A stretch of 64,000 nt of DNA from Roseateles sp. (lineage in GTDB: Bacteria; Pseudomonadota; Gammaproteobacteria; Burkholderiales; Burkholderiaceae_C): positions 1-64,000 of the forward strand of contig JAEUPJ010000101.1 of the NCBI GenBank assembly GCA_016790285.1, read 5' to 3'. Under the pieces are notes generated by a model, which was given only the letters and a program-made list of their open reading frames with translations, was not told the DNA's origin and ran no database searches. Position numbers and translations under genes: made by a program. Positions 1 through 64,000 of the stretch are shown piece by piece (within the stretch, counting starts at the first letter, position 1; each line of letters begins with the position of its first letter).

Positions 1-14
1 CACCCGTGCCAGCT

Positions 15-139
15 GGCTTCTATATGCCGATCCGGCGCCGGCTCCATTACGCCGATCACGCAGTGGCTCCAATATGCCGGTCAGTCACTGGCTCCTACAT
101 GCCGATCACGGACCGGCTCCTATATGGCGGTCGGTGACA
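15..139. repeat. Five tandem copies of a 25-bp repeat at the edge of a presumed integrated element
   Basis: Units begin with GGCTTC or GGCTCC at 15, 40, 65, 90 and 115, so the period is exactly 25 bp. Each unit has a conserved core of the form GGCTYC, a short A/T-rich step, then GCCGRTC, followed by about seven variable bases. The array may continue left of the window. Arrays of short repeats inside the termini are known as transposase-binding sites in some insertion sequence families (IS21-like ends, for example), but no transposase is visible here, so that identity is only inferred. No gene is visible in 1-258. Confidence 0.85.
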
Positions 140-258
140 ACATGCGTGTGATCGAAGCGAAGCTGTTTCGTTGAAGACCGATTGGATCGATCGTTGGTCA
201 GCACAGATTGCTTCCAAAAAAGTCAGCTAAGTCGTTGTCGCGCAACAAAAGTTGACAT

Positions 259-305
259 CCTTGACATGGTGGGGGTCGTTGGTTCGAATCCAATCGCGCC
301 TACCA
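259..305 (+). tRNA. 3' fragment of tRNA-Val(GAC), probable attachment-site remnant
   Basis: This stretch reads as the anticodon loop TTGACAT, the 3' side of the anticodon stem, a variable loop, the T arm GTTGG-TTCGAAT-CCAAT, the acceptor 3' strand CGCGCCT, the discriminator A and an encoded CCA. It matches the 3' part of betaproteobacterial tRNA-Val(GAC) as I know it. The matching acceptor 5' strand (AGGCGCG) and the D arm are not found in the roughly 75 bases upstream, and the 5' anticodon stem mispairs from 258 leftward. It cannot be a working tRNA as written. A 3' tRNA remnant is the classic residue of a tyrosine-recombinase island integrating at a tRNA gene. Confidence 0.8.
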
Positions 306-322
306 AAATTCTGAAGATGGGA

Positions 323-357
323 AGCCCCCGAGTCGAAAGACTCGGGGGCTTTTTCTT
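323..357 (+). terminator. Rho-independent terminator of the former tRNA-Val unit
   Basis: A perfect 12-bp stem AGCCCCCGAGTC / GACTCGGGGGCT closes a GAAA tetraloop and is followed by TTTTCTTT. It lies 18 bases after the CCA end of the tRNA fragment, so it is the native tRNA terminator left in place. Confidence 0.9.
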
Positions 358-400
358 TGCCCGTTTCGGCCCGCAGGTGAGCTGCCGAAGAAGTACTGCC

Positions 401-441
401 GAAAAAGAGCCGCCCGCGTCCTGTGCGGTACGCGGGCGGCT
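401..441 (-). terminator. Rho-independent terminator of the tctCBA operon
   Basis: Read on the minus strand, a 12-bp stem AGCCGCCCGCGT / ACGCGGGCGGCT with a 10-base loop is followed by CTTTTTC. It sits about 35 bases beyond the tctA stop codon. Together with the + strand terminator at 323-357 it insulates the tRNA remnant from the transporter operon. Confidence 0.85.
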
Positions 442-474
442 GCTGCGAGGTCGTGGGGGCAGCTGGTGGCGAGA

Positions 475-1977
475 TCAGCCGCTTCGGCGCGAGTACAGCC
501 GCCAGAGCTTCCACAGGCGGGGCGCCAGCAGCACGGCCGCCAGCACCACCAGCAGGCCCACGCTCAGCGGGCGCTCGATGAACACGCTCCAGCTGCCGCT
601 GCCGATGGACAGCGCGTTGCGGCCTTGTGCCTCGGCCAAGGGCCCGAGGATCATGCCGACGACCACGGGTGCGGTCGGGAAATCGAAGCGGCGCATCACC
701 ACGCCCATCAGCCCGAGGCCCAACATCAGGAACAGGTCGAACGCGCTCTGGCGCATGCCGTACACGCCCACCGTCGCGAAGATCAGGATGCCGGCGTAGA
801 GCTGCGGGCGCGGGATCTTCAGCAGCTTGACCCACAGGCCCACGAGCGGCAGGTTCAGCACGAGCAGCATCACGTTGCCGATGTACAGGGACGCGATCAG
901 CGCCCACACGAGCGTGGACGACGTCGTGAACAACTGCGGCCCGGCCTGGATGCCGTAGTTCTGCAGGGCAGACAGCAGGATGGCCGCGGTCACCGAGGTC
1001 GGGATGCCCAGCGTGAGCAGCGGCACGAGCGTGGCTGTGACGGCTGCGTTATTGGCCGCCTCGGGCCCGGCCACGCCCTCGATGGCGCCCGTGGTGCCGA
1101 ACTCGGCCTTGTGCGGGCTCAGCTTGCGCTCGGTGGCGTAGCTCAGGAAGGTCGGGATCTCCGAGCCACCCGCCGGGATCGTGCCGAACGGGAACCCGAT
1201 GAAGGTGCCGCGCAGCCAGGCCGGCCACGAGCGCCGCCACTCGGTGCGCGTCATGTGCACGCTGCTGAGCTTGTTCAGGTCCTGCGTGCTGCGGCCTTCG
1301 TACAGCGCCATGTAGAGCGTCTCGCCGACCGCGAACAAGCCAACGGCGACCAGCACGGTCTCGATGCCGTCATAGAACTCCTGAACATCCCCGGCGTAGC
1401 GCACCTGCCCGGTGATCTGGTCCAGGCCGACGAGGCCCATGGCCAGCCCGATGAAGAGCGCCGTCATGCCGCGCAGCGTGCTCTTGCCGAGCACCGCGCT
1501 CACGGTCGTGAAGGCCAGCAGCATCAGCAGGAAGTACTCCGGCGGGCCGAGCGTGACGGCGAAGTCCGCCACCACGGGGGCGAACAGCGTGACCAGCACG
1601 GTCGCGATGGTGCCCGCCACGAAGGAGCCGATGGCCGCCGTGGCCAGCGCCGCGCCGGCCCGGCCGTTCTTGGCCATCTTGAAGCCCTCCAGCGCCGTCA
1701 CCATGGTGCCGGTCTCGCCGGGCGTGTTCAGCAGGATGGAGGTGGTGGAGCCACCGTACATCGCGCCGTAGTAGATGCCGGCGAAGAAGATCATCGAGGC
1801 CGTCGGCTCGACCTGCGAGGTGATCGGCAGCAGCATCGCCACCGTGACCGCCGGGCCGAGGCCGGGCAACACGCCGATGCCGGTGCCGATGACGCAGCCC
1901 AGGAAGGCCCACATCAGGTTGATCGGCGTGGCAGCGGTCGCGAAGCCGCCGAGCAGCTGGTTCCAGAGGTCCATCAT
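475..1977 (-). CDS. tctA: Tripartite tricarboxylate transporter, large membrane subunit TctA
   Basis: 500 aa, the usual TctA length. It is the 12-helix permease of the TTT family, importing a carboxylate (citrate-like) by ion symport after delivery by TctC. Visible are the family glycine signature near the N-terminus ([16 protein letters not shown], about residues 25-40) and its second-half counterpart [14 protein letters not shown], reflecting internal duplication. The start at 1977 (tandem ATGs) is chosen because GAGGAGGG lies just upstream and the family begins here; a longer frame to 2103 would overlap TctB and has no family similarity. It is the last gene of tctC-tctB-tctA. Confidence 0.93.
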
Positions 1978-1990
1978 GGTGCGGCCCTCC

Positions 1991-2500
1991 TCACAGCCAG
2001 CCGCTGGCCGTGAGGCCCGGCAGGTTGATGGCCAGCAGCTTGGTGAACATCCAGAACACCGGGGCCGAGATGGCCATGCCGGTGGCCAGGTCCACCACCG
2101 CATGCTTCACGCCGCCGCCTGTGCGCCCCTCGGCGATGCGCAGGCCGCGCACGGCCAGCCCGAAGCACAGGGCGCACGACAGGATGAAGCCGATCGTCGT
2201 GATGAGGCTCGCATTGGCCACCACGCCGGCCACGACCCAGGCCACGGCCTGCCAGTCGCCGCGCTCGGCGCCCGAGGGCGCCTCCATCTCGCGGTAGCCG
2301 CCGGTGCGCGCCTCCCACACCAGCCAGGCGCCGCACAGCATGAGCACGACGGAGACCAGCCAGGGCAGCGCGTTGGGGCCGACGCCGGCATACCCGGCCT
2401 CGGCAGAGATGAAAGTGGCGCCGTAGGCCATGACGGCGCCCACGACGAGGACGCCTGCGCCGACGAGGGTCTGGCCGGCCGCGGAAGGGGTGCCGCTCAT
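1991..2500 (-). CDS. tctB: Tripartite tricarboxylate transporter, small membrane subunit TctB
   Basis: 169 aa with about four hydrophobic segments (for example VGAGVLVVGAVMAYGATF and ASLITTIGFILSCALCFGLAV), matching the TctB/DUF1468 family. It pairs with TctA in the inner membrane. The gene starts 8 bases after the tctC stop and ends 13 bases before the tctA start, so the three are surely one transcript. TctB is poorly conserved in sequence, so the assignment rests mainly on size, membrane topology and position between tctC and tctA. Confidence 0.9.
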   Translation of the reverse strand: MSGTPSAAGQTLVGAGVLVVGAVMAYGATFISAEAGYAGVGPNALPWLVSVVLMLCGAWLVWEARTGGYREMEAPSGAERGDWQAVAWVVAGVVANASLITTIGFILSCALCFGLAVRGLRIAEGRTGGGVKHAVVDLATGMAISAPVFWMFTKLLAINLPGLTASGWL

Positions 2501-2508
2501 CGCTCGCC

Positions 2509-3471
2509 TCAGATCATGCCGGACTTGACCATGATGGCGCGCAGCGCCGCGAATTCGCGGTCGACGAACTCGTCGAACTGCGGGCCCGCCATCAGTGCCG
2601 GCGTCCAGCCGTTCTTGGCGAGGGACTCCGCCCAGCTCTTGCTCTTGGTGGCGGCCACGACCATGTCGGTCAGGGCCTTGCGCTGCTCGGGCGTGATCCC
2701 GGGCGGGGCGTACAGGCCGCGCCAGTTGCCGATCTCGACGTTGATGCCCAGCTCCTTGAGCGTCGGGGCGTCCACGCCCTTGATGCGCTGCGGCGAGGTG
2801 ACGGCCAGCGCGCGCATCTTGCCGCTCTCGAGGTAGGGCTGGAACTCGCTGAAGCCGCTGCCGCCCACGGTGACGTTGCCGCCGAGGATGGCCGCCGTGG
2901 CCTCGCCACCGCCCCGGAAGGGCACGTAGTTGATCTTGGCAGCGTCCACGCCCACGTCGCGGGCGATCATGGCCGCGGCGATGTGCTCGGTGGCGCCGCG
3001 CGAGCCGCCGCCCCACTTGACGCTGCCGGGGTCCTTCTTGAGCTGCTCGATGATGTCCTTCATCGACTTCAGCGGCGAGGCGCCGTGCACGACGAAGACG
3101 TTGTATTCGCTGATGAGGCGCGCCACCGGCGTGGCCTGCGACAGGCTCACCGGCGGCTTGCCGGTGATGATGCCGCCCAGCATGACGGCACCCATCACCA
3201 TGAGGGCATGCGGGTCGCCCTTGCTGGCGTTGACGAACTGCGCCAGGCCCAGCGCGCCGGCGGCGCCGCCCTTGTTCTCGTACTGCACGCTGCTGGCCAG
3301 GCCGGCATCCTGCAGCGCCTTGCCGATGGCGCGGCCGGTGGTGTCCCAGCCGCCGCCGGGGTTGGCCGGGATCATCATCTTCAACGGCACGGCTGCGGCG
3401 CGCGCCGCCTGGGGCAGGGCGCCGGCGGCGGCGAGGGCGGCGAGGGACTTCAGGAAGGCATCACGGCGCAT
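2509..3471 (-). CDS. tctC: Tricarboxylate-binding periplasmic protein TctC (Bug family)
   Basis: 320 aa. An N-terminal signal peptide ends near ALPQAARAAA, followed by the Bug/TctC fold starting KMMIPANPGGGWDTTGRAIG, where the PGGGWD loop contacts ligand carboxylates in characterised homologues. It captures the tricarboxylate and hands it to TctAB. GGAGACA precedes the ATG. The gene is divergent from tctDE, whose products normally induce it in response to external tricarboxylates. Bug proteins are highly expanded in Burkholderiales, so the exact ligand cannot be read from sequence; complete tct context favours a citrate-like tricarboxylate. Confidence 0.92.
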   Translation of the reverse strand: MRRDAFLKSLAALAAAGALPQAARAAAVPLKMMIPANPGGGWDTTGRAIGKALQDAGLASSVQYENKGGAAGALGLAQFVNASKGDPHALMVMGAVMLGGIITGKPPVSLSQATPVARLISEYNVFVVHGASPLKSMKDIIEQLKKDPGSVKWGGGSRGATEHIAAAMIARDVGVDAAKINYVPFRGGGEATAAILGGNVTVGGSGFSEFQPYLESGKMRALAVTSPQRIKGVDAPTLKELGINVEIGNWRGLYAPPGITPEQRKALTDMVVAATKSKSWAESLAKNGWTPALMAGPQFDEFVDREFAALRAIMVKSGMI

Positions 3472-3559
3472 GCTTGTCTCCAGTGTGGGTGTTGTTGGTC
3501 CGGGATGCTCGCGGCCCATCCTGTCAATCGGCTGTCGAACGCCCTGGGGTAAACCTTGG

Positions 3560-3597
3560 GGCCGGCAGGCGGTGCGCCCGGTGCTAGCCTGCCGGCC
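3560..3597 (+). promoter_or_regulatory. Perfect 11-bp inverted repeat abutting the tctD start codon
   Basis: GGCCGGCAGGC (3560-3570) and GCCTGCCGGCC (3587-3597) are exact complements separated by 16 bases; the right arm ends one base before the tctD ATG. An extended -10-like TGCTAGCCT lies at 3582-3590, which would place transcription start near the ATG. No Shine-Dalgarno sequence is seen. It could be an operator in the tctC/tctD divergent promoter region or a hairpin in DNA; a leaderless tctD transcript is possible. Confidence 0.5.
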
Positions 3598-4281
3598 ATG
3601 AAGCTGCTGGTCATCGAAGACAACCTCGCCATGCAGACGACGCTGCAGCGTTCGTTCGAGCGGCGTGGCTTTCGCGTGGCCGTGTGCGACGACGGCACGA
3701 AGGCGCTGAACCGCTGGCAGGCCAGCGTGCCCGACGTGGTGCTGCTGGACCTGTCCCTGCCGGGCGCGGACGGCCTGGAGGTGCTGGCCCAGGCCCGCGC
3801 CGAGGGGCTGACCACGCCCGTCATCATCATCACCGCCCGCGGGACGCTGGGTGACCGCATCCTGGGCCTGAACACGGGCGCCGACGACTACCTGCCCAAG
3901 CCCTTCGACCTGGACGAGCTGGAGGCCCGCATCCGCGCGCTGCTGCGCCGCCACGCGGGGGCGGCCGAGCAGCCGGCGCCCGCGCAGGCGGCCACGTTCT
4001 GCGGCTTGCGTGTCGACACGGACAGCGGCGCCGTCTACCAGGCCGGCCAGCCCCTGGACCTGCCGCCGCGCGAGGTGGCCCTGCTGCGCGCGCTGCTGGT
4101 GCGGCCCGGCCAGGCGGTGGCCAAGGAGCGGTTGTTCGAGATCGTCTTTGCGGATGCCGCCGATGCCCAGCCCGATGCCATCGAGGTCGTCGCCTACCGC
4201 CTGCGCAAGCGCCTGGCCGGCACGGGCGTCAAGCTCGTGACGCTGCGCGGCCTGGGCTACCTGCTGCAGCCGGATGACTGA
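3598..4281 (+). CDS. tctD: Response regulator TctD (OmpR/PhoB class)
   Basis: 227 aa. The receiver domain (residues 1-115) carries the acidic pocket IED at 6-8, the phospho-acceptor Asp51 in LLDLSLPG, and the conserved Lys in PKPFD; the C-terminal half is a winged-helix DNA-binding domain (for example VVAYRLRKRL). It is the partner of TctE, overlaps its gene by 8 bases, and diverges from tctCBA, its expected target. The start at 3598 is where the receiver domain begins; an upstream ATG at 3556 would run through the 11-bp inverted repeat and is rejected. Confidence 0.93.
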   Translation: MKLLVIEDNLAMQTTLQRSFERRGFRVAVCDDGTKALNRWQASVPDVVLLDLSLPGADGLEVLAQARAEGLTTPVIIITARGTLGDRILGLNTGADDYLPKPFDLDELEARIRALLRRHAGAAEQPAPAQAATFCGLRVDTDSGAVYQAGQPLDLPPREVALLRALLVRPGQAVAKERLFEIVFADAADAQPDAIEVVAYRLRKRLAGTGVKLVTLRGLGYLLQPDD

Positions 4282-5740
4282 GCCGCCCCTCACGCGCCGC
4301 TCCCGCTGGTGGGCCGGCCTGTCCATGCGGGCCCGGCTGCTGTGGGGCATCCTGCTGCCCGTCGGCCTCGTGGTGGCCGTCAATACGGTGAGCCTCTACC
4401 GCGAGTCGCTCAAGGCGGCCGACGTGGCCTACGACCGCACGCTGCTCGCATCCGCCAAGGCCATTGGCGAGCTGCTAGGCGTGGAGGGGGCGGGGGACGA
4501 CGCCCGGCTGGTGGCCGCGGTGCCCTATGCGGCGCTGGAGGCCTTCGAGACCGACAGCCGCAGCCGGCTGTACTTCAAGGTGCTGGGCTTCAAGGGCGAG
4601 ATGGTGTCGGGCTACGACGACCTGCCGGTGTGGCAGGGCAAGCTGCCTGACCAAGGCGCCTACCCTGCGCTGGTGGACTTCTACGACGCCCGCTACCAGG
4701 GCGAGCCGGTGCGCATGGCCGTGCTCGTGCAGCCAGTGGCGGGCACCACGGGCATGGGCCTGGCCACCATCCAGGTCGCCGAAACGCTGGACCTGCGGCG
4801 CAGCCTGGCCCGGCAGCTGCTGCTGCACACGCTGTGGCGGCAGGCCGCGCTGCTGGCGGTGATCGCCATCGTGGTCTGGGCCGTGGTGCAGCGCGCCACG
4901 CGGCCTGTGCGAGAGCTCAGCACCGCACTGCAGGCCCGTGACGCGGACGATCTCAGCGCCCTGCAGGCGCCAGACCTGCCCACCGAACTGAAGCCGCTCA
5001 TCGTCGCCACCAACGACGCGCTGGCCCGCCAGGCCCGGCTGCTGGAGCACCAGAAGCGCTTCGTGCGCGACGCCTCGCACCAGCTGCGCACACCGCTGGC
5101 CGTGCTCAAGGTGCAGGTGCAGTCGGCGCGGCAGGGCGACGTGGAGCCCCTGCAGGCGCTGGCCGAGATCGACACGACCGTGGCGCGGGCCACGCAGCTC
5201 GCCAACCAGATGCTCGCCCTGGCCCGCGCCGAGCAGATGCGCCAGCAGGGTGAGGCCATGCCGGTGCAGGACTGGGCCGAGATCGTGCGCGCCGTGGCGC
5301 TGGACCTGGCGCCGCTCATCGCCAAGCAGGGGCTGGATTTCGACATCCACACCGCGCCCGCTGCGATCGAAAGCCACGAATGGGCCCTTCGCGAGCTGAC
5401 CCGCAATCTGCTGCACAACGCCATCCAGCACACGCCGGCGGGCGGGCGGCTGGGCATCGCCCTGACAGTGGGCGATGGCTGGGCCACCCTCGTCATCGCC
5501 GACGGCGGCCCCGGCCTGACGCCAGCCCAGCAGCAGCGCCTGTTCCTGCCCTTCGCGGCTGGTGATTCCGGCAAGGGCTCGGGGCTGGGGCTGGCCATCT
5601 GCCAGGCGCTCGTGCATTCGCTGGGCGGGCAGATCGAGCTGCTCAACCGGGACGAGGGCGGGCGGGTGGCTGGGCTGGACGCGCAGGTGCGGCTGCCGCT
5701 GTCAGGGGCTGGCAGGGCAGGGGGCGCGGGCCCCAGGTAA
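4274..5740 (+). CDS. tctE: Sensor histidine kinase TctE
   Basis: 488 aa. Transmembrane helix near residues 20-38, a periplasmic sensor domain (2CSK_N type) to about 170, a second transmembrane helix (LLAVIAIVVWAVV), a HAMP-like linker, the H box RDASHQLRTPL with phospho-acceptor His269, and the ATPase domain with N box RNLLHNAIQHTP and G boxes ADGGPGLT and GSGLGLAI. It senses external tricarboxylates and phosphorylates TctD in the family model. Translation is probably coupled to tctD through the ATGACTGA overlap. Confidence 0.93.
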   Translation: MTEPPLTRRSRWWAGLSMRARLLWGILLPVGLVVAVNTVSLYRESLKAADVAYDRTLLASAKAIGELLGVEGAGDDARLVAAVPYAALEAFETDSRSRLYFKVLGFKGEMVSGYDDLPVWQGKLPDQGAYPALVDFYDARYQGEPVRMAVLVQPVAGTTGMGLATIQVAETLDLRRSLARQLLLHTLWRQAALLAVIAIVVWAVVQRATRPVRELSTALQARDADDLSALQAPDLPTELKPLIVATNDALARQARLLEHQKRFVRDASHQLRTPLAVLKVQVQSARQGDVEPLQALAEIDTTVARATQLANQMLALARAEQMRQQGEAMPVQDWAEIVRAVALDLAPLIAKQGLDFDIHTAPAAIESHEWALRELTRNLLHNAIQHTPAGGRLGIALTVGDGWATLVIADGGPGLTPAQQQRLFLPFAAGDSGKGSGLGLAICQALVHSLGGQIELLNRDEGGRVAGLDAQVRLPLSGAGRAGGAGPR

Positions 5741-5803
5741 ACCCGTCCGAAGGCGGCGTCAGGGTCTGCCTAGAATTTGCTGCACTGCACAGGAGACTTC
5801 CGC

Positions 5804-6331
5804 ATGGCGACTGCCCGCAAGAAAGCGGCACCGACGACTGACGAGGGCGGCGACGCCAAGCCCGGGCTGCGCATCCTCAAGAAGTACCCCAACCGGCGCC
5901 TGTACGACACGCAGACCAGCAGCTACATCACGCTGGCCGACGTGAAGCGCATGGTGCTGGACGGTGTCGAGTTCGAGGTCCACGACGCCAAGACCCAGGA
6001 GGACCTGACCCGGTCCATCCTGCTGCAGATCATCCTGGAGGAAGAAACCGGCGGCGTGCCGATGTTCTCCACCAGCTCGCTCGCGCAGATCATCCGCTTC
6101 TACGGCCATGCCATGCAGGGCGTGATGGGCGGCCTGCTGGAGCGCCAGATGCAGGCCTTCACGGACATGCAGCAGCGCTTCACCGAGCAGACCCCCGGCA
6201 TGCCCTTCACGCCCGAGGCCTGGACGGGCCTGATGGGCGGCTATGCTGAGCAATCCAAGACGCTGATGAACCAGTGGCAGGAGCAGCTCAAGCAGGCGGG
6301 CGTGATGTTTCCGTTCGTTCCCAAAAAGTAG
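5804..6331 (+). CDS. phaR: Polyhydroxyalkanoate synthesis regulator PhaR
   Basis: 175 aa. The N-terminal PHB/PHA accumulation regulator DNA-binding domain is unmistakable (ILKKYPNRRLYDTQTSSYI), followed by the PHB_acc helical region (EETGGVPMFSTSSLAQIIR) and a Gln/Met-rich amphipathic C-terminus expected to touch the polymer. PhaR represses phasin genes and its own gene until it is titrated by PHB granules. AGGAGA (5791-5796) and the domain boundary fix the start at 5804; a -10-like TAGAAT is at 5771-5776. No pha synthesis gene is in the window, so it is a detached regulator here. Confidence 0.95.
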   Translation: MATARKKAAPTTDEGGDAKPGLRILKKYPNRRLYDTQTSSYITLADVKRMVLDGVEFEVHDAKTQEDLTRSILLQIILEEETGGVPMFSTSSLAQIIRFYGHAMQGVMGGLLERQMQAFTDMQQRFTEQTPGMPFTPEAWTGLMGGYAEQSKTLMNQWQEQLKQAGVMFPFVPKK

Positions 6332-6370
6332 CCTGGAGCAGGTGGCCGCGACATCGCCGAAAATGCGGCG

Positions 6371-7753
6371 ATGAACGAAACGACCACCTCCGTCCCGAAG
6401 ATCGGCTTCGTGTCGCTCGGCTGCCCCAAGGCGCTGACCGACAGCGAGCTGATCCTCACCCAGCTCCGCGCCGAGGGCTACGAGACCTCCAAGACCTTTG
6501 CCGGCGCTGACCTGGTGATCGTCAACACCTGCGGCTTCATCGACGACGCCGTCAAGGAAAGCCTGGACACCATCGGCGAGGCGCTGGCCGAGAACGGCAA
6601 GGTCATCGTGACCGGCTGCCTGGGTGCCAAGGCCGGCCAGGCCAGCAGCGACGCCGGCAGCCTGGTGCGCGAGATCCACCCCAGCGTGCTGGCCGTGACA
6701 GGTCCGCATGCCACGCAGGAGGTCATGGACGCGGTGCACACGCACGTGCCCAAGCCCCACGACCCCTTCGTCGACCTGGTGCCCAGCTACGGCATCAAGC
6801 TCACGCCCAAGCACTACGCCTACCTCAAGATCAGCGAGGGCTGCAATCACCGCTGCTCGTTCTGCATCATCCCGAGCATGCGCGGCGACCTGGTGTCGCG
6901 CCCCATCGGCGACGTGCTCAACGAAGCCCGGGCGCTGTTCGAGAGCGGCGTGAAGGAGCTGCTCGTCATCAGCCAGGACACCTCGGCCTACGGCGTGGAC
7001 GTGAAGTACCGCACCGGCTTTTGGGACGGCAAGCCGGTCAAGACCAAGATGCTCGACCTCGTCGCGCACCTGGGCGAGATCGCCAAGCCCTACGGCGCGT
7101 GGGTGCGCCTGCACTACGTCTACCCCTACCCGCACGTGGACGAGGTGCTGCCGTTGATGGCCCAGGGCCTGGTGCTGCCCTACCTGGACGTGCCGTTCCA
7201 GCACGCCCACCCCGACGTGCTCAAGCGCATGAAGCGCCCGGCCAACGGCGAGAAGAACATGGAGCGCATCCTGCGCTGGCGCGAGGCCTGCCCGGAGCTG
7301 GTCATCCGCTCCACCTTCATCGCCGGCTTCCCCGGCGAGACGGAAGCCGAATTCCAGTACCTGCTGGACTTCATGCAGGAAGCCCGCATCGACCGCGCGG
7401 GCTGCTTCGCCTACTCGCCGGTGGAGGGCGCCAGCGCCAACGACATCCCCGGCGCGCTGCCCGACGAGGTGCGCGAGGAGCGCCGCGCGCGCTTCATGGC
7501 GGTGGCTGAAGCTGTGTCGGCCGCCAAGCTTCAGGCCCGCGTGGGCCAGACGCTGCAGGTGCTGGTGGACTCGGCCCCGGCGCTGGGCCGCAAGGGCGGG
7601 GTGGGGCGCTCGTACGCCGACGCGCCGGAGATCGACGGCACCGTCAAGATCCTGCCGCCCGAGAAGGCCAGCAAGACGATGAAGGTGGGCGACTTCGTGC
7701 GCGCCCGCGTGGTGGCCGCCGACGGGCACGACCTCGTGGCGAGCCTGGTCTGA
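6371..7753 (+). CDS. rimO: Ribosomal protein S12 (uS12) methylthiotransferase RimO
   Basis: 460 aa radical-SAM methylthiotransferase modifying the conserved Asp of ribosomal protein S12. The N-terminal UPF0004 domain has the auxiliary-cluster cysteines ([29 protein letters not shown]), the radical SAM domain has Cys158/162/165 in [13 protein letters not shown], and a TRAM domain closes the protein. The RimO-type LGCPKxxxDSE sequence separates it from MiaB. Its stop shares one base with the metC start, suggesting co-transcription. Confidence 0.96.
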
Positions 7754-8940
7754 TGAGCACGCGCGCGCCCAGCACCGAGCTGATCCACCACCCCTACCGC
7801 GCCCCCGAAGGCTGGGACGCGATTCCCGTGCCCGTGGCCAAGGCCTCGACCGTGCTCTTCAAGGACACGGCCGACCTGCACAAGCCCCGGCCGCGCGACG
7901 GCCTGACCTACCGCTACGGCCTGCACGGCACGCCCACGAGCTACACGCTGGCCGCGCGCCTGGCCACGCTGGAGCACGCCGAGCACTGCCTGCTCGTGCC
8001 CAGCGGCCTGGCGGCTGTGACGCTGCCGTCGCTGGCCATCCTGCGCCCGGGCGACGAGGTGCTGGTGCCGGACAACGTCTACGGCCAGAACCGCTACCTG
8101 ACCGAATCGTGGCTGCCGCAGTGGGGTGTCACGCACCGCTTCTACGACCCGCTGACCGTGCCCGAGCTGCGCGAGAACACCAAGCTCGTCTGGCTGGAAG
8201 CCGCCGGCTCGATCACGCTCGAGTTCCCCGACCTGCTCGGCACGTTGGCCGCCTGCCGCGCGCGCGGCGTGACGACCGCCCTGGACAACACCTGGGGCGC
8301 GGGCCTCGCGTTCAACGGCTTCGAGCCGGCGCCCGACACCCACCCGGGGCTGGGCGCCGACATCGTCATGCAGGCGCTCACCAAGTACCCGAGCGGCGGT
8401 GCCGATGTGCTGATGGGCTCAGTCTGCACCCGCGACCGCAAACTGCACGATCGCCTCAACCATGCGCACGAGCACCTGGGCTACGGCCTCGGGCAGAACG
8501 ACGTCGAGATGGTGCTGCGCGGCCTGCCCACGATGCCGCTGCGCTACGAAGCGCAGGACCGCGTCACGCGGCGACTGGCCAGCTGGATGGCCGGGCGGCC
8601 GGAGGTGGCGCGGGTCTTCCACCCGGCGCTGCCCGGCTCGCCGGGCCACGAGCACTGGCTGGCCGTGGGCGGCAAGGCAGCCGCGTGTCTGTTCTCGGCC
8701 GTGTTCAAGCCCGAATACAGCGCGCGGCAGGTGGATGCCTTCGTCGATGCGCTGCAGCTCTTTGGCATCGGCTACTCCTGGGCCGGCCCGATGAGCCTGG
8801 CCGTGCCCTACGACATGAGCCGCAGCCGCAACCTGCCGCTGCCGTTCGACGGCGGCACGCTGGTGCGGTTTGCGATCGGGCTGGAAGATGCGGACGACCT
8901 GCAGGCGGACATCGCGCAGGCCCTGGCCGCGCTGGCTTAG
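7753..8940 (+). CDS. metC: Cystathionine beta-lyase (PLP-dependent)
   Basis: 395 aa member of the Cys/Met metabolism PLP enzyme family. The cofactor lysine is Lys211 in [16 protein letters not shown], and the phosphate-binding region is [14 protein letters not shown]. It would cleave cystathionine to homocysteine, pyruvate and ammonia in methionine synthesis. The MetC subgroup is suggested by [15 protein letters not shown] and the [13 protein letters not shown] segment; other C-S lyases of this family cannot be excluded. Its stop codon overlaps the convergent smpB stop codon by three bases. Confidence 0.88.
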
Positions 8941-9395
8941 CCCTTGCTCGACACCTTGTGGCGCATGAGCTGGCCCCGCTCACGCTCCCAGTCGCGCTGC
9001 TTCTCGGTCTCGCGCTTGTCGTGCTGGGCCTTGCCCTTGGCCAGCGCGATGTCGGCCTTCACGCGGCCGCCCTTGTAGTGCAGGTTCAAGGGCACCAGGG
9101 TGAAGCCGCGTTGCTCGACCTTGCCCACCAGCCGCTTGATCTCGGCCTTGTGCATGAGGAGCTTCTTGGTGCGGTCGGCCTCGGGGTTGACGTGGGTCGA
9201 GGCGCTGCGCAGCGCATTGATGCGGCAGCCGATCAGGAACAGCTCGCCGTCCTTGATCATCACGTAGCCGTCGGTCAGCTGGACCTGGCCGGCACGGATG
9301 GCCTTGATCTCCCAGCCGGACAGCACGACGCCGGCCTCGAACTGTTCTTCGATGTGGTAGTCGTAGCGGGCGCGGCGGTTCTCGGCGATGGACAT
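8937..9395 (-). CDS. smpB: SsrA-binding protein SmpB
   Basis: 152 aa. It binds tmRNA and brings it to stalled ribosomes for trans-translation. Conserved blocks include [39 protein letters not shown]-like [10 protein letters not shown], the hydrophobic [13 protein letters not shown], and the basic C-terminal tail [15 protein letters not shown] that enters the decoding site. Divergent from ratA with only 47 bases between start codons, a pairing common in Burkholderiales. The ssrA RNA itself is not in the window. Confidence 0.96.
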
Positions 9396-9425
9396 GGAGA
9401 CGGATGTGGGGCTCGGAGCCCTTCT

Positions 9426-9431
9426 TACAAT
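9426..9431 (+). promoter_or_regulatory. Putative -10 element of ratA
   Basis: TACAAT lies 11 bases before the ratA ATG, so the transcript would have only a few leader bases. No clear -35 or ribosome-binding site is seen in the 47-base smpB/ratA divergent gap. Confidence 0.45.
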
Positions 9432-9442
9432 CCCGGCATTCT

Positions 9443-9901
9443 ATGAAGCAGGTCAAAAAGTCCGTTCTGCTGTGGCACACGCCCCGCGAGATGTATGAGC
9501 TGGTGACGCAGGTGGAGCGCTATCCCGAGTTCCTGCCCTGGTGCAACAAGGTCGAAGTGCTGGCGCGTGAGGGCGACACCGTCACCGCCCGGCTGCACCT
9601 GGCCTATGCAGGGGTGAAGCACGCCTTCACCACGCGCAACCGCAACGAGCACGGCCGCAGCGTGCGCATGGAGCTGGTGGACGGGCCGTTCTCGCGGCTG
9701 GACGGTCTCTGGGAGTTCCTGCCACTCAACAAGCCCGGCAGCGACGGCGAGCCCACCGCCTGCAAGATCGCCTTCGAGCTGAACTACGCCTTCAGCAGCG
9801 GCGCATTGGAGGCTGTCGTGAGCCCCGTGTTCGACCGCATCGCCAACACCTTCGTCGACAGTTTCGTGCAGCGCGCGGAAAGCCTTCACGGTGCGGATTG
9901 A
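9443..9901 (+). CDS. ratA: RatA/START-domain (polyketide cyclase-like) protein, UPF0083 family
   Basis: 152 aa, a SRPBCC/START fold similar to bacterial RatA and mitochondrial Coq10. Characteristic segments are VTQVERYPEFLPWCNKVEVL and SPVFDRIANTFVDSFVQRA. E. coli RatA was described as a toxin blocking 70S assembly, while Coq10-like members bind ubiquinone; which role applies here is not decidable from sequence. Start 9443 is the family start. The gene overlaps the rnfH-like gene by 11 bases, the usual RatA-RnfH arrangement next to smpB. Confidence 0.9.
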   Translation: MKQVKKSVLLWHTPREMYELVTQVERYPEFLPWCNKVEVLAREGDTVTARLHLAYAGVKHAFTTRNRNEHGRSVRMELVDGPFSRLDGLWEFLPLNKPGSDGEPTACKIAFELNYAFSSGALEAVVSPVFDRIANTFVDSFVQRAESLHGAD

Positions 9902-10208
9902 GCTCGTCTGGAGCCCGGCCCAGGGCGACGTACAGCACCGCTGGCTCGATCTGCCCGATGGCCTCACGCTGGGAGCCGCCCTGGCGGGCTGCGCCGACTT
10001 CATGGCCGCGCACCCGGGGCCGCTGGAGGACCTGCGTGTGGGCGTGTGGGGGCGGGTGCGCCCGCTGGCCACGCCACTGCGCGAGCGTGACCGCATCGAG
10101 GTCTACCGTGCCCTGACCGTGGACCCGAAGGAAGCCCGGCGCCAGCGCTACGCCAAGCGGGGCGAGCGCATCGTGTCGCGGCACCGGCCGTTGGCTGGAA
10201 AGGGCTGA
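9891..10208 (+). CDS. RnfH family (UPF0125, RatB) ubiquitin-like protein
   Basis: 105 aa with a GTG start at 9891 inside the end of ratA. Family features are the RIELVWSPAQGDV beta strand, the middle VGVWGRV, and the DRIEVYRALTVDPKEARRQRY signature. Members have a beta-grasp fold and sit next to ratA; the second-partner antitoxin idea has weak support in the literature. The basic C-terminus (ARRQRYAKRGERI) is typical. Translation is probably coupled to ratA. Confidence 0.9.
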   Translation: MRIELVWSPAQGDVQHRWLDLPDGLTLGAALAGCADFMAAHPGPLEDLRVGVWGRVRPLATPLRERDRIEVYRALTVDPKEARRQRYAKRGERIVSRHRPLAGKG

Positions 10209-10234
10209 GTCTCAGCCGTTGTCGGCTGGCGACT

Positions 10235-10738
10235 TCAGCGGCATTCGCTCGTGATGAGGTCGCGGGCGCGTGCGACTTCAGCAGCGATCTGGGCTTCGTC
10301 CATGAACACGCGCTCGCCCTTGTCGTTGGTGCGCGTCAGCCGGGTGCCGCTTTGCAGGTCACGCAGGTTGGACTGCGCGCGGGCGCAGTTCTCGCGGCGC
10401 TGCGCCGCCTGCTTGCGCTCTTCTTCCTTCTGCTTGGCGGCCTCGCCGTCCTGCTCCTTCTTCTGGCGCGCGGCGGCTTCCTGCTCGGCCTTGCTGGGCG
10501 TGCTGGCAGCGGGCTTGGGCGCCGATGCTGCAGCGGTCGGAGCGCCGATGGGCGCCACGACGATGTTGGGCTTGGCGACGTAGGGGCGCTGCAGGATGTC
10601 CTTCTCCGCCGTGCCCGGGGGCGGGGGCATGTCGCTGTACTGGACGTTGCCCTTGGCGTCACGCCACTTCCATTGCGCGTGGGCAGACGCGGCCAGGACG
10701 AGGCCGAGGAGGGCGATGAGCAGGGGCTTGTGTCGCAT
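10235..10738 (-). CDS. DUF4124 domain-containing exported protein
   Basis: 167 aa. A signal peptide ([16 protein letters not shown]) is followed by the DUF4124 motif [19 protein letters not shown], then a Pro/Ala stretch and a highly charged Lys/Glu/Gln segment (residues about 85-115) likely to be helical or coiled coil. The function of DUF4124 proteins is unknown; they are small periplasmic proteins abundant in beta- and gammaproteobacteria. The gene is divergent from guaB. A 6-bp hairpin CAGCCG-TTGT-CGGCTG at 10213-10228 lies between it and the convergent rnfH-like gene. Confidence 0.85.
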
Positions 10739-10766
10739 GGGTTCAGTGTAGCGGTGAGGCCTTCCG

Positions 10767-10772
10767 TATAAT
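10767..10772 (+). promoter_or_regulatory. Consensus -10 box of guaB
   Basis: A perfect TATAAT 27 bases before the guaB ATG, with GGAG at 10787-10790 as ribosome-binding site. The -35 region is poor by eye, which could mean activator use or growth-rate control. Confidence 0.65.
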
Positions 10773-10798
10773 GCCGCTTTGCGTCTGGAGCTTTCCTC

Positions 10799-12268
10799 AT
10801 GCGCCTTCTCGGCAAAGCGCTCACCTTCGACGATGTGTTGTTGGTGCCAGCGTTCTCCCAGGTGTTGCCCCGCGACACCAGCCTTGCGACCCGTCTGTCG
10901 CGCAACATTCCCCTGAACCTGCCGCTGGTGTCCGCCGCCATGGACACCGTCACCGAGGCCCGCCTGGCGATCGCGATCGCGCAGGAAGGGGGCATCGGCA
11001 TCGTGCACAAGAACCTGTCCGCCGAGGCGCAGGCGCGCGAAGTGGCCCGGGTCAAGCGCTACGAGAGCGGCGTCGTCCGCGAGCCGCTGACCATCAGCCC
11101 CGACGCCCCCGTGCGTGACGCCGTCGAGCTGACCCGGCTGCACGGCTTCTCGGGCTTCCCGGTCGTCGAGGGCAAGAAGGTCGTGGGCATCGTCACCGGC
11201 CGCGACCTGCGCTTCGAGACGCGCATGGACGCCAAGGTCCGCGAGATCATGACGCCCGCCGAGAAGCTCATCACGGTGCGCGAAGGCGCCTCGCTGGAAG
11301 AAGCCAAGGCGCTCATGCACAAGCACAAGCTCGAGCGCGTGGTCGTCATCAACGACGCCTTCGAGCTGCGCGGCCTGATGACCGTGAAGGACATCACCAA
11401 GCAGACCAGCTTCCCCAACGCTGCCCGCGACAGCCACGGCGGCCTGCGCGTCGGCGCGGCGGTCGGCTTCGGCGACGACACCGAGCAGCGCGTGGAGCTG
11501 CTGGTGCGCGCGGGTGTCGACGCCATCATCGTGGACACCGCACATGGCCACAGCGCCGGCGTGCTGGAGCGCGTGCGCTGGGTCAAGCGCGCCTACCCGC
11601 AGGTCGACGTCATCGGCGGCAACATCGCCACCGGCGCCGCCGCACTGGCGCTGGTCGAGGCGGGTGCTGACGGCGTCAAGGTCGGCATCGGCCCGGGCTC
11701 CATCTGCACGACCCGCATCGTCGCGGGCGTGGGCGTGCCCCAGATCACCGCCATCGACAACGTCGTGACGGCGCTCAAGGGCACCGGCGTGCCGGTCATC
11801 GCCGACGGCGGCGTGCGCTACTCGGGCGACGTCGCCAAGGCCATCGCGGCCGGTGCAGACGCCGTCATGATGGGCGGCGCCTTCGCCGGCACCGAGGAAG
11901 CCCCGGGCGAGACCATCCTCTACCAGGGCCGCACCTTCAAGAGCTACCGCGGCATGGGTTCGATGGGCGCCATGGCCAAGGGCAGCGCGGACCGCTACTT
12001 CCAGGCCGAGACGGGCAACAACCCCAACACCTCCAAGCTCGTGCCCGAAGGCATCGAGGGCCAGGTGCCGTACAAGGGCTCGGTCGTGCAGGTCATCTTC
12101 CAGATGGCCGGTGGCCTGAAGGCCTCCATGCACTACTGCGGCTGCGGCAGCATTGCCGAGATGCAGAGCAAGGCCGAGTTCGTCGAGATCACGACCGCGG
12201 GCATGCGCGAGAGTCATGTCCACGACGTGCAGATCACGAAGGAAGCCCCCAACTACCGCAGCGAGTGA
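10799..12268 (+). CDS. guaB: Inosine-5'-monophosphate dehydrogenase
   Basis: 489 aa, full-length. It oxidises IMP to XMP with NAD+, the committed step of GMP synthesis. A (beta/alpha)8 barrel is interrupted by two CBS domains (about residues 95-205: [15 protein letters not shown] and [12 protein letters not shown]). The catalytic Cys303 lies in [15 protein letters not shown], the phosphate loop is [15 protein letters not shown], and the flap carries [10 protein letters not shown]. guaA follows after an intervening exporter gene; a strong terminator directly after guaB suggests it is largely expressed alone. Confidence 0.97.
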
Positions 12269-12283
12269 GCGGTTGATGGCGAC

Positions 12284-12318
12284 AACGGGGCGACGTCAGA
12301 TCGCCCCGTTTCGTTTTT
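12284..12318 (+). terminator. Rho-independent terminator after guaB
   Basis: AACGGGGCGA / TCGCCCCGTT form a perfect 10-bp stem with a 7-base loop, followed by TCGTTTTTC. It ends 10 bases before the MFS gene start, whose ribosome-binding site AGGAG follows immediately. Confidence 0.9.
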
Positions 12319-12328
12319 CAGGAGTGAG

Positions 12329-13561
12329 ATGAGCGACACCCCGACACGTGCTCCCGCCATGGGCTTCATCATGGCCGCGGTGCTGATCGACATGATCTCC
12401 ATCGGCCTGATGGTGCCGGTGCTGCCGCACATCGTGGGCACCTTCACCCAGGGCAATGACGAGCAGACGTCCGCGTTCCTGCTCGTGACCATGGCCTTCG
12501 GCGTGGCCAACTTCGTCGGCTCGCCGGTGCTCGGCGCGCTGTCGGACCGTTTCGGCCGCCGGCCCGTGCTGCTGATCGGCTTCGCCGGCCTGGCGCTGAG
12601 CTTTTTCGTGACGGCCATGGCCACGGCGCTGTGGATGCTGGTGGCCGTGCGCCTGTTCTCGGGCGCCATGCAGGCGAATGTCGCCATCGCCAACGCCTAC
12701 GTGGCCGACATCAGCGCGCCCGAGGACCGGGCCCGCCGCTTCGGCCAGCTGGGCGCGATGTTCGGCGTGGGCTTCATCCTCGGGCCCGTCATCGGTGGCT
12801 GGCTCGGCCACTACGACATCCACTGGCCCTTCATCGCGGCCGGCTGCATGGCCGTGATCAACTGGTGCTACGGCTACTTCGTGCTGCCGGAGTCGCTGCC
12901 CAAGGAGCGGCGCAGCCCCTTCGACTGGAAGAAGGCCAACCCCGCGTCTGCGTTGCGCGGGCTGGCTGCGCTCAAGGGCGTGGGGCCACTCGTCTTCGTC
13001 ATCGCGCTCGGGTCGCTCGCGCAGTTCATGCTGCACATGACCTGGGTGCTTTACACCAAGTTCAAGTTCGGCTGGGGGCCGCTGGAAGTCAGCTGGTCCC
13101 TGTTCGCCGTGGGCATCGTGTCCGTCATCAGCCAGGGCGTGCTGCTGCGCCCGCTGCTGGCGCGTTTCAGCCCGCAGCGCCTGGCCCTCATCGGCATGGG
13201 GTCGGCGTCGCTCGCCTACGTCGGCTGGGGCCTGGCCACCGAGGGCTGGATGATGTACGCCGTCATCGCCTTCAACCTGCTCGGTGGCGTGGCCACGGCC
13301 TCCGTGCAGAGCATCATCTCCAACGCCGCGGGCGCCCAGCACCAAGGCCAGGCCATGGGCGCGGTGTCGTCCCTGAACAGCCTGATGGCCGTCGTGGCGC
13401 CGCTCCTGGGCCTCACGCTGCTGGGCTGGGTGTCGCACCTGCCTGCCAGCAATCCGCTCATGGGCCTGCCGCTCTACACCTGCGGTGCGCTGCAGCTGGT
13501 CGGCCTGCTCGTTGCCTACCGCTTCTTCAGCGGCCAGCGCCCCTCTTTGCAAACTGCCTGA
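12329..13561 (+). CDS. MFS transporter, TetA-like (TCR family) drug/metabolite exporter
   Basis: 410 aa with about 12 transmembrane helices. The motif A loop between helices 2 and 3 is present as [14 protein letters not shown], and [19 protein letters not shown] is the helix 5 antiporter motif C typical of TCR exporters. It would expel a small compound against a proton gradient. The closest type is Tet(A)/(C)-like, but chromosomal members of this family are common and resistance cannot be claimed. It is inserted between guaB and guaA, 7 bases before guaA, so it may be co-expressed with guaA. Confidence 0.85.
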
Positions 13562-13568
13562 GTTCACC

Positions 13569-15176
13569 ATGCATCACGACAAGGTCCTCGTCCTCGACTT
13601 CGGCTCCCAGGTCACCCAGCTCATCGCCCGCCGGGTGCGTGATGCGTCGGTCTACTGCGAGATCCACCCGAACGACGTCTCCGACGACTTCATCAAGGCC
13701 TTCGCCCCTAAGGCCATCATCCTGAGCGGCAGCCACGCCTCCACCTACGAAGACCATGAGCTGCGCGCGCCGCAGGCCGTGTGGGAGCTGGGCGTGCCGG
13801 TGCTGGGCATTTGCTACGGCATGCAGACCATGGCCGTGCAGCTGGGCGGCAAGGTCGAGTGGAGCGACCACCGCGAATTCGGCTACGCCGAAGTGCGCGC
13901 CCAGGGTCACACGCGGCTGCTGGCCGGCATCCAGGACTTCGCCACCGACGAGGGCCACGGCATGCTGAAGGTCTGGATGAGCCACGGCGACAAGGTCACT
14001 GCGCTGCCGCCGGGCTTCACGCTGATGGCCTCCACGCCGAGCTGCCCCATCGCCGGCATGGCCGACGAAGCCCGCGGCTTCTATGCCGTGCAGTTCCACC
14101 CCGAAGTCACCCACACCCAGCAGGGCGAGGCCATGCTGCGCCGCTTCGTGCGCGACATCGCCGGCTGCAAGGGTGACTGGATCATGGGCGACTACATCAC
14201 CGAAGCGGTCGAGAAGATCCGCGCCCAGGTGGGCGACGAGGAAGTCATCCTCGGCCTGTCTGGCGGCGTCGACTCCTCCGTGGCCGCAGCCCTCATCCAC
14301 CGTGCCATCGGTGACCAGCTCACCTGCGTCTTCGTGGACCACGGCCTGCTGCGCCTGAACGAGGGCGACATGGTCATGGACATGTTCGCCGGCAAGCTGC
14401 ACGCCAAGGTCATCCGCGTGGACGCGAGCGAGCTGTTCCTGGGCGAACTCGCCGGCGTGACGGACCCGGAGCAGAAGCGCAAGATCATCGGCCGCCTGTT
14501 CGTCGACGTCTTCAAGGCCGAGGCGGGCAAGCTGAAGGCGGGCGATGGCGGCCACAAGGGCGCGACCTTCCTGGCGCAGGGCACCATCTACCCCGACGTG
14601 GTGGAGAGCGGTGGCACCAAGACCAAGAAGGCCACCACCATCAAGAGCCACCACAACGTGGGCGGCCTGCCCGAGCAGCTCGGGTTGAAGTTGCTGGAGC
14701 CGCTGCGCGAGCTGTTCAAGGACGAAGTGCGGGCGCTGGGCGTGGCCCTGGGCCTGCCGCCGGAGATGGTCTACCGCCACCCGTTCCCGGGCCCGGGCCT
14801 GGGCGTGCGCATCCTGGGTGAGGTCAAGCAGGCCTACGCCGACCTGCTGCGCCGCGCCGATGCCATCTTCATCGAGGAGCTGCGCAACACCATCGACCCG
14901 GCCACGGGCAAGAGCTGGTACGACCTGACCTCGCAGGCCTTCGCCGTCTTCCTGCCGGTCAAGAGCGTGGGCGTCATGGGCGACGGCCGCACGTATGACT
15001 ACGTCGTGGCGCTGCGCGCCGTGCAGACAAGCGACTTCATGACGGCAGACTGGGCCGAGCTGCCTTACGCCATGCTCAAGCGCACGTCCGGCCGCATCAT
15101 CAACGAGGTGCGCGGCATCAATCGCGTGACCTACGACGTGAGCAGCAAGCCGCCGGCCACCATCGAGTGGGAATGA
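13569..15176 (+). CDS. guaA: GMP synthase (glutamine-hydrolysing)
   Basis: 535 aa. The N-terminal class I glutamine amidotransferase has its nucleophile Cys82 in [11 protein letters not shown] and His/Glu in FHPEVTHT; the ATP-pyrophosphatase domain has the P-loop [13 protein letters not shown]; the C-terminal dimerisation domain ends in the conserved [15 protein letters not shown]. It aminates XMP to GMP using ATP. The start at 13569 is 7 bases after the MFS stop and matches the family start ([17 protein letters not shown]). The 126 bases after it (15177-15302) hold no gene and no convincing terminator. Confidence 0.97.
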
Positions 15177-15302
15177 TTCAAATGCTTGCCGGGCCCTAGA
15201 CAGTCGATTGGAGCCGGCGCGCGTCGGCGCTTGCGACGTGCAGTGCCTCGCGTGGGTCTTTGAGCATTCATCGTCCGCCTCGCTTTGCTGGGCGCGACCG
15301 CC

Positions 15303-16271
15303 TCAGGCGCCGAGCTGGATGACCAGCCGCGGTGTGCGCGAGCGCGAGCAGCAGGGCAGGAACTGGTCCATGGCCGCCTGCTCCTGCGCGGTCAGGTACT
15401 GGTCGCGGTGGTCCGGCTCGCCTGCCACGACGCGCGTCAGGCAGGTGCCGCAGACCCCTTGCTCGCACGACGTCAGCAGGGCCACGCCGGCCGCCTGCAG
15501 CGCCTGGGCCGCACTGCAGCCCGCTGGCACGTGGATGACCTGGCCGCTGCCCTGGACTTCGATGTCGAAGGGCTGGTCCTCGGTCACATTGCCGCGCGGC
15601 GTGGCCGCGAAGAGCTCCCGGTGCAGGCGGTCTTCTGCCCAGCCGAGGCGGCGTGCCGCCGCCAGCGCGGCCTCGATGAAGCCTGCTGGCCCGCAGACAT
15701 AGAGTTCGCTGCCTTCGGGCTGTGCGCTGAGCACGGCCTGCATGTCGATCGCGCCGTTCTCGTCGCCCACATGCAGGTGGGTGTGGGCTGTCAGGGGTGT
15801 GTCCGCGAGCGCCGGGAGGAAGGCCATGCGCGCGCGCGTCCGGCCGGCGTAGTGCAGGGCAAACGGCTGGCCGCGTGCCGCCAACTGCCTTGCCATGCTG
15901 AGGATGGGTGTGATGCCGATCCCGCCTGCCAGCAGCAGCTTGTGCGCGGGCGAGGGCCGCAGCGCAAAGTTGTTCTTCGGCGCGCTGGCCGTCAGTACCT
16001 GGCCGACCTGCAGCGCCTCGTGAACCGCGGCCGAGCCGCCGCGCGACGCAGGTTCGCGCAGCACGCCCAGCACGTAGCGGTGGGTCTCGCCCGGTGCATT
16101 GCACAGTGAGTAGGGGCGCACCAGGCCGCCGGGCAGGTGCAGCTCCACATGGGCACCCGCCTCGACGGCCGGCAGCGCACCGCCCGATGCAGGCTCCAGG
16201 GTCAGCTCGACGACATCCTGCGCCGCGGCTCGTTTGGCAGACAGGCGCAACTGCAGCAGCGGCGCACTCAT
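15303..16271 (-). CDS. Vanillate O-demethylase oxidoreductase-like reductase (VanB type)
   Basis: 322 aa phthalate-dioxygenase-reductase type flavoprotein: an FMN-binding domain (RPYSLCNAPGE), an NAD domain (LLLAGGIGITPILSMARQL), and a C-terminal plant-type [2Fe-2S] domain with cysteines in SCEQGVCGTCLTRV and a fourth in FLPCCSR. It passes electrons from NADH to the Rieske oxygenase encoded just upstream, overlapping it by 4 bases (ATGA). Pairing with a VanA-like subunit inside a ferulate/protocatechuate region makes vanillate the likely substrate system. Last gene of the MarR-divergent operon. Confidence 0.88.
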   Translation of the reverse strand: MSAPLLQLRLSAKRAAAQDVVELTLEPASGGALPAVEAGAHVELHLPGGLVRPYSLCNAPGETHRYVLGVLREPASRGGSAAVHEALQVGQVLTASAPKNNFALRPSPAHKLLLAGGIGITPILSMARQLAARGQPFALHYAGRTRARMAFLPALADTPLTAHTHLHVGDENGAIDMQAVLSAQPEGSELYVCGPAGFIEAALAAARRLGWAEDRLHRELFAATPRGNVTEDQPFDIEVQGSGQVIHVPAGCSAAQALQAAGVALLTSCEQGVCGTCLTRVVAGEPDHRDQYLTAQEQAAMDQFLPCCSRSRTPRLVIQLGA

Positions 16272-17302
16272 GCACTCACCTCCGCCGCCAGCAGCCGGTC
16301 GATGACCTTGCGCGACTGGACCCCGCCGCTGTCGATGTTGAGCATCAGCAGTTTGCGGTCCGGGTAGGCCAGCAGGTTGGCCTGCTGGCGTTCCAGCATC
16401 TCCTGGTCTTCGGCAAAGATGCGCCCCTGGCCTTCGCGGATCTGCGCGGTCAGGGTCTCGTCCTGCGGCTTGAACTTGCGCGCCATGCCCCAGAAGTAGT
16501 GGATGGACGTGTCGGTCTCGGGCGTGATGAAGTCCACCACCCAGCTGGCGGCCTTGAACTCGTCGGGCGCCGCGTGCCCGCCTTTGCCCTGAAGCGCCAC
16601 ACCGACCTCGATCATGATGTGGCTGGGCGGCGTGAAATGGCAGATCTGCCAGCGGTCCACCGGCTGGTCGTCGGGCAGGCCGTTCATGCGCAAGGCCATC
16701 TTCCAGAACGGCGGGGCCTCGATGCCGTTCATGTAGCGCTCGGTGATGACGTGGTCGCCCTCGACGCGCGTCTGGCAGGGCACCTCGTCGATTTCCTTCT
16801 GGCCGATGCTGGTCGAGTGGACGTAGGTCTCGTGCGTCAGGTCCATCAGGTTGTCGATCATCAGCCGGTACTCGCAGCCGATGCGGTAGAGCCCGCCACC
16901 GTAGGCAAAGGCCGGGTTGCCGAGCCATTCGAAGCTGGGCAGCAGGGCAAGGTCAGCGCGCGCGGCGTCGCCCGGCCAGACCCACACGAAGCCATGCGCC
17001 TCGTGCACCGGGAAGCTGCGAATGGCAGGGAAGCCGCGCACGCGCTGGCAGGGCATGGACACGGTCCTGCCGTCGCACCCCATCGCCAGCCCGTGGTAGC
17101 CGCAGACCAGCGTGTCGCCTTCAACCCGCCCGAGTGAGAGCGGCGCGCCGCGGTGCGGGCAGAAGTCCTCCACGGCCGCGACCTGGCCGGCCTGGTTTCG
17201 GAACAGGGCCAGCGGTTGATTGCAGATGCGGCGCCCGAGCGGCCGGTCCTGCCTAATCTCGTCGCTGCGAGCAGCCACGTACCAGGTGTTGAGCGGGAAC
17301 AT
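16268..17302 (-). CDS. Rieske oxygenase, VanA-like vanillate O-demethylase
   Basis: 344 aa. The Rieske centre is C48-P-H50 and C67-G-Y-H70. The mononuclear iron site is within DNLMDLTHETYVHSTS, and the C-terminal region (HFTPPSHIMIEVGV, DTSIHYFWGMARKF) is the VanA/aromatic-ring-hydroxylase domain. It would convert vanillate to protocatechuate plus formaldehyde, feeding PobA/LigAB products downstream. The start at 17302 (MFPLNTWYVAA) is the family start, with GGAGACAC upstream; the longer frame to 17356 is rejected. Other methoxy-aromatic substrates are possible. Confidence 0.88.
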   Translation of the reverse strand: MFPLNTWYVAARSDEIRQDRPLGRRICNQPLALFRNQAGQVAAVEDFCPHRGAPLSLGRVEGDTLVCGYHGLAMGCDGRTVSMPCQRVRGFPAIRSFPVHEAHGFVWVWPGDAARADLALLPSFEWLGNPAFAYGGGLYRIGCEYRLMIDNLMDLTHETYVHSTSIGQKEIDEVPCQTRVEGDHVITERYMNGIEAPPFWKMALRMNGLPDDQPVDRWQICHFTPPSHIMIEVGVALQGKGGHAAPDEFKAASWVVDFITPETDTSIHYFWGMARKFKPQDETLTAQIREGQGRIFAEDQEMLERQQANLLAYPDRKLLMLNIDSGGVQSRKVIDRLLAAEVSA

Positions 17303-17330
17303 GTGTGTCTCCTCCATCGCGGTCAAGGGG

Positions 17331-18101
17331 TCAGCGCGGGGCCATGCGCAAGGCACCGTCCAGGCGGATCACCTCGCCATTGAGGTGGCCGTTCGTGACG
17401 ATGTGCAGTGCCAGCGAGGCGAACTCGGCCGGGTCGCCGAGCCGCTTGGGGAAGGGAATGGACTGCGCGAGCGACTGCTGCACCGGCTCCGGCAGTTCCT
17501 TGAGCAGCGGCGTGGCGAAGATGCCCGGCGCGATGGTGCAGACGCGCACGCCCCATTGCGCCAGGTCGCGCGCCAGTGGCAGGGTCATGCCGGCCACGCC
17601 CGCCTTGGAGGCCGCGTAGGCCTCCTGGCCCACCTGGCCGTCGAAGGCGGCGACCGACGCCGTGTTGACGATGACGCCACGCTCGCCGTCTGTGCCGCCT
17701 TCCAGTGCTGCCGCCCGGGCGGCGAAGAGGCGGACCATGTTGTACGTGCCGACGAGGTTGATGCGCAGCGTGCGCTCGAAGTCCTCCAGCGGCGCGGGGC
17801 TGCCGTCACGCTGGATGACGCGCTTGGCGCCGCCCACGCCGGCAATGTTCATGAGGATGCGTGCCGGGCCATGCGCGGCTGCGGCGGCATCCAGCGCGCC
17901 CGCGGCGCAGGCGCCGTCGGCGATGTCGCAGCGCAGCGCCAGGGCGCTCGCGCCCAGTTCGTCGGCCACGCGGCGGGCGGCGGCCTCGTTGATGTCCAGC
18001 AGTGCCACGCGGGCGCCGGCGGCGACGAGCGCGCGGGCCACGGCCTCGCCCAGGCCCGAGCCGGCGCCGGTGACGAGGGCGGCTTGTCCTTGGATGTTCA
18101 T
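17331..18101 (-). CDS. SDR-family 3-hydroxyacyl-CoA dehydrogenase
   Basis: 256 aa classical short-chain dehydrogenase: cofactor motif TGAGSGLG (11-18), acidic Asp36 in LLDIN favouring NAD+, and catalytic Ser149, Tyr162, Lys166. It resembles type II 3-hydroxyacyl-CoA dehydrogenases (HSD17B10/FadB2-like; GPARILMNIAGVGGAKRV, APGIFATPLL). Between a CoA-transferase and a Rieske oxygenase in a unit starting with thiolase, its likely job is oxidising the 3-hydroxyacyl-CoA of a phenylpropanoid side chain to the 3-keto form. Confidence 0.82.
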   Translation of the reverse strand: MNIQGQAALVTGAGSGLGEAVARALVAAGARVALLDINEAAARRVADELGASALALRCDIADGACAAGALDAAAAAHGPARILMNIAGVGGAKRVIQRDGSPAPLEDFERTLRINLVGTYNMVRLFAARAAALEGGTDGERGVIVNTASVAAFDGQVGQEAYAASKAGVAGMTLPLARDLAQWGVRVCTIAPGIFATPLLKELPEPVQQSLAQSIPFPKRLGDPAEFASLALHIVTNGHLNGEVIRLDGALRMAPR

Positions 18102-18132
18102 GATCGATGTCTCCTGTGGGGTGTGTCGGGAA

Positions 18133-19692
18133 TCACGCCTGGCCCAGGGCTGTGGCCAGGCCGCGCCAGGTGGGTTGGAACAGGCCTGCGTCCATGAGGC
18201 GCAGCTGGCGGATCAGGGGCCGGAAGCCCATGTGTGCGAGCACGTCGCGCTCCAGGTCCACCCCCGGGGCGATCTCGGTCAGCTCCAGCCCTTCCGGCTG
18301 CAGCACGAACACCGCGCGTTCGGTGATGAAGCTGACCTGCTGGCGCCTTTGGGCGGCATCGCGGCCGTTGAAGGTGAGCTGCTCCACCTGTTCGACGAAC
18401 TTGCGCGAGCGCCCCTCCTGGAGGATGGTCAGGCGCCCGTCGCCCACGGCGAGCTCCAGGCCGCCGGCGGTGAAGGTCCCGCAGAACACCAGCCGCGGCG
18501 TGCTGGCCGTGATGTTGATGAAGCCGCCGCAGCCCACGGGCCGGCCATTGAACTTGCTGACGTTGACGTTGCCGGCCGCGTCGGTCTGTGCAAGGCCCAG
18601 GAAGCTGCAGTCCAGCCCGCCGCCGTCGTAGAAGTCGAACTGGGCGGCCTGCTCGATGATGGACTCGGCGTTGTAGGCCGTGCCGAAGTCGCCACCGTAG
18701 GCCGGTATGCCACCGTTGACGCCGCATTCCACGCTCAGGCGCAGCAGGTGGGCAACGCCTTCCTCGGCCGCCACGGCGGGGATGCCTGCCGGGATGCCGA
18801 TGCCGAGATTGGTGATGGCGCCCGGGCGCAGTTCCAGCGCCGCGCGCCGCGCGATCACCTTGCGCTCGTCCAGCGGCAGCGCGGGCAGCGCGCTCAGCGG
18901 CACCCGCACGTCGCCGGACAGCGCCGGGTTGTACTGGGTGGTGATGGTCTGCTTGTGATTGCGCGGCTCGGCGACGACGACGTAGTCCACCAGGAAGCCC
19001 GGCACCTTGACCGACTTGGGATGCAGGCTGCCCGCCTGCACGACCGCTTCGACCTGGGCGATGACGATGCCGCCGCAGGCGCGTGCGGCCTGCGCCACCG
19101 ACAGCTGCTCCAGCAGCAGGCTTTCCTTGTCGAGGCTGAGGTTGCCGTGCTCGTCGGCGTAGGTGGCGCGGATCAACGCCACGTCGACGTGCGGGCAGGG
19201 GTAGTGCAACCACTCCTGGCCGTCCAGTTCAACGAGGCGAACCAGGTCCTCGCTGCACGCCTTGTTGAGCTTGCCGCCCTCGATGCGAGGGTCGACGAAG
19301 GTGCCCAGGCCCACGCGCGTGAGCAGGCCTGGCGAGCGGCTCGCGATGTGCCGCGTGAGGTGGGACAACGAGCCCTGCGGGAAGTTGTAGGCCTGCACCT
19401 CGCCGGCATGCACGCGCGCCATCATCTGCGCGCCGGTCTGGCCGAAGTGGCCGGCCACCACGCGCCGCACCATACCGGGGTGGGCCAGGTGGGCCATGCC
19501 GCCGTCGGCCGCGTTGCCGATGGCGCCGCAGGCCCAGGTCGTCAGCTGGTTGGGGTGGCCGCTGGCCAGGAAGTGGCGCTCCAGGCCTTGCAGCACTTCC
19601 TCGGCGAGGCCCATCATGGCCAGGCCCCCGAGGAAGACGGTCGCGCCATCGCGGATCAGGGGGCCGACGTCGTCGGCGGTGATGACTTTCAT
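18133..19692 (-). CDS. Family I acyl-CoA:carboxylate CoA-transferase
   Basis: 519 aa, a fused alpha-beta transferase of the propionate CoA-transferase/YdiF type. The N-terminal half shows GGLAMMGLAEEVLQGLERHF and GLGTFVDPRIEGGKLN; the C-terminal half shows NLGIGIPAGIPAVA and the catalytic glutamate, Glu322 in SVECGVNGG, which forms the glutamyl-CoA intermediate. It starts 3 bases after the thiolase stop. It could activate a phenylpropanoate by taking CoA from acetyl-CoA, or recover CoA from an aroyl-CoA such as vanilloyl-CoA; the direction is not readable. Confidence 0.85.
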   Translation of the reverse strand: MKVITADDVGPLIRDGATVFLGGLAMMGLAEEVLQGLERHFLASGHPNQLTTWACGAIGNAADGGMAHLAHPGMVRRVVAGHFGQTGAQMMARVHAGEVQAYNFPQGSLSHLTRHIASRSPGLLTRVGLGTFVDPRIEGGKLNKACSEDLVRLVELDGQEWLHYPCPHVDVALIRATYADEHGNLSLDKESLLLEQLSVAQAARACGGIVIAQVEAVVQAGSLHPKSVKVPGFLVDYVVVAEPRNHKQTITTQYNPALSGDVRVPLSALPALPLDERKVIARRAALELRPGAITNLGIGIPAGIPAVAAEEGVAHLLRLSVECGVNGGIPAYGGDFGTAYNAESIIEQAAQFDFYDGGGLDCSFLGLAQTDAAGNVNVSKFNGRPVGCGGFINITASTPRLVFCGTFTAGGLELAVGDGRLTILQEGRSRKFVEQVEQLTFNGRDAAQRRQQVSFITERAVFVLQPEGLELTEIAPGVDLERDVLAHMGFRPLIRQLRLMDAGLFQPTWRGLATALGQA

Positions 19693-19695
19693 GGC

Positions 19696-20946
19696 TCAGG
19701 CCTTGCAGTAGTCGGGGTTCTCGATCAGCAGCGCCATGCCCTGGCCGCCGCCCACACAGGCGCTGACGACGGCGTAGCGCTCGTTGCGGCGCTGGAGCTC
19801 CAGCGCCGCCGTGAGGGTCAGGCGCAGCCCCGTGGCGGCCAGCGGGTGGCCCAGGGCGATCGAGCCGCCGTTGACGTTCAGCCGGTTCTCGTCCAACGCC
19901 AGCGCCTGCGCGCAGGCCAGCACCTGGGCGCCCTGGGCTTCGTTGATCTCGACGAGGGCGATGTCTGCCATCGTCAAGCCGTAAGCCGTCAGCAACTGCC
20001 GGATGGCAGGCACGGGGCCGATGCCCATGATCTCGGGTGGCACCCCGGCGGCTGACGCACCGGCCAGCCGCGCCAGTGGTGCGCGACCGCTCTGGCGCAT
20101 GACCTCGCCGTTGCCGACCACCATGGCCGCCGCGCCATCGACCAGGGCTGCCGAGTTGCCCGCCGTCTGCACGCCGCCTTCGTAGACCGTGCGCAGGCCT
20201 GCCAGCACCGCGGCCGGAGAGGGCTTGGGGTGGGTGTCCTGCGCCAGGGCCTCGACCTTGCGCGGCAGCCGCAGCGCCCGGTCGTGGTAGCCCTCGCGCC
20301 CGAAGCGCTGGGCCGTGACCGGCGCAATCTCGGCCGCCAGCCAGCCCTGGCTCTGGGCGTGAAGCGCGCGGTCGAAGGAGCGGGCGGCGTAGGCGTCGAC
20401 CGCCTCGCGGCGGATGCCGTACTGGCGGGCCAGGTTCTCGGCAGTCTGGATCATCGACACGCGCGCGGCGGGGTCGTCCAGCGCTTCCCACAGGAAATCC
20501 TTGAACTCGACGGGCGCGCCCAGCTTGAAGCCGCTGCGGTGGGTGTAGGCGCAGATGGGGTTGCGGCTCATGGACTCGGTGCCCACGGCCAGCACGGCAT
20601 CGGCATAGCCGAGTGCGATCTGGTCGGCCGCCTGGCGCAGCACCTCGAAGCCGCTGCCGCAGATGCGCTGCACGCCGATGGCGGGTGCGGCGATGTCCAG
20701 GCCGGCATACAGCCCGACATGGCGGGGCAGCACGTAGGCATCGAAATCGGCGTGGGCCATCGAGGCGACGACGCTGGCACCGATGGCGCTGGCAGGCAGG
20801 CCGCTGCGCTCGATGGCGGCGCGGGCGGCATGGATGCCCAGGTCGGTGGGCGAGACGGCGGCCAGCGCCCCGCAGTAGTCGACCCAGGGGGTGCGGGCAC
20901 CGGCCAGGAGCCAGGTGTCGTGCATCGGGCGGGCAAATTCAGGCAT
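19696..20946 (-). CDS. Thiolase (acetyl-CoA acyltransferase)
   Basis: 416 aa. The acyl-accepting Cys96 is in QRICGSGFE, the substrate-loop His is in NGGSIALGHPLAATGLR, and the second catalytic Cys is in VSACVGGGQGMAL. It would thiolyse a 3-ketoacyl-CoA to acetyl-CoA plus a shortened acyl-CoA. First gene of a five-gene operon with CoA-transferase, SDR, VanA-like and VanB-like genes, under the TTAGC-N3-GCTAA operator and opposite the MarR gene. The context suggests beta-ketoacyl-CoAs of ferulate- or dihydroferulate-type compounds. Confidence 0.88.
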   Translation of the reverse strand: MPEFARPMHDTWLLAGARTPWVDYCGALAAVSPTDLGIHAARAAIERSGLPASAIGASVVASMAHADFDAYVLPRHVGLYAGLDIAAPAIGVQRICGSGFEVLRQAADQIALGYADAVLAVGTESMSRNPICAYTHRSGFKLGAPVEFKDFLWEALDDPAARVSMIQTAENLARQYGIRREAVDAYAARSFDRALHAQSQGWLAAEIAPVTAQRFGREGYHDRALRLPRKVEALAQDTHPKPSPAAVLAGLRTVYEGGVQTAGNSAALVDGAAAMVVGNGEVMRQSGRAPLARLAGASAAGVPPEIMGIGPVPAIRQLLTAYGLTMADIALVEINEAQGAQVLACAQALALDENRLNVNGGSIALGHPLAATGLRLTLTAALELQRRNERYAVVSACVGGGQGMALLIENPDYCKA

Positions 20947-20985
20947 GGGAGCGTTGCAGGTGAAATTAGAGAATGTGGCTATGCA

Positions 20986-20998
20986 TTAGCGTGGCTAA
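20986..20998. promoter_or_regulatory. Operator TTAGC-N3-GCTAA between marR and the thiolase operon
   Basis: TTAGCGTGGCTAA is a perfect 5-bp inverted repeat around GTG. Read on the minus strand, the surrounding TACAGTTAGCCACGCTAAT differs in only two places from the site before the crotonase/fcs operon (TATAGTTACCCACGCTAAT). A -10-like TACAGT with a TTGCGC 17 bases upstream on the minus strand overlaps it, the position expected for a repressor. A related site heads the aldehyde dehydrogenase operon. Confidence 0.72.
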
Positions 20999-21105
20999 CT
21001 GTAATAAGGTTGATACTGTCGCGCAAGTCGGATTTCCGACGCGTGTCCGCTGCAGCCGCCGTCCCGCGAGAGGGCTGTTGCGGGCCGCCAGTCCCAGGAG
21101 CCTGA

Positions 21106-21597
21106 ATGCCTCGCACCGCTGTATCCACTTCGCCGCCCACGCGCTCCAAGAGCCGCAAGCCGCGCCCTGACGTGCCCGATGTCTTCGATTTCCAGAGCAA
21201 TGCGCTCGGCTACCAGCTGCGCCTGGCGCAGCTGCGCGCCTTCGACCTGTTCTTCGAGATGCTGGCGCCCCTGGACCTCTCACCGGCGCGCGTCACCGCG
21301 CTGTCGCTGATCGCGATGAGCCCGGGCACCAACCAGGCCGCGCTGGCCAAGGCGCTCAACGTCGCCGGCCCCAGCGCCCTGAAGCTGGTCGACGGCCTGG
21401 AATCGGCGGGCTGGATCCGGCGCATGGAGGTGGAAGGCGACCGTCGGCGCTACTCCTTGCAGCTCACCGAGCAGGGGCAGTCCCGGTTGGAACAGTTGCG
21501 CGAGAAGTTGACCGAGTACGAGGCCCGGCTGACCGCCGGCCTGAGCGAGGCAGAGCGCGTGCAATTGATGGACCTCCTGGGCCGCCTGGCCCGTTGA
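21106..21597 (+). CDS. MarR-family regulator, likely hydroxycinnamate (CoA-ester) responsive repressor
   Basis: 163 aa. Winged-helix MarR fold: recognition-helix region NQAALAKALNVAGPSALKLVDGLESAGWI and wing MEVEGDRRRYSLQLTEQG, with a basic N-terminal extension (RSKSRKPRPD). It is divergent from the thiolase/van operon. MarR proteins such as FerC, FerR and CouR repress ferulate or coumarate genes and are released by the hydroxycinnamoyl-CoA. The shared operator at three promoters in this region supports an equivalent role here, but the ligand is inferred. Confidence 0.85.
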   Translation: MPRTAVSTSPPTRSKSRKPRPDVPDVFDFQSNALGYQLRLAQLRAFDLFFEMLAPLDLSPARVTALSLIAMSPGTNQAALAKALNVAGPSALKLVDGLESAGWIRRMEVEGDRRRYSLQLTEQGQSRLEQLREKLTEYEARLTAGLSEAERVQLMDLLGRLAR

Positions 21598-21616
21598 GCA
21601 CCGAGCCGCAGGCTGC

Positions 21617-22605
21617 TCAGTCGCTGTCGATCTCGGCGAACGTGGCAGGCGCATAGCGCGCGCCGACGATGCCTTGCAGCAGACCCTCCAGCCGCTGCTG
21701 CACCTCGGGGCTGAGCGCCAGTTGGCGCGCCGCCCAGTTGTCCTTCAGGTGGCCGGTGTGTGTCGTGCCCGGGATGGCCAGCACATGCGCGCCGCGACTC
21801 AGCACCCAGGCCAGGGCCAGCTGCGCGGGCGAGCAGCCCAGGTCGAGGGCCAGCTCTCGCAAGGCGGGCAGGCACGCCCGGTTGTGCAGCCAGGCGTCCT
21901 GCTGGAAGCGCGGCATGCTGCGGCGCAGGTCGTTCGCTGCCAGTTCGGCCGGGTCCGCAATGCGATCGGCCAGGAAGCCGCGCCCGAGCGGGCTGAAGGC
22001 CACGAGGCAGGCACCGATCTGCGCACAGGTGGCCAGCACGCCGCGTTCGACGTCCCGGCTCCACAGCGAGTACTCCGACTGCACGGCGGCAACCGGGTGC
22101 ACGGCATGCGCGCGCCTGATCGTGGCACTGGACACCTCGGACAGCCCGATCATCCGCACCTTGCCCTGCTCCACCAGCCGCGCCAGCGCGCCCACCGAGT
22201 CCTCGATGGGCACGCGCTGGTCCCAGCGGTGCAGGTAGTAGAGGTCGATCACGTCGGTACCCAGGCGGCGCAGGCTTTCTTCGCAGTCGCGCTGCAGCGA
22301 TTGCGGCCGGCCGTCGATGACGCGCTGCAGCGCACCACCCGGGCCGATGGGCTGCCCCGTCATGCCGCCCTTGCTGCACAGCAGGATGCGGTCGCGGTGG
22401 GGCGCCAGCACGCGGCCGACAAGGCGCTCATTGGCGCCAAAGCCGTAGAGCGCCGCGGTATCGAAGCAGGTCATGCCCTGCTCGAGCGCCGACTCCAGCA
22501 GGGCCCGGGCCTCGGCCTCGCTGGGCGGCGTGCCGTAGGCATGGCTGAGGTTCATGCACCCGAGGCCGATGGCGTCGACCGCCTGACCGCCGAGCAGGGG
22601 CGCGT

Positions 22606-22609
<4 letters not shown>
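21617..22609 (-). CDS. Aldo/keto reductase
   Basis: 330 aa (beta/alpha)8 NADP-dependent oxidoreductase of the AKR superfamily (YakC/Tas-like). Catalytic Asp and Tyr are in MTCFDTAALYGFGANERLVG, Lys in ILLCSKGGM, and His in LYYLHRWD; the NADP-phosphate site region ends LAIPGTTHTGHLKDN. Last gene of the protocatechuate operon, overlapping the ligC-like gene by 4 bases. It has no assigned step in the standard 4,5-cleavage pathway; reducing an aromatic aldehyde or a ring-fission aldehyde are possibilities. Confidence 0.88.
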
Positions 22610-24869
<2,260 letters not shown>

Positions 24870-24870
<1 letters not shown>

Positions 24871-25787
24871 CAGGGCTGCTCCTGCGGCCAGTACAGCCGC
24901 ATGGGGTTGTCGACCAGCAGTTTGCGCTGCAGTTCGGCGGTGACCGCGATATGCGGAATGAAATCCACCAGCCCGCCATCGTCGGGCATGTGCCCCTTCA
25001 GGTTGGGGTGGGGCCAGTCGGTGCCCCACAGCACACGGTCAGGGAAGGTCTCCACCACACGCCGGGCAAACGGGACGACGTCGCGGTAGGCACTCTGCTC
25101 GCCGCCCAGCGCCGGTGGGCCGCTCAGGGAGAGCCGCTCGGGGCAGCTGACCTTGCTCCAGACGTTCGGGTGCTCGTGCATGAACTTCAGGAACAGCGAG
25201 AACTCGGGGCCGTCGATGGGCTTGCCGACGTCGGGCCGGCCCATGTGGTCCACCACCACCGTGGTGGGCAGGGCGGTAAAGAAGTCCCACAGCTGCGGCA
25301 GGTCGACCGCCTCGAAATAGATGACCACATGCCAGCCCAGTGGCTGGATGCGGTGGGCGATCTCGAGCAGCTCGTCCTTGGGCGTGAAGTCCACCAGGCG
25401 CTTGACGAAGTTGAAGCGCACGCCGCGAACGCCCGCCTCGTGCAGGGCGTGCAGCTCGGTGTCGGTGATGCTGCGCCGCACGGTGGCCACGCCGCGGGCG
25501 CGGCCCTGGCTGGCCTGGCAGGCATCGACCATCGCGCGGTTGTCGGCGCCGTGGCAGGTGGCCTGCACGATGACATTGCGCGCGAAGCCGAGGTGGTCGC
25601 GCAGGGCGAAGAGCTGGGCCTTGCTGGCATCGCAGGGCGTGTACTTTCGCTCGGGCGCGAAAGGGAACTCGGCGCCGGGGCCGAACACATGGCAGTGGGC
25701 GTCCACGCTGCCGGGCGGCAACTGAAAGCGCGGGCGGGACGGCGCCGGGTGCCAGTCCAGCCAGCCGGGAGTCTTCTCGAACTGCAT
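24870..25787 (-). CDS. ligI: 2-Pyrone-4,6-dicarboxylate hydrolase
   Basis: 305 aa amidohydrolase-superfamily lactonase: metal-side motif VDAHCHVFGP (HxH), substrate arginines in the middle, VVVDHMGRPD, and the C-terminal catalytic Asp in LWGTDWPHPN. It hydrolyses PDC to 4-oxalomesaconate. LigI is unusual in its superfamily in working without a bound metal in the crystal structures known to me. The gene sits between pobA (3 bases away) and ligA. Confidence 0.94.
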
Positions 25788-25790
25788 GGG

Positions 25791-26966
25791 TCAGCCCTCC
25801 AGTGGCAAGCCGGCGTACTGCTCGGCCAGCGCCGCCTGCGCGCGCGGCGAGGACTGCAGATAGGTCAGCTCATGCTCCTGCGCGCGGCGGTCGAACTCGG
25901 TCGACGTGGGGTAGCTGTGCAGCAGGTTGGTCAGGTACCACGACGTGCGCACGCTGCTCCAGACCCGGCGCAGCGCGGTGTCGCTGTAGCCGCGCAGCAG
26001 CGTGTCGCTCCCCTCGCGGTAGTGCGCAGCCAGGGCGCGACCGAGGTAGTGCACGTCCGACACCGCCAGGTTCAGGCCCTTGGCGCCGGTGGGCGGCACG
26101 ATGTGGGCGGCGTCACCCGCCAGGAAGAGCCGGCCATGCGACATGGGCTCGGCCACGAAGCTGCGCAGCGGCGCGATGGACTTCTCGATGGAGGGGCCCT
26201 CCTCGATCTGCGCGGCCAGATCTGCCGGGAAACGGGCCTTGAACTCCGGCCAGAAGCGCTCGTCGGGCCAGTCCTCGACGCGGTCCGTCAGTGGCACCTG
26301 GATGTAGAAGCGGCCGAGGTGGTCGCTGCGCCGCGAGGCGAGCGCGAAGCCACGCGGGTGGTAGGCGTAGGTCACGTCTTCCAGCGGCCGCACCCGAGCC
26401 ATGATGCCCAGCCAGCCGAAGGGGTAGACCTTCTCGTACTCGCGCAGCACACCGGCCGGCATGGACTTGCGGGAGGGGCCGTGGAAGCCGTCGCAGCCGG
26501 CGATGAAGTCGCAGTCCAGTCGCTGCCTTTGGCCGTCCAGCGTGAACTCGACGTGGGGGCTGTCGCTGTCGATGTCGTGCAGGGTCAGCTCGGTCGCACC
26601 ATGCAGCACCGTCTGGCCGCGCGCGTCTGCGGCGGCGAAGAGGTCTTCCTGGATCTGCGTCTGGCCGTAGGTCATGAAGGGCCGGCCGAGCAGCTTGCCC
26701 GCGTCCACGTAGAAGCTGTCGCGCCCCGCCCAGGCAATGCGCATGCCGTCGTGCGGGTGCCCCTCGCGATCCATGCGCTCGGCCAGGCCGGCGGCGCGCA
26801 GCACGTCCACGCTGGTGGCCTCCAGCACGCCGGCGCGGATGCGCGAGAGCACGTACTCGCGCGTCTGGCGCTCCAGCACGACGCTCTGGATGCCCTGCAG
26901 GTGCAGCAGTTGGGACAGGAGCAGCCCCGCGGGGCCGGCGCCGATGATGGCGACCTGGGTTTTCAT
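25791..26966 (-). CDS. pobA: 4-Hydroxybenzoate 3-monooxygenase
   Basis: 391 aa group A flavoprotein monooxygenase. FAD motif IIGAGPAGLLLSQLLH at the N-terminus, DG motif IAGCDGFHG near 160, GD motif FLAGDAAHIVPPTGAKGLNLA near 285; active-site tyrosine region GRFYIQVP matches PobA. It hydroxylates 4-hydroxybenzoate to protocatechuate with NADPH and O2. Embedding pobA inside the ring-cleavage operon rather than with its own regulator means 4-hydroxybenzoate (for example from p-coumarate) and vanillate converge here. Confidence 0.95.
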   Translation of the reverse strand: MKTQVAIIGAGPAGLLLSQLLHLQGIQSVVLERQTREYVLSRIRAGVLEATSVDVLRAAGLAERMDREGHPHDGMRIAWAGRDSFYVDAGKLLGRPFMTYGQTQIQEDLFAAADARGQTVLHGATELTLHDIDSDSPHVEFTLDGQRQRLDCDFIAGCDGFHGPSRKSMPAGVLREYEKVYPFGWLGIMARVRPLEDVTYAYHPRGFALASRRSDHLGRFYIQVPLTDRVEDWPDERFWPEFKARFPADLAAQIEEGPSIEKSIAPLRSFVAEPMSHGRLFLAGDAAHIVPPTGAKGLNLAVSDVHYLGRALAAHYREGSDTLLRGYSDTALRRVWSSVRTSWYLTNLLHSYPTSTEFDRRAQEHELTYLQSSPRAQAALAEQYAGLPLEG

Positions 26967-26994
26967 GGTGTCCTTGTGTGCAGGAGAGGTGCGC

Positions 26995-27978
26995 TCAGTC
27001 CAGGGAGACCTTGGCGCGTTGGATCACGGTGCTGAACTTGGTGGCTTCGCTGGCGATGAACGCCTGGAACTGTTCGCGGCTCGTGGGGAAGAGTTCATAG
27101 CCGTAGGTGGCGTAGCGCTCCTTGAACTCGGGCTCGGCCAGTGCGGCCTCGATGTCGCGGTAGATCTTGTCGGCCACCGCCTTGGGCGTGCTGCGCGGCA
27201 CGGCCAGCGCCGTCCATCCGCTCATCTCATAGCCCGCGAGGCCCGGTGTCTCGGCCACGGTGGGTGTGTCCGGGAAGGCCGCCTGGCGCCTGGGTGCCGT
27301 GATGGCGATGAAGCGCAGCTTGCCGGCACGCTGCATGGGGCCCGCACTGGCGGCCGTGCCCAGCGCCCAACTCAACTCGCCGGTGCCGACGGCCGAGTAC
27401 AGCTGGGACACCTCCTTGAACACCACGTGCTGCATCTCGGTGCCGGTCATCGTCTCCAGCAGACCCGAGCCCAGGTGCACCGGGTTGCCGATGGACCAGG
27501 ACCCGTAGTTCAGCTGCCCGGGGCGCGCTTTCGCATCGGCCACGAGGTCGGCCACCGTCTTGTAGCGGCTTGCGTTGGGCACGGCGACGAAGAAGTAGGC
27601 GCGAAAGAGGGGCGCCAGCACCTCGAAGTCGCGCGCGGGGTCGTAGGGCAGCTTCTTGAACAGCGCCGGGTAGGCGGCCAGGTGGACGTTGTCGAGCTGG
27701 ATCAGGTCATGCCCATCGGTCGCGCCGCGCTTGAAGGCGTCGATGGCGATGAAGCCATTGCCGCCGGGCCGGTTCTCCACGATGACCGGCTTGCCCCAGG
27801 CCTTTTGCAGCTTCTCGGCCAGCAAGCGCAGTGCACCGTCCGGCCCGGCGCCGGCTGGGAAGGGCGTCAGGATGCGCACCGGCCGGGTGGGGAAGTCCTG
27901 CGCGCCCGCGTCAAGCGGCAGCATGCACAGCGCGAGCAGGCAGGTGGCCAGCCGTGCAATGAAACCGACGTCCTTCAT
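26995..27978 (-). CDS. Bug-family (TctC-like) periplasmic solute-binding protein
   Basis: 327 aa. The signal peptide ends around PLDAGAQDFP, followed by the Bug domain (RPVRILTPFPAGAGPDGALRLLAEKLQKAWGKPVIVENRPG). The carboxylate-binding loop is PAGAGPDG. No tctA/tctB pair accompanies it, so it is an orphan within the protocatechuate operon and would need a TctAB encoded elsewhere; tctAB at 475-2500 is one candidate. The ligand is probably an aromatic or pathway carboxylate; adipate- and protocatechuate-like ligands are known for Bug proteins. Confidence 0.88.
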   Translation of the reverse strand: MKDVGFIARLATCLLALCMLPLDAGAQDFPTRPVRILTPFPAGAGPDGALRLLAEKLQKAWGKPVIVENRPGGNGFIAIDAFKRGATDGHDLIQLDNVHLAAYPALFKKLPYDPARDFEVLAPLFRAYFFVAVPNASRYKTVADLVADAKARPGQLNYGSWSIGNPVHLGSGLLETMTGTEMQHVVFKEVSQLYSAVGTGELSWALGTAASAGPMQRAGKLRFIAITAPRRQAAFPDTPTVAETPGLAGYEMSGWTALAVPRSTPKAVADKIYRDIEAALAEPEFKERYATYGYELFPTSREQFQAFIASEATKFSTVIQRAKVSLD

Positions 27979-28012
27979 GCTTGTCTCCTCGCCGCTTGAG
28001 GCGGGCTGTTGG

Positions 28013-28696
28013 TCAATCGACGTAGCGCAAGCCCGCGCGGGCCAGCGGCTCGCGCATCTGGTACATGTCCAGGCCCAGCACGCCCGAGGCCAGCCGCTCG
28101 CGCTTCTCGCCCTCCAGGGCCTCACGCTTGGCGGCGGCATCCAGGGTGCTGGCTGCCAGGGCGCGCGGCACGCAAACGACGCCGTCGTCGTCTGCCACGA
28201 TGACGTCGCCCGGCGTCACCAGCGCGCCGGCGCACACGACCGGCACGTTCACCGAGCCGAGCGTGGCCTTGATCGTGCCCTTGCTGCTGATGGCGCGGCT
28301 CCACACCGGGAAGCTCATCTCCGTCAGCGTGCGCACATCGCGCACGCCCGCATCGATGATGAGCGCGCGGGCGCCGCGGGCCTGGAAGGACGTGGCCAGC
28401 AGGTCGCCGAAGTAGCCATCGGTGCACTCCGCCGTGAGCCCCGCCACGACGATGTCGCCCGGCCGGATCTGCTCGGCCACGACGTGCATCATCCAGTTGT
28501 CCCCCGGGTGCAGCAGCACCGTGACGGCAGTGCCGCTGACCTGCGCGCCGGCATAGATGGGGCGCATGTAGGGCTTGAGCAGGCCCACGCGGCCCATGGC
28601 TTCATGCACCGTGGCGCTGCCGTAACGCGCCAGGCCGTCGGCCACGGCGCTGTCCGCGCGCGTGATGTTGCGGTACACCACACCGAGTTCGTACAT
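28013..28696 (-). CDS. ligK: 4-Hydroxy-4-methyl-2-oxoglutarate/4-carboxy-4-hydroxy-2-oxoadipate aldolase
   Basis: 227 aa, RraA-like class II aldolase fold. The metal/substrate region reads [31 protein letters not shown], containing the G-x-L-(A)-T and Arg-Asp of this family. It cleaves CHA to pyruvate and oxaloacetate, the last step of the 4,5-pathway, and usually also decarboxylates oxaloacetate. It starts 1 base after the ligJ stop, supporting its pathway placement over an RNase E inhibitor (RraA) role. Confidence 0.93.
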
Positions 28697-28697
28697 G

Positions 28698-29723
28698 TCA
28701 CAGCCCCTTGCGCTTGAGGTGAGCGTCGAGCCGGCCGAACACGCGGCGGGCGTTGCCCTCGTAGATCATGTGGCGCTGCTCGGGCGTCAGGTCGGCGGCT
28801 TCGATGTAGCGCTTGGTGTCGTCGTAGTGATGGCCGGTGGTGGGGTCGATCCCCCGCACCGCGCCGATCATTTCGGAGGCGAACAGCACGTTCTTCAGCG
28901 GGATCACCTCCGTCAGCAGGTCGATGCCCGGCTGGTGGTAGACGCAGGTGTCGAAGAAGATGTTGTTGAGCAGGTGCTCGTCCAGCAGCGGCTTCTTGAG
29001 CTCCTGGGCCAGGCCGCGGAAGCGCCCCCAGTGGTAGGGCACGGCACCGCCGCCGTGCGGGATCAGGAACTTCAGCGTCGGGAAGTCCTTGAACAGATCG
29101 CCCGTGAGGCACTGCATGAAGGCCGTGGTGTCGGCGTTCAGGTAATGCGCGCCCGTGGTGTGGAAGCAGGCGTTGCAGCTGGTGCTGACGTGGATCATGG
29201 CCGGGATGTCGTGCGCCACCATCGCTTCATACAGCGGGTACCAGTGCCGGTCGGTGAGCGGCGGGCTCGTCCAGTGGCCGCCGGAAGGGTCGGGGTTGAG
29301 GTTGATGCCGACAAAGCCGTAGTCGCGCACGCAGCGCTCCAGCTCGGGGATGCAGCTGGCCGGGTCCACGCCAGGCGACTGAGGCAGCATGGCCGCGCCG
29401 ATGAAGTGTTCGGGAAAGAGCTGGCTCACGCGCCAGCACAGCTCGTTGCAGATGGCGGCCCAGGTCGAGCTGACTTCGTAGTCGCCGATGTGATGGGCCA
29501 TGAAGCTGGCGCGCGGGCTGAAGATGGTCAGGTCGCTGCCGCGCTCCTGCATCTTCTTGAGCTGGTTGGTCTCGATGGACTCGCGCAGCTCGTCGTCGCT
29601 GATGCGCAGCTCGCTGGCGCGCGGCATGGGCGTGCCGTCCTTGAGGGCGGCGATCTGGCGGTCGCGCCAGGCGCCGAGCGCCGCGGGGGCGGTCGTGTAG
29701 TGTCCGTGGACGTCGATGATCAT
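28698..29723 (-). CDS. ligJ: 4-Oxalomesaconate hydratase
   Basis: 341 aa amidohydrolase-superfamily protein of the LigJ type: metal motif [11 protein letters not shown] (HxH), [40 protein letters not shown], and the C-terminal [17 protein letters not shown]. It adds water to the tautomerised oxalomesaconate to form 4-carboxy-4-hydroxy-2-oxoadipate. The start at 29723 overlaps the stop of the ModA-like gene (4 bases). It is structurally unrelated to GalB-type hydratases that do the same step in pseudomonads. Confidence 0.93.
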
Positions 29724-30397
29724 GTGGGTTCCGTCATGCCGTGGCGGCGTTTGGTGGCAGCCGTCTCGGGGCTGCAGAGGAAATCGAGCAGCGCTTGTGC
29801 GCCGGCCGCCGGCGGCAGGCCCAGGGCTGCGCTGAAGCGTGTGGTGAGGCCCAGTTCTGCAGGCAGGTCGCCCAGCAGCGTGATGCCGGGCTGGCCGAGC
29901 AGCTCGCTGCGCTGTTGCAGGCCGAGGGACACCTCGCCACGGGCCACCAGCGTCGCCACGGGCACGCCGGGCGGCGCCTGGACAAGGCGTGGGCGCAACG
30001 TGTCCATCAGGCCCCAGCGCTCGAACAGCGCCAGCAAGGCCGTGCCGCTGGGGCCGGTGGAGTAGCCGATCTGCGCGGCGGCCAGCACGGCCGCACGCAG
30101 GTCGGTCGCATCGCGCAGGGGCGGCGTCGCGGCACCGGCCGGTACGGCGGCGGCGACCGTCGAGTTGGCGAAGGGGCATACCGGGCCCGTCAGGCCGGCG
30201 CTGCCGAGCGCCTGCAGCGCGTCCTCGGCCAAGAGCACGACGTCGTAACGCTCGCCCGCACGCAGCCGCCGGGCCACGTCCACGCCACCGGCGGCCTGCA
30301 AGGCCACGCCCGGGCCGCCGGCCTGCGTGAACGCCTGGGCCAGCTCGGCCACCAGGCCGCGTGTGGCCATTGAGGAGATTCCAGTCAGTGCCTGCAT
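29720..30397 (-). CDS. Signal-less ModA-like (type 2 periplasmic binding fold) protein
   Basis: 225 aa resembling molybdate/thiosulfate-type binding proteins (GERYDVVLLAEDALQALGSAG, IGYSTGPSGTALLALFERWGL, FLCSPETAATKRRHGM). It starts directly in the domain (MQALTGISSMATRGLVAELA) with no signal peptide or lipobox and no ABC genes nearby, so it is predicted cytoplasmic. First gene of the protocatechuate operon, divergent from the LysR gene. It might buffer or sense a pathway carboxylate; no function is established. Confidence 0.8.
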   Translation of the reverse strand: MQALTGISSMATRGLVAELAQAFTQAGGPGVALQAAGGVDVARRLRAGERYDVVLLAEDALQALGSAGLTGPVCPFANSTVAAAVPAGAATPPLRDATDLRAAVLAAAQIGYSTGPSGTALLALFERWGLMDTLRPRLVQAPPGVPVATLVARGEVSLGLQQRSELLGQPGITLLGDLPAELGLTTRFSAALGLPPAAGAQALLDFLCSPETAATKRRHGMTEPT

Positions 30398-30428
30398 GCA
30401 GCCATTGTGGAAAGACGATATCCATCGA

Positions 30429-30457
30429 CATAGTTCTAGCTCCGACTAGCTGCTATG
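30429..30457. promoter_or_regulatory. Dyad in the lysR/protocatechuate-operon divergent region
   Basis: CATAG-TT-CTAG, six central bases, then CTAG-N3-CTATG form an interrupted inverted repeat of 29 bp. A second short dyad CGAT-ATCC-ATCG sits beside it at about 30416-30427. Such interrupted dyads with a T-N11-A layout are typical LysR-type binding sites, and this 207-bp gap is the only divergent promoter region of the operon. Confidence 0.6.
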
Positions 30458-30604
30458 CGTGAAACGATTGGCTCGCGCTGGATGGCGGGGCAGGCGACGT
30501 ACAGTCCGGCTGGCTTGCAGGCCTCGCAACATGGCACCCCAATTCCTCACCCTCGCCCCATTCACTGCGCCGCGGCAGCTTGCTGGCCGCGTGCGCCACG
30601 TGCC

Positions 30605-31501
30605 ATGAACCTGGCGCAGGTCGAAGCATTCGTGCATGTGGCCGAGCACGGCAGCTTCAGCAAGGCCGCGCTGGTGCTGGGCGTGGCGCAGCCCCTGCTC
30701 AGCCGGCAGGTGCGGGCGCTCGAGGTGGACCTGCGCGAGACGCTGCTGGAGCGGCATGGCCGCGGCGTGCGGCTCACCGAGGCGGGCCGGCGCCTGCTGG
30801 AGCACGGGCAGGACATCCTGCAACTGGTGCAGCAGGCCCGCGAGGACCTCAGCGCCCAGCGTGACGAGCCCACAGGCGCCATCACGCTGGCGGTGCCGCC
30901 CACGCAGGCGCGGCTGCTGACGCTGCCGTTGATCCAGGCCTTCCAGTCGAGCTGGCCGGCTGCGCGACTGGCCATCATGGAGGGCTTTTCGACGACGCTG
31001 ACCGAGTGGCTGCTGACCGGGCGCTGCGACCTGGCGCTGGTCTACAACCCCGAGCCGCTGGCGTCGCTGGAGATCCTGCCGTTGCGGCAGGAGGCCTTGT
31101 GCCTGTACAGCGCGGCGCAACAGGCGCCGGCGGGCCCGCTGACGCTGCAGCGCCTCGGGCAGTTGCCGCTGGTGATGCCGCAGCGCGGGCAGATCTTTCG
31201 CAGCCGGCTCGAGTCCGCGGCGGCGATGGCGGGGGTGCAGCTCGACGTCCGCTGGGAGGTGTCCAGCGTGCCCGCTTTGCTGGACCTGGTGGCGGCCGGT
31301 GTGGGCCACGCGGCGCTGGGCGAGGATGCCCTGCGCAGCTACGAGAGGGCCGACCGGCTGGCGGTCAGCCGATTCAAGGGCGAGGACATCCACTGCACGC
31401 TGTGCCTGGTGACACCGTCCAGCCGCCGGCCCACCCGGCTCCAACAGGGGCTGGCGTCGCTGCTGGTGAAGATGTGCCGCGAGCGCGGCGCGGCCGGTTG
31501 A
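30605..31501 (+). CDS. LysR-type regulator of the protocatechuate 4,5-cleavage operon
   Basis: 298 aa. N-terminal HTH (MNLAQVEAFVHVAEHGSFSK, then PLLSRQVRALEVDLRE) and a C-terminal LysR substrate domain with Nac/CynR-like features (FSTTLTEWLLTGRCDLALVYNPEP). It is divergent from the ModA-like/ligJK/pobA/ligIABC operon, the arrangement of PmdR and LigR type activators. Start 30605 is where LysR proteins begin; an in-frame ATG at 30455 lies inside the dyad and is unlikely. No good ribosome-binding site precedes 30605. Confidence 0.88.
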   Translation: MNLAQVEAFVHVAEHGSFSKAALVLGVAQPLLSRQVRALEVDLRETLLERHGRGVRLTEAGRRLLEHGQDILQLVQQAREDLSAQRDEPTGAITLAVPPTQARLLTLPLIQAFQSSWPAARLAIMEGFSTTLTEWLLTGRCDLALVYNPEPLASLEILPLRQEALCLYSAAQQAPAGPLTLQRLGQLPLVMPQRGQIFRSRLESAAAMAGVQLDVRWEVSSVPALLDLVAAGVGHAALGEDALRSYERADRLAVSRFKGEDIHCTLCLVTPSSRRPTRLQQGLASLLVKMCRERGAAG

Positions 31502-31519
31502 GCGCTTGGCCTCGGCGGC

Positions 31520-33268
31520 TCAGATCTCGCTCACCGGCCTGAACAGCTCGGGCGGCTCGGACCGCCCCAGCCGCTCGCGCAGGCGGTGGTAGGCGGCCTG
31601 GTCCACGATGCCGGCGAAGAGCGGCGACCACAGGAACACGCGCGCGAAGCAGCGCAACCTTGCCAGCGGTTCGAGGGCGGAGGGCTGTTGCAGTTCCTGC
31701 TGGATCGTGTCCAGCGATTCCCGCGCCGAGGCCATGCGCAGGCCGCCGCCTGAGGGTGAGTCCAGCACCAGGCTCTCGGCGGCCTGCTCGCCGCGGGCGG
31801 GCCAGGCGGTGCCGTCGGGCAGGGTGGGGCGCCCGTCGCGCGCAAAGCTCGTCCAGGCGGCGCCCATGGCACGGCACAGCGCCTGCCTGCCCCGCCGGTT
31901 GAAGGGCGTGTTGACCTGGAAGAGATCGAACTCCCCGGCCTCGTCACGAAACACGAAGGCCATCTCCATCGCGTGCGCCGCGCCCAGCAGCAGGTCCGGG
32001 CGGATGAACGGAATGGCCGGCGCCTCGTCCCAATCGAAGCGGTAGCTCCAGACCGCCTCATGGCCGCTGGCCAGCATCGCGTCCGCCGGGCTGTCCACGT
32101 GGTGCGCGCGCCAGGCCCGCGACAGCAGGCCCGACTCCATCAGGTAGGCCGCGCGGTCTTTCAGGATCGGCAGCTTGCCGCCCAGCAGGCGGCAGTGCTC
32201 CGGTTTGCCGGCGAGAAAGGTGCGGTACTCGTCGCGGTTGCTGCCCAGCAGCACTGGCATGCGGTGCCATTGGCCCTGCCTGAACACCTCCTGCAAGGGG
32301 CTCAGCGGCAGCACGACGCCATCGCGGATGGGGCGCGGCGCGAGGTAGATGCCTTCGCTGCCGGGCACGTGCGCGGCCAGCAGCTCGGCGGGGCTGCGCT
32401 CGCGCAGCCAGTCGGCGAGGTCGTGCGGGGGGCTGGGCAGCCCGGCGCGCGCGAGCAGGCGGCGCACGACCTCTTCGCTGCCGCAGCGCTGACATTCCAG
32501 CGGCGAGTCGCCGCCGTGCACGGCCTGCTCCCGGCTGAAGCTCTCGCAGACGGGGCTCTGTGCGATCGCGCGGTGAAAGAGCCCCTGCGCCAGCGGGCTG
32601 GCCAGCAGCAGCAGGACCTGCTGGCCACCAGCCGACTCGCCGAACACCGTGACGCAGCCCGGGTCGCCCCCGAAAGCGGCGATGTGGGTCTGTACCCAGC
32701 GCAGCGCGGCGATCAGGTCCAGCAGTGCGAAGTTGCCGGAGCGGTCCGCGTCGCTCAGCTCTGCGCCCTGCTGCAGCGCCGGATGGCAGAACCAGCCCAG
32801 CACGCCCAGGCGGTAGTTGACGGTGACGACGATGACGCCGTCTTCAGCAGCGAGGTTGCGGGCGACGTCGAAGCTGGCGGCAGTACCCACCGCGTTGCCT
32901 CCGCCGTGGATCCACACCATCACCGGTCGGCCCGCGCCTGCCTTGGCATCGACGGGGGCGAAGATGTTGAGGAAGAGGCAGTCCTCGTCGCCGATGACTT
33001 GGCCGTGCTGGGCCGCCGGGACCGGCGCGAGCCGGCCGGCGATCTGCGGCGCCATGGCGCCGTGCGCGATCGCCTCCAGGCAGCCTTCCCAGCCGGGCGC
33101 GGGTTGCGGGGCGCGCCAGCGCAGCGGGCCGACGGGCGGCGCGGCATAGCGCAGCCCGCGCCAGGCGTGGACGTCGTTGCCGCTGGCTGTGGCTTCGCGG
33201 TTGCCGATGACGGTGCCAGACGGCGTGTCGCGGCGGCTGAACGGGGCGGGCAGGCGGGGCGTGCTCAT
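31520..33268 (-). CDS. Type B carboxylesterase
   Basis: 582 aa alpha/beta hydrolase of the carboxylesterase/cholinesterase family. Oxyanion-hole motif VMVWIHGGGNAVG, nucleophile Ser212 in FGESAGGQQ, early disulphide-region motif EDCLFLNIFAP, and acid region PVLLGSNRDEY. No signal peptide, so it is cytoplasmic. Last gene of the seven-gene operon (4-base overlap with the MMPL gene). Hydrolysis of aromatic esters, for example feruloyl or coniferyl esters brought in by the transport genes, is a plausible role. Confidence 0.87.
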   Translation of the reverse strand: MSTPRLPAPFSRRDTPSGTVIGNREATASGNDVHAWRGLRYAAPPVGPLRWRAPQPAPGWEGCLEAIAHGAMAPQIAGRLAPVPAAQHGQVIGDEDCLFLNIFAPVDAKAGAGRPVMVWIHGGGNAVGTAASFDVARNLAAEDGVIVVTVNYRLGVLGWFCHPALQQGAELSDADRSGNFALLDLIAALRWVQTHIAAFGGDPGCVTVFGESAGGQQVLLLLASPLAQGLFHRAIAQSPVCESFSREQAVHGGDSPLECQRCGSEEVVRRLLARAGLPSPPHDLADWLRERSPAELLAAHVPGSEGIYLAPRPIRDGVVLPLSPLQEVFRQGQWHRMPVLLGSNRDEYRTFLAGKPEHCRLLGGKLPILKDRAAYLMESGLLSRAWRAHHVDSPADAMLASGHEAVWSYRFDWDEAPAIPFIRPDLLLGAAHAMEMAFVFRDEAGEFDLFQVNTPFNRRGRQALCRAMGAAWTSFARDGRPTLPDGTAWPARGEQAAESLVLDSPSGGGLRMASARESLDTIQQELQQPSALEPLARLRCFARVFLWSPLFAGIVDQAAYHRLRERLGRSEPPELFRPVSEI

Positions 33269-35715
33269 GGGGCGGTCTCCGTTCGGGCCGCGGCGGGGCT
33301 GGCCGTGGGCGAAGCCACGAGCGCCGGCATGCGCAGCGCGGGCGTGGTTTTCAACAGCCATCGCGCCAGGGCCGGCAGCAACACCAGCGCCCCCACCATG
33401 TTCCAGAGGAACATGAAGGCCAGCAGGATGCCCATGTCGGCCTGGAACTTGATGGGGCTGAAGAACCAGGTGGCCACGGCCAGCGCCAGCGTCATGCCGG
33501 TGAGCAGCACCACGCGGCCGGTGAAGCGCAGGGCGGCGCGGTAGGCCTGGTCGACGCTGTCGCCCGCGCGCAGGCGTTGCAGCATCACGGCCAGCACGTA
33601 GAGCGCGTAGTCCACGCCGATGCCCACACCCAGTGCGATCACGGGCAGCGTGGCGACCTTGACACCCATGCCCAGCAGCACCATGAGCGCCTCGCACAGC
33701 ATGGAGGTCAGCACCAGCGGCAGCACGGCCACCACCGTGGCGCGCCAGCTGCGAAATGTCAGCCAGCACAGCAGCACGACGGCGCCGTAGACCCAGTACA
33801 GCATCTCCCGCATGGCCTGCCTGACGACGCTGTTGGTGGCAGCCTCGATGCCGGCCGACCCCGCGGCGAGCAGGAAGCGCACGCCGCCACCGGAGGGCTG
33901 CTCGGCGATGAAGGCCTCCGCCTCGCCGAGCACACGCTCCAGCGTGCTGGCCTTGTGGTCACGCAGGAAGACCTGCAGCGTGAGGAAGGAGCACGCCTTG
34001 TTCAGCAGCTCGCGCGGCGCAATCGCCTGCACGCCGCCCAGAGCCTGGTCGTTGGCGATCAGCTCGTACCACTTGAAGTTGCCTTCGTTGAAGCCCACCA
34101 TGCCCAGCCGCGCCAGGCCCGCGAGCGACTGCGTGCCTTCCACGCCCGGGAGCTGCTGCAGCCGCCAGGCCAGCGCGTCGATGCGGCTGAGCGTGTCGTA
34201 GCGGGTGCACTGATCGTCCGGCGTGGTGGCCATCACGGTCAGGATGTCGGTGCTCGCCGCGTAGTGCTGCACCAGGTAGGCGTTGTCGCGGTTGTAGCGG
34301 GAGTCAGCGCGCAGCTCGGGCGCGCCGGCGTCCAGGTCGCCCACCTGCAGCCGGGTCGACAGGGCCACGGCGCCCACCAGCAGCAGCGCGCCCGCGCCTA
34401 GCGCCAGCAGGGCAGGGCGGGGCTGCGTGAAGCCGGCCAGCCAGGCCCAGCCGGGGCTGAGGTTTTCGCTCTGCTCCTGGCGCAGGCTGCGCTGAGCGGC
34501 GGCCGGGCTCACACCCAGGTAGGACAGCAGCACCGGCAGCAGCACGAGGTTGGTGAAGATCAGCACGGCCACGCCGATGCTGGCGTTGGCTGCCAGGTCC
34601 TGGATGACGCGGATGTCGATGAGGGCCAGCACGGCGAAGCCGACCGCGTCGCACAGCAGCGCCGTCAGGCCGGCGACGAACAGGCGCCGGAAGGTGTAGC
34701 GCGCCGCCACCACGCGGTGGGTGCCGCGACCCACGTCCTGCAGGATGCCGTTCATCTTCTGCGCGCCGTGGCTCATGCCGATGGCGAACACCAGGAAGGG
34801 CACCAGCACCGAGTAGGGGTCCAGCGCGTAGCCCAGCAGGCGCAGCAGGCCGAGCTGCCAGGCCACGGCGATGAGGGAGCAGGCGACCACGATGAGCGTG
34901 GAGCGCAGGCAGCGCGTGTAGGCGTAGAGCACGCCGCCGCAGATGAGCAGCGCCAGTGCGAAGAAGCCCATCACCTGGCGCACGCCATCGATCAGGTCGC
35001 TCATGACCTTGGCGAAGCCCACCACGTGCAGCTGCACCTGCGCGCCGTCGTACTTGGCGCGCAGCTCCTCGATGCGGCGGCCCAGCTCGGCGTAGTCCAG
35101 GGGCTGGCCGGTGCGCGGGTCGGTGTCCAGCAAGGGCAGGTAGATGATGCTGCTCTTGAAGTCGCCCGCCACGAGCTGCCCGATCTCGCCGGAGCGCTCG
35201 ACATTGGCGCGCACCTCGGCCAGGGCCTCGGCGCTGCCGTCGTAGCGGTCGGTGATGACGGTGTCGCCGTCCAGGCCCTCCTCGGTCACGGCCACCCAGC
35301 GCGTGTTGGATGTCCACAGCGACTTCATGAAGGGGCGGTCGACGCCCGGCATCAGGAAGAGCTCGTCGTTGAGCTGGCGCAGCGTCTCCAGGTAGGCCTT
35401 GTCGAAGATGCTGCCCTGGCGGGCGGCCACTGCGATGCGCAGGGCGTTGCCGCCCCCGGCCAGCTGCGGTCGCTGTTCCAGGTAGTTGGCGATGTAGGGG
35501 TGGCGGCTCGGGATGGTCTTGTCGAAGCTGGCAGTCAGTTGCATGCCCAGGGCCTGCCAGCCCAGCACCACCGTGAGCAGCAGGCACAGGGCCAGCACCC
35601 AGGGGCGGTGATTGAAGAACAGGCGCTCGGCCCAGGAGCCGCTGCGCGCGTCGAAGTCTTCGAGGCGCGCGATGACGGGTTGGGCGCTGTCGTCGGTGGA
35701 GAGGCTCACGCTCAC
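33265..35715 (-). CDS. MMPL/RND-superfamily permease
   Basis: 816 aa with RND topology: one N-terminal helix (LALCLLLTVVLGWQAL), a large periplasmic loop, helices 2-6, then helix 7 (ALGAGALLLVGAVALST), a second loop and helices 8-12. The MMPL features are GAQKMNGILQDVGRGTHRVVA and GVGIGVDYALYVLAVMLQR. No membrane-fusion protein or TolC gene is present. HpnN/MmpL3-like proteins of this class move hydrophobic molecules (hopanoids, lipids). Its partners here are DUF1302, DUF1329 and Ycf48-like proteins. Confidence 0.88.
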   Translation of the reverse strand: MSVSLSTDDSAQPVIARLEDFDARSGSWAERLFFNHRPWVLALCLLLTVVLGWQALGMQLTASFDKTIPSRHPYIANYLEQRPQLAGGGNALRIAVAARQGSIFDKAYLETLRQLNDELFLMPGVDRPFMKSLWTSNTRWVAVTEEGLDGDTVITDRYDGSAEALAEVRANVERSGEIGQLVAGDFKSSIIYLPLLDTDPRTGQPLDYAELGRRIEELRAKYDGAQVQLHVVGFAKVMSDLIDGVRQVMGFFALALLICGGVLYAYTRCLRSTLIVVACSLIAVAWQLGLLRLLGYALDPYSVLVPFLVFAIGMSHGAQKMNGILQDVGRGTHRVVAARYTFRRLFVAGLTALLCDAVGFAVLALIDIRVIQDLAANASIGVAVLIFTNLVLLPVLLSYLGVSPAAAQRSLRQEQSENLSPGWAWLAGFTQPRPALLALGAGALLLVGAVALSTRLQVGDLDAGAPELRADSRYNRDNAYLVQHYAASTDILTVMATTPDDQCTRYDTLSRIDALAWRLQQLPGVEGTQSLAGLARLGMVGFNEGNFKWYELIANDQALGGVQAIAPRELLNKACSFLTLQVFLRDHKASTLERVLGEAEAFIAEQPSGGGVRFLLAAGSAGIEAATNSVVRQAMREMLYWVYGAVVLLCWLTFRSWRATVVAVLPLVLTSMLCEALMVLLGMGVKVATLPVIALGVGIGVDYALYVLAVMLQRLRAGDSVDQAYRAALRFTGRVVLLTGMTLALAVATWFFSPIKFQADMGILLAFMFLWNMVGALVLLPALARWLLKTTPALRMPALVASPTASPAAARTETAP

Positions 35716-35737
35716 GGTCGCAATCTCAGGATGAAGT

Positions 35738-36790
35738 TCAGGTGAAGCTCAGGCGCTGGCGCTGCAGGCCACGCAGGCCCGCGAGCACGACATGCCCGGC
35801 ATCGGCTTCCACCAGGCTGGCGCTGGGCAGTGCAGGCAGCGCAGGCTGGCGCGTGAAGCTGCGGCCGTCGTCGCGGCTGAGCAGCAGGTCGCCGTTCTGG
35901 GCGAGCAGCAGCAGCGAGCCGTCCTGGCGCCGCAGACCGGCGCTCAGTGACACCGGCACCGGGTTGTCGACGGCCGTCCAGCTCTCGCCCTGGTCGGCGG
36001 AGCGCCAGATGTTGCCGCGCAGGCCGTAGGCCAGCAGCGCGCCGTCCCGGGCCAGCAGCAGGCCGAAGAAGCTGCCTTTGTAGGGCGAGGGCAGGGCGTC
36101 GAAATGCGCGCCTCCGTCCAGCGATCGCAGCAGCAGGCCTTGCTCGCCCGCCATGAACACCCGCGGGCCATCGCTGCGAACGGCATAGAGGTGCAGCCGG
36201 CGCCGGTTGGGCAGCCGCGTGTGCAGGCTTTGCCAGGCCTGGCCCCGGTGCACGAACGCCAGGCCATACGCACCCACCGCGTAGAGGCTGCCGTCGGGGC
36301 TGAGGCCGAGGTCCAGCAGGGGCTTGTCGGGCCCTTCGGCGATGCGGCGCTGGGCGGCCTCGCGCAGGGCGGCGTCGTCACCGGCTGCCGTGAGCTCCAG
36401 CTGGGCCAACTGGCGGCCGTCCAGCAGCTGCCGCCAGGTCTGGCCGGCGTCGTCGGTCTGCATCAGGCTGCCGAAGTGGCCGCATGCCCAGCCCGTGCGG
36501 GCGTCGCCAAAGCACAGCGCCGTCAGGCTGACCTGCGCCGGGACCTGGGCCTGCTGCCACTGCTGGCCGCCGTCGTCGCTGAAGATCACCAGCCCCCGCT
36601 CGCCCGCCAGCACCAGGCGCCGGCCCGCGCGGGCCGCAGCCAGCAGGGCGCTGCGGCTGGCCAGCGGTGTGGATTGGGCGGGCTGGGTCAGCACCGGCGG
36701 CAGCGGGGCAGCGCGCGGGGTTTCGGCGGCCCGCCCCGCCGCGGGCAGCAACCCACAGGCCGCGGCCGCACACAGGGATCGCCGCTTCAT
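35738..36790 (-). CDS. Ycf48-like beta-propeller exported protein
   Basis: 350 aa. A signal peptide (RRSLCAAAACGLLPAAGRAAE) precedes repeated BNR/Asp-box blades such as FSDDGGQQWQQAQ, QTDDAGQTWRQLL, RSADQGESWTAV and LSRDDGRSFTRQP, consistent with a seven-bladed propeller of the Ycf48/photosystem-II-assembly domain. No photosystem exists here; in non-phototrophs these proteins recur next to DUF1302/DUF1329/MMPL genes. It is probably a periplasmic scaffold or chaperone of that machinery. It overlaps the DUF1329 gene by 4 bases. Confidence 0.85.
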   Translation of the reverse strand: MKRRSLCAAAACGLLPAAGRAAETPRAAPLPPVLTQPAQSTPLASRSALLAAARAGRRLVLAGERGLVIFSDDGGQQWQQAQVPAQVSLTALCFGDARTGWACGHFGSLMQTDDAGQTWRQLLDGRQLAQLELTAAGDDAALREAAQRRIAEGPDKPLLDLGLSPDGSLYAVGAYGLAFVHRGQAWQSLHTRLPNRRRLHLYAVRSDGPRVFMAGEQGLLLRSLDGGAHFDALPSPYKGSFFGLLLARDGALLAYGLRGNIWRSADQGESWTAVDNPVPVSLSAGLRRQDGSLLLLAQNGDLLLSRDDGRSFTRQPALPALPSASLVEADAGHVVLAGLRGLQRQRLSFT

Positions 36791-38148
36791 CGCGTGCTCT
36801 CGTTGGCCAGTTCCTCGGGGCTGAAGAAGGCGCGCTCCAGCTTGGGCAGCAGCTTGACCTGCACGGGCAGCTCGTTGGTGGCCATGTTCAGGTAGTAGGC
36901 GCCCGTCTGCAGGTCATAGCCACCCCAGAAGATGTTGCCCAGCACGGCCGGCATGTCCGGCGCGGTCAGCGTGAGCGTGTAGTTCGTGCGCCAGAGCTCG
37001 CCCTTGGCGTCCCAGCCGTCGAACAGGATGATCTGCCAGGAGTCCTCGTCGATGTAGTACTTGCGCTTGGCCGCCACGTGGCGCTTGCCGGCCGCGAGGG
37101 TGGCCTCCACCTCCCAGACGCGGTGCAGTTCCCAGCGCACGAGGTCGGGGTTGAGCGAGCCGGGCTTGACGAGGTCGGCGACCTTGGCGAGTGCCGCGCG
37201 GTTGTTGTTGTAGGGGATGTAGAGCTCCTTCTTGCCGACGAGCTTGAGCTCGTGCTTGTCGATGGGGCCGAACAGGTTGAACGCCTCGTCGAACAGGCCG
37301 ATGCCCGAGGTCACGGCGTCCGGCGTGTCGTAGCCGACCGAGGGCGCCTTGCGCACGCGGCGCTGGCCGACGAGGTATTGCCACAGGCCGCGCGGCGTGG
37401 CGGCGGTCATGCCGTCGTGCGCGAGGATGGCCTCGCCCGCCTTGGAGCCGGGCTCGGTGGCTGCGAACTTGCCGAGGGCGTAGTAGCCGTCGAACTTCTC
37501 GGGGCTGACCTCGGGGTCGTAGTAGGGCCGGCGGAAGGTCTGTGTGCCGCCGCTGGCCATGGTGCGCTTGCCGTCGGCCGTCATGACCCACACGCGCAGC
37601 GGTGTCTGGGTGTTCACGCCCAGCCAGGCCAAGCGGTGGTTCAGGATGGCTTCGTAGCCGTCCTTGGGGATGGGGAAGGGAATCCCGCCGAAGGCGCCTT
37701 CCACGCCCTGGCCGTTGTCCACCAGCTTGGCGCGGGTCGCATTCTTGAAGGTGTTGTCGTACACATACTGCGGCGCGGCTGCCGTGCGGCGCGTCGGGTA
37801 GACGTCGATGCGGAAGTCGGGGTTCTTCTTCATCAGCGCCTTCACGCCGTCGCTCAGCCGGGCTTCGTGCTGGGCCATGTTCTTGGCGCTGATCTGCAGC
37901 ACGGGCTTGTCGCCGGGGAAGGGGTCGGGGCGTGGGTCGCCGTTTTTGTAGCCGGCGCTCGCCTTGGTCAGGCCGCCGTCCCAGGCCGGGATGGTGCCGT
38001 CCTTGTTGCCGGCGCGCTCGGCGCCCATCGGCGTCAGCGTGGTCTTGAGCCTGGCGGCTTCGTCGGCCGACACCGCGGCGCCGGCGCTCAGCGGCAGCAG
38101 CGCGGCACAGGCCAGGGCGAGATTCAGTCGGAGCAATGCGTGCTTCAT
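36787..38148 (-). CDS. DUF1329 periplasmic protein
   Basis: 453 aa. Signal peptide ends at SAGAAVSADEA. Typical DUF1329 segments: GNKDGTIPAWDGGLT, NPHYRV-like repeats absent but AGEAILAHDGMTAATPRGLWQYLVGQRRVRKAP, and GKRHVAAKRKYYIDEDSWQIILFDGWDAKGE shown in part. The fold is thought to be a LolA/LolB-like open barrel that could hold a hydrophobic ligand. Always seen with DUF1302, here 23 bases upstream; a periplasmic carrier role between the outer-membrane protein and the MMPL permease is inferred. Confidence 0.88.
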   Translation of the reverse strand: MKHALLRLNLALACAALLPLSAGAAVSADEAARLKTTLTPMGAERAGNKDGTIPAWDGGLTKASAGYKNGDPRPDPFPGDKPVLQISAKNMAQHEARLSDGVKALMKKNPDFRIDVYPTRRTAAAPQYVYDNTFKNATRAKLVDNGQGVEGAFGGIPFPIPKDGYEAILNHRLAWLGVNTQTPLRVWVMTADGKRTMASGGTQTFRRPYYDPEVSPEKFDGYYALGKFAATEPGSKAGEAILAHDGMTAATPRGLWQYLVGQRRVRKAPSVGYDTPDAVTSGIGLFDEAFNLFGPIDKHELKLVGKKELYIPYNNNRAALAKVADLVKPGSLNPDLVRWELHRVWEVEATLAAGKRHVAAKRKYYIDEDSWQIILFDGWDAKGELWRTNYTLTLTAPDMPAVLGNIFWGGYDLQTGAYYLNMATNELPVQVKLLPKLERAFFSPEELANESTR

Positions 38149-38171
38149 GGTGAGGGTTTCCGTGTCGGGGG

Positions 38172-39908
38172 TCAGAAGGTGCGCGACGCGCTGAAGGCGA
38201 CGTAGGCGCGGTCCTTGAGGGTCTGGCCGAAGGTCAGCTGGCGCGGTGAGCCGCTGCCAGGCACCAGGGTCTCGGTGAAGGTCTTGGCCTTGCCGAAGTA
38301 GTCCGTGTAGGTGAGGGAGAAGTTCCAGTCGTTCTGGTACTTGCCCTTCACGCCCACGGTCCAGTCGCCGCCGTCCGAGACGCCGCCCGCAAAGTTGCCG
38401 ATGGCCGACGAGCGCCCGCCGAAGTTCCAGCCCAGGCCGATGGGCACCGAGAGGTCCAGGCCGGTGAGTACCTGGAAGTAGGCTGGCTCGAACAGCACAC
38501 GGGTGGCGAAGGCGCCCTTGGTGGTGTTGGGGTCCAGGCCGCCCACGCCGAGGTTCTGGCCATTGGGGCCGGCGAAGATGTCACGCTTGACCTTCAGGCG
38601 GTGGTTGTAGGCGATCTCGCCCAGCACCGCGCCGCCTTGCCAGAAGCCGTTGGGCTGCAGCACATAGATGCCGTTGAGCTGCAGGTGGGCCGTGTCACCG
38701 ACGGCGTAGCACGGCGTGCTGCTGCTGGTGTCGCAGCGGGCGACGGGGCTTGGGCCACCCAGCACGGCGGGGTCGCTGTTCAGGGGCGTGTTCTGGCGCA
38801 CCGAGCCTTCCAGCGCCCAGTTCAGCTGGCCGATTGACGACGTGACGCTGGCGCCGAAGGTGCGGATGTTGCTGGCATAGGCCACGCGCACATGGCCCTG
38901 CGCGAAGTCGAACACCAGCGCGCTGGGGGTCTTGTCGTGGTACTGCGCGGCGTACACGCCGAACTCGTAGTCGCCGCCGGTGGGGCTCCAGCGCAGCTGG
39001 ATGCCGCCCTGGCCGCTGTTCTTGGGCTTGTCGTCACGCGAGGTCAGCGTGGGCAGCTCGATGGGGCGGCCCTGGGCGTCCTGCCCGAAGTTCACGCGGC
39101 CGCCGCCGATGTAGTCCTGGTTGGAGAAATAGCTGCCGACGCCGGGCAGCTTGCTCTTGCGCCACTTGAGCTGGTAGTAGGCGCCCAGCTGCAGGCCGTC
39201 TGCCAGGCGCAGCGTGCCCGACACCTGTTCGACGGGCAGCAGCACTTCCTTGAACTGCCAGCCTGGCACCGAGAGGATGCGTGCGATGTCCACCGGGCCC
39301 TGGGCATTGGCGATGCCGTTCTGGCCGAAGAACAGGCTCTCGCCCCACTGCAGCGTGTGCTTGCCCACGCGCAGGTTGGCCTTCATGCCGGCCACTTCGC
39401 CCTTGAACGACACGAAGGCATCCAGCAGCTCGCCGCCGCGGCCGTGCTGGCGGCGCGTGGCGGGCAGGAACTCGTTGGCGGCCTGGCCGAAGTCGTTGTT
39501 GGCGGTGCTCACCACCGGGCCCAGCGCGTTGCCCGCGGCGTAGAGCGCCGTGCCGTCGTAGTCGTTGCGGCCCATGTAGGCGCCGTCGTGCCAGGCCGTG
39601 CCGCTCAACCGAGCGCCGAAGGTGGGCGTGGAGATGTCCAGTTCGGCCAGCAGGTCCAAGCGCTTGGAGATCAGGCCCTTGCGGAAGTTGTGGTCGCCGT
39701 CGTCCTCGTTGACGGTGCCAGGGTCCTTGGCCACGTCCAGCCGTGTCAGGGCGGCGGACGGGTCCTTGACGCGGTAGCCGAGGCTGAACTTGGGCGTGAG
39801 GTCCAGGCGGATCTTGACGTCCGGATCGTCCGTCTTGATGTCGAAAGCCTGTGCAGCGGGCAACAGCAGGGCTGCCGCCGCCGCCAAAGCGACGCGGTTC
39901 TTTCTCAT
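38172..39908 (-). CDS. DUF1302 outer-membrane beta-barrel protein
   Basis: 578 aa. Signal peptide ends AAQAFDI. Alternating beta-strand pattern throughout and a C-terminal Phe (YVAFSASRTF) as in outer-membrane proteins inserted by BAM. Segments such as LRVGKHTLQWGESLFFGQNGIANAQGP match DUF1302. Predicted porin-like channel for a hydrophobic or aromatic substrate. Third gene of the operon, between the CalA-like SDR and DUF1329. Confidence 0.88.
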   Translation of the reverse strand: MRKNRVALAAAAALLLPAAQAFDIKTDDPDVKIRLDLTPKFSLGYRVKDPSAALTRLDVAKDPGTVNEDDGDHNFRKGLISKRLDLLAELDISTPTFGARLSGTAWHDGAYMGRNDYDGTALYAAGNALGPVVSTANNDFGQAANEFLPATRRQHGRGGELLDAFVSFKGEVAGMKANLRVGKHTLQWGESLFFGQNGIANAQGPVDIARILSVPGWQFKEVLLPVEQVSGTLRLADGLQLGAYYQLKWRKSKLPGVGSYFSNQDYIGGGRVNFGQDAQGRPIELPTLTSRDDKPKNSGQGGIQLRWSPTGGDYEFGVYAAQYHDKTPSALVFDFAQGHVRVAYASNIRTFGASVTSSIGQLNWALEGSVRQNTPLNSDPAVLGGPSPVARCDTSSSTPCYAVGDTAHLQLNGIYVLQPNGFWQGGAVLGEIAYNHRLKVKRDIFAGPNGQNLGVGGLDPNTTKGAFATRVLFEPAYFQVLTGLDLSVPIGLGWNFGGRSSAIGNFAGGVSDGGDWTVGVKGKYQNDWNFSLTYTDYFGKAKTFTETLVPGSGSPRQLTFGQTLKDRAYVAFSASRTF

Positions 39909-39937
39909 GGTGTCTCCTTTGTCGGGGTCTTGTCAGC

Positions 39938-40705
39938 TCAGAGGTAGCTCGCCGCGAAGCCGCCATCGGCGGCCAGGTTGACGCCGCTGATCCAGCGCGC
40001 GTCGTCGCTGCACAGGAAGGCGATGGCCGGCGCGATCTCGTCGGCCAGGCCCGGGCGCGTCATGCGCGCGGCGTCGGCCGCCACGCGTTCTTCGCCCAGC
40101 TGGGCGACGAACTCGCCCAGGATGGGTGTGAACACCGGCCCCGGGGCCACGCAGTTCATGCGCACGCCGCGCTGCTTGAAGAAGTCGATGGAGCGCTGCG
40201 TCGACCAGACGATCAGCGCCTCCTTGAAGTACTCGTAGCAGCCTTTTTGCGGCACGGGGTTGCGGGCCAGCCAGGCCAGCCCTGCTTCGAAGCCGTCGAC
40301 GGCGGCCAGCGTCTTGTGCGTGTCGAGGCGGTCGCGGTAGAAGTAGCCCAGGATGGACGAGACGTTGACGATGCTGCCGCCCTGCGGCATGCGCTCCACC
40401 AGCGCCTCGCACAGGTGTCGCAGGCCGAGGTAGTTCACCCGGGCCACCAGGTCCACCGGCGCCGTGCCCGGCACACCGGCGACGGTGCACAGGCCGTCGA
40501 TGCGCTCCGGCAACTGGCGCACGGCGGCGTCGATGGCCGACTGTTGCGACAGGTCGGCCTTGACGAAGCCGTCCAGCGTCAGCAGCGGGTCGTTGCGGTC
40601 CATGCCGATGACCTTGGCGCCGTGGGCGCGCAGCAGCCGCGCGGTGTCGGCCCCGATGCCCGAACTGGCGCCAGTGACGACGATGGTCTTGCCTTGAACT
40701 TTCAT
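39938..40705 (-). CDS. SDR, coniferyl-alcohol dehydrogenase-like (CalA)
   Basis: 255 aa, the length of Pseudomonas sp. HR199 CalA. Cofactor motif TGASSGIG (11-18), Asp36 for NAD+, catalytic Ser116/117, Tyr157 and Lys161. The unusually long Ser-to-Tyr interval (about 40 residues, with YFYRDRLDTHKT) is typical of the CalA/3-alpha-HSD subgroup. With the aldehyde dehydrogenase before it, it would oxidise an aryl alcohol (coniferyl type) to aldehyde and then acid. The substrate is inferred. Confidence 0.8.
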   Translation of the reverse strand: MKVQGKTIVVTGASSGIGADTARLLRAHGAKVIGMDRNDPLLTLDGFVKADLSQQSAIDAAVRQLPERIDGLCTVAGVPGTAPVDLVARVNYLGLRHLCEALVERMPQGGSIVNVSSILGYFYRDRLDTHKTLAAVDGFEAGLAWLARNPVPQKGCYEYFKEALIVWSTQRSIDFFKQRGVRMNCVAPGPVFTPILGEFVAQLGEERVAADAARMTRPGLADEIAPAIAFLCSDDARWISGVNLAADGGFAASYL

Positions 40706-40743
40706 GGGTTTGTCTCCTGTTGTTGTCTGGGGTGCGGGGGCGT

Positions 40744-42210
40744 TCAGAACGGGTAGGGCGGTGGCGCGTCCTTGACCGTCAGCCACTGCCAGGTGGTGAA
40801 CGCCTCCCAGTCGGCCGGGCCGCCGTGCACGTTGCCGTTGCCGGCCACGCCGGGCCCGCCGAAGGGGTTGGTGGCGTCGTCGTTCACGGTCTGGTCGTTG
40901 ACGTGAACCATGCCGGCGCGCAGCTGCTGGGCCAGGGCCATGCCGCGGTTGAGCGACTTGGTGATCACCCCCGCCGCCAGGCCGCCGTCATGCGCGTTGG
41001 CCAGGGCGATGGCCTCCTCGTCGGTCTTGAAGGTGATGAGGTTGAGCAGCGGGCCGAACACCTCTTCGTCGTGCACCCGCATGCCGGGCTGGATGCCGGC
41101 GAGCACCGTGGGCTTGTAGAAGAGGCCTTCGTAGGTGCCACCAGCCAGCAGCTGGGCGCCCTTGGCGACGCTGTCCTGCACGAGGGCGTGCACGCGGTCG
41201 CGCTGGCGGGCGTCGATCAGCGGGCCGATGGCGACCTGCCCCGTGGCGCCGTCTCCGACGGGCAGGTGGGTTGCCTTGGCGACCAGCCGCTGTGTGAGGG
41301 CCTGGGCGATGGACTCGTGCACCAGCACGCGGTTGGACGCCATGCAGATCTGGCCGGCGTTGAGCCAGGCGCCCCAGGCGGCGTTGCTGGCGGCGAGGTC
41401 GAGGTCGGCGTCGTCCAGGATGACCAGGCAGTTGGTGCCACCCAGTTCCAGCGAGGCCTTCTTGAGGTGGCGCGCGGCGAGCTCGCCCACGCGCCGGCCC
41501 ACGCCCACCGAGCCGGTGAACGACACCATGCGCACCTCGGGCGCCGTGATCAGGGCCTCGCCCACGTCGGCGCCGCCGGGCAGCACCGAGAGCACGCCGG
41601 CCGGCAGCCCCGCTTCCTCCAGCACGCGGGCGATCAGGTAGCCGCCGCTCACGGGCGTGCGCGGGTCGGGCTTGATGAGCACCGCATTGCCCGTGGCCAG
41701 TGCCGGGGCCACCACGCGCAGCGTCAGGATGAGCGGGAAGTTGAAGGGCGAGATGACACCGATGACGCCGTGAGGCACACGCCGGGCGATGCTCAGGCGC
41801 CCTGGCACGCTGGGCAGCAACTGGCCAGCCGCCTGCATGGGCATGGCGGCGGCCACCTGGCAGAACGTGATGGCCTCACGCACCTCGTGCTGGCCCTTGG
41901 GCAGGATGGCGCCGCTCTCGCGGGTGATCCACAGGGCCAGCTCGTCGAAATGCTGCTGCAGCAAGGCCGCGGCCTTGTGGAAGACGGCCGCGCGCTCGCG
42001 TGGCGCAGTGGCGGCCCACGCGGCCTGCGCAGCGGCGGCTGCGCGGGCAGCGTGGGCGACGTCGTCCGGGGTGGCCTCGCCCGCCGTGCCCAGGCGTGTG
42101 CCGGTGGCGGGCTCGATGATGTCCAGCGTGCGCGAGGCGGCGCGCCATTGGCCAATGAAGAGGCTCTCACGCCAGGGGGCGCCAGCCAGGAACGAAGGGC
42201 TTTGCTGCAT
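40744..42210 (-). CDS. Aromatic aldehyde dehydrogenase (vanillin/benzaldehyde/coniferyl aldehyde type)
   Basis: 488 aa NAD(P)-dependent ALDH. Asn in SPFNFPL (N157), Glu255 in LELGGTN, nucleophile Cys289 in GQICMAS, NAD loop FTGSVGVGRR. The best family guess is the benzaldehyde/vanillin dehydrogenase group (Vdh/XylC-like). First gene of the operon with the CalA-like SDR, so it probably oxidises the aldehyde made by CalA, or vanillin released by the crotonase. Expressed from the sigma-54 promoter at 42366-42381 and/or a sigma-70 promoter overlapping the operator at 42253. Confidence 0.86.
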   Translation of the reverse strand: MQQSPSFLAGAPWRESLFIGQWRAASRTLDIIEPATGTRLGTAGEATPDDVAHAARAAAAAQAAWAATAPRERAAVFHKAAALLQQHFDELALWITRESGAILPKGQHEVREAITFCQVAAAMPMQAAGQLLPSVPGRLSIARRVPHGVIGVISPFNFPLILTLRVVAPALATGNAVLIKPDPRTPVSGGYLIARVLEEAGLPAGVLSVLPGGADVGEALITAPEVRMVSFTGSVGVGRRVGELAARHLKKASLELGGTNCLVILDDADLDLAASNAAWGAWLNAGQICMASNRVLVHESIAQALTQRLVAKATHLPVGDGATGQVAIGPLIDARQRDRVHALVQDSVAKGAQLLAGGTYEGLFYKPTVLAGIQPGMRVHDEEVFGPLLNLITFKTDEEAIALANAHDGGLAAGVITKSLNRGMALAQQLRAGMVHVNDQTVNDDATNPFGGPGVAGNGNVHGGPADWEAFTTWQWLTVKDAPPPYPF

Positions 42211-42252
42211 GTCTGTCTCCTTGTGATCTTGTTTCGGTTGCCAGTACGATAG

Positions 42253-42265
42253 TTAGCTAGGCAAA
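42253..42265. promoter_or_regulatory. Operator TTAGC-N3-GCAAA before the aldehyde dehydrogenase operon
   Basis: TTAGCTAGGCAAA is the TTAGC-N3-GCTAA dyad with one mismatch in the right arm, and its left flank ATAGTTAGC matches the fcs site (TATAGTTA). It lies 43 bases before the aldehyde dehydrogenase ATG and about 90 bases downstream of the start predicted for the sigma-54 promoter. Confidence 0.6.
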
Positions 42266-42365
42266 CGAAAATATAGGCTTAATGTGTGTTCTCTGGGGTG
42301 GCTTCGGGAATCCGTAGAAACGCTGAGCGCCCATGGCGCACCGGCCGGTGCACGCAGCAGCCTGC

Positions 42366-42381
42366 GCAACAGGCGTGCCAA
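42366..42381 (-). promoter_or_regulatory. Sigma-54 (-24/-12) promoter for the aldehyde dehydrogenase/transport operon
   Basis: Minus-strand TTGGCACGCCTGTTGC matches the consensus TGGCACG-N4-TTGC exactly, with GG-N10-GC spacing. Transcription would start near 42354, giving a leader of about 145 bases. The divergent gene encodes a sigma-54 activator, which makes a chance match unlikely. Confidence 0.85.
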
Positions 42382-42572
42382 CCGCCATCGCGCGTGGCGC
42401 GCCGTGCGGGCTCCGATGCGTCCGCTCCCAGGCGCGGGGGCGGCTGACTGGGACTTTCCCGAGGGCGTCCAACCGCGGCGGGCACCCCCGGCACTCATGG
42501 GGCCGGAGGGCCATCGCATCACGCAAATTCGCAAGACTGGCGCAGACTCCAGGCCCGCTCGTTGACGAAATC

Positions 42573-44363
<1,791 letters not shown>

Positions 44364-44463
44364 AGCTCCTCGCCCAGTCACGCCCTGCTGAATGGCGCCT
44401 TGCCGGGTCGCTCGTGCAGGCCGGGCAGCCACGCTTGGGCAGGCACGATGCGCCGTGCGAGGT

Positions 44464-44904
44464 TCAGCCGTGGAACTCGAAGCTGGCGTCGCGGCGCTCG
44501 ATCAGCCAATGGCCGTCGGGTTGGCGCCGCAGGCGGTCGGTGAACTTGCCCAGCAGGGGCGCGCCGCGGCGTGGGCGGCCCTGTGCGCCGGCTGGGTCGC
44601 CCGCGTCGCCCACCCAGAGCAGCACCCGGCTGAGCGCGCAGGCTGTGTCAGCCGCTTGCATCTCCACCAGCGTGGAGACGACAAGATGCCGCGTCAGCCG
44701 CGCGGCGGGGCGATTGCGGTAGGCCGCCTCGATGGCGTCGCGCCCTTGGGCCGGCTCGCCGGAGGGCCGGTGCAGCTCGCCCTGTACGGTGAACAGGGCG
44801 GCCAGGCCCGCCGGGTCGGGCGCGTCGATGCAGTGCGCGCTGCGCAGCACCGTGCGGCGGCAGCCTGCTTCGGCCTTCAGCAGCGCCAGGTCGTCGATCA
44901 GCAT
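44464..44904 (-). CDS. SnoaL/NTF2-like protein
   Basis: 146 aa. The cone-shaped alpha+beta fold is suggested by AGCRRTVLRSAHCIDAPDPAGLAALFTVQGEL, GRDAIEAAYRNR, TRHLVVSTLVEM and the terminal WLIERRDASFEF. Proteins of this group include isomerases, dehydratases and small ring-modifying enzymes (bile acid 7-alpha-dehydratase, aryl-group SnoaL_4). It overlaps the upstream hydrolase gene by 7 bases and ends the feruloyl-CoA synthetase operon, so it probably handles a phenylpropanoid derivative. Exact role unknown. Confidence 0.82.
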   Translation of the reverse strand: MLIDDLALLKAEAGCRRTVLRSAHCIDAPDPAGLAALFTVQGELHRPSGEPAQGRDAIEAAYRNRPAARLTRHLVVSTLVEMQAADTACALSRVLLWVGDAGDPAGAQGRPRRGAPLLGKFTDRLRRQPDGHWLIERRDASFEFHG

Positions 44905-45626
44905 GGCGGCAGCGGTGTGGTCAGCCAGTCGGCCAGGGCCGCCGTCACCGCCGCGGGCTGCTCCAGGGTGCTCATGTGCCCGCACTCGGGCACCAGCACA
45001 AGCCGGGCGCCGGGGATCAGGCGTGCCATGGCCGCATGGCGATCGGGCGGGCTCCATTGGTCCTGTTCGCCGCACAGGATGAGGGTCGGGCAGGCCACGC
45101 GGGCCAGCACGTCGCTGGCGTCGGGGCGGTCGAGCAGCGCCTGGACCTGGGCGGCAAACTGGCCCGGTGTTCGCCGCTGGACCATGTCCTGCATCTGAGC
45201 GTACGCGGCACTGCCATGGGCGGCCGCCCGCACCATGCCTGGCAACCAGCGCCGGGCCACTTCGCCCATGCCGGTCTCGCGCGCGGCGGCCAGCAGGGCC
45301 AGGCGCTGCTGCCGCTCGGCTTCGCCGGCTTCCCCGCCGGGGCGCGGCTGCCAGCCGGTGTCCAGCAGGGCGAGGCGTTGCACGCGGTGGGGCGCCTGGC
45401 GCATCACCTCCAGCGCAATGCGCCCGCCCATGGAGTGGCCGGCCAGCGCAAAGCGTTCAGCAGGCGCGCGGCGCAGCAACTCGGCGGCCAGCGCCGGCAG
45501 GCTGTCGTGCCCCTCGTTGGGGGCCACCCAGCAGTGGCAGCTGCCCGCCAGGCCGCGGATCTGTGGCTGCCACACGCTGTCGTCGCACAGCAGCCCTGGC
45601 ACAAGCACGAGCAGGGGCGGCTCCAT
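44898..45626 (-). CDS. Alpha/beta hydrolase
   Basis: 242 aa. Nucleophile Ser in LAGHSMGGRIALEVM, acid in LILCGEQDQWSPPD, His in VPECGHMSTLEQP, a complete triad. The start at 45626 shares its A with the stop of the amidohydrolase gene. It has the size and lid region of carbon-carbon or ester hydrolases (3-oxoadipate enol-lactonase-like). A thioesterase or esterase role on a hydroxycinnamoyl intermediate is possible; no substrate can be read. Confidence 0.85.
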   Translation of the reverse strand: MEPPLLVLVPGLLCDDSVWQPQIRGLAGSCHCWVAPNEGHDSLPALAAELLRRAPAERFALAGHSMGGRIALEVMRQAPHRVQRLALLDTGWQPRPGGEAGEAERQQRLALLAAARETGMGEVARRWLPGMVRAAAHGSAAYAQMQDMVQRRTPGQFAAQVQALLDRPDASDVLARVACPTLILCGEQDQWSPPDRHAAMARLIPGARLVLVPECGHMSTLEQPAAVTAALADWLTTPLPPC

Positions 45627-46558
45627 CAGCAGCACTCCGCGCCAGCAGGTGGCTGCAGCCGCTGGTACCGGCCCCACAGCGGGTGCTCGTCAAGCCGCAG
45701 CAGCCGGATGGCGTTGTCCTTGAGCAGCAGCGGCATCACCTCCGGCCGCAGGCCCGACTGTGCCGCGTCGGCCATCCAGCGCTCGGGCGTCAGGGCGGGG
45801 AAGTCCGAGCCGAAGAGCATCTTCTTCTTGAGCAGGCCGTTGGCGTACTTGATGAGGATCTCGGGGAAGTACTTGGGCGACCAGCCCGACAGGTCGATCC
45901 AGACATTGGGCTTGTGTGTGGCCACCGCCAGGGCGTTCTCCTGCCAGGGGAAGGAGGGGTGGGCGATGACGATGGGCATGTCGGGAAAGTCCACCGCCAC
46001 GTCGTCCAGGAACATGGGGTCGGAGTACTTGAGCCGCACGCCGCCACCGCCGCGCATGCCGGCGCCGATGCCGGTCTGGCCGCTGTGGAAGATGGCCGGC
46101 AGGCCGGCCTCGGCGATGGCCTCGTAGACGTCGTAGCAAGCCCGGTCATTCGGGTAGAAGGCCTGGGCTGACGGGTGGAACTTGAAGCCCCGCACGCCAT
46201 GCTGCTCGATGAGTCGCCGCACCTCGCGGGCGCCCATCTTGCCGCGCAGCGGGTCCACGCTGGCGAAGGGAATGAGGGCGTCGGGATGCTGGGCGGCCTC
46301 TTCGGCGACCTCCTCGTTGGTGATGCGAACCTGCCCCATGCCCCGCTCGGTGTCCACCGAGAAGATGACGGCCAGCATGCGGCGCGCGCGGAAGAAGGCC
46401 GCCGTCTGCGCGATGGTCAGCCGCGGTGTGGTCTCCTTGAAATAGCTGGCCATCGCGCGGTCGAAGGCGTCGCCGACCGGGTCGAAGGCATTGCGGGTGG
46501 AGACGGTCGCATGGGTGTGGATGTCGATGGCGACCAGGTCGTGCATCGGGGCACTCAT
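45626..46558 (-). CDS. Amidohydrolase-family protein (ACMSD/gamma-resorcylate decarboxylase-like)
   Basis: 310 aa TIM-barrel metal enzyme: HxH motif in IDIHTHATVS (His14, His16), GFKFHPSAQAF, AIFHSGQTG, VIAHPSFPWQENAL, and catalytic Asp in LFGSDFPALTPE. Amidohydrolase_2 proteins act as non-oxidative decarboxylases, hydratases (LigJ) or hydrolases. In this operon, overlapping the fcs gene by 4 bases, a decarboxylase or hydrolase of a ferulate-derived acid is likely. It differs from the LigI and LigJ paralogues of the other operon. Confidence 0.82.
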   Translation of the reverse strand: MSAPMHDLVAIDIHTHATVSTRNAFDPVGDAFDRAMASYFKETTPRLTIAQTAAFFRARRMLAVIFSVDTERGMGQVRITNEEVAEEAAQHPDALIPFASVDPLRGKMGAREVRRLIEQHGVRGFKFHPSAQAFYPNDRACYDVYEAIAEAGLPAIFHSGQTGIGAGMRGGGGVRLKYSDPMFLDDVAVDFPDMPIVIAHPSFPWQENALAVATHKPNVWIDLSGWSPKYFPEILIKYANGLLKKKMLFGSDFPALTPERWMADAAQSGLRPEVMPLLLKDNAIRLLRLDEHPLWGRYQRLQPPAGAECC

Positions 46559-48420
46559 CGCGCTTCTCCGGCGGCCAGCAACACGTCAGCGGGAGGCGGA
46601 TCGGCATACAGCCGTTCGACGAGTTCGGCGCGGGCCCGCAGCACGGCGCGCTGGTTGAGCGAGCCCTTGTCGGTCACCTCGCCCTGGGCGGCGCTCGGGG
46701 CACCGGGCACGAGCAGCGCGCGGGTGACGCGGTTGGAGCTGCCGGTGCCGGTGGAGGCCAATGCGTTCAACCAGCGCTGGGCCCAGGCGCGCACACCGGC
46801 GTCGGCGGCCCAGGCGCGCGGGTCGTGGGGGGCATCAGCGGCGGCCAGCTGGGCGGCGGCCGGCGCCAGGAACACCAGCAGGCCGAGCGTGTCGCGGCCG
46901 TCGCCGGTGATGACGACGTCATGCACGTAGGGCAGGGCCTCGGCCATGGCACGGGCCCGCATCTGCCCGACATTCACCCAGGTGCCGGTGATGAGCTTGA
47001 AGTCTTCCGCGATGCGGCCGTCGAACCGCAGACCGCGCTCAGGTCGCTGCGCGTCGATCCATTGCGCGGCGTCGCCGCTGCAGAAGAAACCCTCGTCGTC
47101 GAAGGCGGCCGCCGTCAGCTCGGGCTGCGCCCAGTAGCCCGGCGTGATGCTGGGGCCGCGGTAGCGGACTTCGAGCTTGTCGCCGACCGGGGCGAGCTTG
47201 AGGTCCAGCCCTGGCGCGGGCAGTCCGATGATGCCCTGCTGCCAGCCCGGCAGATGGTGGGACACCGCGAAGGGCCCGCTTTCAGTCATGCCCAGGCCCA
47301 TGGTCATCGGGATGCGCTGGCCCAGGGTCTGGACGGCGAGCCGGTCCACCAGTTCGATCACTGACTGCGGCATGGCAGCACCCGCTGCGAAGATCAGCTT
47401 CAGGTTGGCCAGAACGCGCTCGCACAGGGCAGTGTTCTGCGCCATCTGGTGGGCGAGCATCTCCAGCCCCTTGGGCACGGTGTAGATGGCGGTGGGCGAC
47501 ACCTCCATGAGGTTCATCACCGTCTCGGCCATGCCGTCCTCGGTCGGCTTGCCTTCATCGATGTAGAGCGTGCCGCCATTGCGCAGCACGAGGCCGAAAT
47601 TGGAATTGCCGCCGGCCGTGTGGTGCCAGGGCAGCCAGTCCACCAGCACCGGCGGCTCCTCCTCGAGGAACGGGTAGCACTGCGCGTACATCTGCTGGTT
47701 GGCGCAGAGCATGCGGTGGGTGTTGATGACGGCCTTGGGCGCCTGGGTGGAGCCGGACGTGAACAGCAGCTTGGCAACCGAGTCGGCACTCACGCGCTGG
47801 AAGGCGGCGTCCACGGCGGGCGTCACAGCGGTGCGCAGCAACTCCTGAACCCGCAGCGCGCCAGGCCGCTGGCCGTGCGTGATGAGCACCGCCGTGCCCG
47901 GAGGCACGGCCCTGTCCAGGGTGGGGCCGTAGGCGTCGGCATCGGCGGCGAACACGAGGCCCGGCTTGAGCAGCGCCACGGCCTGCGTGACCTTGGCAGC
48001 CTGCGGATCCAGTCGTGAGTAGGCCGGCGAGATGGGCGCCACGGGCACGCCGACATGCATGGCGGCCAGGCTGAGCAAGGCGTGCTCGATGTCGTTGCCC
48101 GACAGCAGCATCAAAGGGCGCTCGGCCGAGAGGCCAAGGTCCAGCAGCGCCTGCCCCAGCGCATTCACCTGTGCGACGGCCTGGGCATAGGACAGCCGGC
48201 GCCAGGCGCGCCCCGACGAGCCCAACGGGCCTCGCTCTCTTTGCGCCAGGAAGGTCCGGGACGGAGCGACGGATGCCCAGTGCAGCAGATGCTCCGTGAA
48301 GCGGCGGGGGTAGGCGGCCAGGGGCTGCGAGGCGCGGATCAGGCAGCCGCCCTGGGGCAGCGGTGTGATCTCGGCGCCATAGGGGCCAAAGGCCACGGGG
48401 CGGTAGGGCGCGGCGCTCAT
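46555..48420 (-). CDS. fcs: Feruloyl-CoA synthetase
   Basis: 621 aa AMP-forming acyl-CoA ligase. ATP-binding motif LLFTSGSTQAPKAVINTHRM, A5-like TMGLGMTESGPF, and hinge/A8 region GLRFDGRIAEDFKLITGTWVNVG. The substrate-specific N-terminal region (PRRFTEHLLHWASVAPSRTFLAQRE) matches Fcs/FerA-like ligases. It activates ferulate, p-coumarate or caffeate with ATP and CoA. It follows the crotonase gene by 8 bases; together they form the entry to the CoA-dependent pathway. Confidence 0.88.
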   Translation of the reverse strand: MSAAPYRPVAFGPYGAEITPLPQGGCLIRASQPLAAYPRRFTEHLLHWASVAPSRTFLAQRERGPLGSSGRAWRRLSYAQAVAQVNALGQALLDLGLSAERPLMLLSGNDIEHALLSLAAMHVGVPVAPISPAYSRLDPQAAKVTQAVALLKPGLVFAADADAYGPTLDRAVPPGTAVLITHGQRPGALRVQELLRTAVTPAVDAAFQRVSADSVAKLLFTSGSTQAPKAVINTHRMLCANQQMYAQCYPFLEEEPPVLVDWLPWHHTAGGNSNFGLVLRNGGTLYIDEGKPTEDGMAETVMNLMEVSPTAIYTVPKGLEMLAHQMAQNTALCERVLANLKLIFAAGAAMPQSVIELVDRLAVQTLGQRIPMTMGLGMTESGPFAVSHHLPGWQQGIIGLPAPGLDLKLAPVGDKLEVRYRGPSITPGYWAQPELTAAAFDDEGFFCSGDAAQWIDAQRPERGLRFDGRIAEDFKLITGTWVNVGQMRARAMAEALPYVHDVVITGDGRDTLGLLVFLAPAAAQLAAADAPHDPRAWAADAGVRAWAQRWLNALASTGTGSSNRVTRALLVPGAPSAAQGEVTDKGSLNQRAVLRARAELVERLYADPPPADVLLAAGEAR

Positions 48421-48428
48421 GGTGCGGC

Positions 48429-49223
48429 TCAGCTGCGCTCGACCTTGGCCGCGCGCTTGGCAAGGAAGTCCGCCATGCGCGCCTTGGCCTCGGGGGCGGA
48501 CTGTGTGATCGCGCCCACCAGGGATTCCGTCATCAGGCCGTGGGACATCGGTTGTTCGGCGATCAGGGGCAGGGCATGCATGATCGCGAAATTGGACATC
48601 GGCGCGTTGCTGGCGATGCGCTGGGCCAGTTCAAGCGCCTTGGCCGGCCCTTCGCCATCGGCCACGCAGTGGTGCACGAGGCCGACCTGCAGCGCCAGCT
48701 CGGCGCTGTAGGTGCGGCCGGTCAGCATCATCTCCGTGACCCGCGAGAAGCCCATCAGCTTGGTGATGCGCACCGAGCCGCCACCGCCCAGGAAGATGCC
48801 GCGCTGGCCTTCTGGCAGCCCGAAGTAGGCACTGTGCTCGGCGACCCGCACATGCGCGCAGGCGGCGAGTTCCAGGCCGCCGCCCACCACCGCGCCGTGC
48901 AGCAGCGCCACCACCGGCCGCCGGCCGAACTGCAGCCGGTCGAAGACTTCGTACCAGGTCCGGGAATGGAACACCCCTTCGGCGGCCGACATCTCGCCGA
49001 GTTCGCTCAAGTCAAGCCCGGCGCTGAAGTGGTCTCCATTGGCGGCCAGCACGATGACCCGCACCGACTCCGGCAGCCCGGCCAGATGCTGATCGATGGC
49101 GCGGATCATGCCGAGGCTCAGCGCATTGCGCTTGGCGGGCCGGTTCAGAGTGAGGGTGGCGATGGCACCCTCGATGGAAAGCGTGACGAGGTCCGCCGCG
49201 GCCGCCGTGGGCTGAGTGGTCAT
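48429..49223 (-). CDS. Crotonase-family enoyl-CoA hydratase (possible feruloyl-CoA hydratase/lyase)
   Basis: 264 aa crotonase fold: oxyanion hole residues in ANGDHFSAGLDLSELG and GAVVGGGLELAACAHVRVAEH, then YFGLPEGQRGIFLGGGGSVRI. Adjacent to fcs under the TTAGC operator, so hydration of feruloyl-CoA is expected. True Ech/FerB vanillin-forming enzymes retain a specific active-site Glu and Tyr that I could not confirm by eye; plain hydration for beta-oxidation is an alternative, supported by the SDR and thiolase genes. Confidence 0.82.
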   Translation of the reverse strand: MTTQPTAAAADLVTLSIEGAIATLTLNRPAKRNALSLGMIRAIDQHLAGLPESVRVIVLAANGDHFSAGLDLSELGEMSAAEGVFHSRTWYEVFDRLQFGRRPVVALLHGAVVGGGLELAACAHVRVAEHSAYFGLPEGQRGIFLGGGGSVRITKLMGFSRVTEMMLTGRTYSAELALQVGLVHHCVADGEGPAKALELAQRIASNAPMSNFAIMHALPLIAEQPMSHGLMTESLVGAITQSAPEAKARMADFLAKRAAKVERS

Positions 49224-49247
49224 GGTTACCCTTCTTGTGGATCACAA

Positions 49248-49260
49248 TTAGCGTGGGTAA
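49248..49260. promoter_or_regulatory. Operator TTAGC-N3-GGTAA before the crotonase/fcs operon
   Basis: TTAGCGTGGGTAA shares 12 of 13 bases with the marR/thiolase operator. On the minus strand a -10-like TATAGT with an ATGACC 18 bases upstream overlaps it. A 7-bp inverted pair GTTACCC (49225-49231)/GGGTAAC (49255-49261) also spans the region down to the crotonase start codon. Confidence 0.7.
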
Positions 49261-49504
49261 CTATAAGGACGCTGATGAATGCCGGTCATTGGTGTTCGCC
49301 CTAGGTGGTCGCCGCCCGCCGGGCAACTGCCGCGCCGCTCGCCGCCCACGGGCGCAGGCCCAGGGCGGGGTGCTCGACCCCGGCGGGAGGTGCTTGTGCA
49401 GCGGCGTGATCTGCGACGCTTGCGCCTTGATGACGCCGCCGTGAATCGCCCGCACGGCCTTGTCACCTGATCTGGCTTCCAGGGGCATTTGTCCACGCAC
49501 CGTT

Positions 49505-49538
49505 TCGTCATGGGGCTTGCACATCGCCTTCCTAGAGT
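49505..49538 (+). promoter_or_regulatory. Putative Pho box and -10 element of the phospholipase C gene
   Basis: TCGTCAT (49505-49511), four bases, then CTTGCAC (49516-49522) resemble the two 7-bp PhoB half-sites spaced by 4 bp. A -10-like TAGAGT (49533-49538) starts 11 bases after the second half-site, the usual PhoB spacing. Half-site matches are weak (5 of 7 and 4 of 7 to CTGTCAT). Confidence 0.35.
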
Positions 49539-49575
49539 GCGTCGTCATTCGTCGACCCACTCCCGGAGTGCACCC

Positions 49576-51765
49576 ATGTCCCAACAAGACCGCCGCGGCT
49601 TCCTGCGCAGCCTCGGCCAGGCCGCCGGCGCCAGCGTCGCGCTCGCCAGCTTCCCGCCCGTGATCCAGCGCGCGCTGGCCATCCCCGCCAACCAGCGCAC
49701 CGGCACGCTGCACGATGTGGAGCACATCGTCATCCTGACGCAGGAAAACCGCGCCTTCGACCACTACTTCGGCACGCTGGCCGGCGTGCGCGGCTTTGCC
49801 GATCCCTTCCCCGCGCCCACGCTGGACCGCCCGGGCACCTTCACCGGCAAGACCGTGTTCGTGCAGCCCAACGGCGGCGGCGCCAAGGTGCCGGGCCGGC
49901 CCGACTGGGGCGGCCAGCGCACGGCCATCGCACCGTTTCACCTGAACACGCAGCAGGACTTCGCCGTCATGCGCGTCAGCGGCACGCCGCACTCCTGGAC
50001 CGACGCGCAGGCTGCCTGGGACCATGGCCGCATGAACAACTGGCCCGCTGCCAAGCAGGCCCATTCGCTGGGCTACTACAAGGAGGCGGACATCCCCTTC
50101 CAGTTCGCGCTGGCCCGGGCGTTCACGCTGTGCGACCACTACCACTGCGCCACCCAGACCGGCACCAACACGAACCGGCTGTTCCTGTGGAGCGGCAACA
50201 ACGACCCGCTCGCGCTCGCGGGCGGCCCGTCCACCGACAACAGCCATGACTGGTTCGACGCCAATCCGCTGAGCGACTACACCTGGACGACCTACCCCGA
50301 GCGCCTGCAGTCCGCCGGCATCTCCTGGCAGGTCTACCAGAACATGGACGACAACTTCACCGACAACCCGCTGGCCGGCTTTCGCCCGTTCCGGGATGCC
50401 TGGTACGGCCGCCCGGGGTTTTCCGCGCAGCTGCGCGACCGCGGCATCAGCACGCGCGACCTGGACCTGCTCAAGGCCGACGTGCTGGCCGACCGCCTGC
50501 CGCAGGTGTCCTGGATCATCGCGACCGCCGAGGGTTCGGAGCACCCGGGGCCGTCCAGCCCCGCCTCGGGCGCCGACTACACCGCCCGGGTGCTGGACGC
50601 GCTGACCGCCAACCCGGCCGTCTGGTCCAAGACCGTGCTGTTCATCAACTTCGACGAGAACGACGGCTTCTTCGATCACATGCCGCCGCCAGCGGTGCCG
50701 TCCTACCAGACCTACGACGCCGATCCCGCCAAGGCGGTGCTGGCCGGCGCGTCCACCGTGGACACGACGGGCGAGTACCACCACGTGCTCAACGGCAGCG
50801 ACCCGACCTACCAGCACCGCCCCTACGGCCTGGGGCCGCGCGTGCCGATGTACGTCGTCTCGCCGTGGACCAAGGGCGGCTGGGTCAACTCCCAGGTGCA
50901 CGACCACAGCTCCGTCATCCGCTTCATCGAGGCGCGTTTCGGCGTGCCGGAGCCGCTCATCACGCCGTGGCGTCGCGCCGTCAGCGGTGACCTGACCGGC
51001 TGCTTCGACTTCGCCCACCCGGAGGACAGCGCCTTCGTGCAAAGCCTGCCCGCCACCGCTGCGCTGCGCGCGCGCGCCCTCGCGCTGCAGGGGACCAAGA
51101 CGCCGGCGGCGCCCACGACGCTCGTCGCCCCCGTGCAGGAAACCGGCATCCGCATGGCGCGTGCGCTGCCGTATGAGCTGCAGGTGCAGTGCAGCGCCAG
51201 CACGACGGGCGTCACGCTGCGTTTCGAGAACGCAGGTACGGCCGGCGCCGTCTTCCACGTCTACGACCGCCTGGGGCTGGCCAAGATGCCGCGCCGCTAC
51301 ACGGTGGAGGCCGGCAAGCAGCTGGACGGCGCCTGGCCGGGCGCCGCCGGCGCGGCCTACGACCTCTGGGTGCTGGGCCCGAACGGCTTTCACCGGCACT
51401 TCACTGGCAACCTGCCGCGCGCCGGGGTCGGCGCGCCCGCGCCGGACGTCCATGTGCAGGCCGACCGCGTCAACCTGGAGCTCGTCATGGCGCTGCGCAA
51501 CGACGGCAGCAAGCCCTGCACCTTCGTGCTGCTGGCGCGGCGCTACGGCAGCGTGCCCGACCGCAGCTGGATCGTCCCCGCCGGCAGCGTGCAGACCGTG
51601 CGCATCGCCGTGGACAGCGAGCACCGCTGGTACGACTTCAGCCTCAAGGTCACCGAGGTTGCGGCGTTCGGCCGCCGGCTGGCCGGCCACCTGGAAAACG
51701 GTGAGGCCTCGATCAGCGACCCCGCCATGGCCGGCCCCGCCGTGCTGGACCAGACCCATCCCTGA
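49576..51765 (+). CDS. Phosphocholine-type phospholipase C (Tat-exported)
   Basis: 729 aa. A twin-arginine signal (SQQDRRGFLRSLGQAAGASV) is followed by the phosphoesterase domain: VEHIVILTQENRAFDHYFGT (catalytic Thr/Asn region), FDENDGFFDHMPPPAVP, then two C-terminal DUF756 domains (from about residue 510). Hydrolyses phosphatidylcholine-like lipids outside the inner membrane. Start 49576 places the Tat motif correctly with GGAG upstream; the longer frame from 49489 is rejected. Pi-starvation control is suggested by the putative Pho box. Confidence 0.92.
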   Translation: MSQQDRRGFLRSLGQAAGASVALASFPPVIQRALAIPANQRTGTLHDVEHIVILTQENRAFDHYFGTLAGVRGFADPFPAPTLDRPGTFTGKTVFVQPNGGGAKVPGRPDWGGQRTAIAPFHLNTQQDFAVMRVSGTPHSWTDAQAAWDHGRMNNWPAAKQAHSLGYYKEADIPFQFALARAFTLCDHYHCATQTGTNTNRLFLWSGNNDPLALAGGPSTDNSHDWFDANPLSDYTWTTYPERLQSAGISWQVYQNMDDNFTDNPLAGFRPFRDAWYGRPGFSAQLRDRGISTRDLDLLKADVLADRLPQVSWIIATAEGSEHPGPSSPASGADYTARVLDALTANPAVWSKTVLFINFDENDGFFDHMPPPAVPSYQTYDADPAKAVLAGASTVDTTGEYHHVLNGSDPTYQHRPYGLGPRVPMYVVSPWTKGGWVNSQVHDHSSVIRFIEARFGVPEPLITPWRRAVSGDLTGCFDFAHPEDSAFVQSLPATAALRARALALQGTKTPAAPTTLVAPVQETGIRMARALPYELQVQCSASTTGVTLRFENAGTAGAVFHVYDRLGLAKMPRRYTVEAGKQLDGAWPGAAGAAYDLWVLGPNGFHRHFTGNLPRAGVGAPAPDVHVQADRVNLELVMALRNDGSKPCTFVLLARRYGSVPDRSWIVPAGSVQTVRIAVDSEHRWYDFSLKVTEVAAFGRRLAGHLENGEASISDPAMAGPAVLDQTHP

Positions 51766-51793
51766 ACCGCTCCACCTCCCGACAGGCACCCCC

Positions 51794-52447
51794 ATGATCA
51801 AGCACCTCCTCACCGCCGGCCTCATGGCCTTCAGCCTGGCCGCGCAGGCCCAGGCCACCCTGGGCAGCAACCTCATCGTCAACGGCGATGCCGAGACCGG
51901 CGTCGCCGGCTGGACGGGCTTCGACGGCTACTCGCTGTTCCAGTCCGTCGACTACGGCAGCAACTGGGTGCTGCCCAGCCAGCCGGGCCCGGTGGATCGC
52001 GGCGCCAAGATGTTCACGGGCCTGACGGCCCAGGCCGCGGGCTTCCAGACGATCGCGCTCGGTTCGCTGGCCGGCCAGGCCCTGCACTACGAGCTGAGCG
52101 GCTACCTCGGTGGCTGGGCGGCCCAGGGCGACAACGCGCTGCTCTACGTCTCCTTCCTGGACGCGCAGGACAACGAGATCGGTCACGCCACCATCGGCCC
52201 GGTCACGCCCGCCGACCGGGGCAACCAGACCGGCCTGTTCCTGCGCACGGCCTCCGGCAGCCTGCCCGCGAGCACGGCGTCGCTGATGTTCTCGCTGTCG
52301 ATGGAGCGGCTGGGCGGCGGTGACAACGACGGTTATGCCGACAACCTCTCGTTCGTCATCAGCAGCGTGCCGGAAGGCAGCACCCTGGCCTACGCGCTGG
52401 CCGGGCTGGGCCTGCTGGGCGGCGTGCTGGCCCGGCGCCGCCGCTGA
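51794..52447 (+). CDS. PEP-CTERM-like exported protein
   Basis: 217 aa. Signal peptide ends near AAQAQATLGSN; a jelly-roll-like carbohydrate-binding-type beta domain follows (NLIVNGDAETGVAGWTGFDGY, DNALLYVSFLDAQDNEIGHATIG). The C-terminus SSVPEGSTLAYALAGLGLL plus a short ARRRR tail is a PEP-CTERM sorting signal in which PEP has become PEG. Such signals direct proteins to the exosortase/EpsH system and the cell surface. Function unknown; it follows the phospholipase by 28 bases with a terminator after it. Confidence 0.85.
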   Translation: MIKHLLTAGLMAFSLAAQAQATLGSNLIVNGDAETGVAGWTGFDGYSLFQSVDYGSNWVLPSQPGPVDRGAKMFTGLTAQAAGFQTIALGSLAGQALHYELSGYLGGWAAQGDNALLYVSFLDAQDNEIGHATIGPVTPADRGNQTGLFLRTASGSLPASTASLMFSLSMERLGGGDNDGYADNLSFVISSVPEGSTLAYALAGLGLLGGVLARRRR

Positions 52448-52453
52448 CGAAGG

Positions 52454-52478
52454 CGCGTCGCGACGACGCGGTGGTTTT
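52454..52478 (+). terminator. Terminator after the PEP-CTERM gene
   Basis: CGCGTCG-CGA-CGACGCG forms a perfect 7-bp stem followed by GTGGTTTTC. The T-run is short, so strength is uncertain. Confidence 0.55.
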
Positions 52479-52530
52479 CGAGGCCCGGTGGGCGGGTTAA
52501 GCTCGTTCACCGATCACGAAAGACCTCCGC

Positions 52531-52755
52531 ATGCGCGCCGCTTTCAGCCTCCTCGCCCTCGTCATCGTCGCGGCCATCGTGCTGTCGCTGGCCAAGAAGC
52601 AGGCCACGGCCCTCAAGCCGGCCGAGCCGGGGGCGGCGAGCTCACCGGCTGCCGCGGCGGGCCTGCCGCGGCCCCAGGATGTGGGGCGTCAGGTGCAGAG
52701 TACCGTCGATGAAGCCGCTCGCCGCGCCGCAGAGGCGGCATCGGCCTCGCAGTGA
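52531..52755 (+). CDS. Small membrane-anchored protein
   Basis: 74 aa. One N-terminal hydrophobic helix (FSLLALVIVAAIVLSLA), then Lys-Lys, an Ala/Pro/Gly-rich linker and a charged amphipathic tail (VQSTVDEAARRAAEAASAS). No family recognised. Codon third positions are GC-rich like neighbours, which supports coding. It lies between the PEP-CTERM terminator and another small gene; no strong ribosome-binding site is seen. Confidence 0.6.
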   Translation: MRAAFSLLALVIVAAIVLSLAKKQATALKPAEPGAASSPAAAAGLPRPQDVGRQVQSTVDEAARRAAEAASASQ

Positions 52756-52774
52756 GGCCCGCTCCTACAGGCGC

Positions 52775-52807
52775 GGCCGCCGCGCGCTGACGCGCGGGGC
52801 TGCGGCC
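52775..52807 (+). terminator. GC-rich hairpin between two small genes
   Basis: CCGCGCG-CTGA-CGCGCGG is a perfect 7-bp stem-loop (52780-52797) enclosed by GGCCG/CGGCC arms. There is no T-run, so it may be a weak terminator or an mRNA stabiliser. Confidence 0.4.
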
Positions 52808-52842
52808 GGCGGCGACGATGCCGCAACAGCAAGGAGTGCCTC

Positions 52843-53052
52843 ATGATCAAGTCCGTCATTGCGCTGGTCGCCACCTCGGCCCTGGCCGTGAAGATCTTCC
52901 AGCACCTGGGCGAACAGCGTGTTCGCCGCGCACGCCACGAGGGCCGCCAGCACCACGACGAGGTCAGCCGCTGGGAGGCCGAGGGCGGCAACCTGCCGGA
53001 TGTGGAGCCGGCCACGCCGGGCAAGGTCACGCGCCGCCCGCGTCGTCGCTGA
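52843..53052 (+). CDS. Small basic protein
   Basis: 69 aa. AAGGAG lies 8 bases upstream of the ATG, a good ribosome-binding site. A short hydrophobic start (IKSVIALVATSALAVKIFQH) leads into a strongly basic, Arg/His-rich remainder ending TRRPRRR. No family recognised. Its 3' end overlaps the convergent DUF72 gene by 26 bases. Confidence 0.55.
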   Translation: MIKSVIALVATSALAVKIFQHLGEQRVRRARHEGRQHHDEVSRWEAEGGNLPDVEPATPGKVTRRPRRR

Positions 53053-54037
53053 TGGCCTGGGCCAGGGCTCGCACGCTCAGCGGTGCCGAGCCTTCGGCCT
53101 TGTTGGAGATCGTCACGAACACGTCCTGCCCGGCGCCCGCCGTGCCGCGGATGACGCGCGCCAGCGCCGCCCGGGTGTCGGGGTCGGGGTCCATCAGCGC
53201 ATTGAACTCGCCGTAGCGCTTTTCGGCCGCCTCGTAGCCGAAGGGGCCGTGCAGGCGGTTGAGGTTCCATCGCACCACCAGGGGGCCCGGCCAGAGTGCG
53301 CGCAGCAACGGGAGCTGCTCGTGCAACGGCGGCAGCTTGGGGTGCAGGCCCACGCAGTAGCGGGCGCCTGCATCGCGCAGCAGTGCGCTCAGCTCCGGCG
53401 TCAGCCAGGCTGCGTCGCGCACTTCCACCGCCAGCACGCCATGGGGCAGGCGGGGCAGGGCCAGCAGCATCGCGTGCAGCCGGTCGAACTGCTCGTTCAT
53501 GCGGGCCAGCCGCTGGGCGGGCAGGGGGCTCAGCTGGAACACCAGCGCGCCGACCGTCGCCCCCAGGCCCTCGACGGCCGGGTCGATGAAGTCCGACACC
53601 GCCGTGGCGGCATCGAGGAACAGCGGGTTGGGCTGCTGGCCCCGGCCGTCCTCGCTGCGCAGCAAGGCATCGGTCACCAGGCTCGGCGCCTTCACCGTGA
53701 AGCGAAAGCCCGCCGGTACCTGCTCGGCATGGCGCTGGAACTCGCTGGCAGCCAGCGGCCGGTAAAAGCCCCGGTCGATGCCCACGGCGCGCAGCAGCGG
53801 GTGGGCGGCGTAGGCGGGCAGCCCGGCACGGGACAAAGTCGACTCGCTGTGACGGCACGCCCACACCAGCCCCTGCCAGCCTGGGTAACTCCAGGTCGAG
53901 GTGCCCAGGTGCACATGCGGCGACAGGGCCGCCGCCAGTGCCTCGTCGTGCGCGGTGGGTGGCACGGGCTGCACGCCCCGCGGGCGCCGGGCGGGCGACG
54001 CTGGTTCGCCGAAGAGGTCGTCCTGCAGTTCGCTCAC
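53027..54037 (-). CDS. DUF72 family protein (YecE-like)
   Basis: 336 aa, TIM-barrel DUF72 with LGTSTWSYPGWQGLVW, RFTVKAPSLVT, GVLAVEVRDAAWLTPE and a C-terminal VFVTISNKAEGSAPLS. Function unknown; the fold resembles xylose isomerase-like barrels. I choose the GTG at 54037 (VSELQDDLFGE), 10 bases after the pxpA stop, rather than ATG 54130 which lies inside pxpA. Last gene of the pxpB-pxpC-pxpA unit. Confidence 0.87.
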   Translation of the reverse strand: MSELQDDLFGEPASPARRPRGVQPVPPTAHDEALAAALSPHVHLGTSTWSYPGWQGLVWACRHSESTLSRAGLPAYAAHPLLRAVGIDRGFYRPLAASEFQRHAEQVPAGFRFTVKAPSLVTDALLRSEDGRGQQPNPLFLDAATAVSDFIDPAVEGLGATVGALVFQLSPLPAQRLARMNEQFDRLHAMLLALPRLPHGVLAVEVRDAAWLTPELSALLRDAGARYCVGLHPKLPPLHEQLPLLRALWPGPLVVRWNLNRLHGPFGYEAAEKRYGEFNALMDPDPDTRAALARVIRGTAGAGQDVFVTISNKAEGSAPLSVRALAQAISDDAGGA

Positions 54038-54047
54038 GTCAGCGGGC

Positions 54048-54782
54048 TCAGGCGCGCAGGGTGATGCCCGCCTCGCGCAAGGCCGAGTGCAGTGCGCGCG
54101 CGAAGGCGAGGGCATGCGGGCCGTCGCCATGCAGGCAAACCGTCTGGGCCTGCAGTGGCACCGTCTCGCCCGACACGGCCTGCACGACGCCTTCGCGCAC
54201 CATGCGCAGCGTGCGGGCGACGGCCTCGCCGGTGTCGTGGATCAACGCGCCGGGCTGGCTGCGTGGCACGAGGCTGCCGTCGGCCTGGTAGCCCCGGTCG
54301 GCGAAGACCTCGGCCACTGCGCGCAGCCCGGCGCGCTCGGCGGCACGCAGCAGCTCGCTGCCTGCCAGGCCGTACAGCGCCAGGCCCGGGTCCACCGCGC
54401 GGACGGCGCAGGCGATGGCATCGGCCAGGGCCGGCTCGCGGGCGGCCTGGTTGTAGAGCGCGCCGTGCGGCTTGACGTGGTGCAGCCGGCCGCCCGCGGC
54501 GCGCACGAGCGCAGCGAGCGCGCCGACCTGGTAGACCACGTCGGCCCGCACATCGTCGGGTGAGCGCTGCATCTCGCTGCGGCCGAAGTTGTCGCGGTCG
54601 GGGTAGCTCGGGTGGGCGCCGATGGCCACGCCGCGCGCGAGCGCGGCGCGCACGGTGGCCTGCATGAGCGGCGCGTCTCCCGCATGCCAGCCGCAGGCGA
54701 TGTTGGCGGACGTGACGAGGGCCAGCAGGGCGTCGTCGTCGGGGGCGCCTTCGCCGAGATCCGCATTCAGGTCGACATGCAT
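54048..54782 (-). CDS. pxpA: 5-Oxoprolinase subunit A (LamB/YcsF family)
   Basis: 244 aa. Begins with the family signature [18 protein letters not shown], then [27 protein letters not shown] and [12 protein letters not shown]. With PxpB and PxpC it forms the ATP-dependent prokaryotic 5-oxoprolinase that opens pyroglutamate to glutamate. It overlaps pxpC by 16 bases. Confidence 0.94.
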
Positions 54783-55696
54783 AGGGCAGCTTTCAGGGCA
54801 TCAAGGTCGTTGTGGCGCTGTAGCAGCGCGGCGACGGCATCCTCGCGCGTGCACGGCACGAAGCGCAGCGGTGCACCCAGGCGCAGCTGGGCCAGCTTCC
54901 AGAGGTCGGCGCGGATGACGACGCCGATCTTCGGGTAGCCGCCAGTCGTCTGCGCGTCGGCCAGCAGCACGATGGGCTGGCCCGAGGGGGGCACCTGGAT
55001 GACGCCGGGCAGCACGCCGTGCGAGAGCAGGTCGCCGCTGGGCTCGCGGGTCAGCGCCGGCCCCGCGAAACGAAAGCCCATGCGGTTGCTCTGCGGGGTG
55101 AGGGTCCAGTCGGCGTCCCAGAGCGCTTCGCGGGCGGCCGGCGTGAACTCGTCGTGTTCGGGCCCGGGCAGCACGCGCACCCGGGCCGCCCAGTCGGGCG
55201 GGCGCAGGCCCACCCGGCGCATGGGGCTGGCGGGCGGGTGCCAGGGCAGGCGGTCGCCGTCGCGCAGGGCGCGGCCCTCGTGGCCGCCGAAGCCGGCCTT
55301 CAAGTCGGTGCTGCGCGAGCCCAGGGCGAGTGGCACGTCGATGCCGCCGGACACCGCCAGCACCGTGCGCATGCGCTCGCGCGGGGCAGCGATCTTGAGT
55401 GTCTGGCCCGCACGCACGCGGGTGCGCCAGCCGGGGCGCACGGGCAGGCCGTCCAGGGACGCGTCGACATCGGTGCCCGTGATCGCCACCTCGCCATCGG
55501 CGTGCAGGCGCAGCGTGGCCGGGCCCAGGGTGAACTCCAGGCCGGCGGCGCCCGGGGCATTGCCGACGAGGAGGTTGGCATGGATCAGTGCCAGGTCGTC
55601 CAGCATGCCGCAGCGGCTGATGCCGCGGTCGCGCCAGGCCTCGCGCCCGAGGTCCTGCACGGTGGTCAGCGGGCCGGCCCGCAGCAGTTCGATCAT
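54767..55696 (-). CDS. pxpC: 5-Oxoprolinase subunit C (biotin-dependent carboxyltransferase/KipA family)
   Basis: 309 aa. Starts [25 protein letters not shown]; carries the cyclophilin-like family segments [38 protein letters not shown] near the C-terminus (seen at about 230-265). Member of the KipA/AHS2 family, partner of PxpB, overlapping it by 4 bases. Confidence 0.93.
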
Positions 55697-56340
55697 GGTG
55701 CCAGCGCCACGAAGCGCACCCGGTCACCAGGGGACAGCAGCGTGGGCGGGTCGGCCTCTGGGTCGAACAGGGGCAGGGCCGTGTGGCCAATGAGCTGCCA
55801 GCCGCCGGGTGTCGCCAGCGGGTAGATGCCCGTCTGCGCGCCGCCGATGCCCACGCTGCCGGCGGGCACGGCCACGCGTGGCTCGGCCCGGCGTGGCGTG
55901 TGCAGGGCCTCGTCCAGCCCGCCCAGGTAGGCAAAGCCGGGCTGGAAGCCGATGAAGTAGACGACGTACTCGGCCGCCGTGTGCCGGCGCACCACTTCGT
56001 CGGGTGCCATGCCGCAGTGCGTGGCGACGCCGGCCAGGTCAGGCCCCGCGTCACCGCCGTAGCGCACCGGGATCTCGACGAGCCGGCCCGGCGACCGTGA
56101 GCGCAGGGGCTGGGCCCAGCGGGCCTGCAGGGCGGCGGCGAGCGTGTCGACATCGGCACGCAGCGGGTCGAAGGCGACGGTGAGGTTGTTCATGCCTGGC
56201 GTCAGGCCGGTGATGCCCGGCTCCTGCGCCAGCGCTGCGGCGAGCTGCCACAGGCGCTGCTGCTGGTCCAGCGTCGCCGGGGGCGGCAGCGTGCAGCACA
56301 GCGCCGCTTCGCCGAGAGGGTGCAGGGCCAGGTCCGTCAT
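55693..56340 (-). CDS. pxpB: 5-Oxoprolinase subunit B (KipI family)
   Basis: 215 aa AHS1/KipI domain: GITGLTPGMNNLTVAFDP, EIPVRYGGDAGPDLAGVA, YFIGFQPGFAYLGGLDE, PAGSVGIGGAQTGIYPLATPGGW. First gene of pxpBCA, divergent from tadA with 36 bases between starts, so the promoters overlap. ATG 56340 fits family length; ATG 56352 is an alternative. Confidence 0.92.
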   Translation of the reverse strand: MTDLALHPLGEAALCCTLPPPATLDQQQRLWQLAAALAQEPGITGLTPGMNNLTVAFDPLRADVDTLAAALQARWAQPLRSRSPGRLVEIPVRYGGDAGPDLAGVATHCGMAPDEVVRRHTAAEYVVYFIGFQPGFAYLGGLDEALHTPRRAEPRVAVPAGSVGIGGAQTGIYPLATPGGWQLIGHTALPLFDPEADPPTLLSPGDRVRFVALAP

Positions 56341-56376
56341 GCCCGAAAGCATGCCATGGGTACACTGCCGGCCCTG

Positions 56377-56919
56377 ATGAACGAGCCTCTTTTCTCGCCC
56401 GCCGATGAGTACGCGATGCGGCTCGCGCTGGACCAGGCCCACAACGCCTGGCTCGTGGGCGAGGTGCCCGTGGGCGCCGTCATCACGCGGGGCGGCCAGG
56501 TCATCGCCACCGGCTACAACCGCCCGATCACGACGCACGACCCCACGGCCCACGCCGAGATCGTCGCCCTGCGCCACGCGGCCACGCTGATGGAGAACTA
56601 CCGGCTGCCCGAGTGCGAGCTCTACGTGACGCTGGAGCCCTGCGCGATGTGCGCGATGGCGCTGATGCACGCGCGCTTCAAGCGCGTCGTGTTCGCCACC
56701 CGCGACCCCAAGACGGGCGTGGCCGGGTCGGTCATCGACCTCTTCAGCCAGCCGCAACTCAACCACCACACGCGCATCGAGGGCGGCCTGATGGCCGAGG
56801 CCTCGGCGCAGCTGCTGCGCGATTTCTTCAACGAGCGCCGGGAGGCCGCGCGGGCGCGGCGTGCCGAACGCCAAGGGCTGATCCCGACGGGCGAAGCCAC
56901 CCACCTGGACGACACCTGA
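56377..56919 (+). CDS. tadA: tRNA-specific adenosine deaminase
   Basis: 180 aa. Zinc deaminase motifs HAEIVALRHAA (catalytic Glu) and LEPCAMCAMAL (PCxxC). Converts A34 to inosine in tRNA-Arg(ACG). N-terminal EYAMRLALDQAHNAWLVGEVPVGAV is typical of TadA. Start 56377 is chosen by family length; the C-terminus after 160 is a basic extension (RREAARARRAERQG). The stop overlaps the ldcA start (TGATG). Confidence 0.95.
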   Translation: MNEPLFSPADEYAMRLALDQAHNAWLVGEVPVGAVITRGGQVIATGYNRPITTHDPTAHAEIVALRHAATLMENYRLPECELYVTLEPCAMCAMALMHARFKRVVFATRDPKTGVAGSVIDLFSQPQLNHHTRIEGGLMAEASAQLLRDFFNERREAARARRAERQGLIPTGEATHLDDT

Positions 56920-57899
56920 TGAGCTCCCTGACCCTGTTCACGCCTGCGGGCGCTCTGGCCAAGGCCGGGAACCTCCAGCGCGCGGCCAAGCGGCTGGGCC
57001 AGCTCGGCTTCGAGGTGAGCATCGACGCCGACGCGCTCGCCCGCCACCAGCGCTTCGCAGGTGACGACGCCACGCGGCTGGCGGCGCTGCACCGCATCGC
57101 AGACGCGGCGCCGTCCGTCGCCCTGGCCTCCCGCGGCGGCTACGGGCTCACGCGGCTGCTCGACCAGATCGACTGGGACCGCATTGCCCACAGCATCGAG
57201 CACGGCACGCGCTGGGTCGGCTACAGCGACCTGACGGCGCTGCAGAACGGCCTGATCGCCCGCAAGAAGGGCCTGTCGATGTGGGCCGGCCCGCTGGCCT
57301 GTGACGACTTTGGCCGCAGCGAGGCCGAGGGCGGCGTGGACGAGGTCACGCGCGACTGCTTCCTGGAAGCGATGAGCGGGGCGCTGGAGGCCGTGGGCTT
57401 TCGGGCGCCGACGGCCGAGTTCGACGGCCTGGAGGCGCGTGGCCGGCTCTGGGGCGGCAACCTCACCGTGCTGTGCTCGCTGCTGGGCACGCCGCACTGG
57501 CCCAAGGTCAAGGGCGGCATCCTGTTCCTGGAAGACATCAACGAGCACCCCTACCGCGTGGAGCGCATGCTGCTGCAACTTCAGCAGGCAGGCGTCATCG
57601 ACGCGCAGGCGGCCGTGCTGCTGGGCGACTTCAGCGGCGCGGCCAAGTCGCCACTGGACCGGGGCTACGGCATCAAGGACGCCATGGCCGCCCTGCGCGC
57701 GCGCACCCGCACGCCGGTGCTCACGGGCCTGCCCTTCGGCCACATCCGCACCAAGGTCTGCCTGCCGGTGGGCGCGACGGTGGAGATGTTCGTCCAGGGG
57801 CGCGAAGCCATCCTGGGCTGGCAGTCCGATGCCCGGCTGGCGCACGGCCATCACGGCCATCACGGCCACGACCACCACGACCACCACGACCATCACTGA
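56919..57899 (+). CDS. ldcA: Muramoyltetrapeptide LD-carboxypeptidase with His-rich tail
   Basis: 326 aa, peptidase family S66. Nucleophile Ser in LASRGGYGLTRLL, Glu in LFLEDINEHPYRVERML, His in LPFGHIRTKVCLPVG. Removes the terminal D-Ala of murein tetrapeptides in recycling. The last 18 residues are HGHHGHHGHDHHDHHDHH, encoded by tandem 9-bp units; this is outside the catalytic domain and is not part of standard LdcA. It could bind zinc or nickel. Confidence 0.92.
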   Translation: MSSLTLFTPAGALAKAGNLQRAAKRLGQLGFEVSIDADALARHQRFAGDDATRLAALHRIADAAPSVALASRGGYGLTRLLDQIDWDRIAHSIEHGTRWVGYSDLTALQNGLIARKKGLSMWAGPLACDDFGRSEAEGGVDEVTRDCFLEAMSGALEAVGFRAPTAEFDGLEARGRLWGGNLTVLCSLLGTPHWPKVKGGILFLEDINEHPYRVERMLLQLQQAGVIDAQAAVLLGDFSGAAKSPLDRGYGIKDAMAALRARTRTPVLTGLPFGHIRTKVCLPVGATVEMFVQGREAILGWQSDARLAHGHHGHHGHDHHDHHDHH

Positions 57900-57943
57900 A
57901 GTCACCCCGGGTTTTCCACGCCGATTTCGGGCGACCCGCGGCG

Positions 57944-57971
57944 TTGTATAGACGAGTCGCGCGTCTATCAT
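57944..57971 (+). promoter_or_regulatory. Promoter with embedded palindrome for the peptide ABC operon
   Basis: TTGTAT and TATCAT separated by 16 bases. The spacer contains the dyad TAGACG-N7-CGTCTA (57949-57967), a likely operator overlapping the core promoter. A GC hairpin CGCCCCGG-N6-CCGGGGCG (57979-58000) follows in the leader or terminates ldcA. Confidence 0.6.
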
Positions 57972-58023
57972 CCCCACACGCCCCGGCCTCTGCCGGGGCG
58001 CGCGTGTTTCTGAGGGCGTCTCG

Positions 58024-60246
58024 GTGGTGGCAGTGGGCAGCAGTTGGATCAGGTGGGGGTTGGGCGCATTGGCGTTCGGCCTGCTGGCCGGCTGCAACAA
58101 CAGCCCCTATCCGGCGGGTGCCGAGCGCGAGAACACGCTGTACATGGCTTTCCGTGAGCGCTCGCCGCGCTACCTGGACCCGACCTCCTCGTACACGGCG
58201 CCGGAAAGCACCTTCACCTACGAGATCTCCGAGCCGCCCTACGGCTACCACCCGCTCAAGCGCCCCTACACCCTGATGCCGCGGGCGGCCTCGGCGCTGG
58301 CCAAGCCCTACTTCCTGGATTCCCAAGGCCGCCGCCTGCCCGACGACGCGCCCCAGTCGCAGATCGCCCAGGCCGTCTACGACATCGAGATCCGCCCGGG
58401 GCTGAAGTGGTCGCCGCATCCGGCGTTCGCCAAGGATGCCGGTGGGCACTACCGCTACCTCCAGCTCAAGCCCGGCGAGCTCGGCGACAAGCGCAGCCCG
58501 TTCGCCTTCGAGCACCTCGGCACGCGAGAGGTCGTGGCCGAGGACTTCGTCTATGCCCTCAAGCGCCACGCCAGCCCGCGCGTGGAGGCGCCCGTCTTCG
58601 CGGTGTTCTCCGAGCATGTGCTGGGCCTGGCCGACTACAAGGCGCTGCTGCGCCGCGAGAGCGACAAGCAGCTCGCCGGCCTGCCCGAGACGCTGGCCGA
58701 CAAGCCCTTCCTGGACCTGCGCCGCTGGCCGCTGGCGGGCGCCGAGGCCGTCAACGACCACCTGCTGCGCATCCGGCTCAAGGGCCGCTACCCGCAGTGG
58801 CAGTACTGGCTGGCCACCAACTTCCTGGCGGCCGTCCCGTGGGAGGTGGACGCCTTCTATGCCCAGCCCGGCATGGCCGCGAACTCCCTGGGCTGGAACC
58901 AGTGGCCGGTGGGCAGCGGCCCGTTCATGATGACCGAGTCGGTGCAGGACCGCCGCCATGTCATGAGCCGCAACCCCCACTACCGCGTGGACACCTACCC
59001 CTGCGACGGCAGCCCCGGCGACGCCGAGGCCGGGCGCCTGGCCGACTGCGGCAAGCGGCTGCCCTTCGTCGACAGGATCGTCGCCACGCAGGTGAAGGAA
59101 GAAGTGCCCATCAAGGAGATGTTCAAGCAGGGCTACCTCGACCTGCCCGAGATGGACCGCGCCGACTGGGGCGTGAACCTGGGCGTGGACCGCGACGACT
59201 CCGACGAGGTGCGGGCGTTCTTCAAGGCGCGGGGCTTTCAGCTGCCGATGGATGTCGACATCACCAACTGGTACCTCGGCTTCAACTGGTTGGACCCGGT
59301 CATCGGCCGTGGCGACACGCCCGAGCAGCAAAGGCGCAACCGGGCGCTGCGCCAGGCCATCTCGATTGCCATCGACTGGGAGGAGGGCTACGGCCGCATC
59401 TTCCGCGCCAAGGGCGGCGACGCGGCGCACGGGATCATCCCGCCGGGCGTGTTCGGCTCGAAAGAGGGCCAGCCGGGTGAGTACAACCCCGTCACGCACC
59501 GCCTCGTGAACGGCAAGCCGACACGCCGGCCCCTGGAAGACGCGTTCAAGCTGATGGAGGCGGCCGGCTACCCTGGCGGGCGCGACGCGAAGACCGGCAA
59601 GCCCCTGGTGCTGAACTACGACTTCCAGCGCGTGGTGACCCCCGAGCTCAAGGCCGAGAACGACTGGCTCGTGCGCCAGTTCGCCAAGCTCGGCATCCAG
59701 CTCGACGTGCGCGCCACCGACTTCAACCAGTTCCAGGAAAAGGTGCTCAAGGGCAAGCACCAGATCTTCTGGTGGGGCTGGTTCGCCGACTACCCCGACG
59801 CCGAGAACTTCCTCTTCCTCCTCTACGGCCCCAACAGCAAGAGCCAGCACGAGGGGGAAAACGTGGCCAACTACGCCAACGCCGAGTTCGACCGGCTCTA
59901 CCGCCAGCTGCAGTCGCTGGAGGACGGGCCCGAGAAGGCCGCCGTCATGGCCCGCATGAACGACATCGTGCGCGAGGACGCGCCCTGGGCCTGGGGCTTC
60001 TGGAGCTACTCGGGCCTGGCGTTCCAGCGCTGGGTGCACAACGGCAAGCCCGGCGTGGTCGTGCGCGACCGCGCGCGCTACCTGCGCGTGGACGCGGCCG
60101 AGCGCTCGCGCAGCATCGCGGCCTGGAACCACCCCGTGTGGTGGCCGCTGCTGGCGCTGGCGGCGGGGGCGCTGGCCATCGCCGTGGCCACGCGGCGTGC
60201 CTGGCGCGCCCGCGAGACGGCCACTGCCCTCGGAGGGCCGCGCTGA
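58024..60246 (+). CDS. Peptide ABC transporter substrate-binding lipoprotein with C-terminal membrane helix
   Basis: 740 aa SBP_bac_5 family. Lipobox LLAGC with Cys24, then a long OppA-type binding domain (VAEDFVYALKRHASPRVEAP, TDFNQFQEKVLKGKHQIFWWGW). Unusually, a hydrophobic helix WWPLLALAAGALAIAVATRR ends the protein, so it may be anchored at both ends. GTG start; other GTGs at 58027 and 58033. First of a yejABEF-like operon; stop overlaps the next ATG. Confidence 0.88.
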   Translation: MVAVGSSWIRWGLGALAFGLLAGCNNSPYPAGAERENTLYMAFRERSPRYLDPTSSYTAPESTFTYEISEPPYGYHPLKRPYTLMPRAASALAKPYFLDSQGRRLPDDAPQSQIAQAVYDIEIRPGLKWSPHPAFAKDAGGHYRYLQLKPGELGDKRSPFAFEHLGTREVVAEDFVYALKRHASPRVEAPVFAVFSEHVLGLADYKALLRRESDKQLAGLPETLADKPFLDLRRWPLAGAEAVNDHLLRIRLKGRYPQWQYWLATNFLAAVPWEVDAFYAQPGMAANSLGWNQWPVGSGPFMMTESVQDRRHVMSRNPHYRVDTYPCDGSPGDAEAGRLADCGKRLPFVDRIVATQVKEEVPIKEMFKQGYLDLPEMDRADWGVNLGVDRDDSDEVRAFFKARGFQLPMDVDITNWYLGFNWLDPVIGRGDTPEQQRRNRALRQAISIAIDWEEGYGRIFRAKGGDAAHGIIPPGVFGSKEGQPGEYNPVTHRLVNGKPTRRPLEDAFKLMEAAGYPGGRDAKTGKPLVLNYDFQRVVTPELKAENDWLVRQFAKLGIQLDVRATDFNQFQEKVLKGKHQIFWWGWFADYPDAENFLFLLYGPNSKSQHEGENVANYANAEFDRLYRQLQSLEDGPEKAAVMARMNDIVREDAPWAWGFWSYSGLAFQRWVHNGKPGVVVRDRARYLRVDAAERSRSIAAWNHPVWWPLLALAAGALAIAVATRRAWRARETATALGGPR

Positions 60247-61229
60247 TGGCCTTCTTCGTGCTGCGCCGCCTGGCCTACGGGCTGGCCATCCTGGTGGGGG
60301 TCAACCTCTTCACCTTCTTCCTGTTCTTCTCGGTCAACACGCCGGACGACATGGCGCGGCTGAACATCGGCGGCAAGCGCGTGTCACAGGAACAGATCGA
60401 GCAGTGGAAGACCGAGCGCGGCTACGACAAGCCGCTTTATTACGACGCCAGCCGCGAAGGGGTGGCGCGCGTGACGCACACCATCCTGTGGGAGCGGTCG
60501 GTGAGCCTCTTTGCGCTGGACTTCGGCAAGAGCGACGCCCGCCAGGCCGTCAACATCGGCCACGAGATCCGGGTGCGCATGGGGGTGAGCCTGCAGCTGG
60601 CGCTGCCGCTGTTCATCCTGCAGGTCATCGTGAGCGTGGCGTTCGCGCTGCTGCTGGTGTTCTTTCGTCACAGCCGCATCGACTTCTGGGGCGTGGTGCT
60701 GTGCGTGCTGATGCTGTCGATCAGCAGCCTGTTCTACATCATCGTGGGCCAGTACCTGTTCGCCCGCGTGCTGCGGCTGGTGCCCATGAACGGCTTCGCG
60801 CCGGGGCTGGACGCGGTCAAGTTCCTGGCGCTGCCCATCCTGCTGTCGCTGCTCAGCCGCCTGGGCGGCGAGGCGCGGCTGTACCGGGCCATGTTCCTGG
60901 AGGAGATGGGCAAGGACTACGTGCGCACGGCGCGCGCGAAGGGGCTGGGTGAGGGCCAGGTGCTGCGCCGGCACGTGCTGCGCAATGCGCTCATTCCCAT
61001 CATCACGAGCGCCGGCAGCTACCTGCCCTATGTCTTCCTCGGCAGCCTGGTGTTCGAGAGCTTCTTCGGCATCCCGGGCCTGGGCGCCTTCGTCATCGAG
61101 GCCATCACAGGGCAGGACTTCGCCATCGTGCGCACCATGGTGTTCCTGGGCGCGCTGCTCTACATCGCGAGCAATGCCCTGATCGACGTCGCCTACACCT
61201 GGGTGGACCCCCGCGTGAGGTTGCAATGA
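60246..61229 (+). CDS. Peptide ABC transporter permease (YejB/DppB type)
   Basis: 327 aa, BPD_transp_1 permease with N-terminal helix (LRRLAYGLAILVGVNLFTFFLFF) and EAA loop around MGKDYVRTARAKGLGEGQVLRRHVLRNALIPI. Forms the channel with the second permease. The start is the ATG overlapping the binding-protein stop; the far longer frame from 59772 is not used. Confidence 0.92.
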   Translation: MAFFVLRRLAYGLAILVGVNLFTFFLFFSVNTPDDMARLNIGGKRVSQEQIEQWKTERGYDKPLYYDASREGVARVTHTILWERSVSLFALDFGKSDARQAVNIGHEIRVRMGVSLQLALPLFILQVIVSVAFALLLVFFRHSRIDFWGVVLCVLMLSISSLFYIIVGQYLFARVLRLVPMNGFAPGLDAVKFLALPILLSLLSRLGGEARLYRAMFLEEMGKDYVRTARAKGLGEGQVLRRHVLRNALIPIITSAGSYLPYVFLGSLVFESFFGIPGLGAFVIEAITGQDFAIVRTMVFLGALLYIASNALIDVAYTWVDPRVRLQ

Positions 61230-62662
61230 AGCCGGTGCTGCTCTGGACCGACCTCGCGCTGTGGCTGATGGCCGCGGCCGTGCTCGCCTATGCCTGGCGC
61301 GTGAAGCACCAGCCGCACCTGCGCGGCAACTGGCAGCGCGTGCTGCGTGACCCGGTGGCGGCCTGTGCCGGTGTGGTGATGGGCCTGTTCCTGCTGGTGA
61401 CGCTGGTGGACAGCCTGCACCTGCGCCGCGCGCTGCCTTCGAGCGGCGGCGAGACGGTGTACGACACCCGCACCGTCTCCCTGCTGGACCTGCTGCTGGC
61501 CCGCCAGATCGAGATGCGCGAAGTCAGCTACTCGCTGCCCCTGGGCACGCACGGCTTCAACAAGGAAAGCCTGATCGACCCGGATGGTGCGGTGCGGCGC
61601 GACTTCCCCCGCCTGCAGTTCGGCGGCGCGCACCTGGCCGACCCGGCAACGCAGTGGGCGGGCGACGTCGCCGGGCGGGCCGCGCTGGGCGGGGCGCTGG
61701 GCCTGGCGCTGGCGTCGCTGCTAGGCGCCTTGACGGTGGCCCTGCTGGCGCGCAGCCACGGTGGCTGGCGCACGGCGCTGGGGGACCTGCTCGCCGACCG
61801 CACCACCTACCCGCTGCGCGCCATGCTGCTGACGCTGACGACAGTGCTGCTGCTCGCGGGGCCCGTGGCGGCACTGATGGGGCACTACCACGTCTTTGGC
61901 ACTGACCGCACCGGCAACGACGTGCTCGTGCAGGCGCTGAAGAGCATCCGCACGGCCTTCGTCATCGGGGCGCTGTCCACGCTGGCCACGCTGCCGCTGG
62001 CCCTGCTGCTGGGCGTGCTGGCGGGCTACTACAAGGGCTGGGTGGACGAGGCCATCCAGTACGTCTACACGACGCTCAGCTCCGTGCCCAATGTGCTGCT
62101 GATCGCGGCCTGCGTGCTGATGGTGCAGGTGTTCCTGGACAAGAACCCCGAGCTCTTCGAGACGGCCGTGGAGCGTTCGGACCTGAAGATGCTGATGCTC
62201 TGCCTCATCCTCGGCCTGACCGGCTGGGCGGGCCTGTGCCGCCTGGTGCGCGCGGAGACGCTGAAGCTGCGCGAACTTGACTACGTGCAGGCCGCAACCG
62301 CCTTTGGCGTGGGCGACGTGCGCATCATGGCGCGGCACATCGTGCCCAACGTCATGCACCTGGTGCTCATCACGGTGGTGCTGAGCTTCTCGGAGCTGAT
62401 CCTGTACGAGGCTGTGCTGACCTACATCGGCGTGGGCGTGGACCCGCTGATGAACAGCTTCGGCAGCATGATCAACCTGGCGCGCGTCGAGATGTCGCGC
62501 GAGCCGGTGGTGTGGTGGAGCTTCGCGGCGGCGTTCGGTTTCATGGTGAGCCTGGTGCTTGCGGCCAACCTCTTCGCGGATGGCGTGCGCGATGCCTTCG
62601 ACCCCAAGGCGCGCAACAGCCGCCCGCGCATCGCGCCGCGCAGGAAGGCTGCCGATGCTTGA
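61226..62662 (+). CDS. Peptide ABC transporter permease (YejE/DppC type)
   Basis: 478 aa. An unusually long N-terminal part (helix at about 10-25, helix near 50-65, then a soluble segment containing SYSLPLGTHGFNKESLID) precedes the permease domain with GTDRTGNDVLVQALKSIRT and EAA loop LRELDYVQAATAFGVGDVRIMARHIVPNV. Such long YejE-like proteins are normal for this subfamily. Overlaps the first permease by 4 bases. Confidence 0.92.
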   Translation: MKPVLLWTDLALWLMAAAVLAYAWRVKHQPHLRGNWQRVLRDPVAACAGVVMGLFLLVTLVDSLHLRRALPSSGGETVYDTRTVSLLDLLLARQIEMREVSYSLPLGTHGFNKESLIDPDGAVRRDFPRLQFGGAHLADPATQWAGDVAGRAALGGALGLALASLLGALTVALLARSHGGWRTALGDLLADRTTYPLRAMLLTLTTVLLLAGPVAALMGHYHVFGTDRTGNDVLVQALKSIRTAFVIGALSTLATLPLALLLGVLAGYYKGWVDEAIQYVYTTLSSVPNVLLIAACVLMVQVFLDKNPELFETAVERSDLKMLMLCLILGLTGWAGLCRLVRAETLKLRELDYVQAATAFGVGDVRIMARHIVPNVMHLVLITVVLSFSELILYEAVLTYIGVGVDPLMNSFGSMINLARVEMSREPVVWWSFAAAFGFMVSLVLAANLFADGVRDAFDPKARNSRPRIAPRRKAADA

Positions 62663-64000
62663 GATCGACGCGCTGCGCGTGCAGCTGGACGCCGACGCAG
62701 GGCTGGTCAAGGCCATCGACGGCCTGCACCTGGCCCTGTCGCGCGGCGAAACCTTCGCGCTGGTGGGCGAGAGCGGCTGCGGCAAGAGCATGACGGCCCT
62801 GGCGCTGATGCGGCTGCTGCCCGAGAACGGCCGCTATGCCAGCGGCACCGTGCGGCTGGACGGCCAGGACCTGCTGTCCCTGCCCGAGGGGCGCATGCGC
62901 GGGGTGCGCGGCGGGCGCATCGGCATGATCTTCCAGGAGCCTTCCACCAGCCTGAACCCCGTCATGCGCGTGGGCGACCAGATCGTGGAAGCCATCGAGG
63001 CGCACACAGCGCTGCGTGGCCCGGCCGCGCGCGCCAAGGCCATCGACTGGCTGGCTCGCGTGGGCATCCCCGAGCCTGAGCGGCGCATCGACGACTACCC
63101 CTTCCGCCTGTCGGGCGGCCAGAAGCAGCGCGTCATGATCGCCATCGCGCTGGCGGCTGAGCCCGACTACCTCATCGCCGACGAGCCCACCACCGCGCTG
63201 GACGTGACCATCCAGGCGCAGATCCTGGACCTCATCCGCGACCTGCAGCGCGAGCGCCAGCTGGGCGTGCTGCTCATCACGCACGACCTGGCGGTGGTGA
63301 GCGGCATGGCGCACCGCGTGGCGCTGATGTACGCGGGCCAGATCATCGAGGTGGCGCCCGCCGCCGAGTTCTTCGCGCAGCCCCGCCACCCGTATGCGCG
63401 GCTGCTGCTGCAGGCCCTGCCAGGCACCGCGCGCCGGGGCGAGCCGCTGGCAGCCATTGCCGGCACGGTGCCGCCGCTGTGGCTGTCGTTTGCCGGCTGC
63501 CGGTTCTGGCCCCGCTGCGACAAGGCCATGGGCCACTGCGCGAGCACGCCGCCCGCCCTGACCGAAGAGGCGCCGGGGCATGAGGTGCGCTGCCTGCTCT
63601 ACAGCCAGCCGGGCGATGCCCTGCCGCGCCCGCCGGTCGTGCCCAAGGCCCAGCCGCAGGCGCCGGCAGGGCAGGGCGCGCCGCTGCTGGAGGTGCGCGA
63701 CCTGCGCGTTCGGTTCAAGCTCAAGGCGCCGTGGCTGTACCGCGGGCCCCGCCACTTCGACGCCGTTGACGGCATCAGCTTTGCGCTGCCGGCCGGCCGG
63801 ACGCTGGCCCTGGTCGGCGAGTCCGGCTGCGGCAAGACGACCTCGGGCAAGGCCATCGTGCAGTTGCTGCGTCGCCAGGCCCAGGTGTCCGGCCAGGCGC
63901 TCTTCGACGGGAAGGATTTGTTGCGCCTGCAGGGCGACGCGCTGCAGCAGGCGCGCCGCCATGTGCAGATCATCTTCCAGGACCCGTTCGCGTCCCTGAA
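62655..64000 (+). CDS. Peptide ABC transporter dual ATPase (YejF type), truncated by window edge
   Basis: At least 448 aa, open at the right end. First ATPase domain: Walker A GESGCGKSMTAL, signature LSGGQKQR, Walker B LIADEPTTALD, then an Opp C-terminal zinc-like region CRFWPRCDKAMGHC. A second ATPase starts near 340 (VGESGCGKTTSG) and is cut by the edge. Fused dual ATPases power Yej/Dpp/Nik-type importers. It overlaps the second permease by 8 bases. Confidence 0.93.
   Translation, partial: MLEIDALRVQLDADAGLVKAIDGLHLALSRGETFALVGESGCGKSMTALALMRLLPENGRYASGTVRLDGQDLLSLPEGRMRGVRGGRIGMIFQEPSTSLNPVMRVGDQIVEAIEAHTALRGPAARAKAIDWLARVGIPEPERRIDDYPFRLSGGQKQRVMIAIALAAEPDYLIADEPTTALDVTIQAQILDLIRDLQRERQLGVLLITHDLAVVSGMAHRVALMYAGQIIEVAPAAEFFAQPRHPYARLLLQALPGTARRGEPLAAIAGTVPPLWLSFAGCRFWPRCDKAMGHCASTPPALTEEAPGHEVRCLLYSQPGDALPRPPVVPKAQPQAPAGQGAPLLEVRDLRVRFKLKAPWLYRGPRHFDAVDGISFALPAGRTLALVGESGCGKTTSGKAIVQLLRRQAQVSGQALFDGKDLLRLQGDALQQARRHVQIIFQDPFASL

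Follow-up and report, generated by a model that had tools for sequence, protein, structure and literature searches.

The window, i.e., the whole stretch of DNA that was analysed (64 kb), contains three minus-strand operons, whose limits were taken from gene order and strand, a marR gene divergent from the first of them, and one palindrome at the head of each operon. The features are the following:

15303 to 16268, minus strand: VanB-like reductase of operon 1 (its open frame has Fer2 and NAD-binding domains, and relatives have matching sequences), whose start codon is not fixed, the open frame extending to 16928
16268 to 17356, minus strand: VanA, vanillate O-demethylase oxygenase of operon 1 (VanA_C and Rieske)
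17331 to 18101, minus strand: short-chain dehydrogenase of operon 1
18133 to 19692, minus strand: CoA-transferase of operon 1
19696 to 20946, minus strand: thiolase, first gene of operon 1
20982 to 21002, unstranded: predicted operator 1, TGCATTAGCGTGGCTAACTGT, in the interval separating thiolase from marR (PWM score 17.0, the lowest of the three)
21106 to 21597, plus strand: predicted CouR-like repressor of the MarR family, 163 aa (Pfam MarR; closest solved relative CouR; recognition helix NVAGPSALKLVDGLE)
33265 to 39908, minus strand: DUF1302, DUF1329, YCF48/BNR and MMPL proteins of operon 3 (gene order kept in relatives)
39938 to 40786, minus strand: short-chain dehydrogenase of operon 3
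40744 to 42210, minus strand: aldehyde dehydrogenase, first gene of operon 3
42249 to 42269, unstranded: predicted operator 3, ATAGTTAGCTAGGCAAACGAA, core 42 bp 5' of the aldehyde dehydrogenase ATG (PWM score 24.5)
42333 to 44363, plus strand: XylR/NtrC-type sigma-54 activator (orthologue matches start at residues 19–85)
42365 to 42380, minus strand: sequence resembling a sigma-54 promoter, TGGCACGCCTGTTGCG, located 5' of operator 3 and oriented to the aldehyde dehydrogenase gene (counterpart in 7/7 regions)
44898 to 45677, minus strand: alpha/beta hydrolase of operon 2
45626 to 46558, minus strand: amidohydrolase-family protein of operon 2
46555 to 48420, minus strand: acyl-CoA synthetase of the feruloyl-CoA-synthetase type (fcs), operon 2 (PRK12582 706 bits, under the cut-off of 777)
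48429 to 49223, minus strand: crotonase/enoyl-CoA hydratase, first gene of operon 2 (PRK08150 above cut-off)
49244 to 49264, unstranded: predicted operator 2, ACAATTAGCGTGGGTAACTAT, core 24 bp 5' of the crotonase ATG (PWM score 24.1)

By position, the operators head the crotonase/acyl-CoA synthetase and thiolase operons, which predicts control of hydroxycinnamate CoA genes; the feruloyl label of the synthetase is presumed here from its context. In terms of general pathway knowledge, the mapped regulon would comprise two side-chain routes, one consisting of hydratase/lyase and aldehyde dehydrogenase and the other of thiolase and CoA-transferase, together with O-demethylation, and the DUF1302/DUF1329/YCF48/MMPL block of operon 3 is a probable transport set. 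A cluster of ring-cleavage type (22606–31501), containing a LigB dioxygenase, amidohydrolases, an RraA-like aldolase, TctC and a LysR gene at 30455, is located between the operator-bearing operons. The window scan at up to one mismatch found no copy of the motif at the ring-cleavage-type genes (22606–30431) and, therefore, ring cleavage seems to be controlled separately from the operons with MarR sites.

A pattern scan of the window with TTAGCNNNGCTAA (TTAGC-N3-GCTAA, at most one mismatch) returned three matches in 64 kb, exactly at the positions 20986, 42253 and 49248 listed in the first-pass annotation, with 0, 1 and 1 core mismatches, respectively, and this total agrees with its statement that intergenic DNA of the window holds no further copy. 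In 100 dinucleotide shuffles, the mean number of matches was 0.17 and none of the shuffles reached three, while the other half-site spacings from N0 to N7 gave no window match at one mismatch. All three cores are located 24–42 bp ahead of a start codon; for operator 1 (core 20986–20998), the distance to the ATG is 39 bp on the thiolase side and 107 bp on the marR side. The previously noticed identity of 17 out of 19 bases between sites 1 and 2 is true for 20985–21003 compared with 49247–49265. The common −10 register proposed for these two sites can be seen by eye on the minus strand (TACAG/TTAGCC at site 1 and TATAG/TTACCC at site 2), but a sigma-70 consensus scan passes the crotonase promoter alone (ATGACC-18-TATAGT), with no promoter at the thiolase or aldehyde dehydrogenase heads. 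Operator 2 has one base in common with the −10 hexamer TATAGT.

Across all 107 contigs of the assembly (5.88 Mb), the core occurs at four places at up to one mismatch, three of them inside the window and the fourth (C66:22793) within a long, gene-like open frame. Three of four places thus fall in 1.1% of the genome, for which the binomial chance of at least three of four in the window, calculated post hoc, is 5e-6. At up to two mismatches, the 21-bp form is found in the genome solely at the three window sites, and the 14 further places that appear at three mismatches score at most 6.4, compared with 17.0–24.5 for the operators. Nevertheless, the total of bare cores is not enriched relative to 20 relatives, which hold 1 to 24 core matches per genome whether the MarR is present or absent. 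The core count was therefore dropped as evidence, MarR-less relatives being equally rich in matches, and the weight is carried by clustering and placement. Outside the window, a further candidate on the same contig (L034:13255, contig position ~77255; score 15.2) consists of a TGTGGATAA stretch, which we take to resemble DnaA boxes; it was considered a chance match and not counted.

A search for the MarR in 299 genomes of the family (E 1e-20) gave 12 genomes with a match, namely the own genome, eight orthologues (50–73% identity) and three of 32–37% identity that form a separate group; named records with the MarR are Acidovorax sp. Leaf160, Paracidovorax wautersii and uncultured Acidovorax. 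An order-wide search (E 1e-35) matched 3 of 399 genomes, none beyond those already in the set. When up to two mismatches are allowed, the loci of ten distinct relatives show matches that precede thiolase, crotonase, aldehyde dehydrogenase and marR genes; scattered two-mismatch core matches also occur (e.g., in L024, L025 and L028) and were left out, as they do not head these operons. From 22 upstream regions of ten Comamonadaceae relatives, with the window excluded, palindromic EM learned the palindrome ATCGTTAGCCaGGCTAACGAT de novo, although the choice of the 22 heads was not blind, since they were picked after a first motif map of the relatives, several of which are close kin. The site was placed in 18 of the 22 regions, with a log-likelihood of 208 compared with 41–55 in eight shuffles that were run with fewer starts (40 vs. 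120) and fewer rounds. Applied to the window, the learned model ranks the three operators first (24.5, 24.1 and 17.0), the next match scoring 8.1. Simple counting of 5-mer dyads had been discarded in favour of palindromic EM because GC-rich dyads swamp the signal: CGTTA-N7-TAACG appears in 11 of the 22 regions, and the largest shuffle maximum is likewise 11.

Around these genes, 26 sites score at least 17; a rough ORF criterion places 22 of them between genes and four in coding-like frames. A site directly precedes marR itself in L006, L007, L023, L024 and L025. In L026 and L027, the motif is found ahead of the crotonase–fcs operon, which is followed by marR, and no learned site is present within 300 bp of marR in these two loci or in L029; the crotonase head of L030 contains no learned site either. 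Moreover, the motif heads operons on contigs other than that of marR in G182 (L121, two sites, before crotonase and aldehyde dehydrogenase) and G269 (L123, one site, before crotonase), although these are draft assemblies and, thus, such contigs may still be neighbours of marR. In L060, a plasmid of Variovorax boronicumulans, a MarR of 42% identity adjoins an unrelated gentisate and CoA-type operon, and the interval between this MarR and gtdA contains ATCGTTAGCTTAGCTAACAAT (score 32.0) plus weaker matches (17.6 and 13.9). Two core matches of G088 (C2:25714 and C6:140; L124 and L125) were not counted, as they show no window-protein match and no score of at least 14, nor were AT-rich learned-model matches in L010, L061 and L062 (scores 15–20). 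The fcs of the window's family is absent at E 1e-120 from G088, G182 and G190, though their crotonase operon carries the operator (L023, L121 and L024) and, therefore, a different ligase may serve there.

This fcs occurs in 170 of the 299 family genomes, about 164 of them without the MarR, and the 25 best of these ~164 fcs loci (120 kb) were used as controls. GTTAGC-N3-GCTAAC, at up to two mismatches, is present in 0 of the 25 control loci (best 25 of ~164), compared with 11 of 12 loci that had been selected for the presence of the MarR or of its sites; given this selection, the contrast is illustrative. Conversely, GTTAT-N5-ATAAC occurs at up to one mismatch in 12 of these best 25 of ~164 control loci, vs. 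no exact copy in the 12 MarR-linked loci. In the same controls (25 best of ~164), an exact GTTA-N7-TAAC lies directly 5' of crotonase in eight loci, six of which have GTTAT-N5-ATAAC, and the learned model gives five matches of at least 17, all of AT type. The common crotonase–fcs operon of Comamonadaceae in MarR-less genomes thus often has CouR-clade-like GTTAT-N5-ATAAC dyads 5' of crotonase, and loci with dyads of this kind are L089, L090, L097, L098, L102, L103, L105, L106 and L108–L111.

The MarR protein of the window contains a MarR winged-helix domain (Pfam PF01047, 39.3 bits vs. a cut-off of 24.6), and its predicted model (pLDDT 81) has MarR folds on top in the fold search. Both sequence and fold point to CouR of Rhodopseudomonas palustris (PDB 6c28, 6c2s and 6c9t) as the closest solved relative: phmmer on PDB gives CouR 6c28 at E 4.6e-21, followed by the next entry at 4.2e-11, and DNA-bound CouR 6c2s is Foldseek rank 1 for the predicted model. 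The NCBIfam model of SlyA is not passed (50.9 bits vs. a cut-off of 120), nor is the Saro_0803 model NF053777 (76.1 bits vs. 200), which is still the best NCBIfam match. According to PMC10458429, R. palustris CouR is a repressor of hydroxycinnamate CoA genes. It is alike in that the footprint of its relatives has the dyad frame GTTA-N7-TAAC. However, its identity to the window MarR is 33–36%, its helix reads PNFVAM instead of PSALKL, the inner operator bases are T..A in place of GC..GC, and in the window the site heads three operons, including thiolase and vanAB. Ten genomes with CouR relatives (69–77% identity) have TTTGATAT-N5-ATAAC(A/G)AT upstream in common, a footprint derived here by sequence comparison. 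The operator GTTAT-N5-ATAAC derived from it is not matched by the window and its relatives, which have GTTAGC-N3-GCTAAC with equal spacing and different inner bases. Thus, the window MarR probably belongs to the CouR-type repressors but uses an operator dialect of its own.

Topic searches of open-licence papers brought up no operator with the present sequence. The first-pass annotation did not recognise the site from FerC, FerR or CouR, which holds with respect to CouR of Rhodococcus jostii RHA1 and to the R. palustris-type footprint. However, TTAGC is also the half-site of the SlyA consensus. As described in PMC4737184, RHA1 CouR is a MarR repressor of a beta-oxidative hydroxycinnamate pathway that acts through one operator type at four operons, including a divergent pair; its operator, cATTGA-N5-TCAATg, covers the −35 box, whereas a different sequence lies over the −10/start region here. 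SlyA/RovA regulators resemble the present case in the half-site TTAGC (consensus TTAGCAAGCTAA; PMC5797941) and in a Ser and a basic residue at base-contacting positions of the helix (SlyA S62 and R65; window S90 and K93), but they control other genes, and their TTA-N6-TAA has one base fewer between the halves than the N7 of the operators; in the window, the corresponding N2 core has no match at one mismatch. In Agrobacterium fabrum, the MarR-type HcaR is reported to control the initial part of beta-oxidative ferulate degradation and the GntR-type Atu1419 to be tied to the vanillate part (PMC7797058), whereas vanAB is within an operon with a MarR site in the window. Saro_0803 of Novosphingobium also has its site over a −10 box, but with the operator GCAATA-N6-TATTGC and resveratrol as ligand (PMC10046596).

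The proposal that the divergent MarR is the natural binder is supported by comparison, as the motif appears to follow the MarR to orthologous operons, to other contigs and into the unrelated operon adjoining the 42% identical MarR. The motif, its conservation and its link with the MarR are supported by these data, and the motif is real and conserved and is most probably the operator of the window MarR. It is very likely that the three palindromes are operators through which the CouR-type repressor encoded at 21106–21597 blocks the three operons until a hydroxycinnamoyl-CoA ester releases it. A MarR dimer would sit on ATCGTTAGC-N3-GCTAACGAT over the −10/start region, blocking the thiolase/CoA-transferase/SDR/vanAB, crotonase/acyl-CoA synthetase and aldehyde dehydrogenase/transport operons; upon entry of a hydroxycinnamate, its CoA thioester would be formed and bind the repressor, freeing the promoters. 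We infer the physical binding, the repression and the CoA-ester inducer; a repressor that covers the −10/start region and is released by a hydroxycinnamoyl-CoA is the preferred interpretation, since responses to esters of this kind are described for FerC and for R. palustris CouR (PMC5487221). Autoregulation of marR via site 1 would follow from the same inference and is uncertain, since this site is the weakest, lies 107 bp from the marR start, and has a score (just under 17) in the range also reached by five AT-rich stretches in the 120 kb control loci. For the use of lignin-derived hydroxycinnamates by Comamonadaceae, this arrangement predicts a regulator together with its operator and regulon, and sensors of feruloyl- or coumaroyl-CoA could be built on these operators, perhaps without cross-reaction with those of CouR.

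Operon 3 exhibits an additional layer. The form TGGCAC-N5-(T/C)TGC(G/A) is found between the XylR-type gene and the operon 3 head in 7/7 regions, six at one mismatch and one at two, while in shuffles of each region one mismatch was reached in 1 to 8 of 300; the sigma-54 promoter form is thus supported. The listed frame of the XylR-type gene would overlap the sigma-54 site at 42365–42380, and the true start is probably further in than its first ATG. In L122, the operon 3 head is the DUF1302 gene, with no aldehyde dehydrogenase match there. In four of the seven regions (window, L024, L026 and L121), the operator is downstream of the sigma-54 promoter and ~32–49 bp away from the start codon. In L120 and L122, only the sigma-54 site is present, whereas L029 has a learned-motif match upstream of it. 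From this pattern, the sigma-54/XylR circuit seems to be the older one, on which the MarR operator was superimposed. Thus, MarR is not the sole control of operon 3, and the initial description of a self-contained regulon was too strong, both for this reason and because the ring-cleavage genes carry no copy. The repressor would act at operon 3 below the sigma-54 promoter, serving as a roadblock or else controlling a second promoter, and the adjoining XylR-type activator probably serves the sigma-54 promoter, placing two locks on this operon. In G182 and G190 (L114 and L115), the XylR-type gene has in-frame stops in the aligned stretch and may be decayed or misread.

The position of the XylR-type gene, which adjoins site 3 and sits between two sites in L024, L026 and L121, together with the conserved sigma-54 promoter form of the aldehyde dehydrogenase operon, raises the alternative that the activator encoded at 42333–44363 binds the palindromes as upstream activating sequences. 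We consider this very improbable: its orthologue is absent at E 1e-100 from two of eight MarR-bearing genomes (G088 and G056), both with the motif, whereas L120 and L122 have the orthologue and the transport genes without the motif. Moreover, site 3 is downstream of the sigma-54 promoter, and the thiolase and crotonase heads lack the sigma-54 form (best 3–4 mismatches in 11/11). A somewhat less remote, yet unlikely, option is that a regulator encoded elsewhere, with a history in common with these pathways, binds the sites and the MarR is a bystander, considering that the MarR link is predicted from sequence comparison and that the genome encodes a second, distant MarR (C38:93133, 35% identity). 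Nevertheless, the region upstream of C38:93133 contains no dyad of the operator type (best four mismatches), and the motif accompanies the window-type MarR where gene order has been rearranged and at an unrelated operon, directly preceding marR in five relatives. Finally, the recurrence of the bare core in all 20 relatives could make the three matches appear as chance AT-rich promoter sequence, a reading of negligible probability given the 0/100 shuffles, the clustering of three of the four genomic places and the recovery of the palindrome from other species without the window.

With the MarR retained as the predicted binder, its recognition helix can be set against the operator bases. SlyA reads bases through S62, V64 and R65 (PMC4737184), which align with S90, L92 and K93 of the window MarR; S90 and K93 are invariant in 11 aligned sequences, and CouR has N, and A or S, at the aligned positions. 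The pairing of these residues with the operator bases fits. A broader idea, toward which we are tentative and lean slightly against, is that CouR-type repressors would share a fixed frame, GTT(A/G)-N7-(T/C)AAC, in which a small helix code sets the inner bases and allows regulons without cross-talk, with a SlyA-like half-site and contacts in the present case. The proposed pairs are GPSxxK with GTTAGC-N3-GCTAAC, PNFVx(A/S) with GTTAT-N5-ATAAC and ARLVH with GTTGT-N5-ACAAC, rows of this comparison within each clade not being independent. The code is weakened by L059 (46% identity), with the dyad at two mismatches only (GTATGCCTGGCTAAC), by L131 and L133, which have S and K in the helix and no such dyad (best four mismatches), and by L148, with a CouR-like helix and no dyad. 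Class-wide homologues (L154–L164) have different helices, and the GC-type dyad is found there at 3–5 mismatches only; L160 (helix TNMVG) has GTTATATGTAATAAT. If the code were true, genomes could hold parallel hydroxycinnamate-type regulons without cross-talk. As helix residues and inner bases are naturally paired, the operator specificity of MarR proteins becomes amenable to testing through a two-residue swap.

A second CouR-like group, encoded by genomes of the same family (L150–L153), has the helix ARLVHLL and the upstream dyad GTTGTCGTCAACAAC, perhaps a third dialect. On a plasmid of Variovorax sp. SRS16 (L129:5881–5901), AATGTTAATCAGGTTAACAAT precedes a gene pair with a MarR of 41% identity and the helix RPAALK, and its GTTAA-N5-TTAAC is perhaps yet another dialect.
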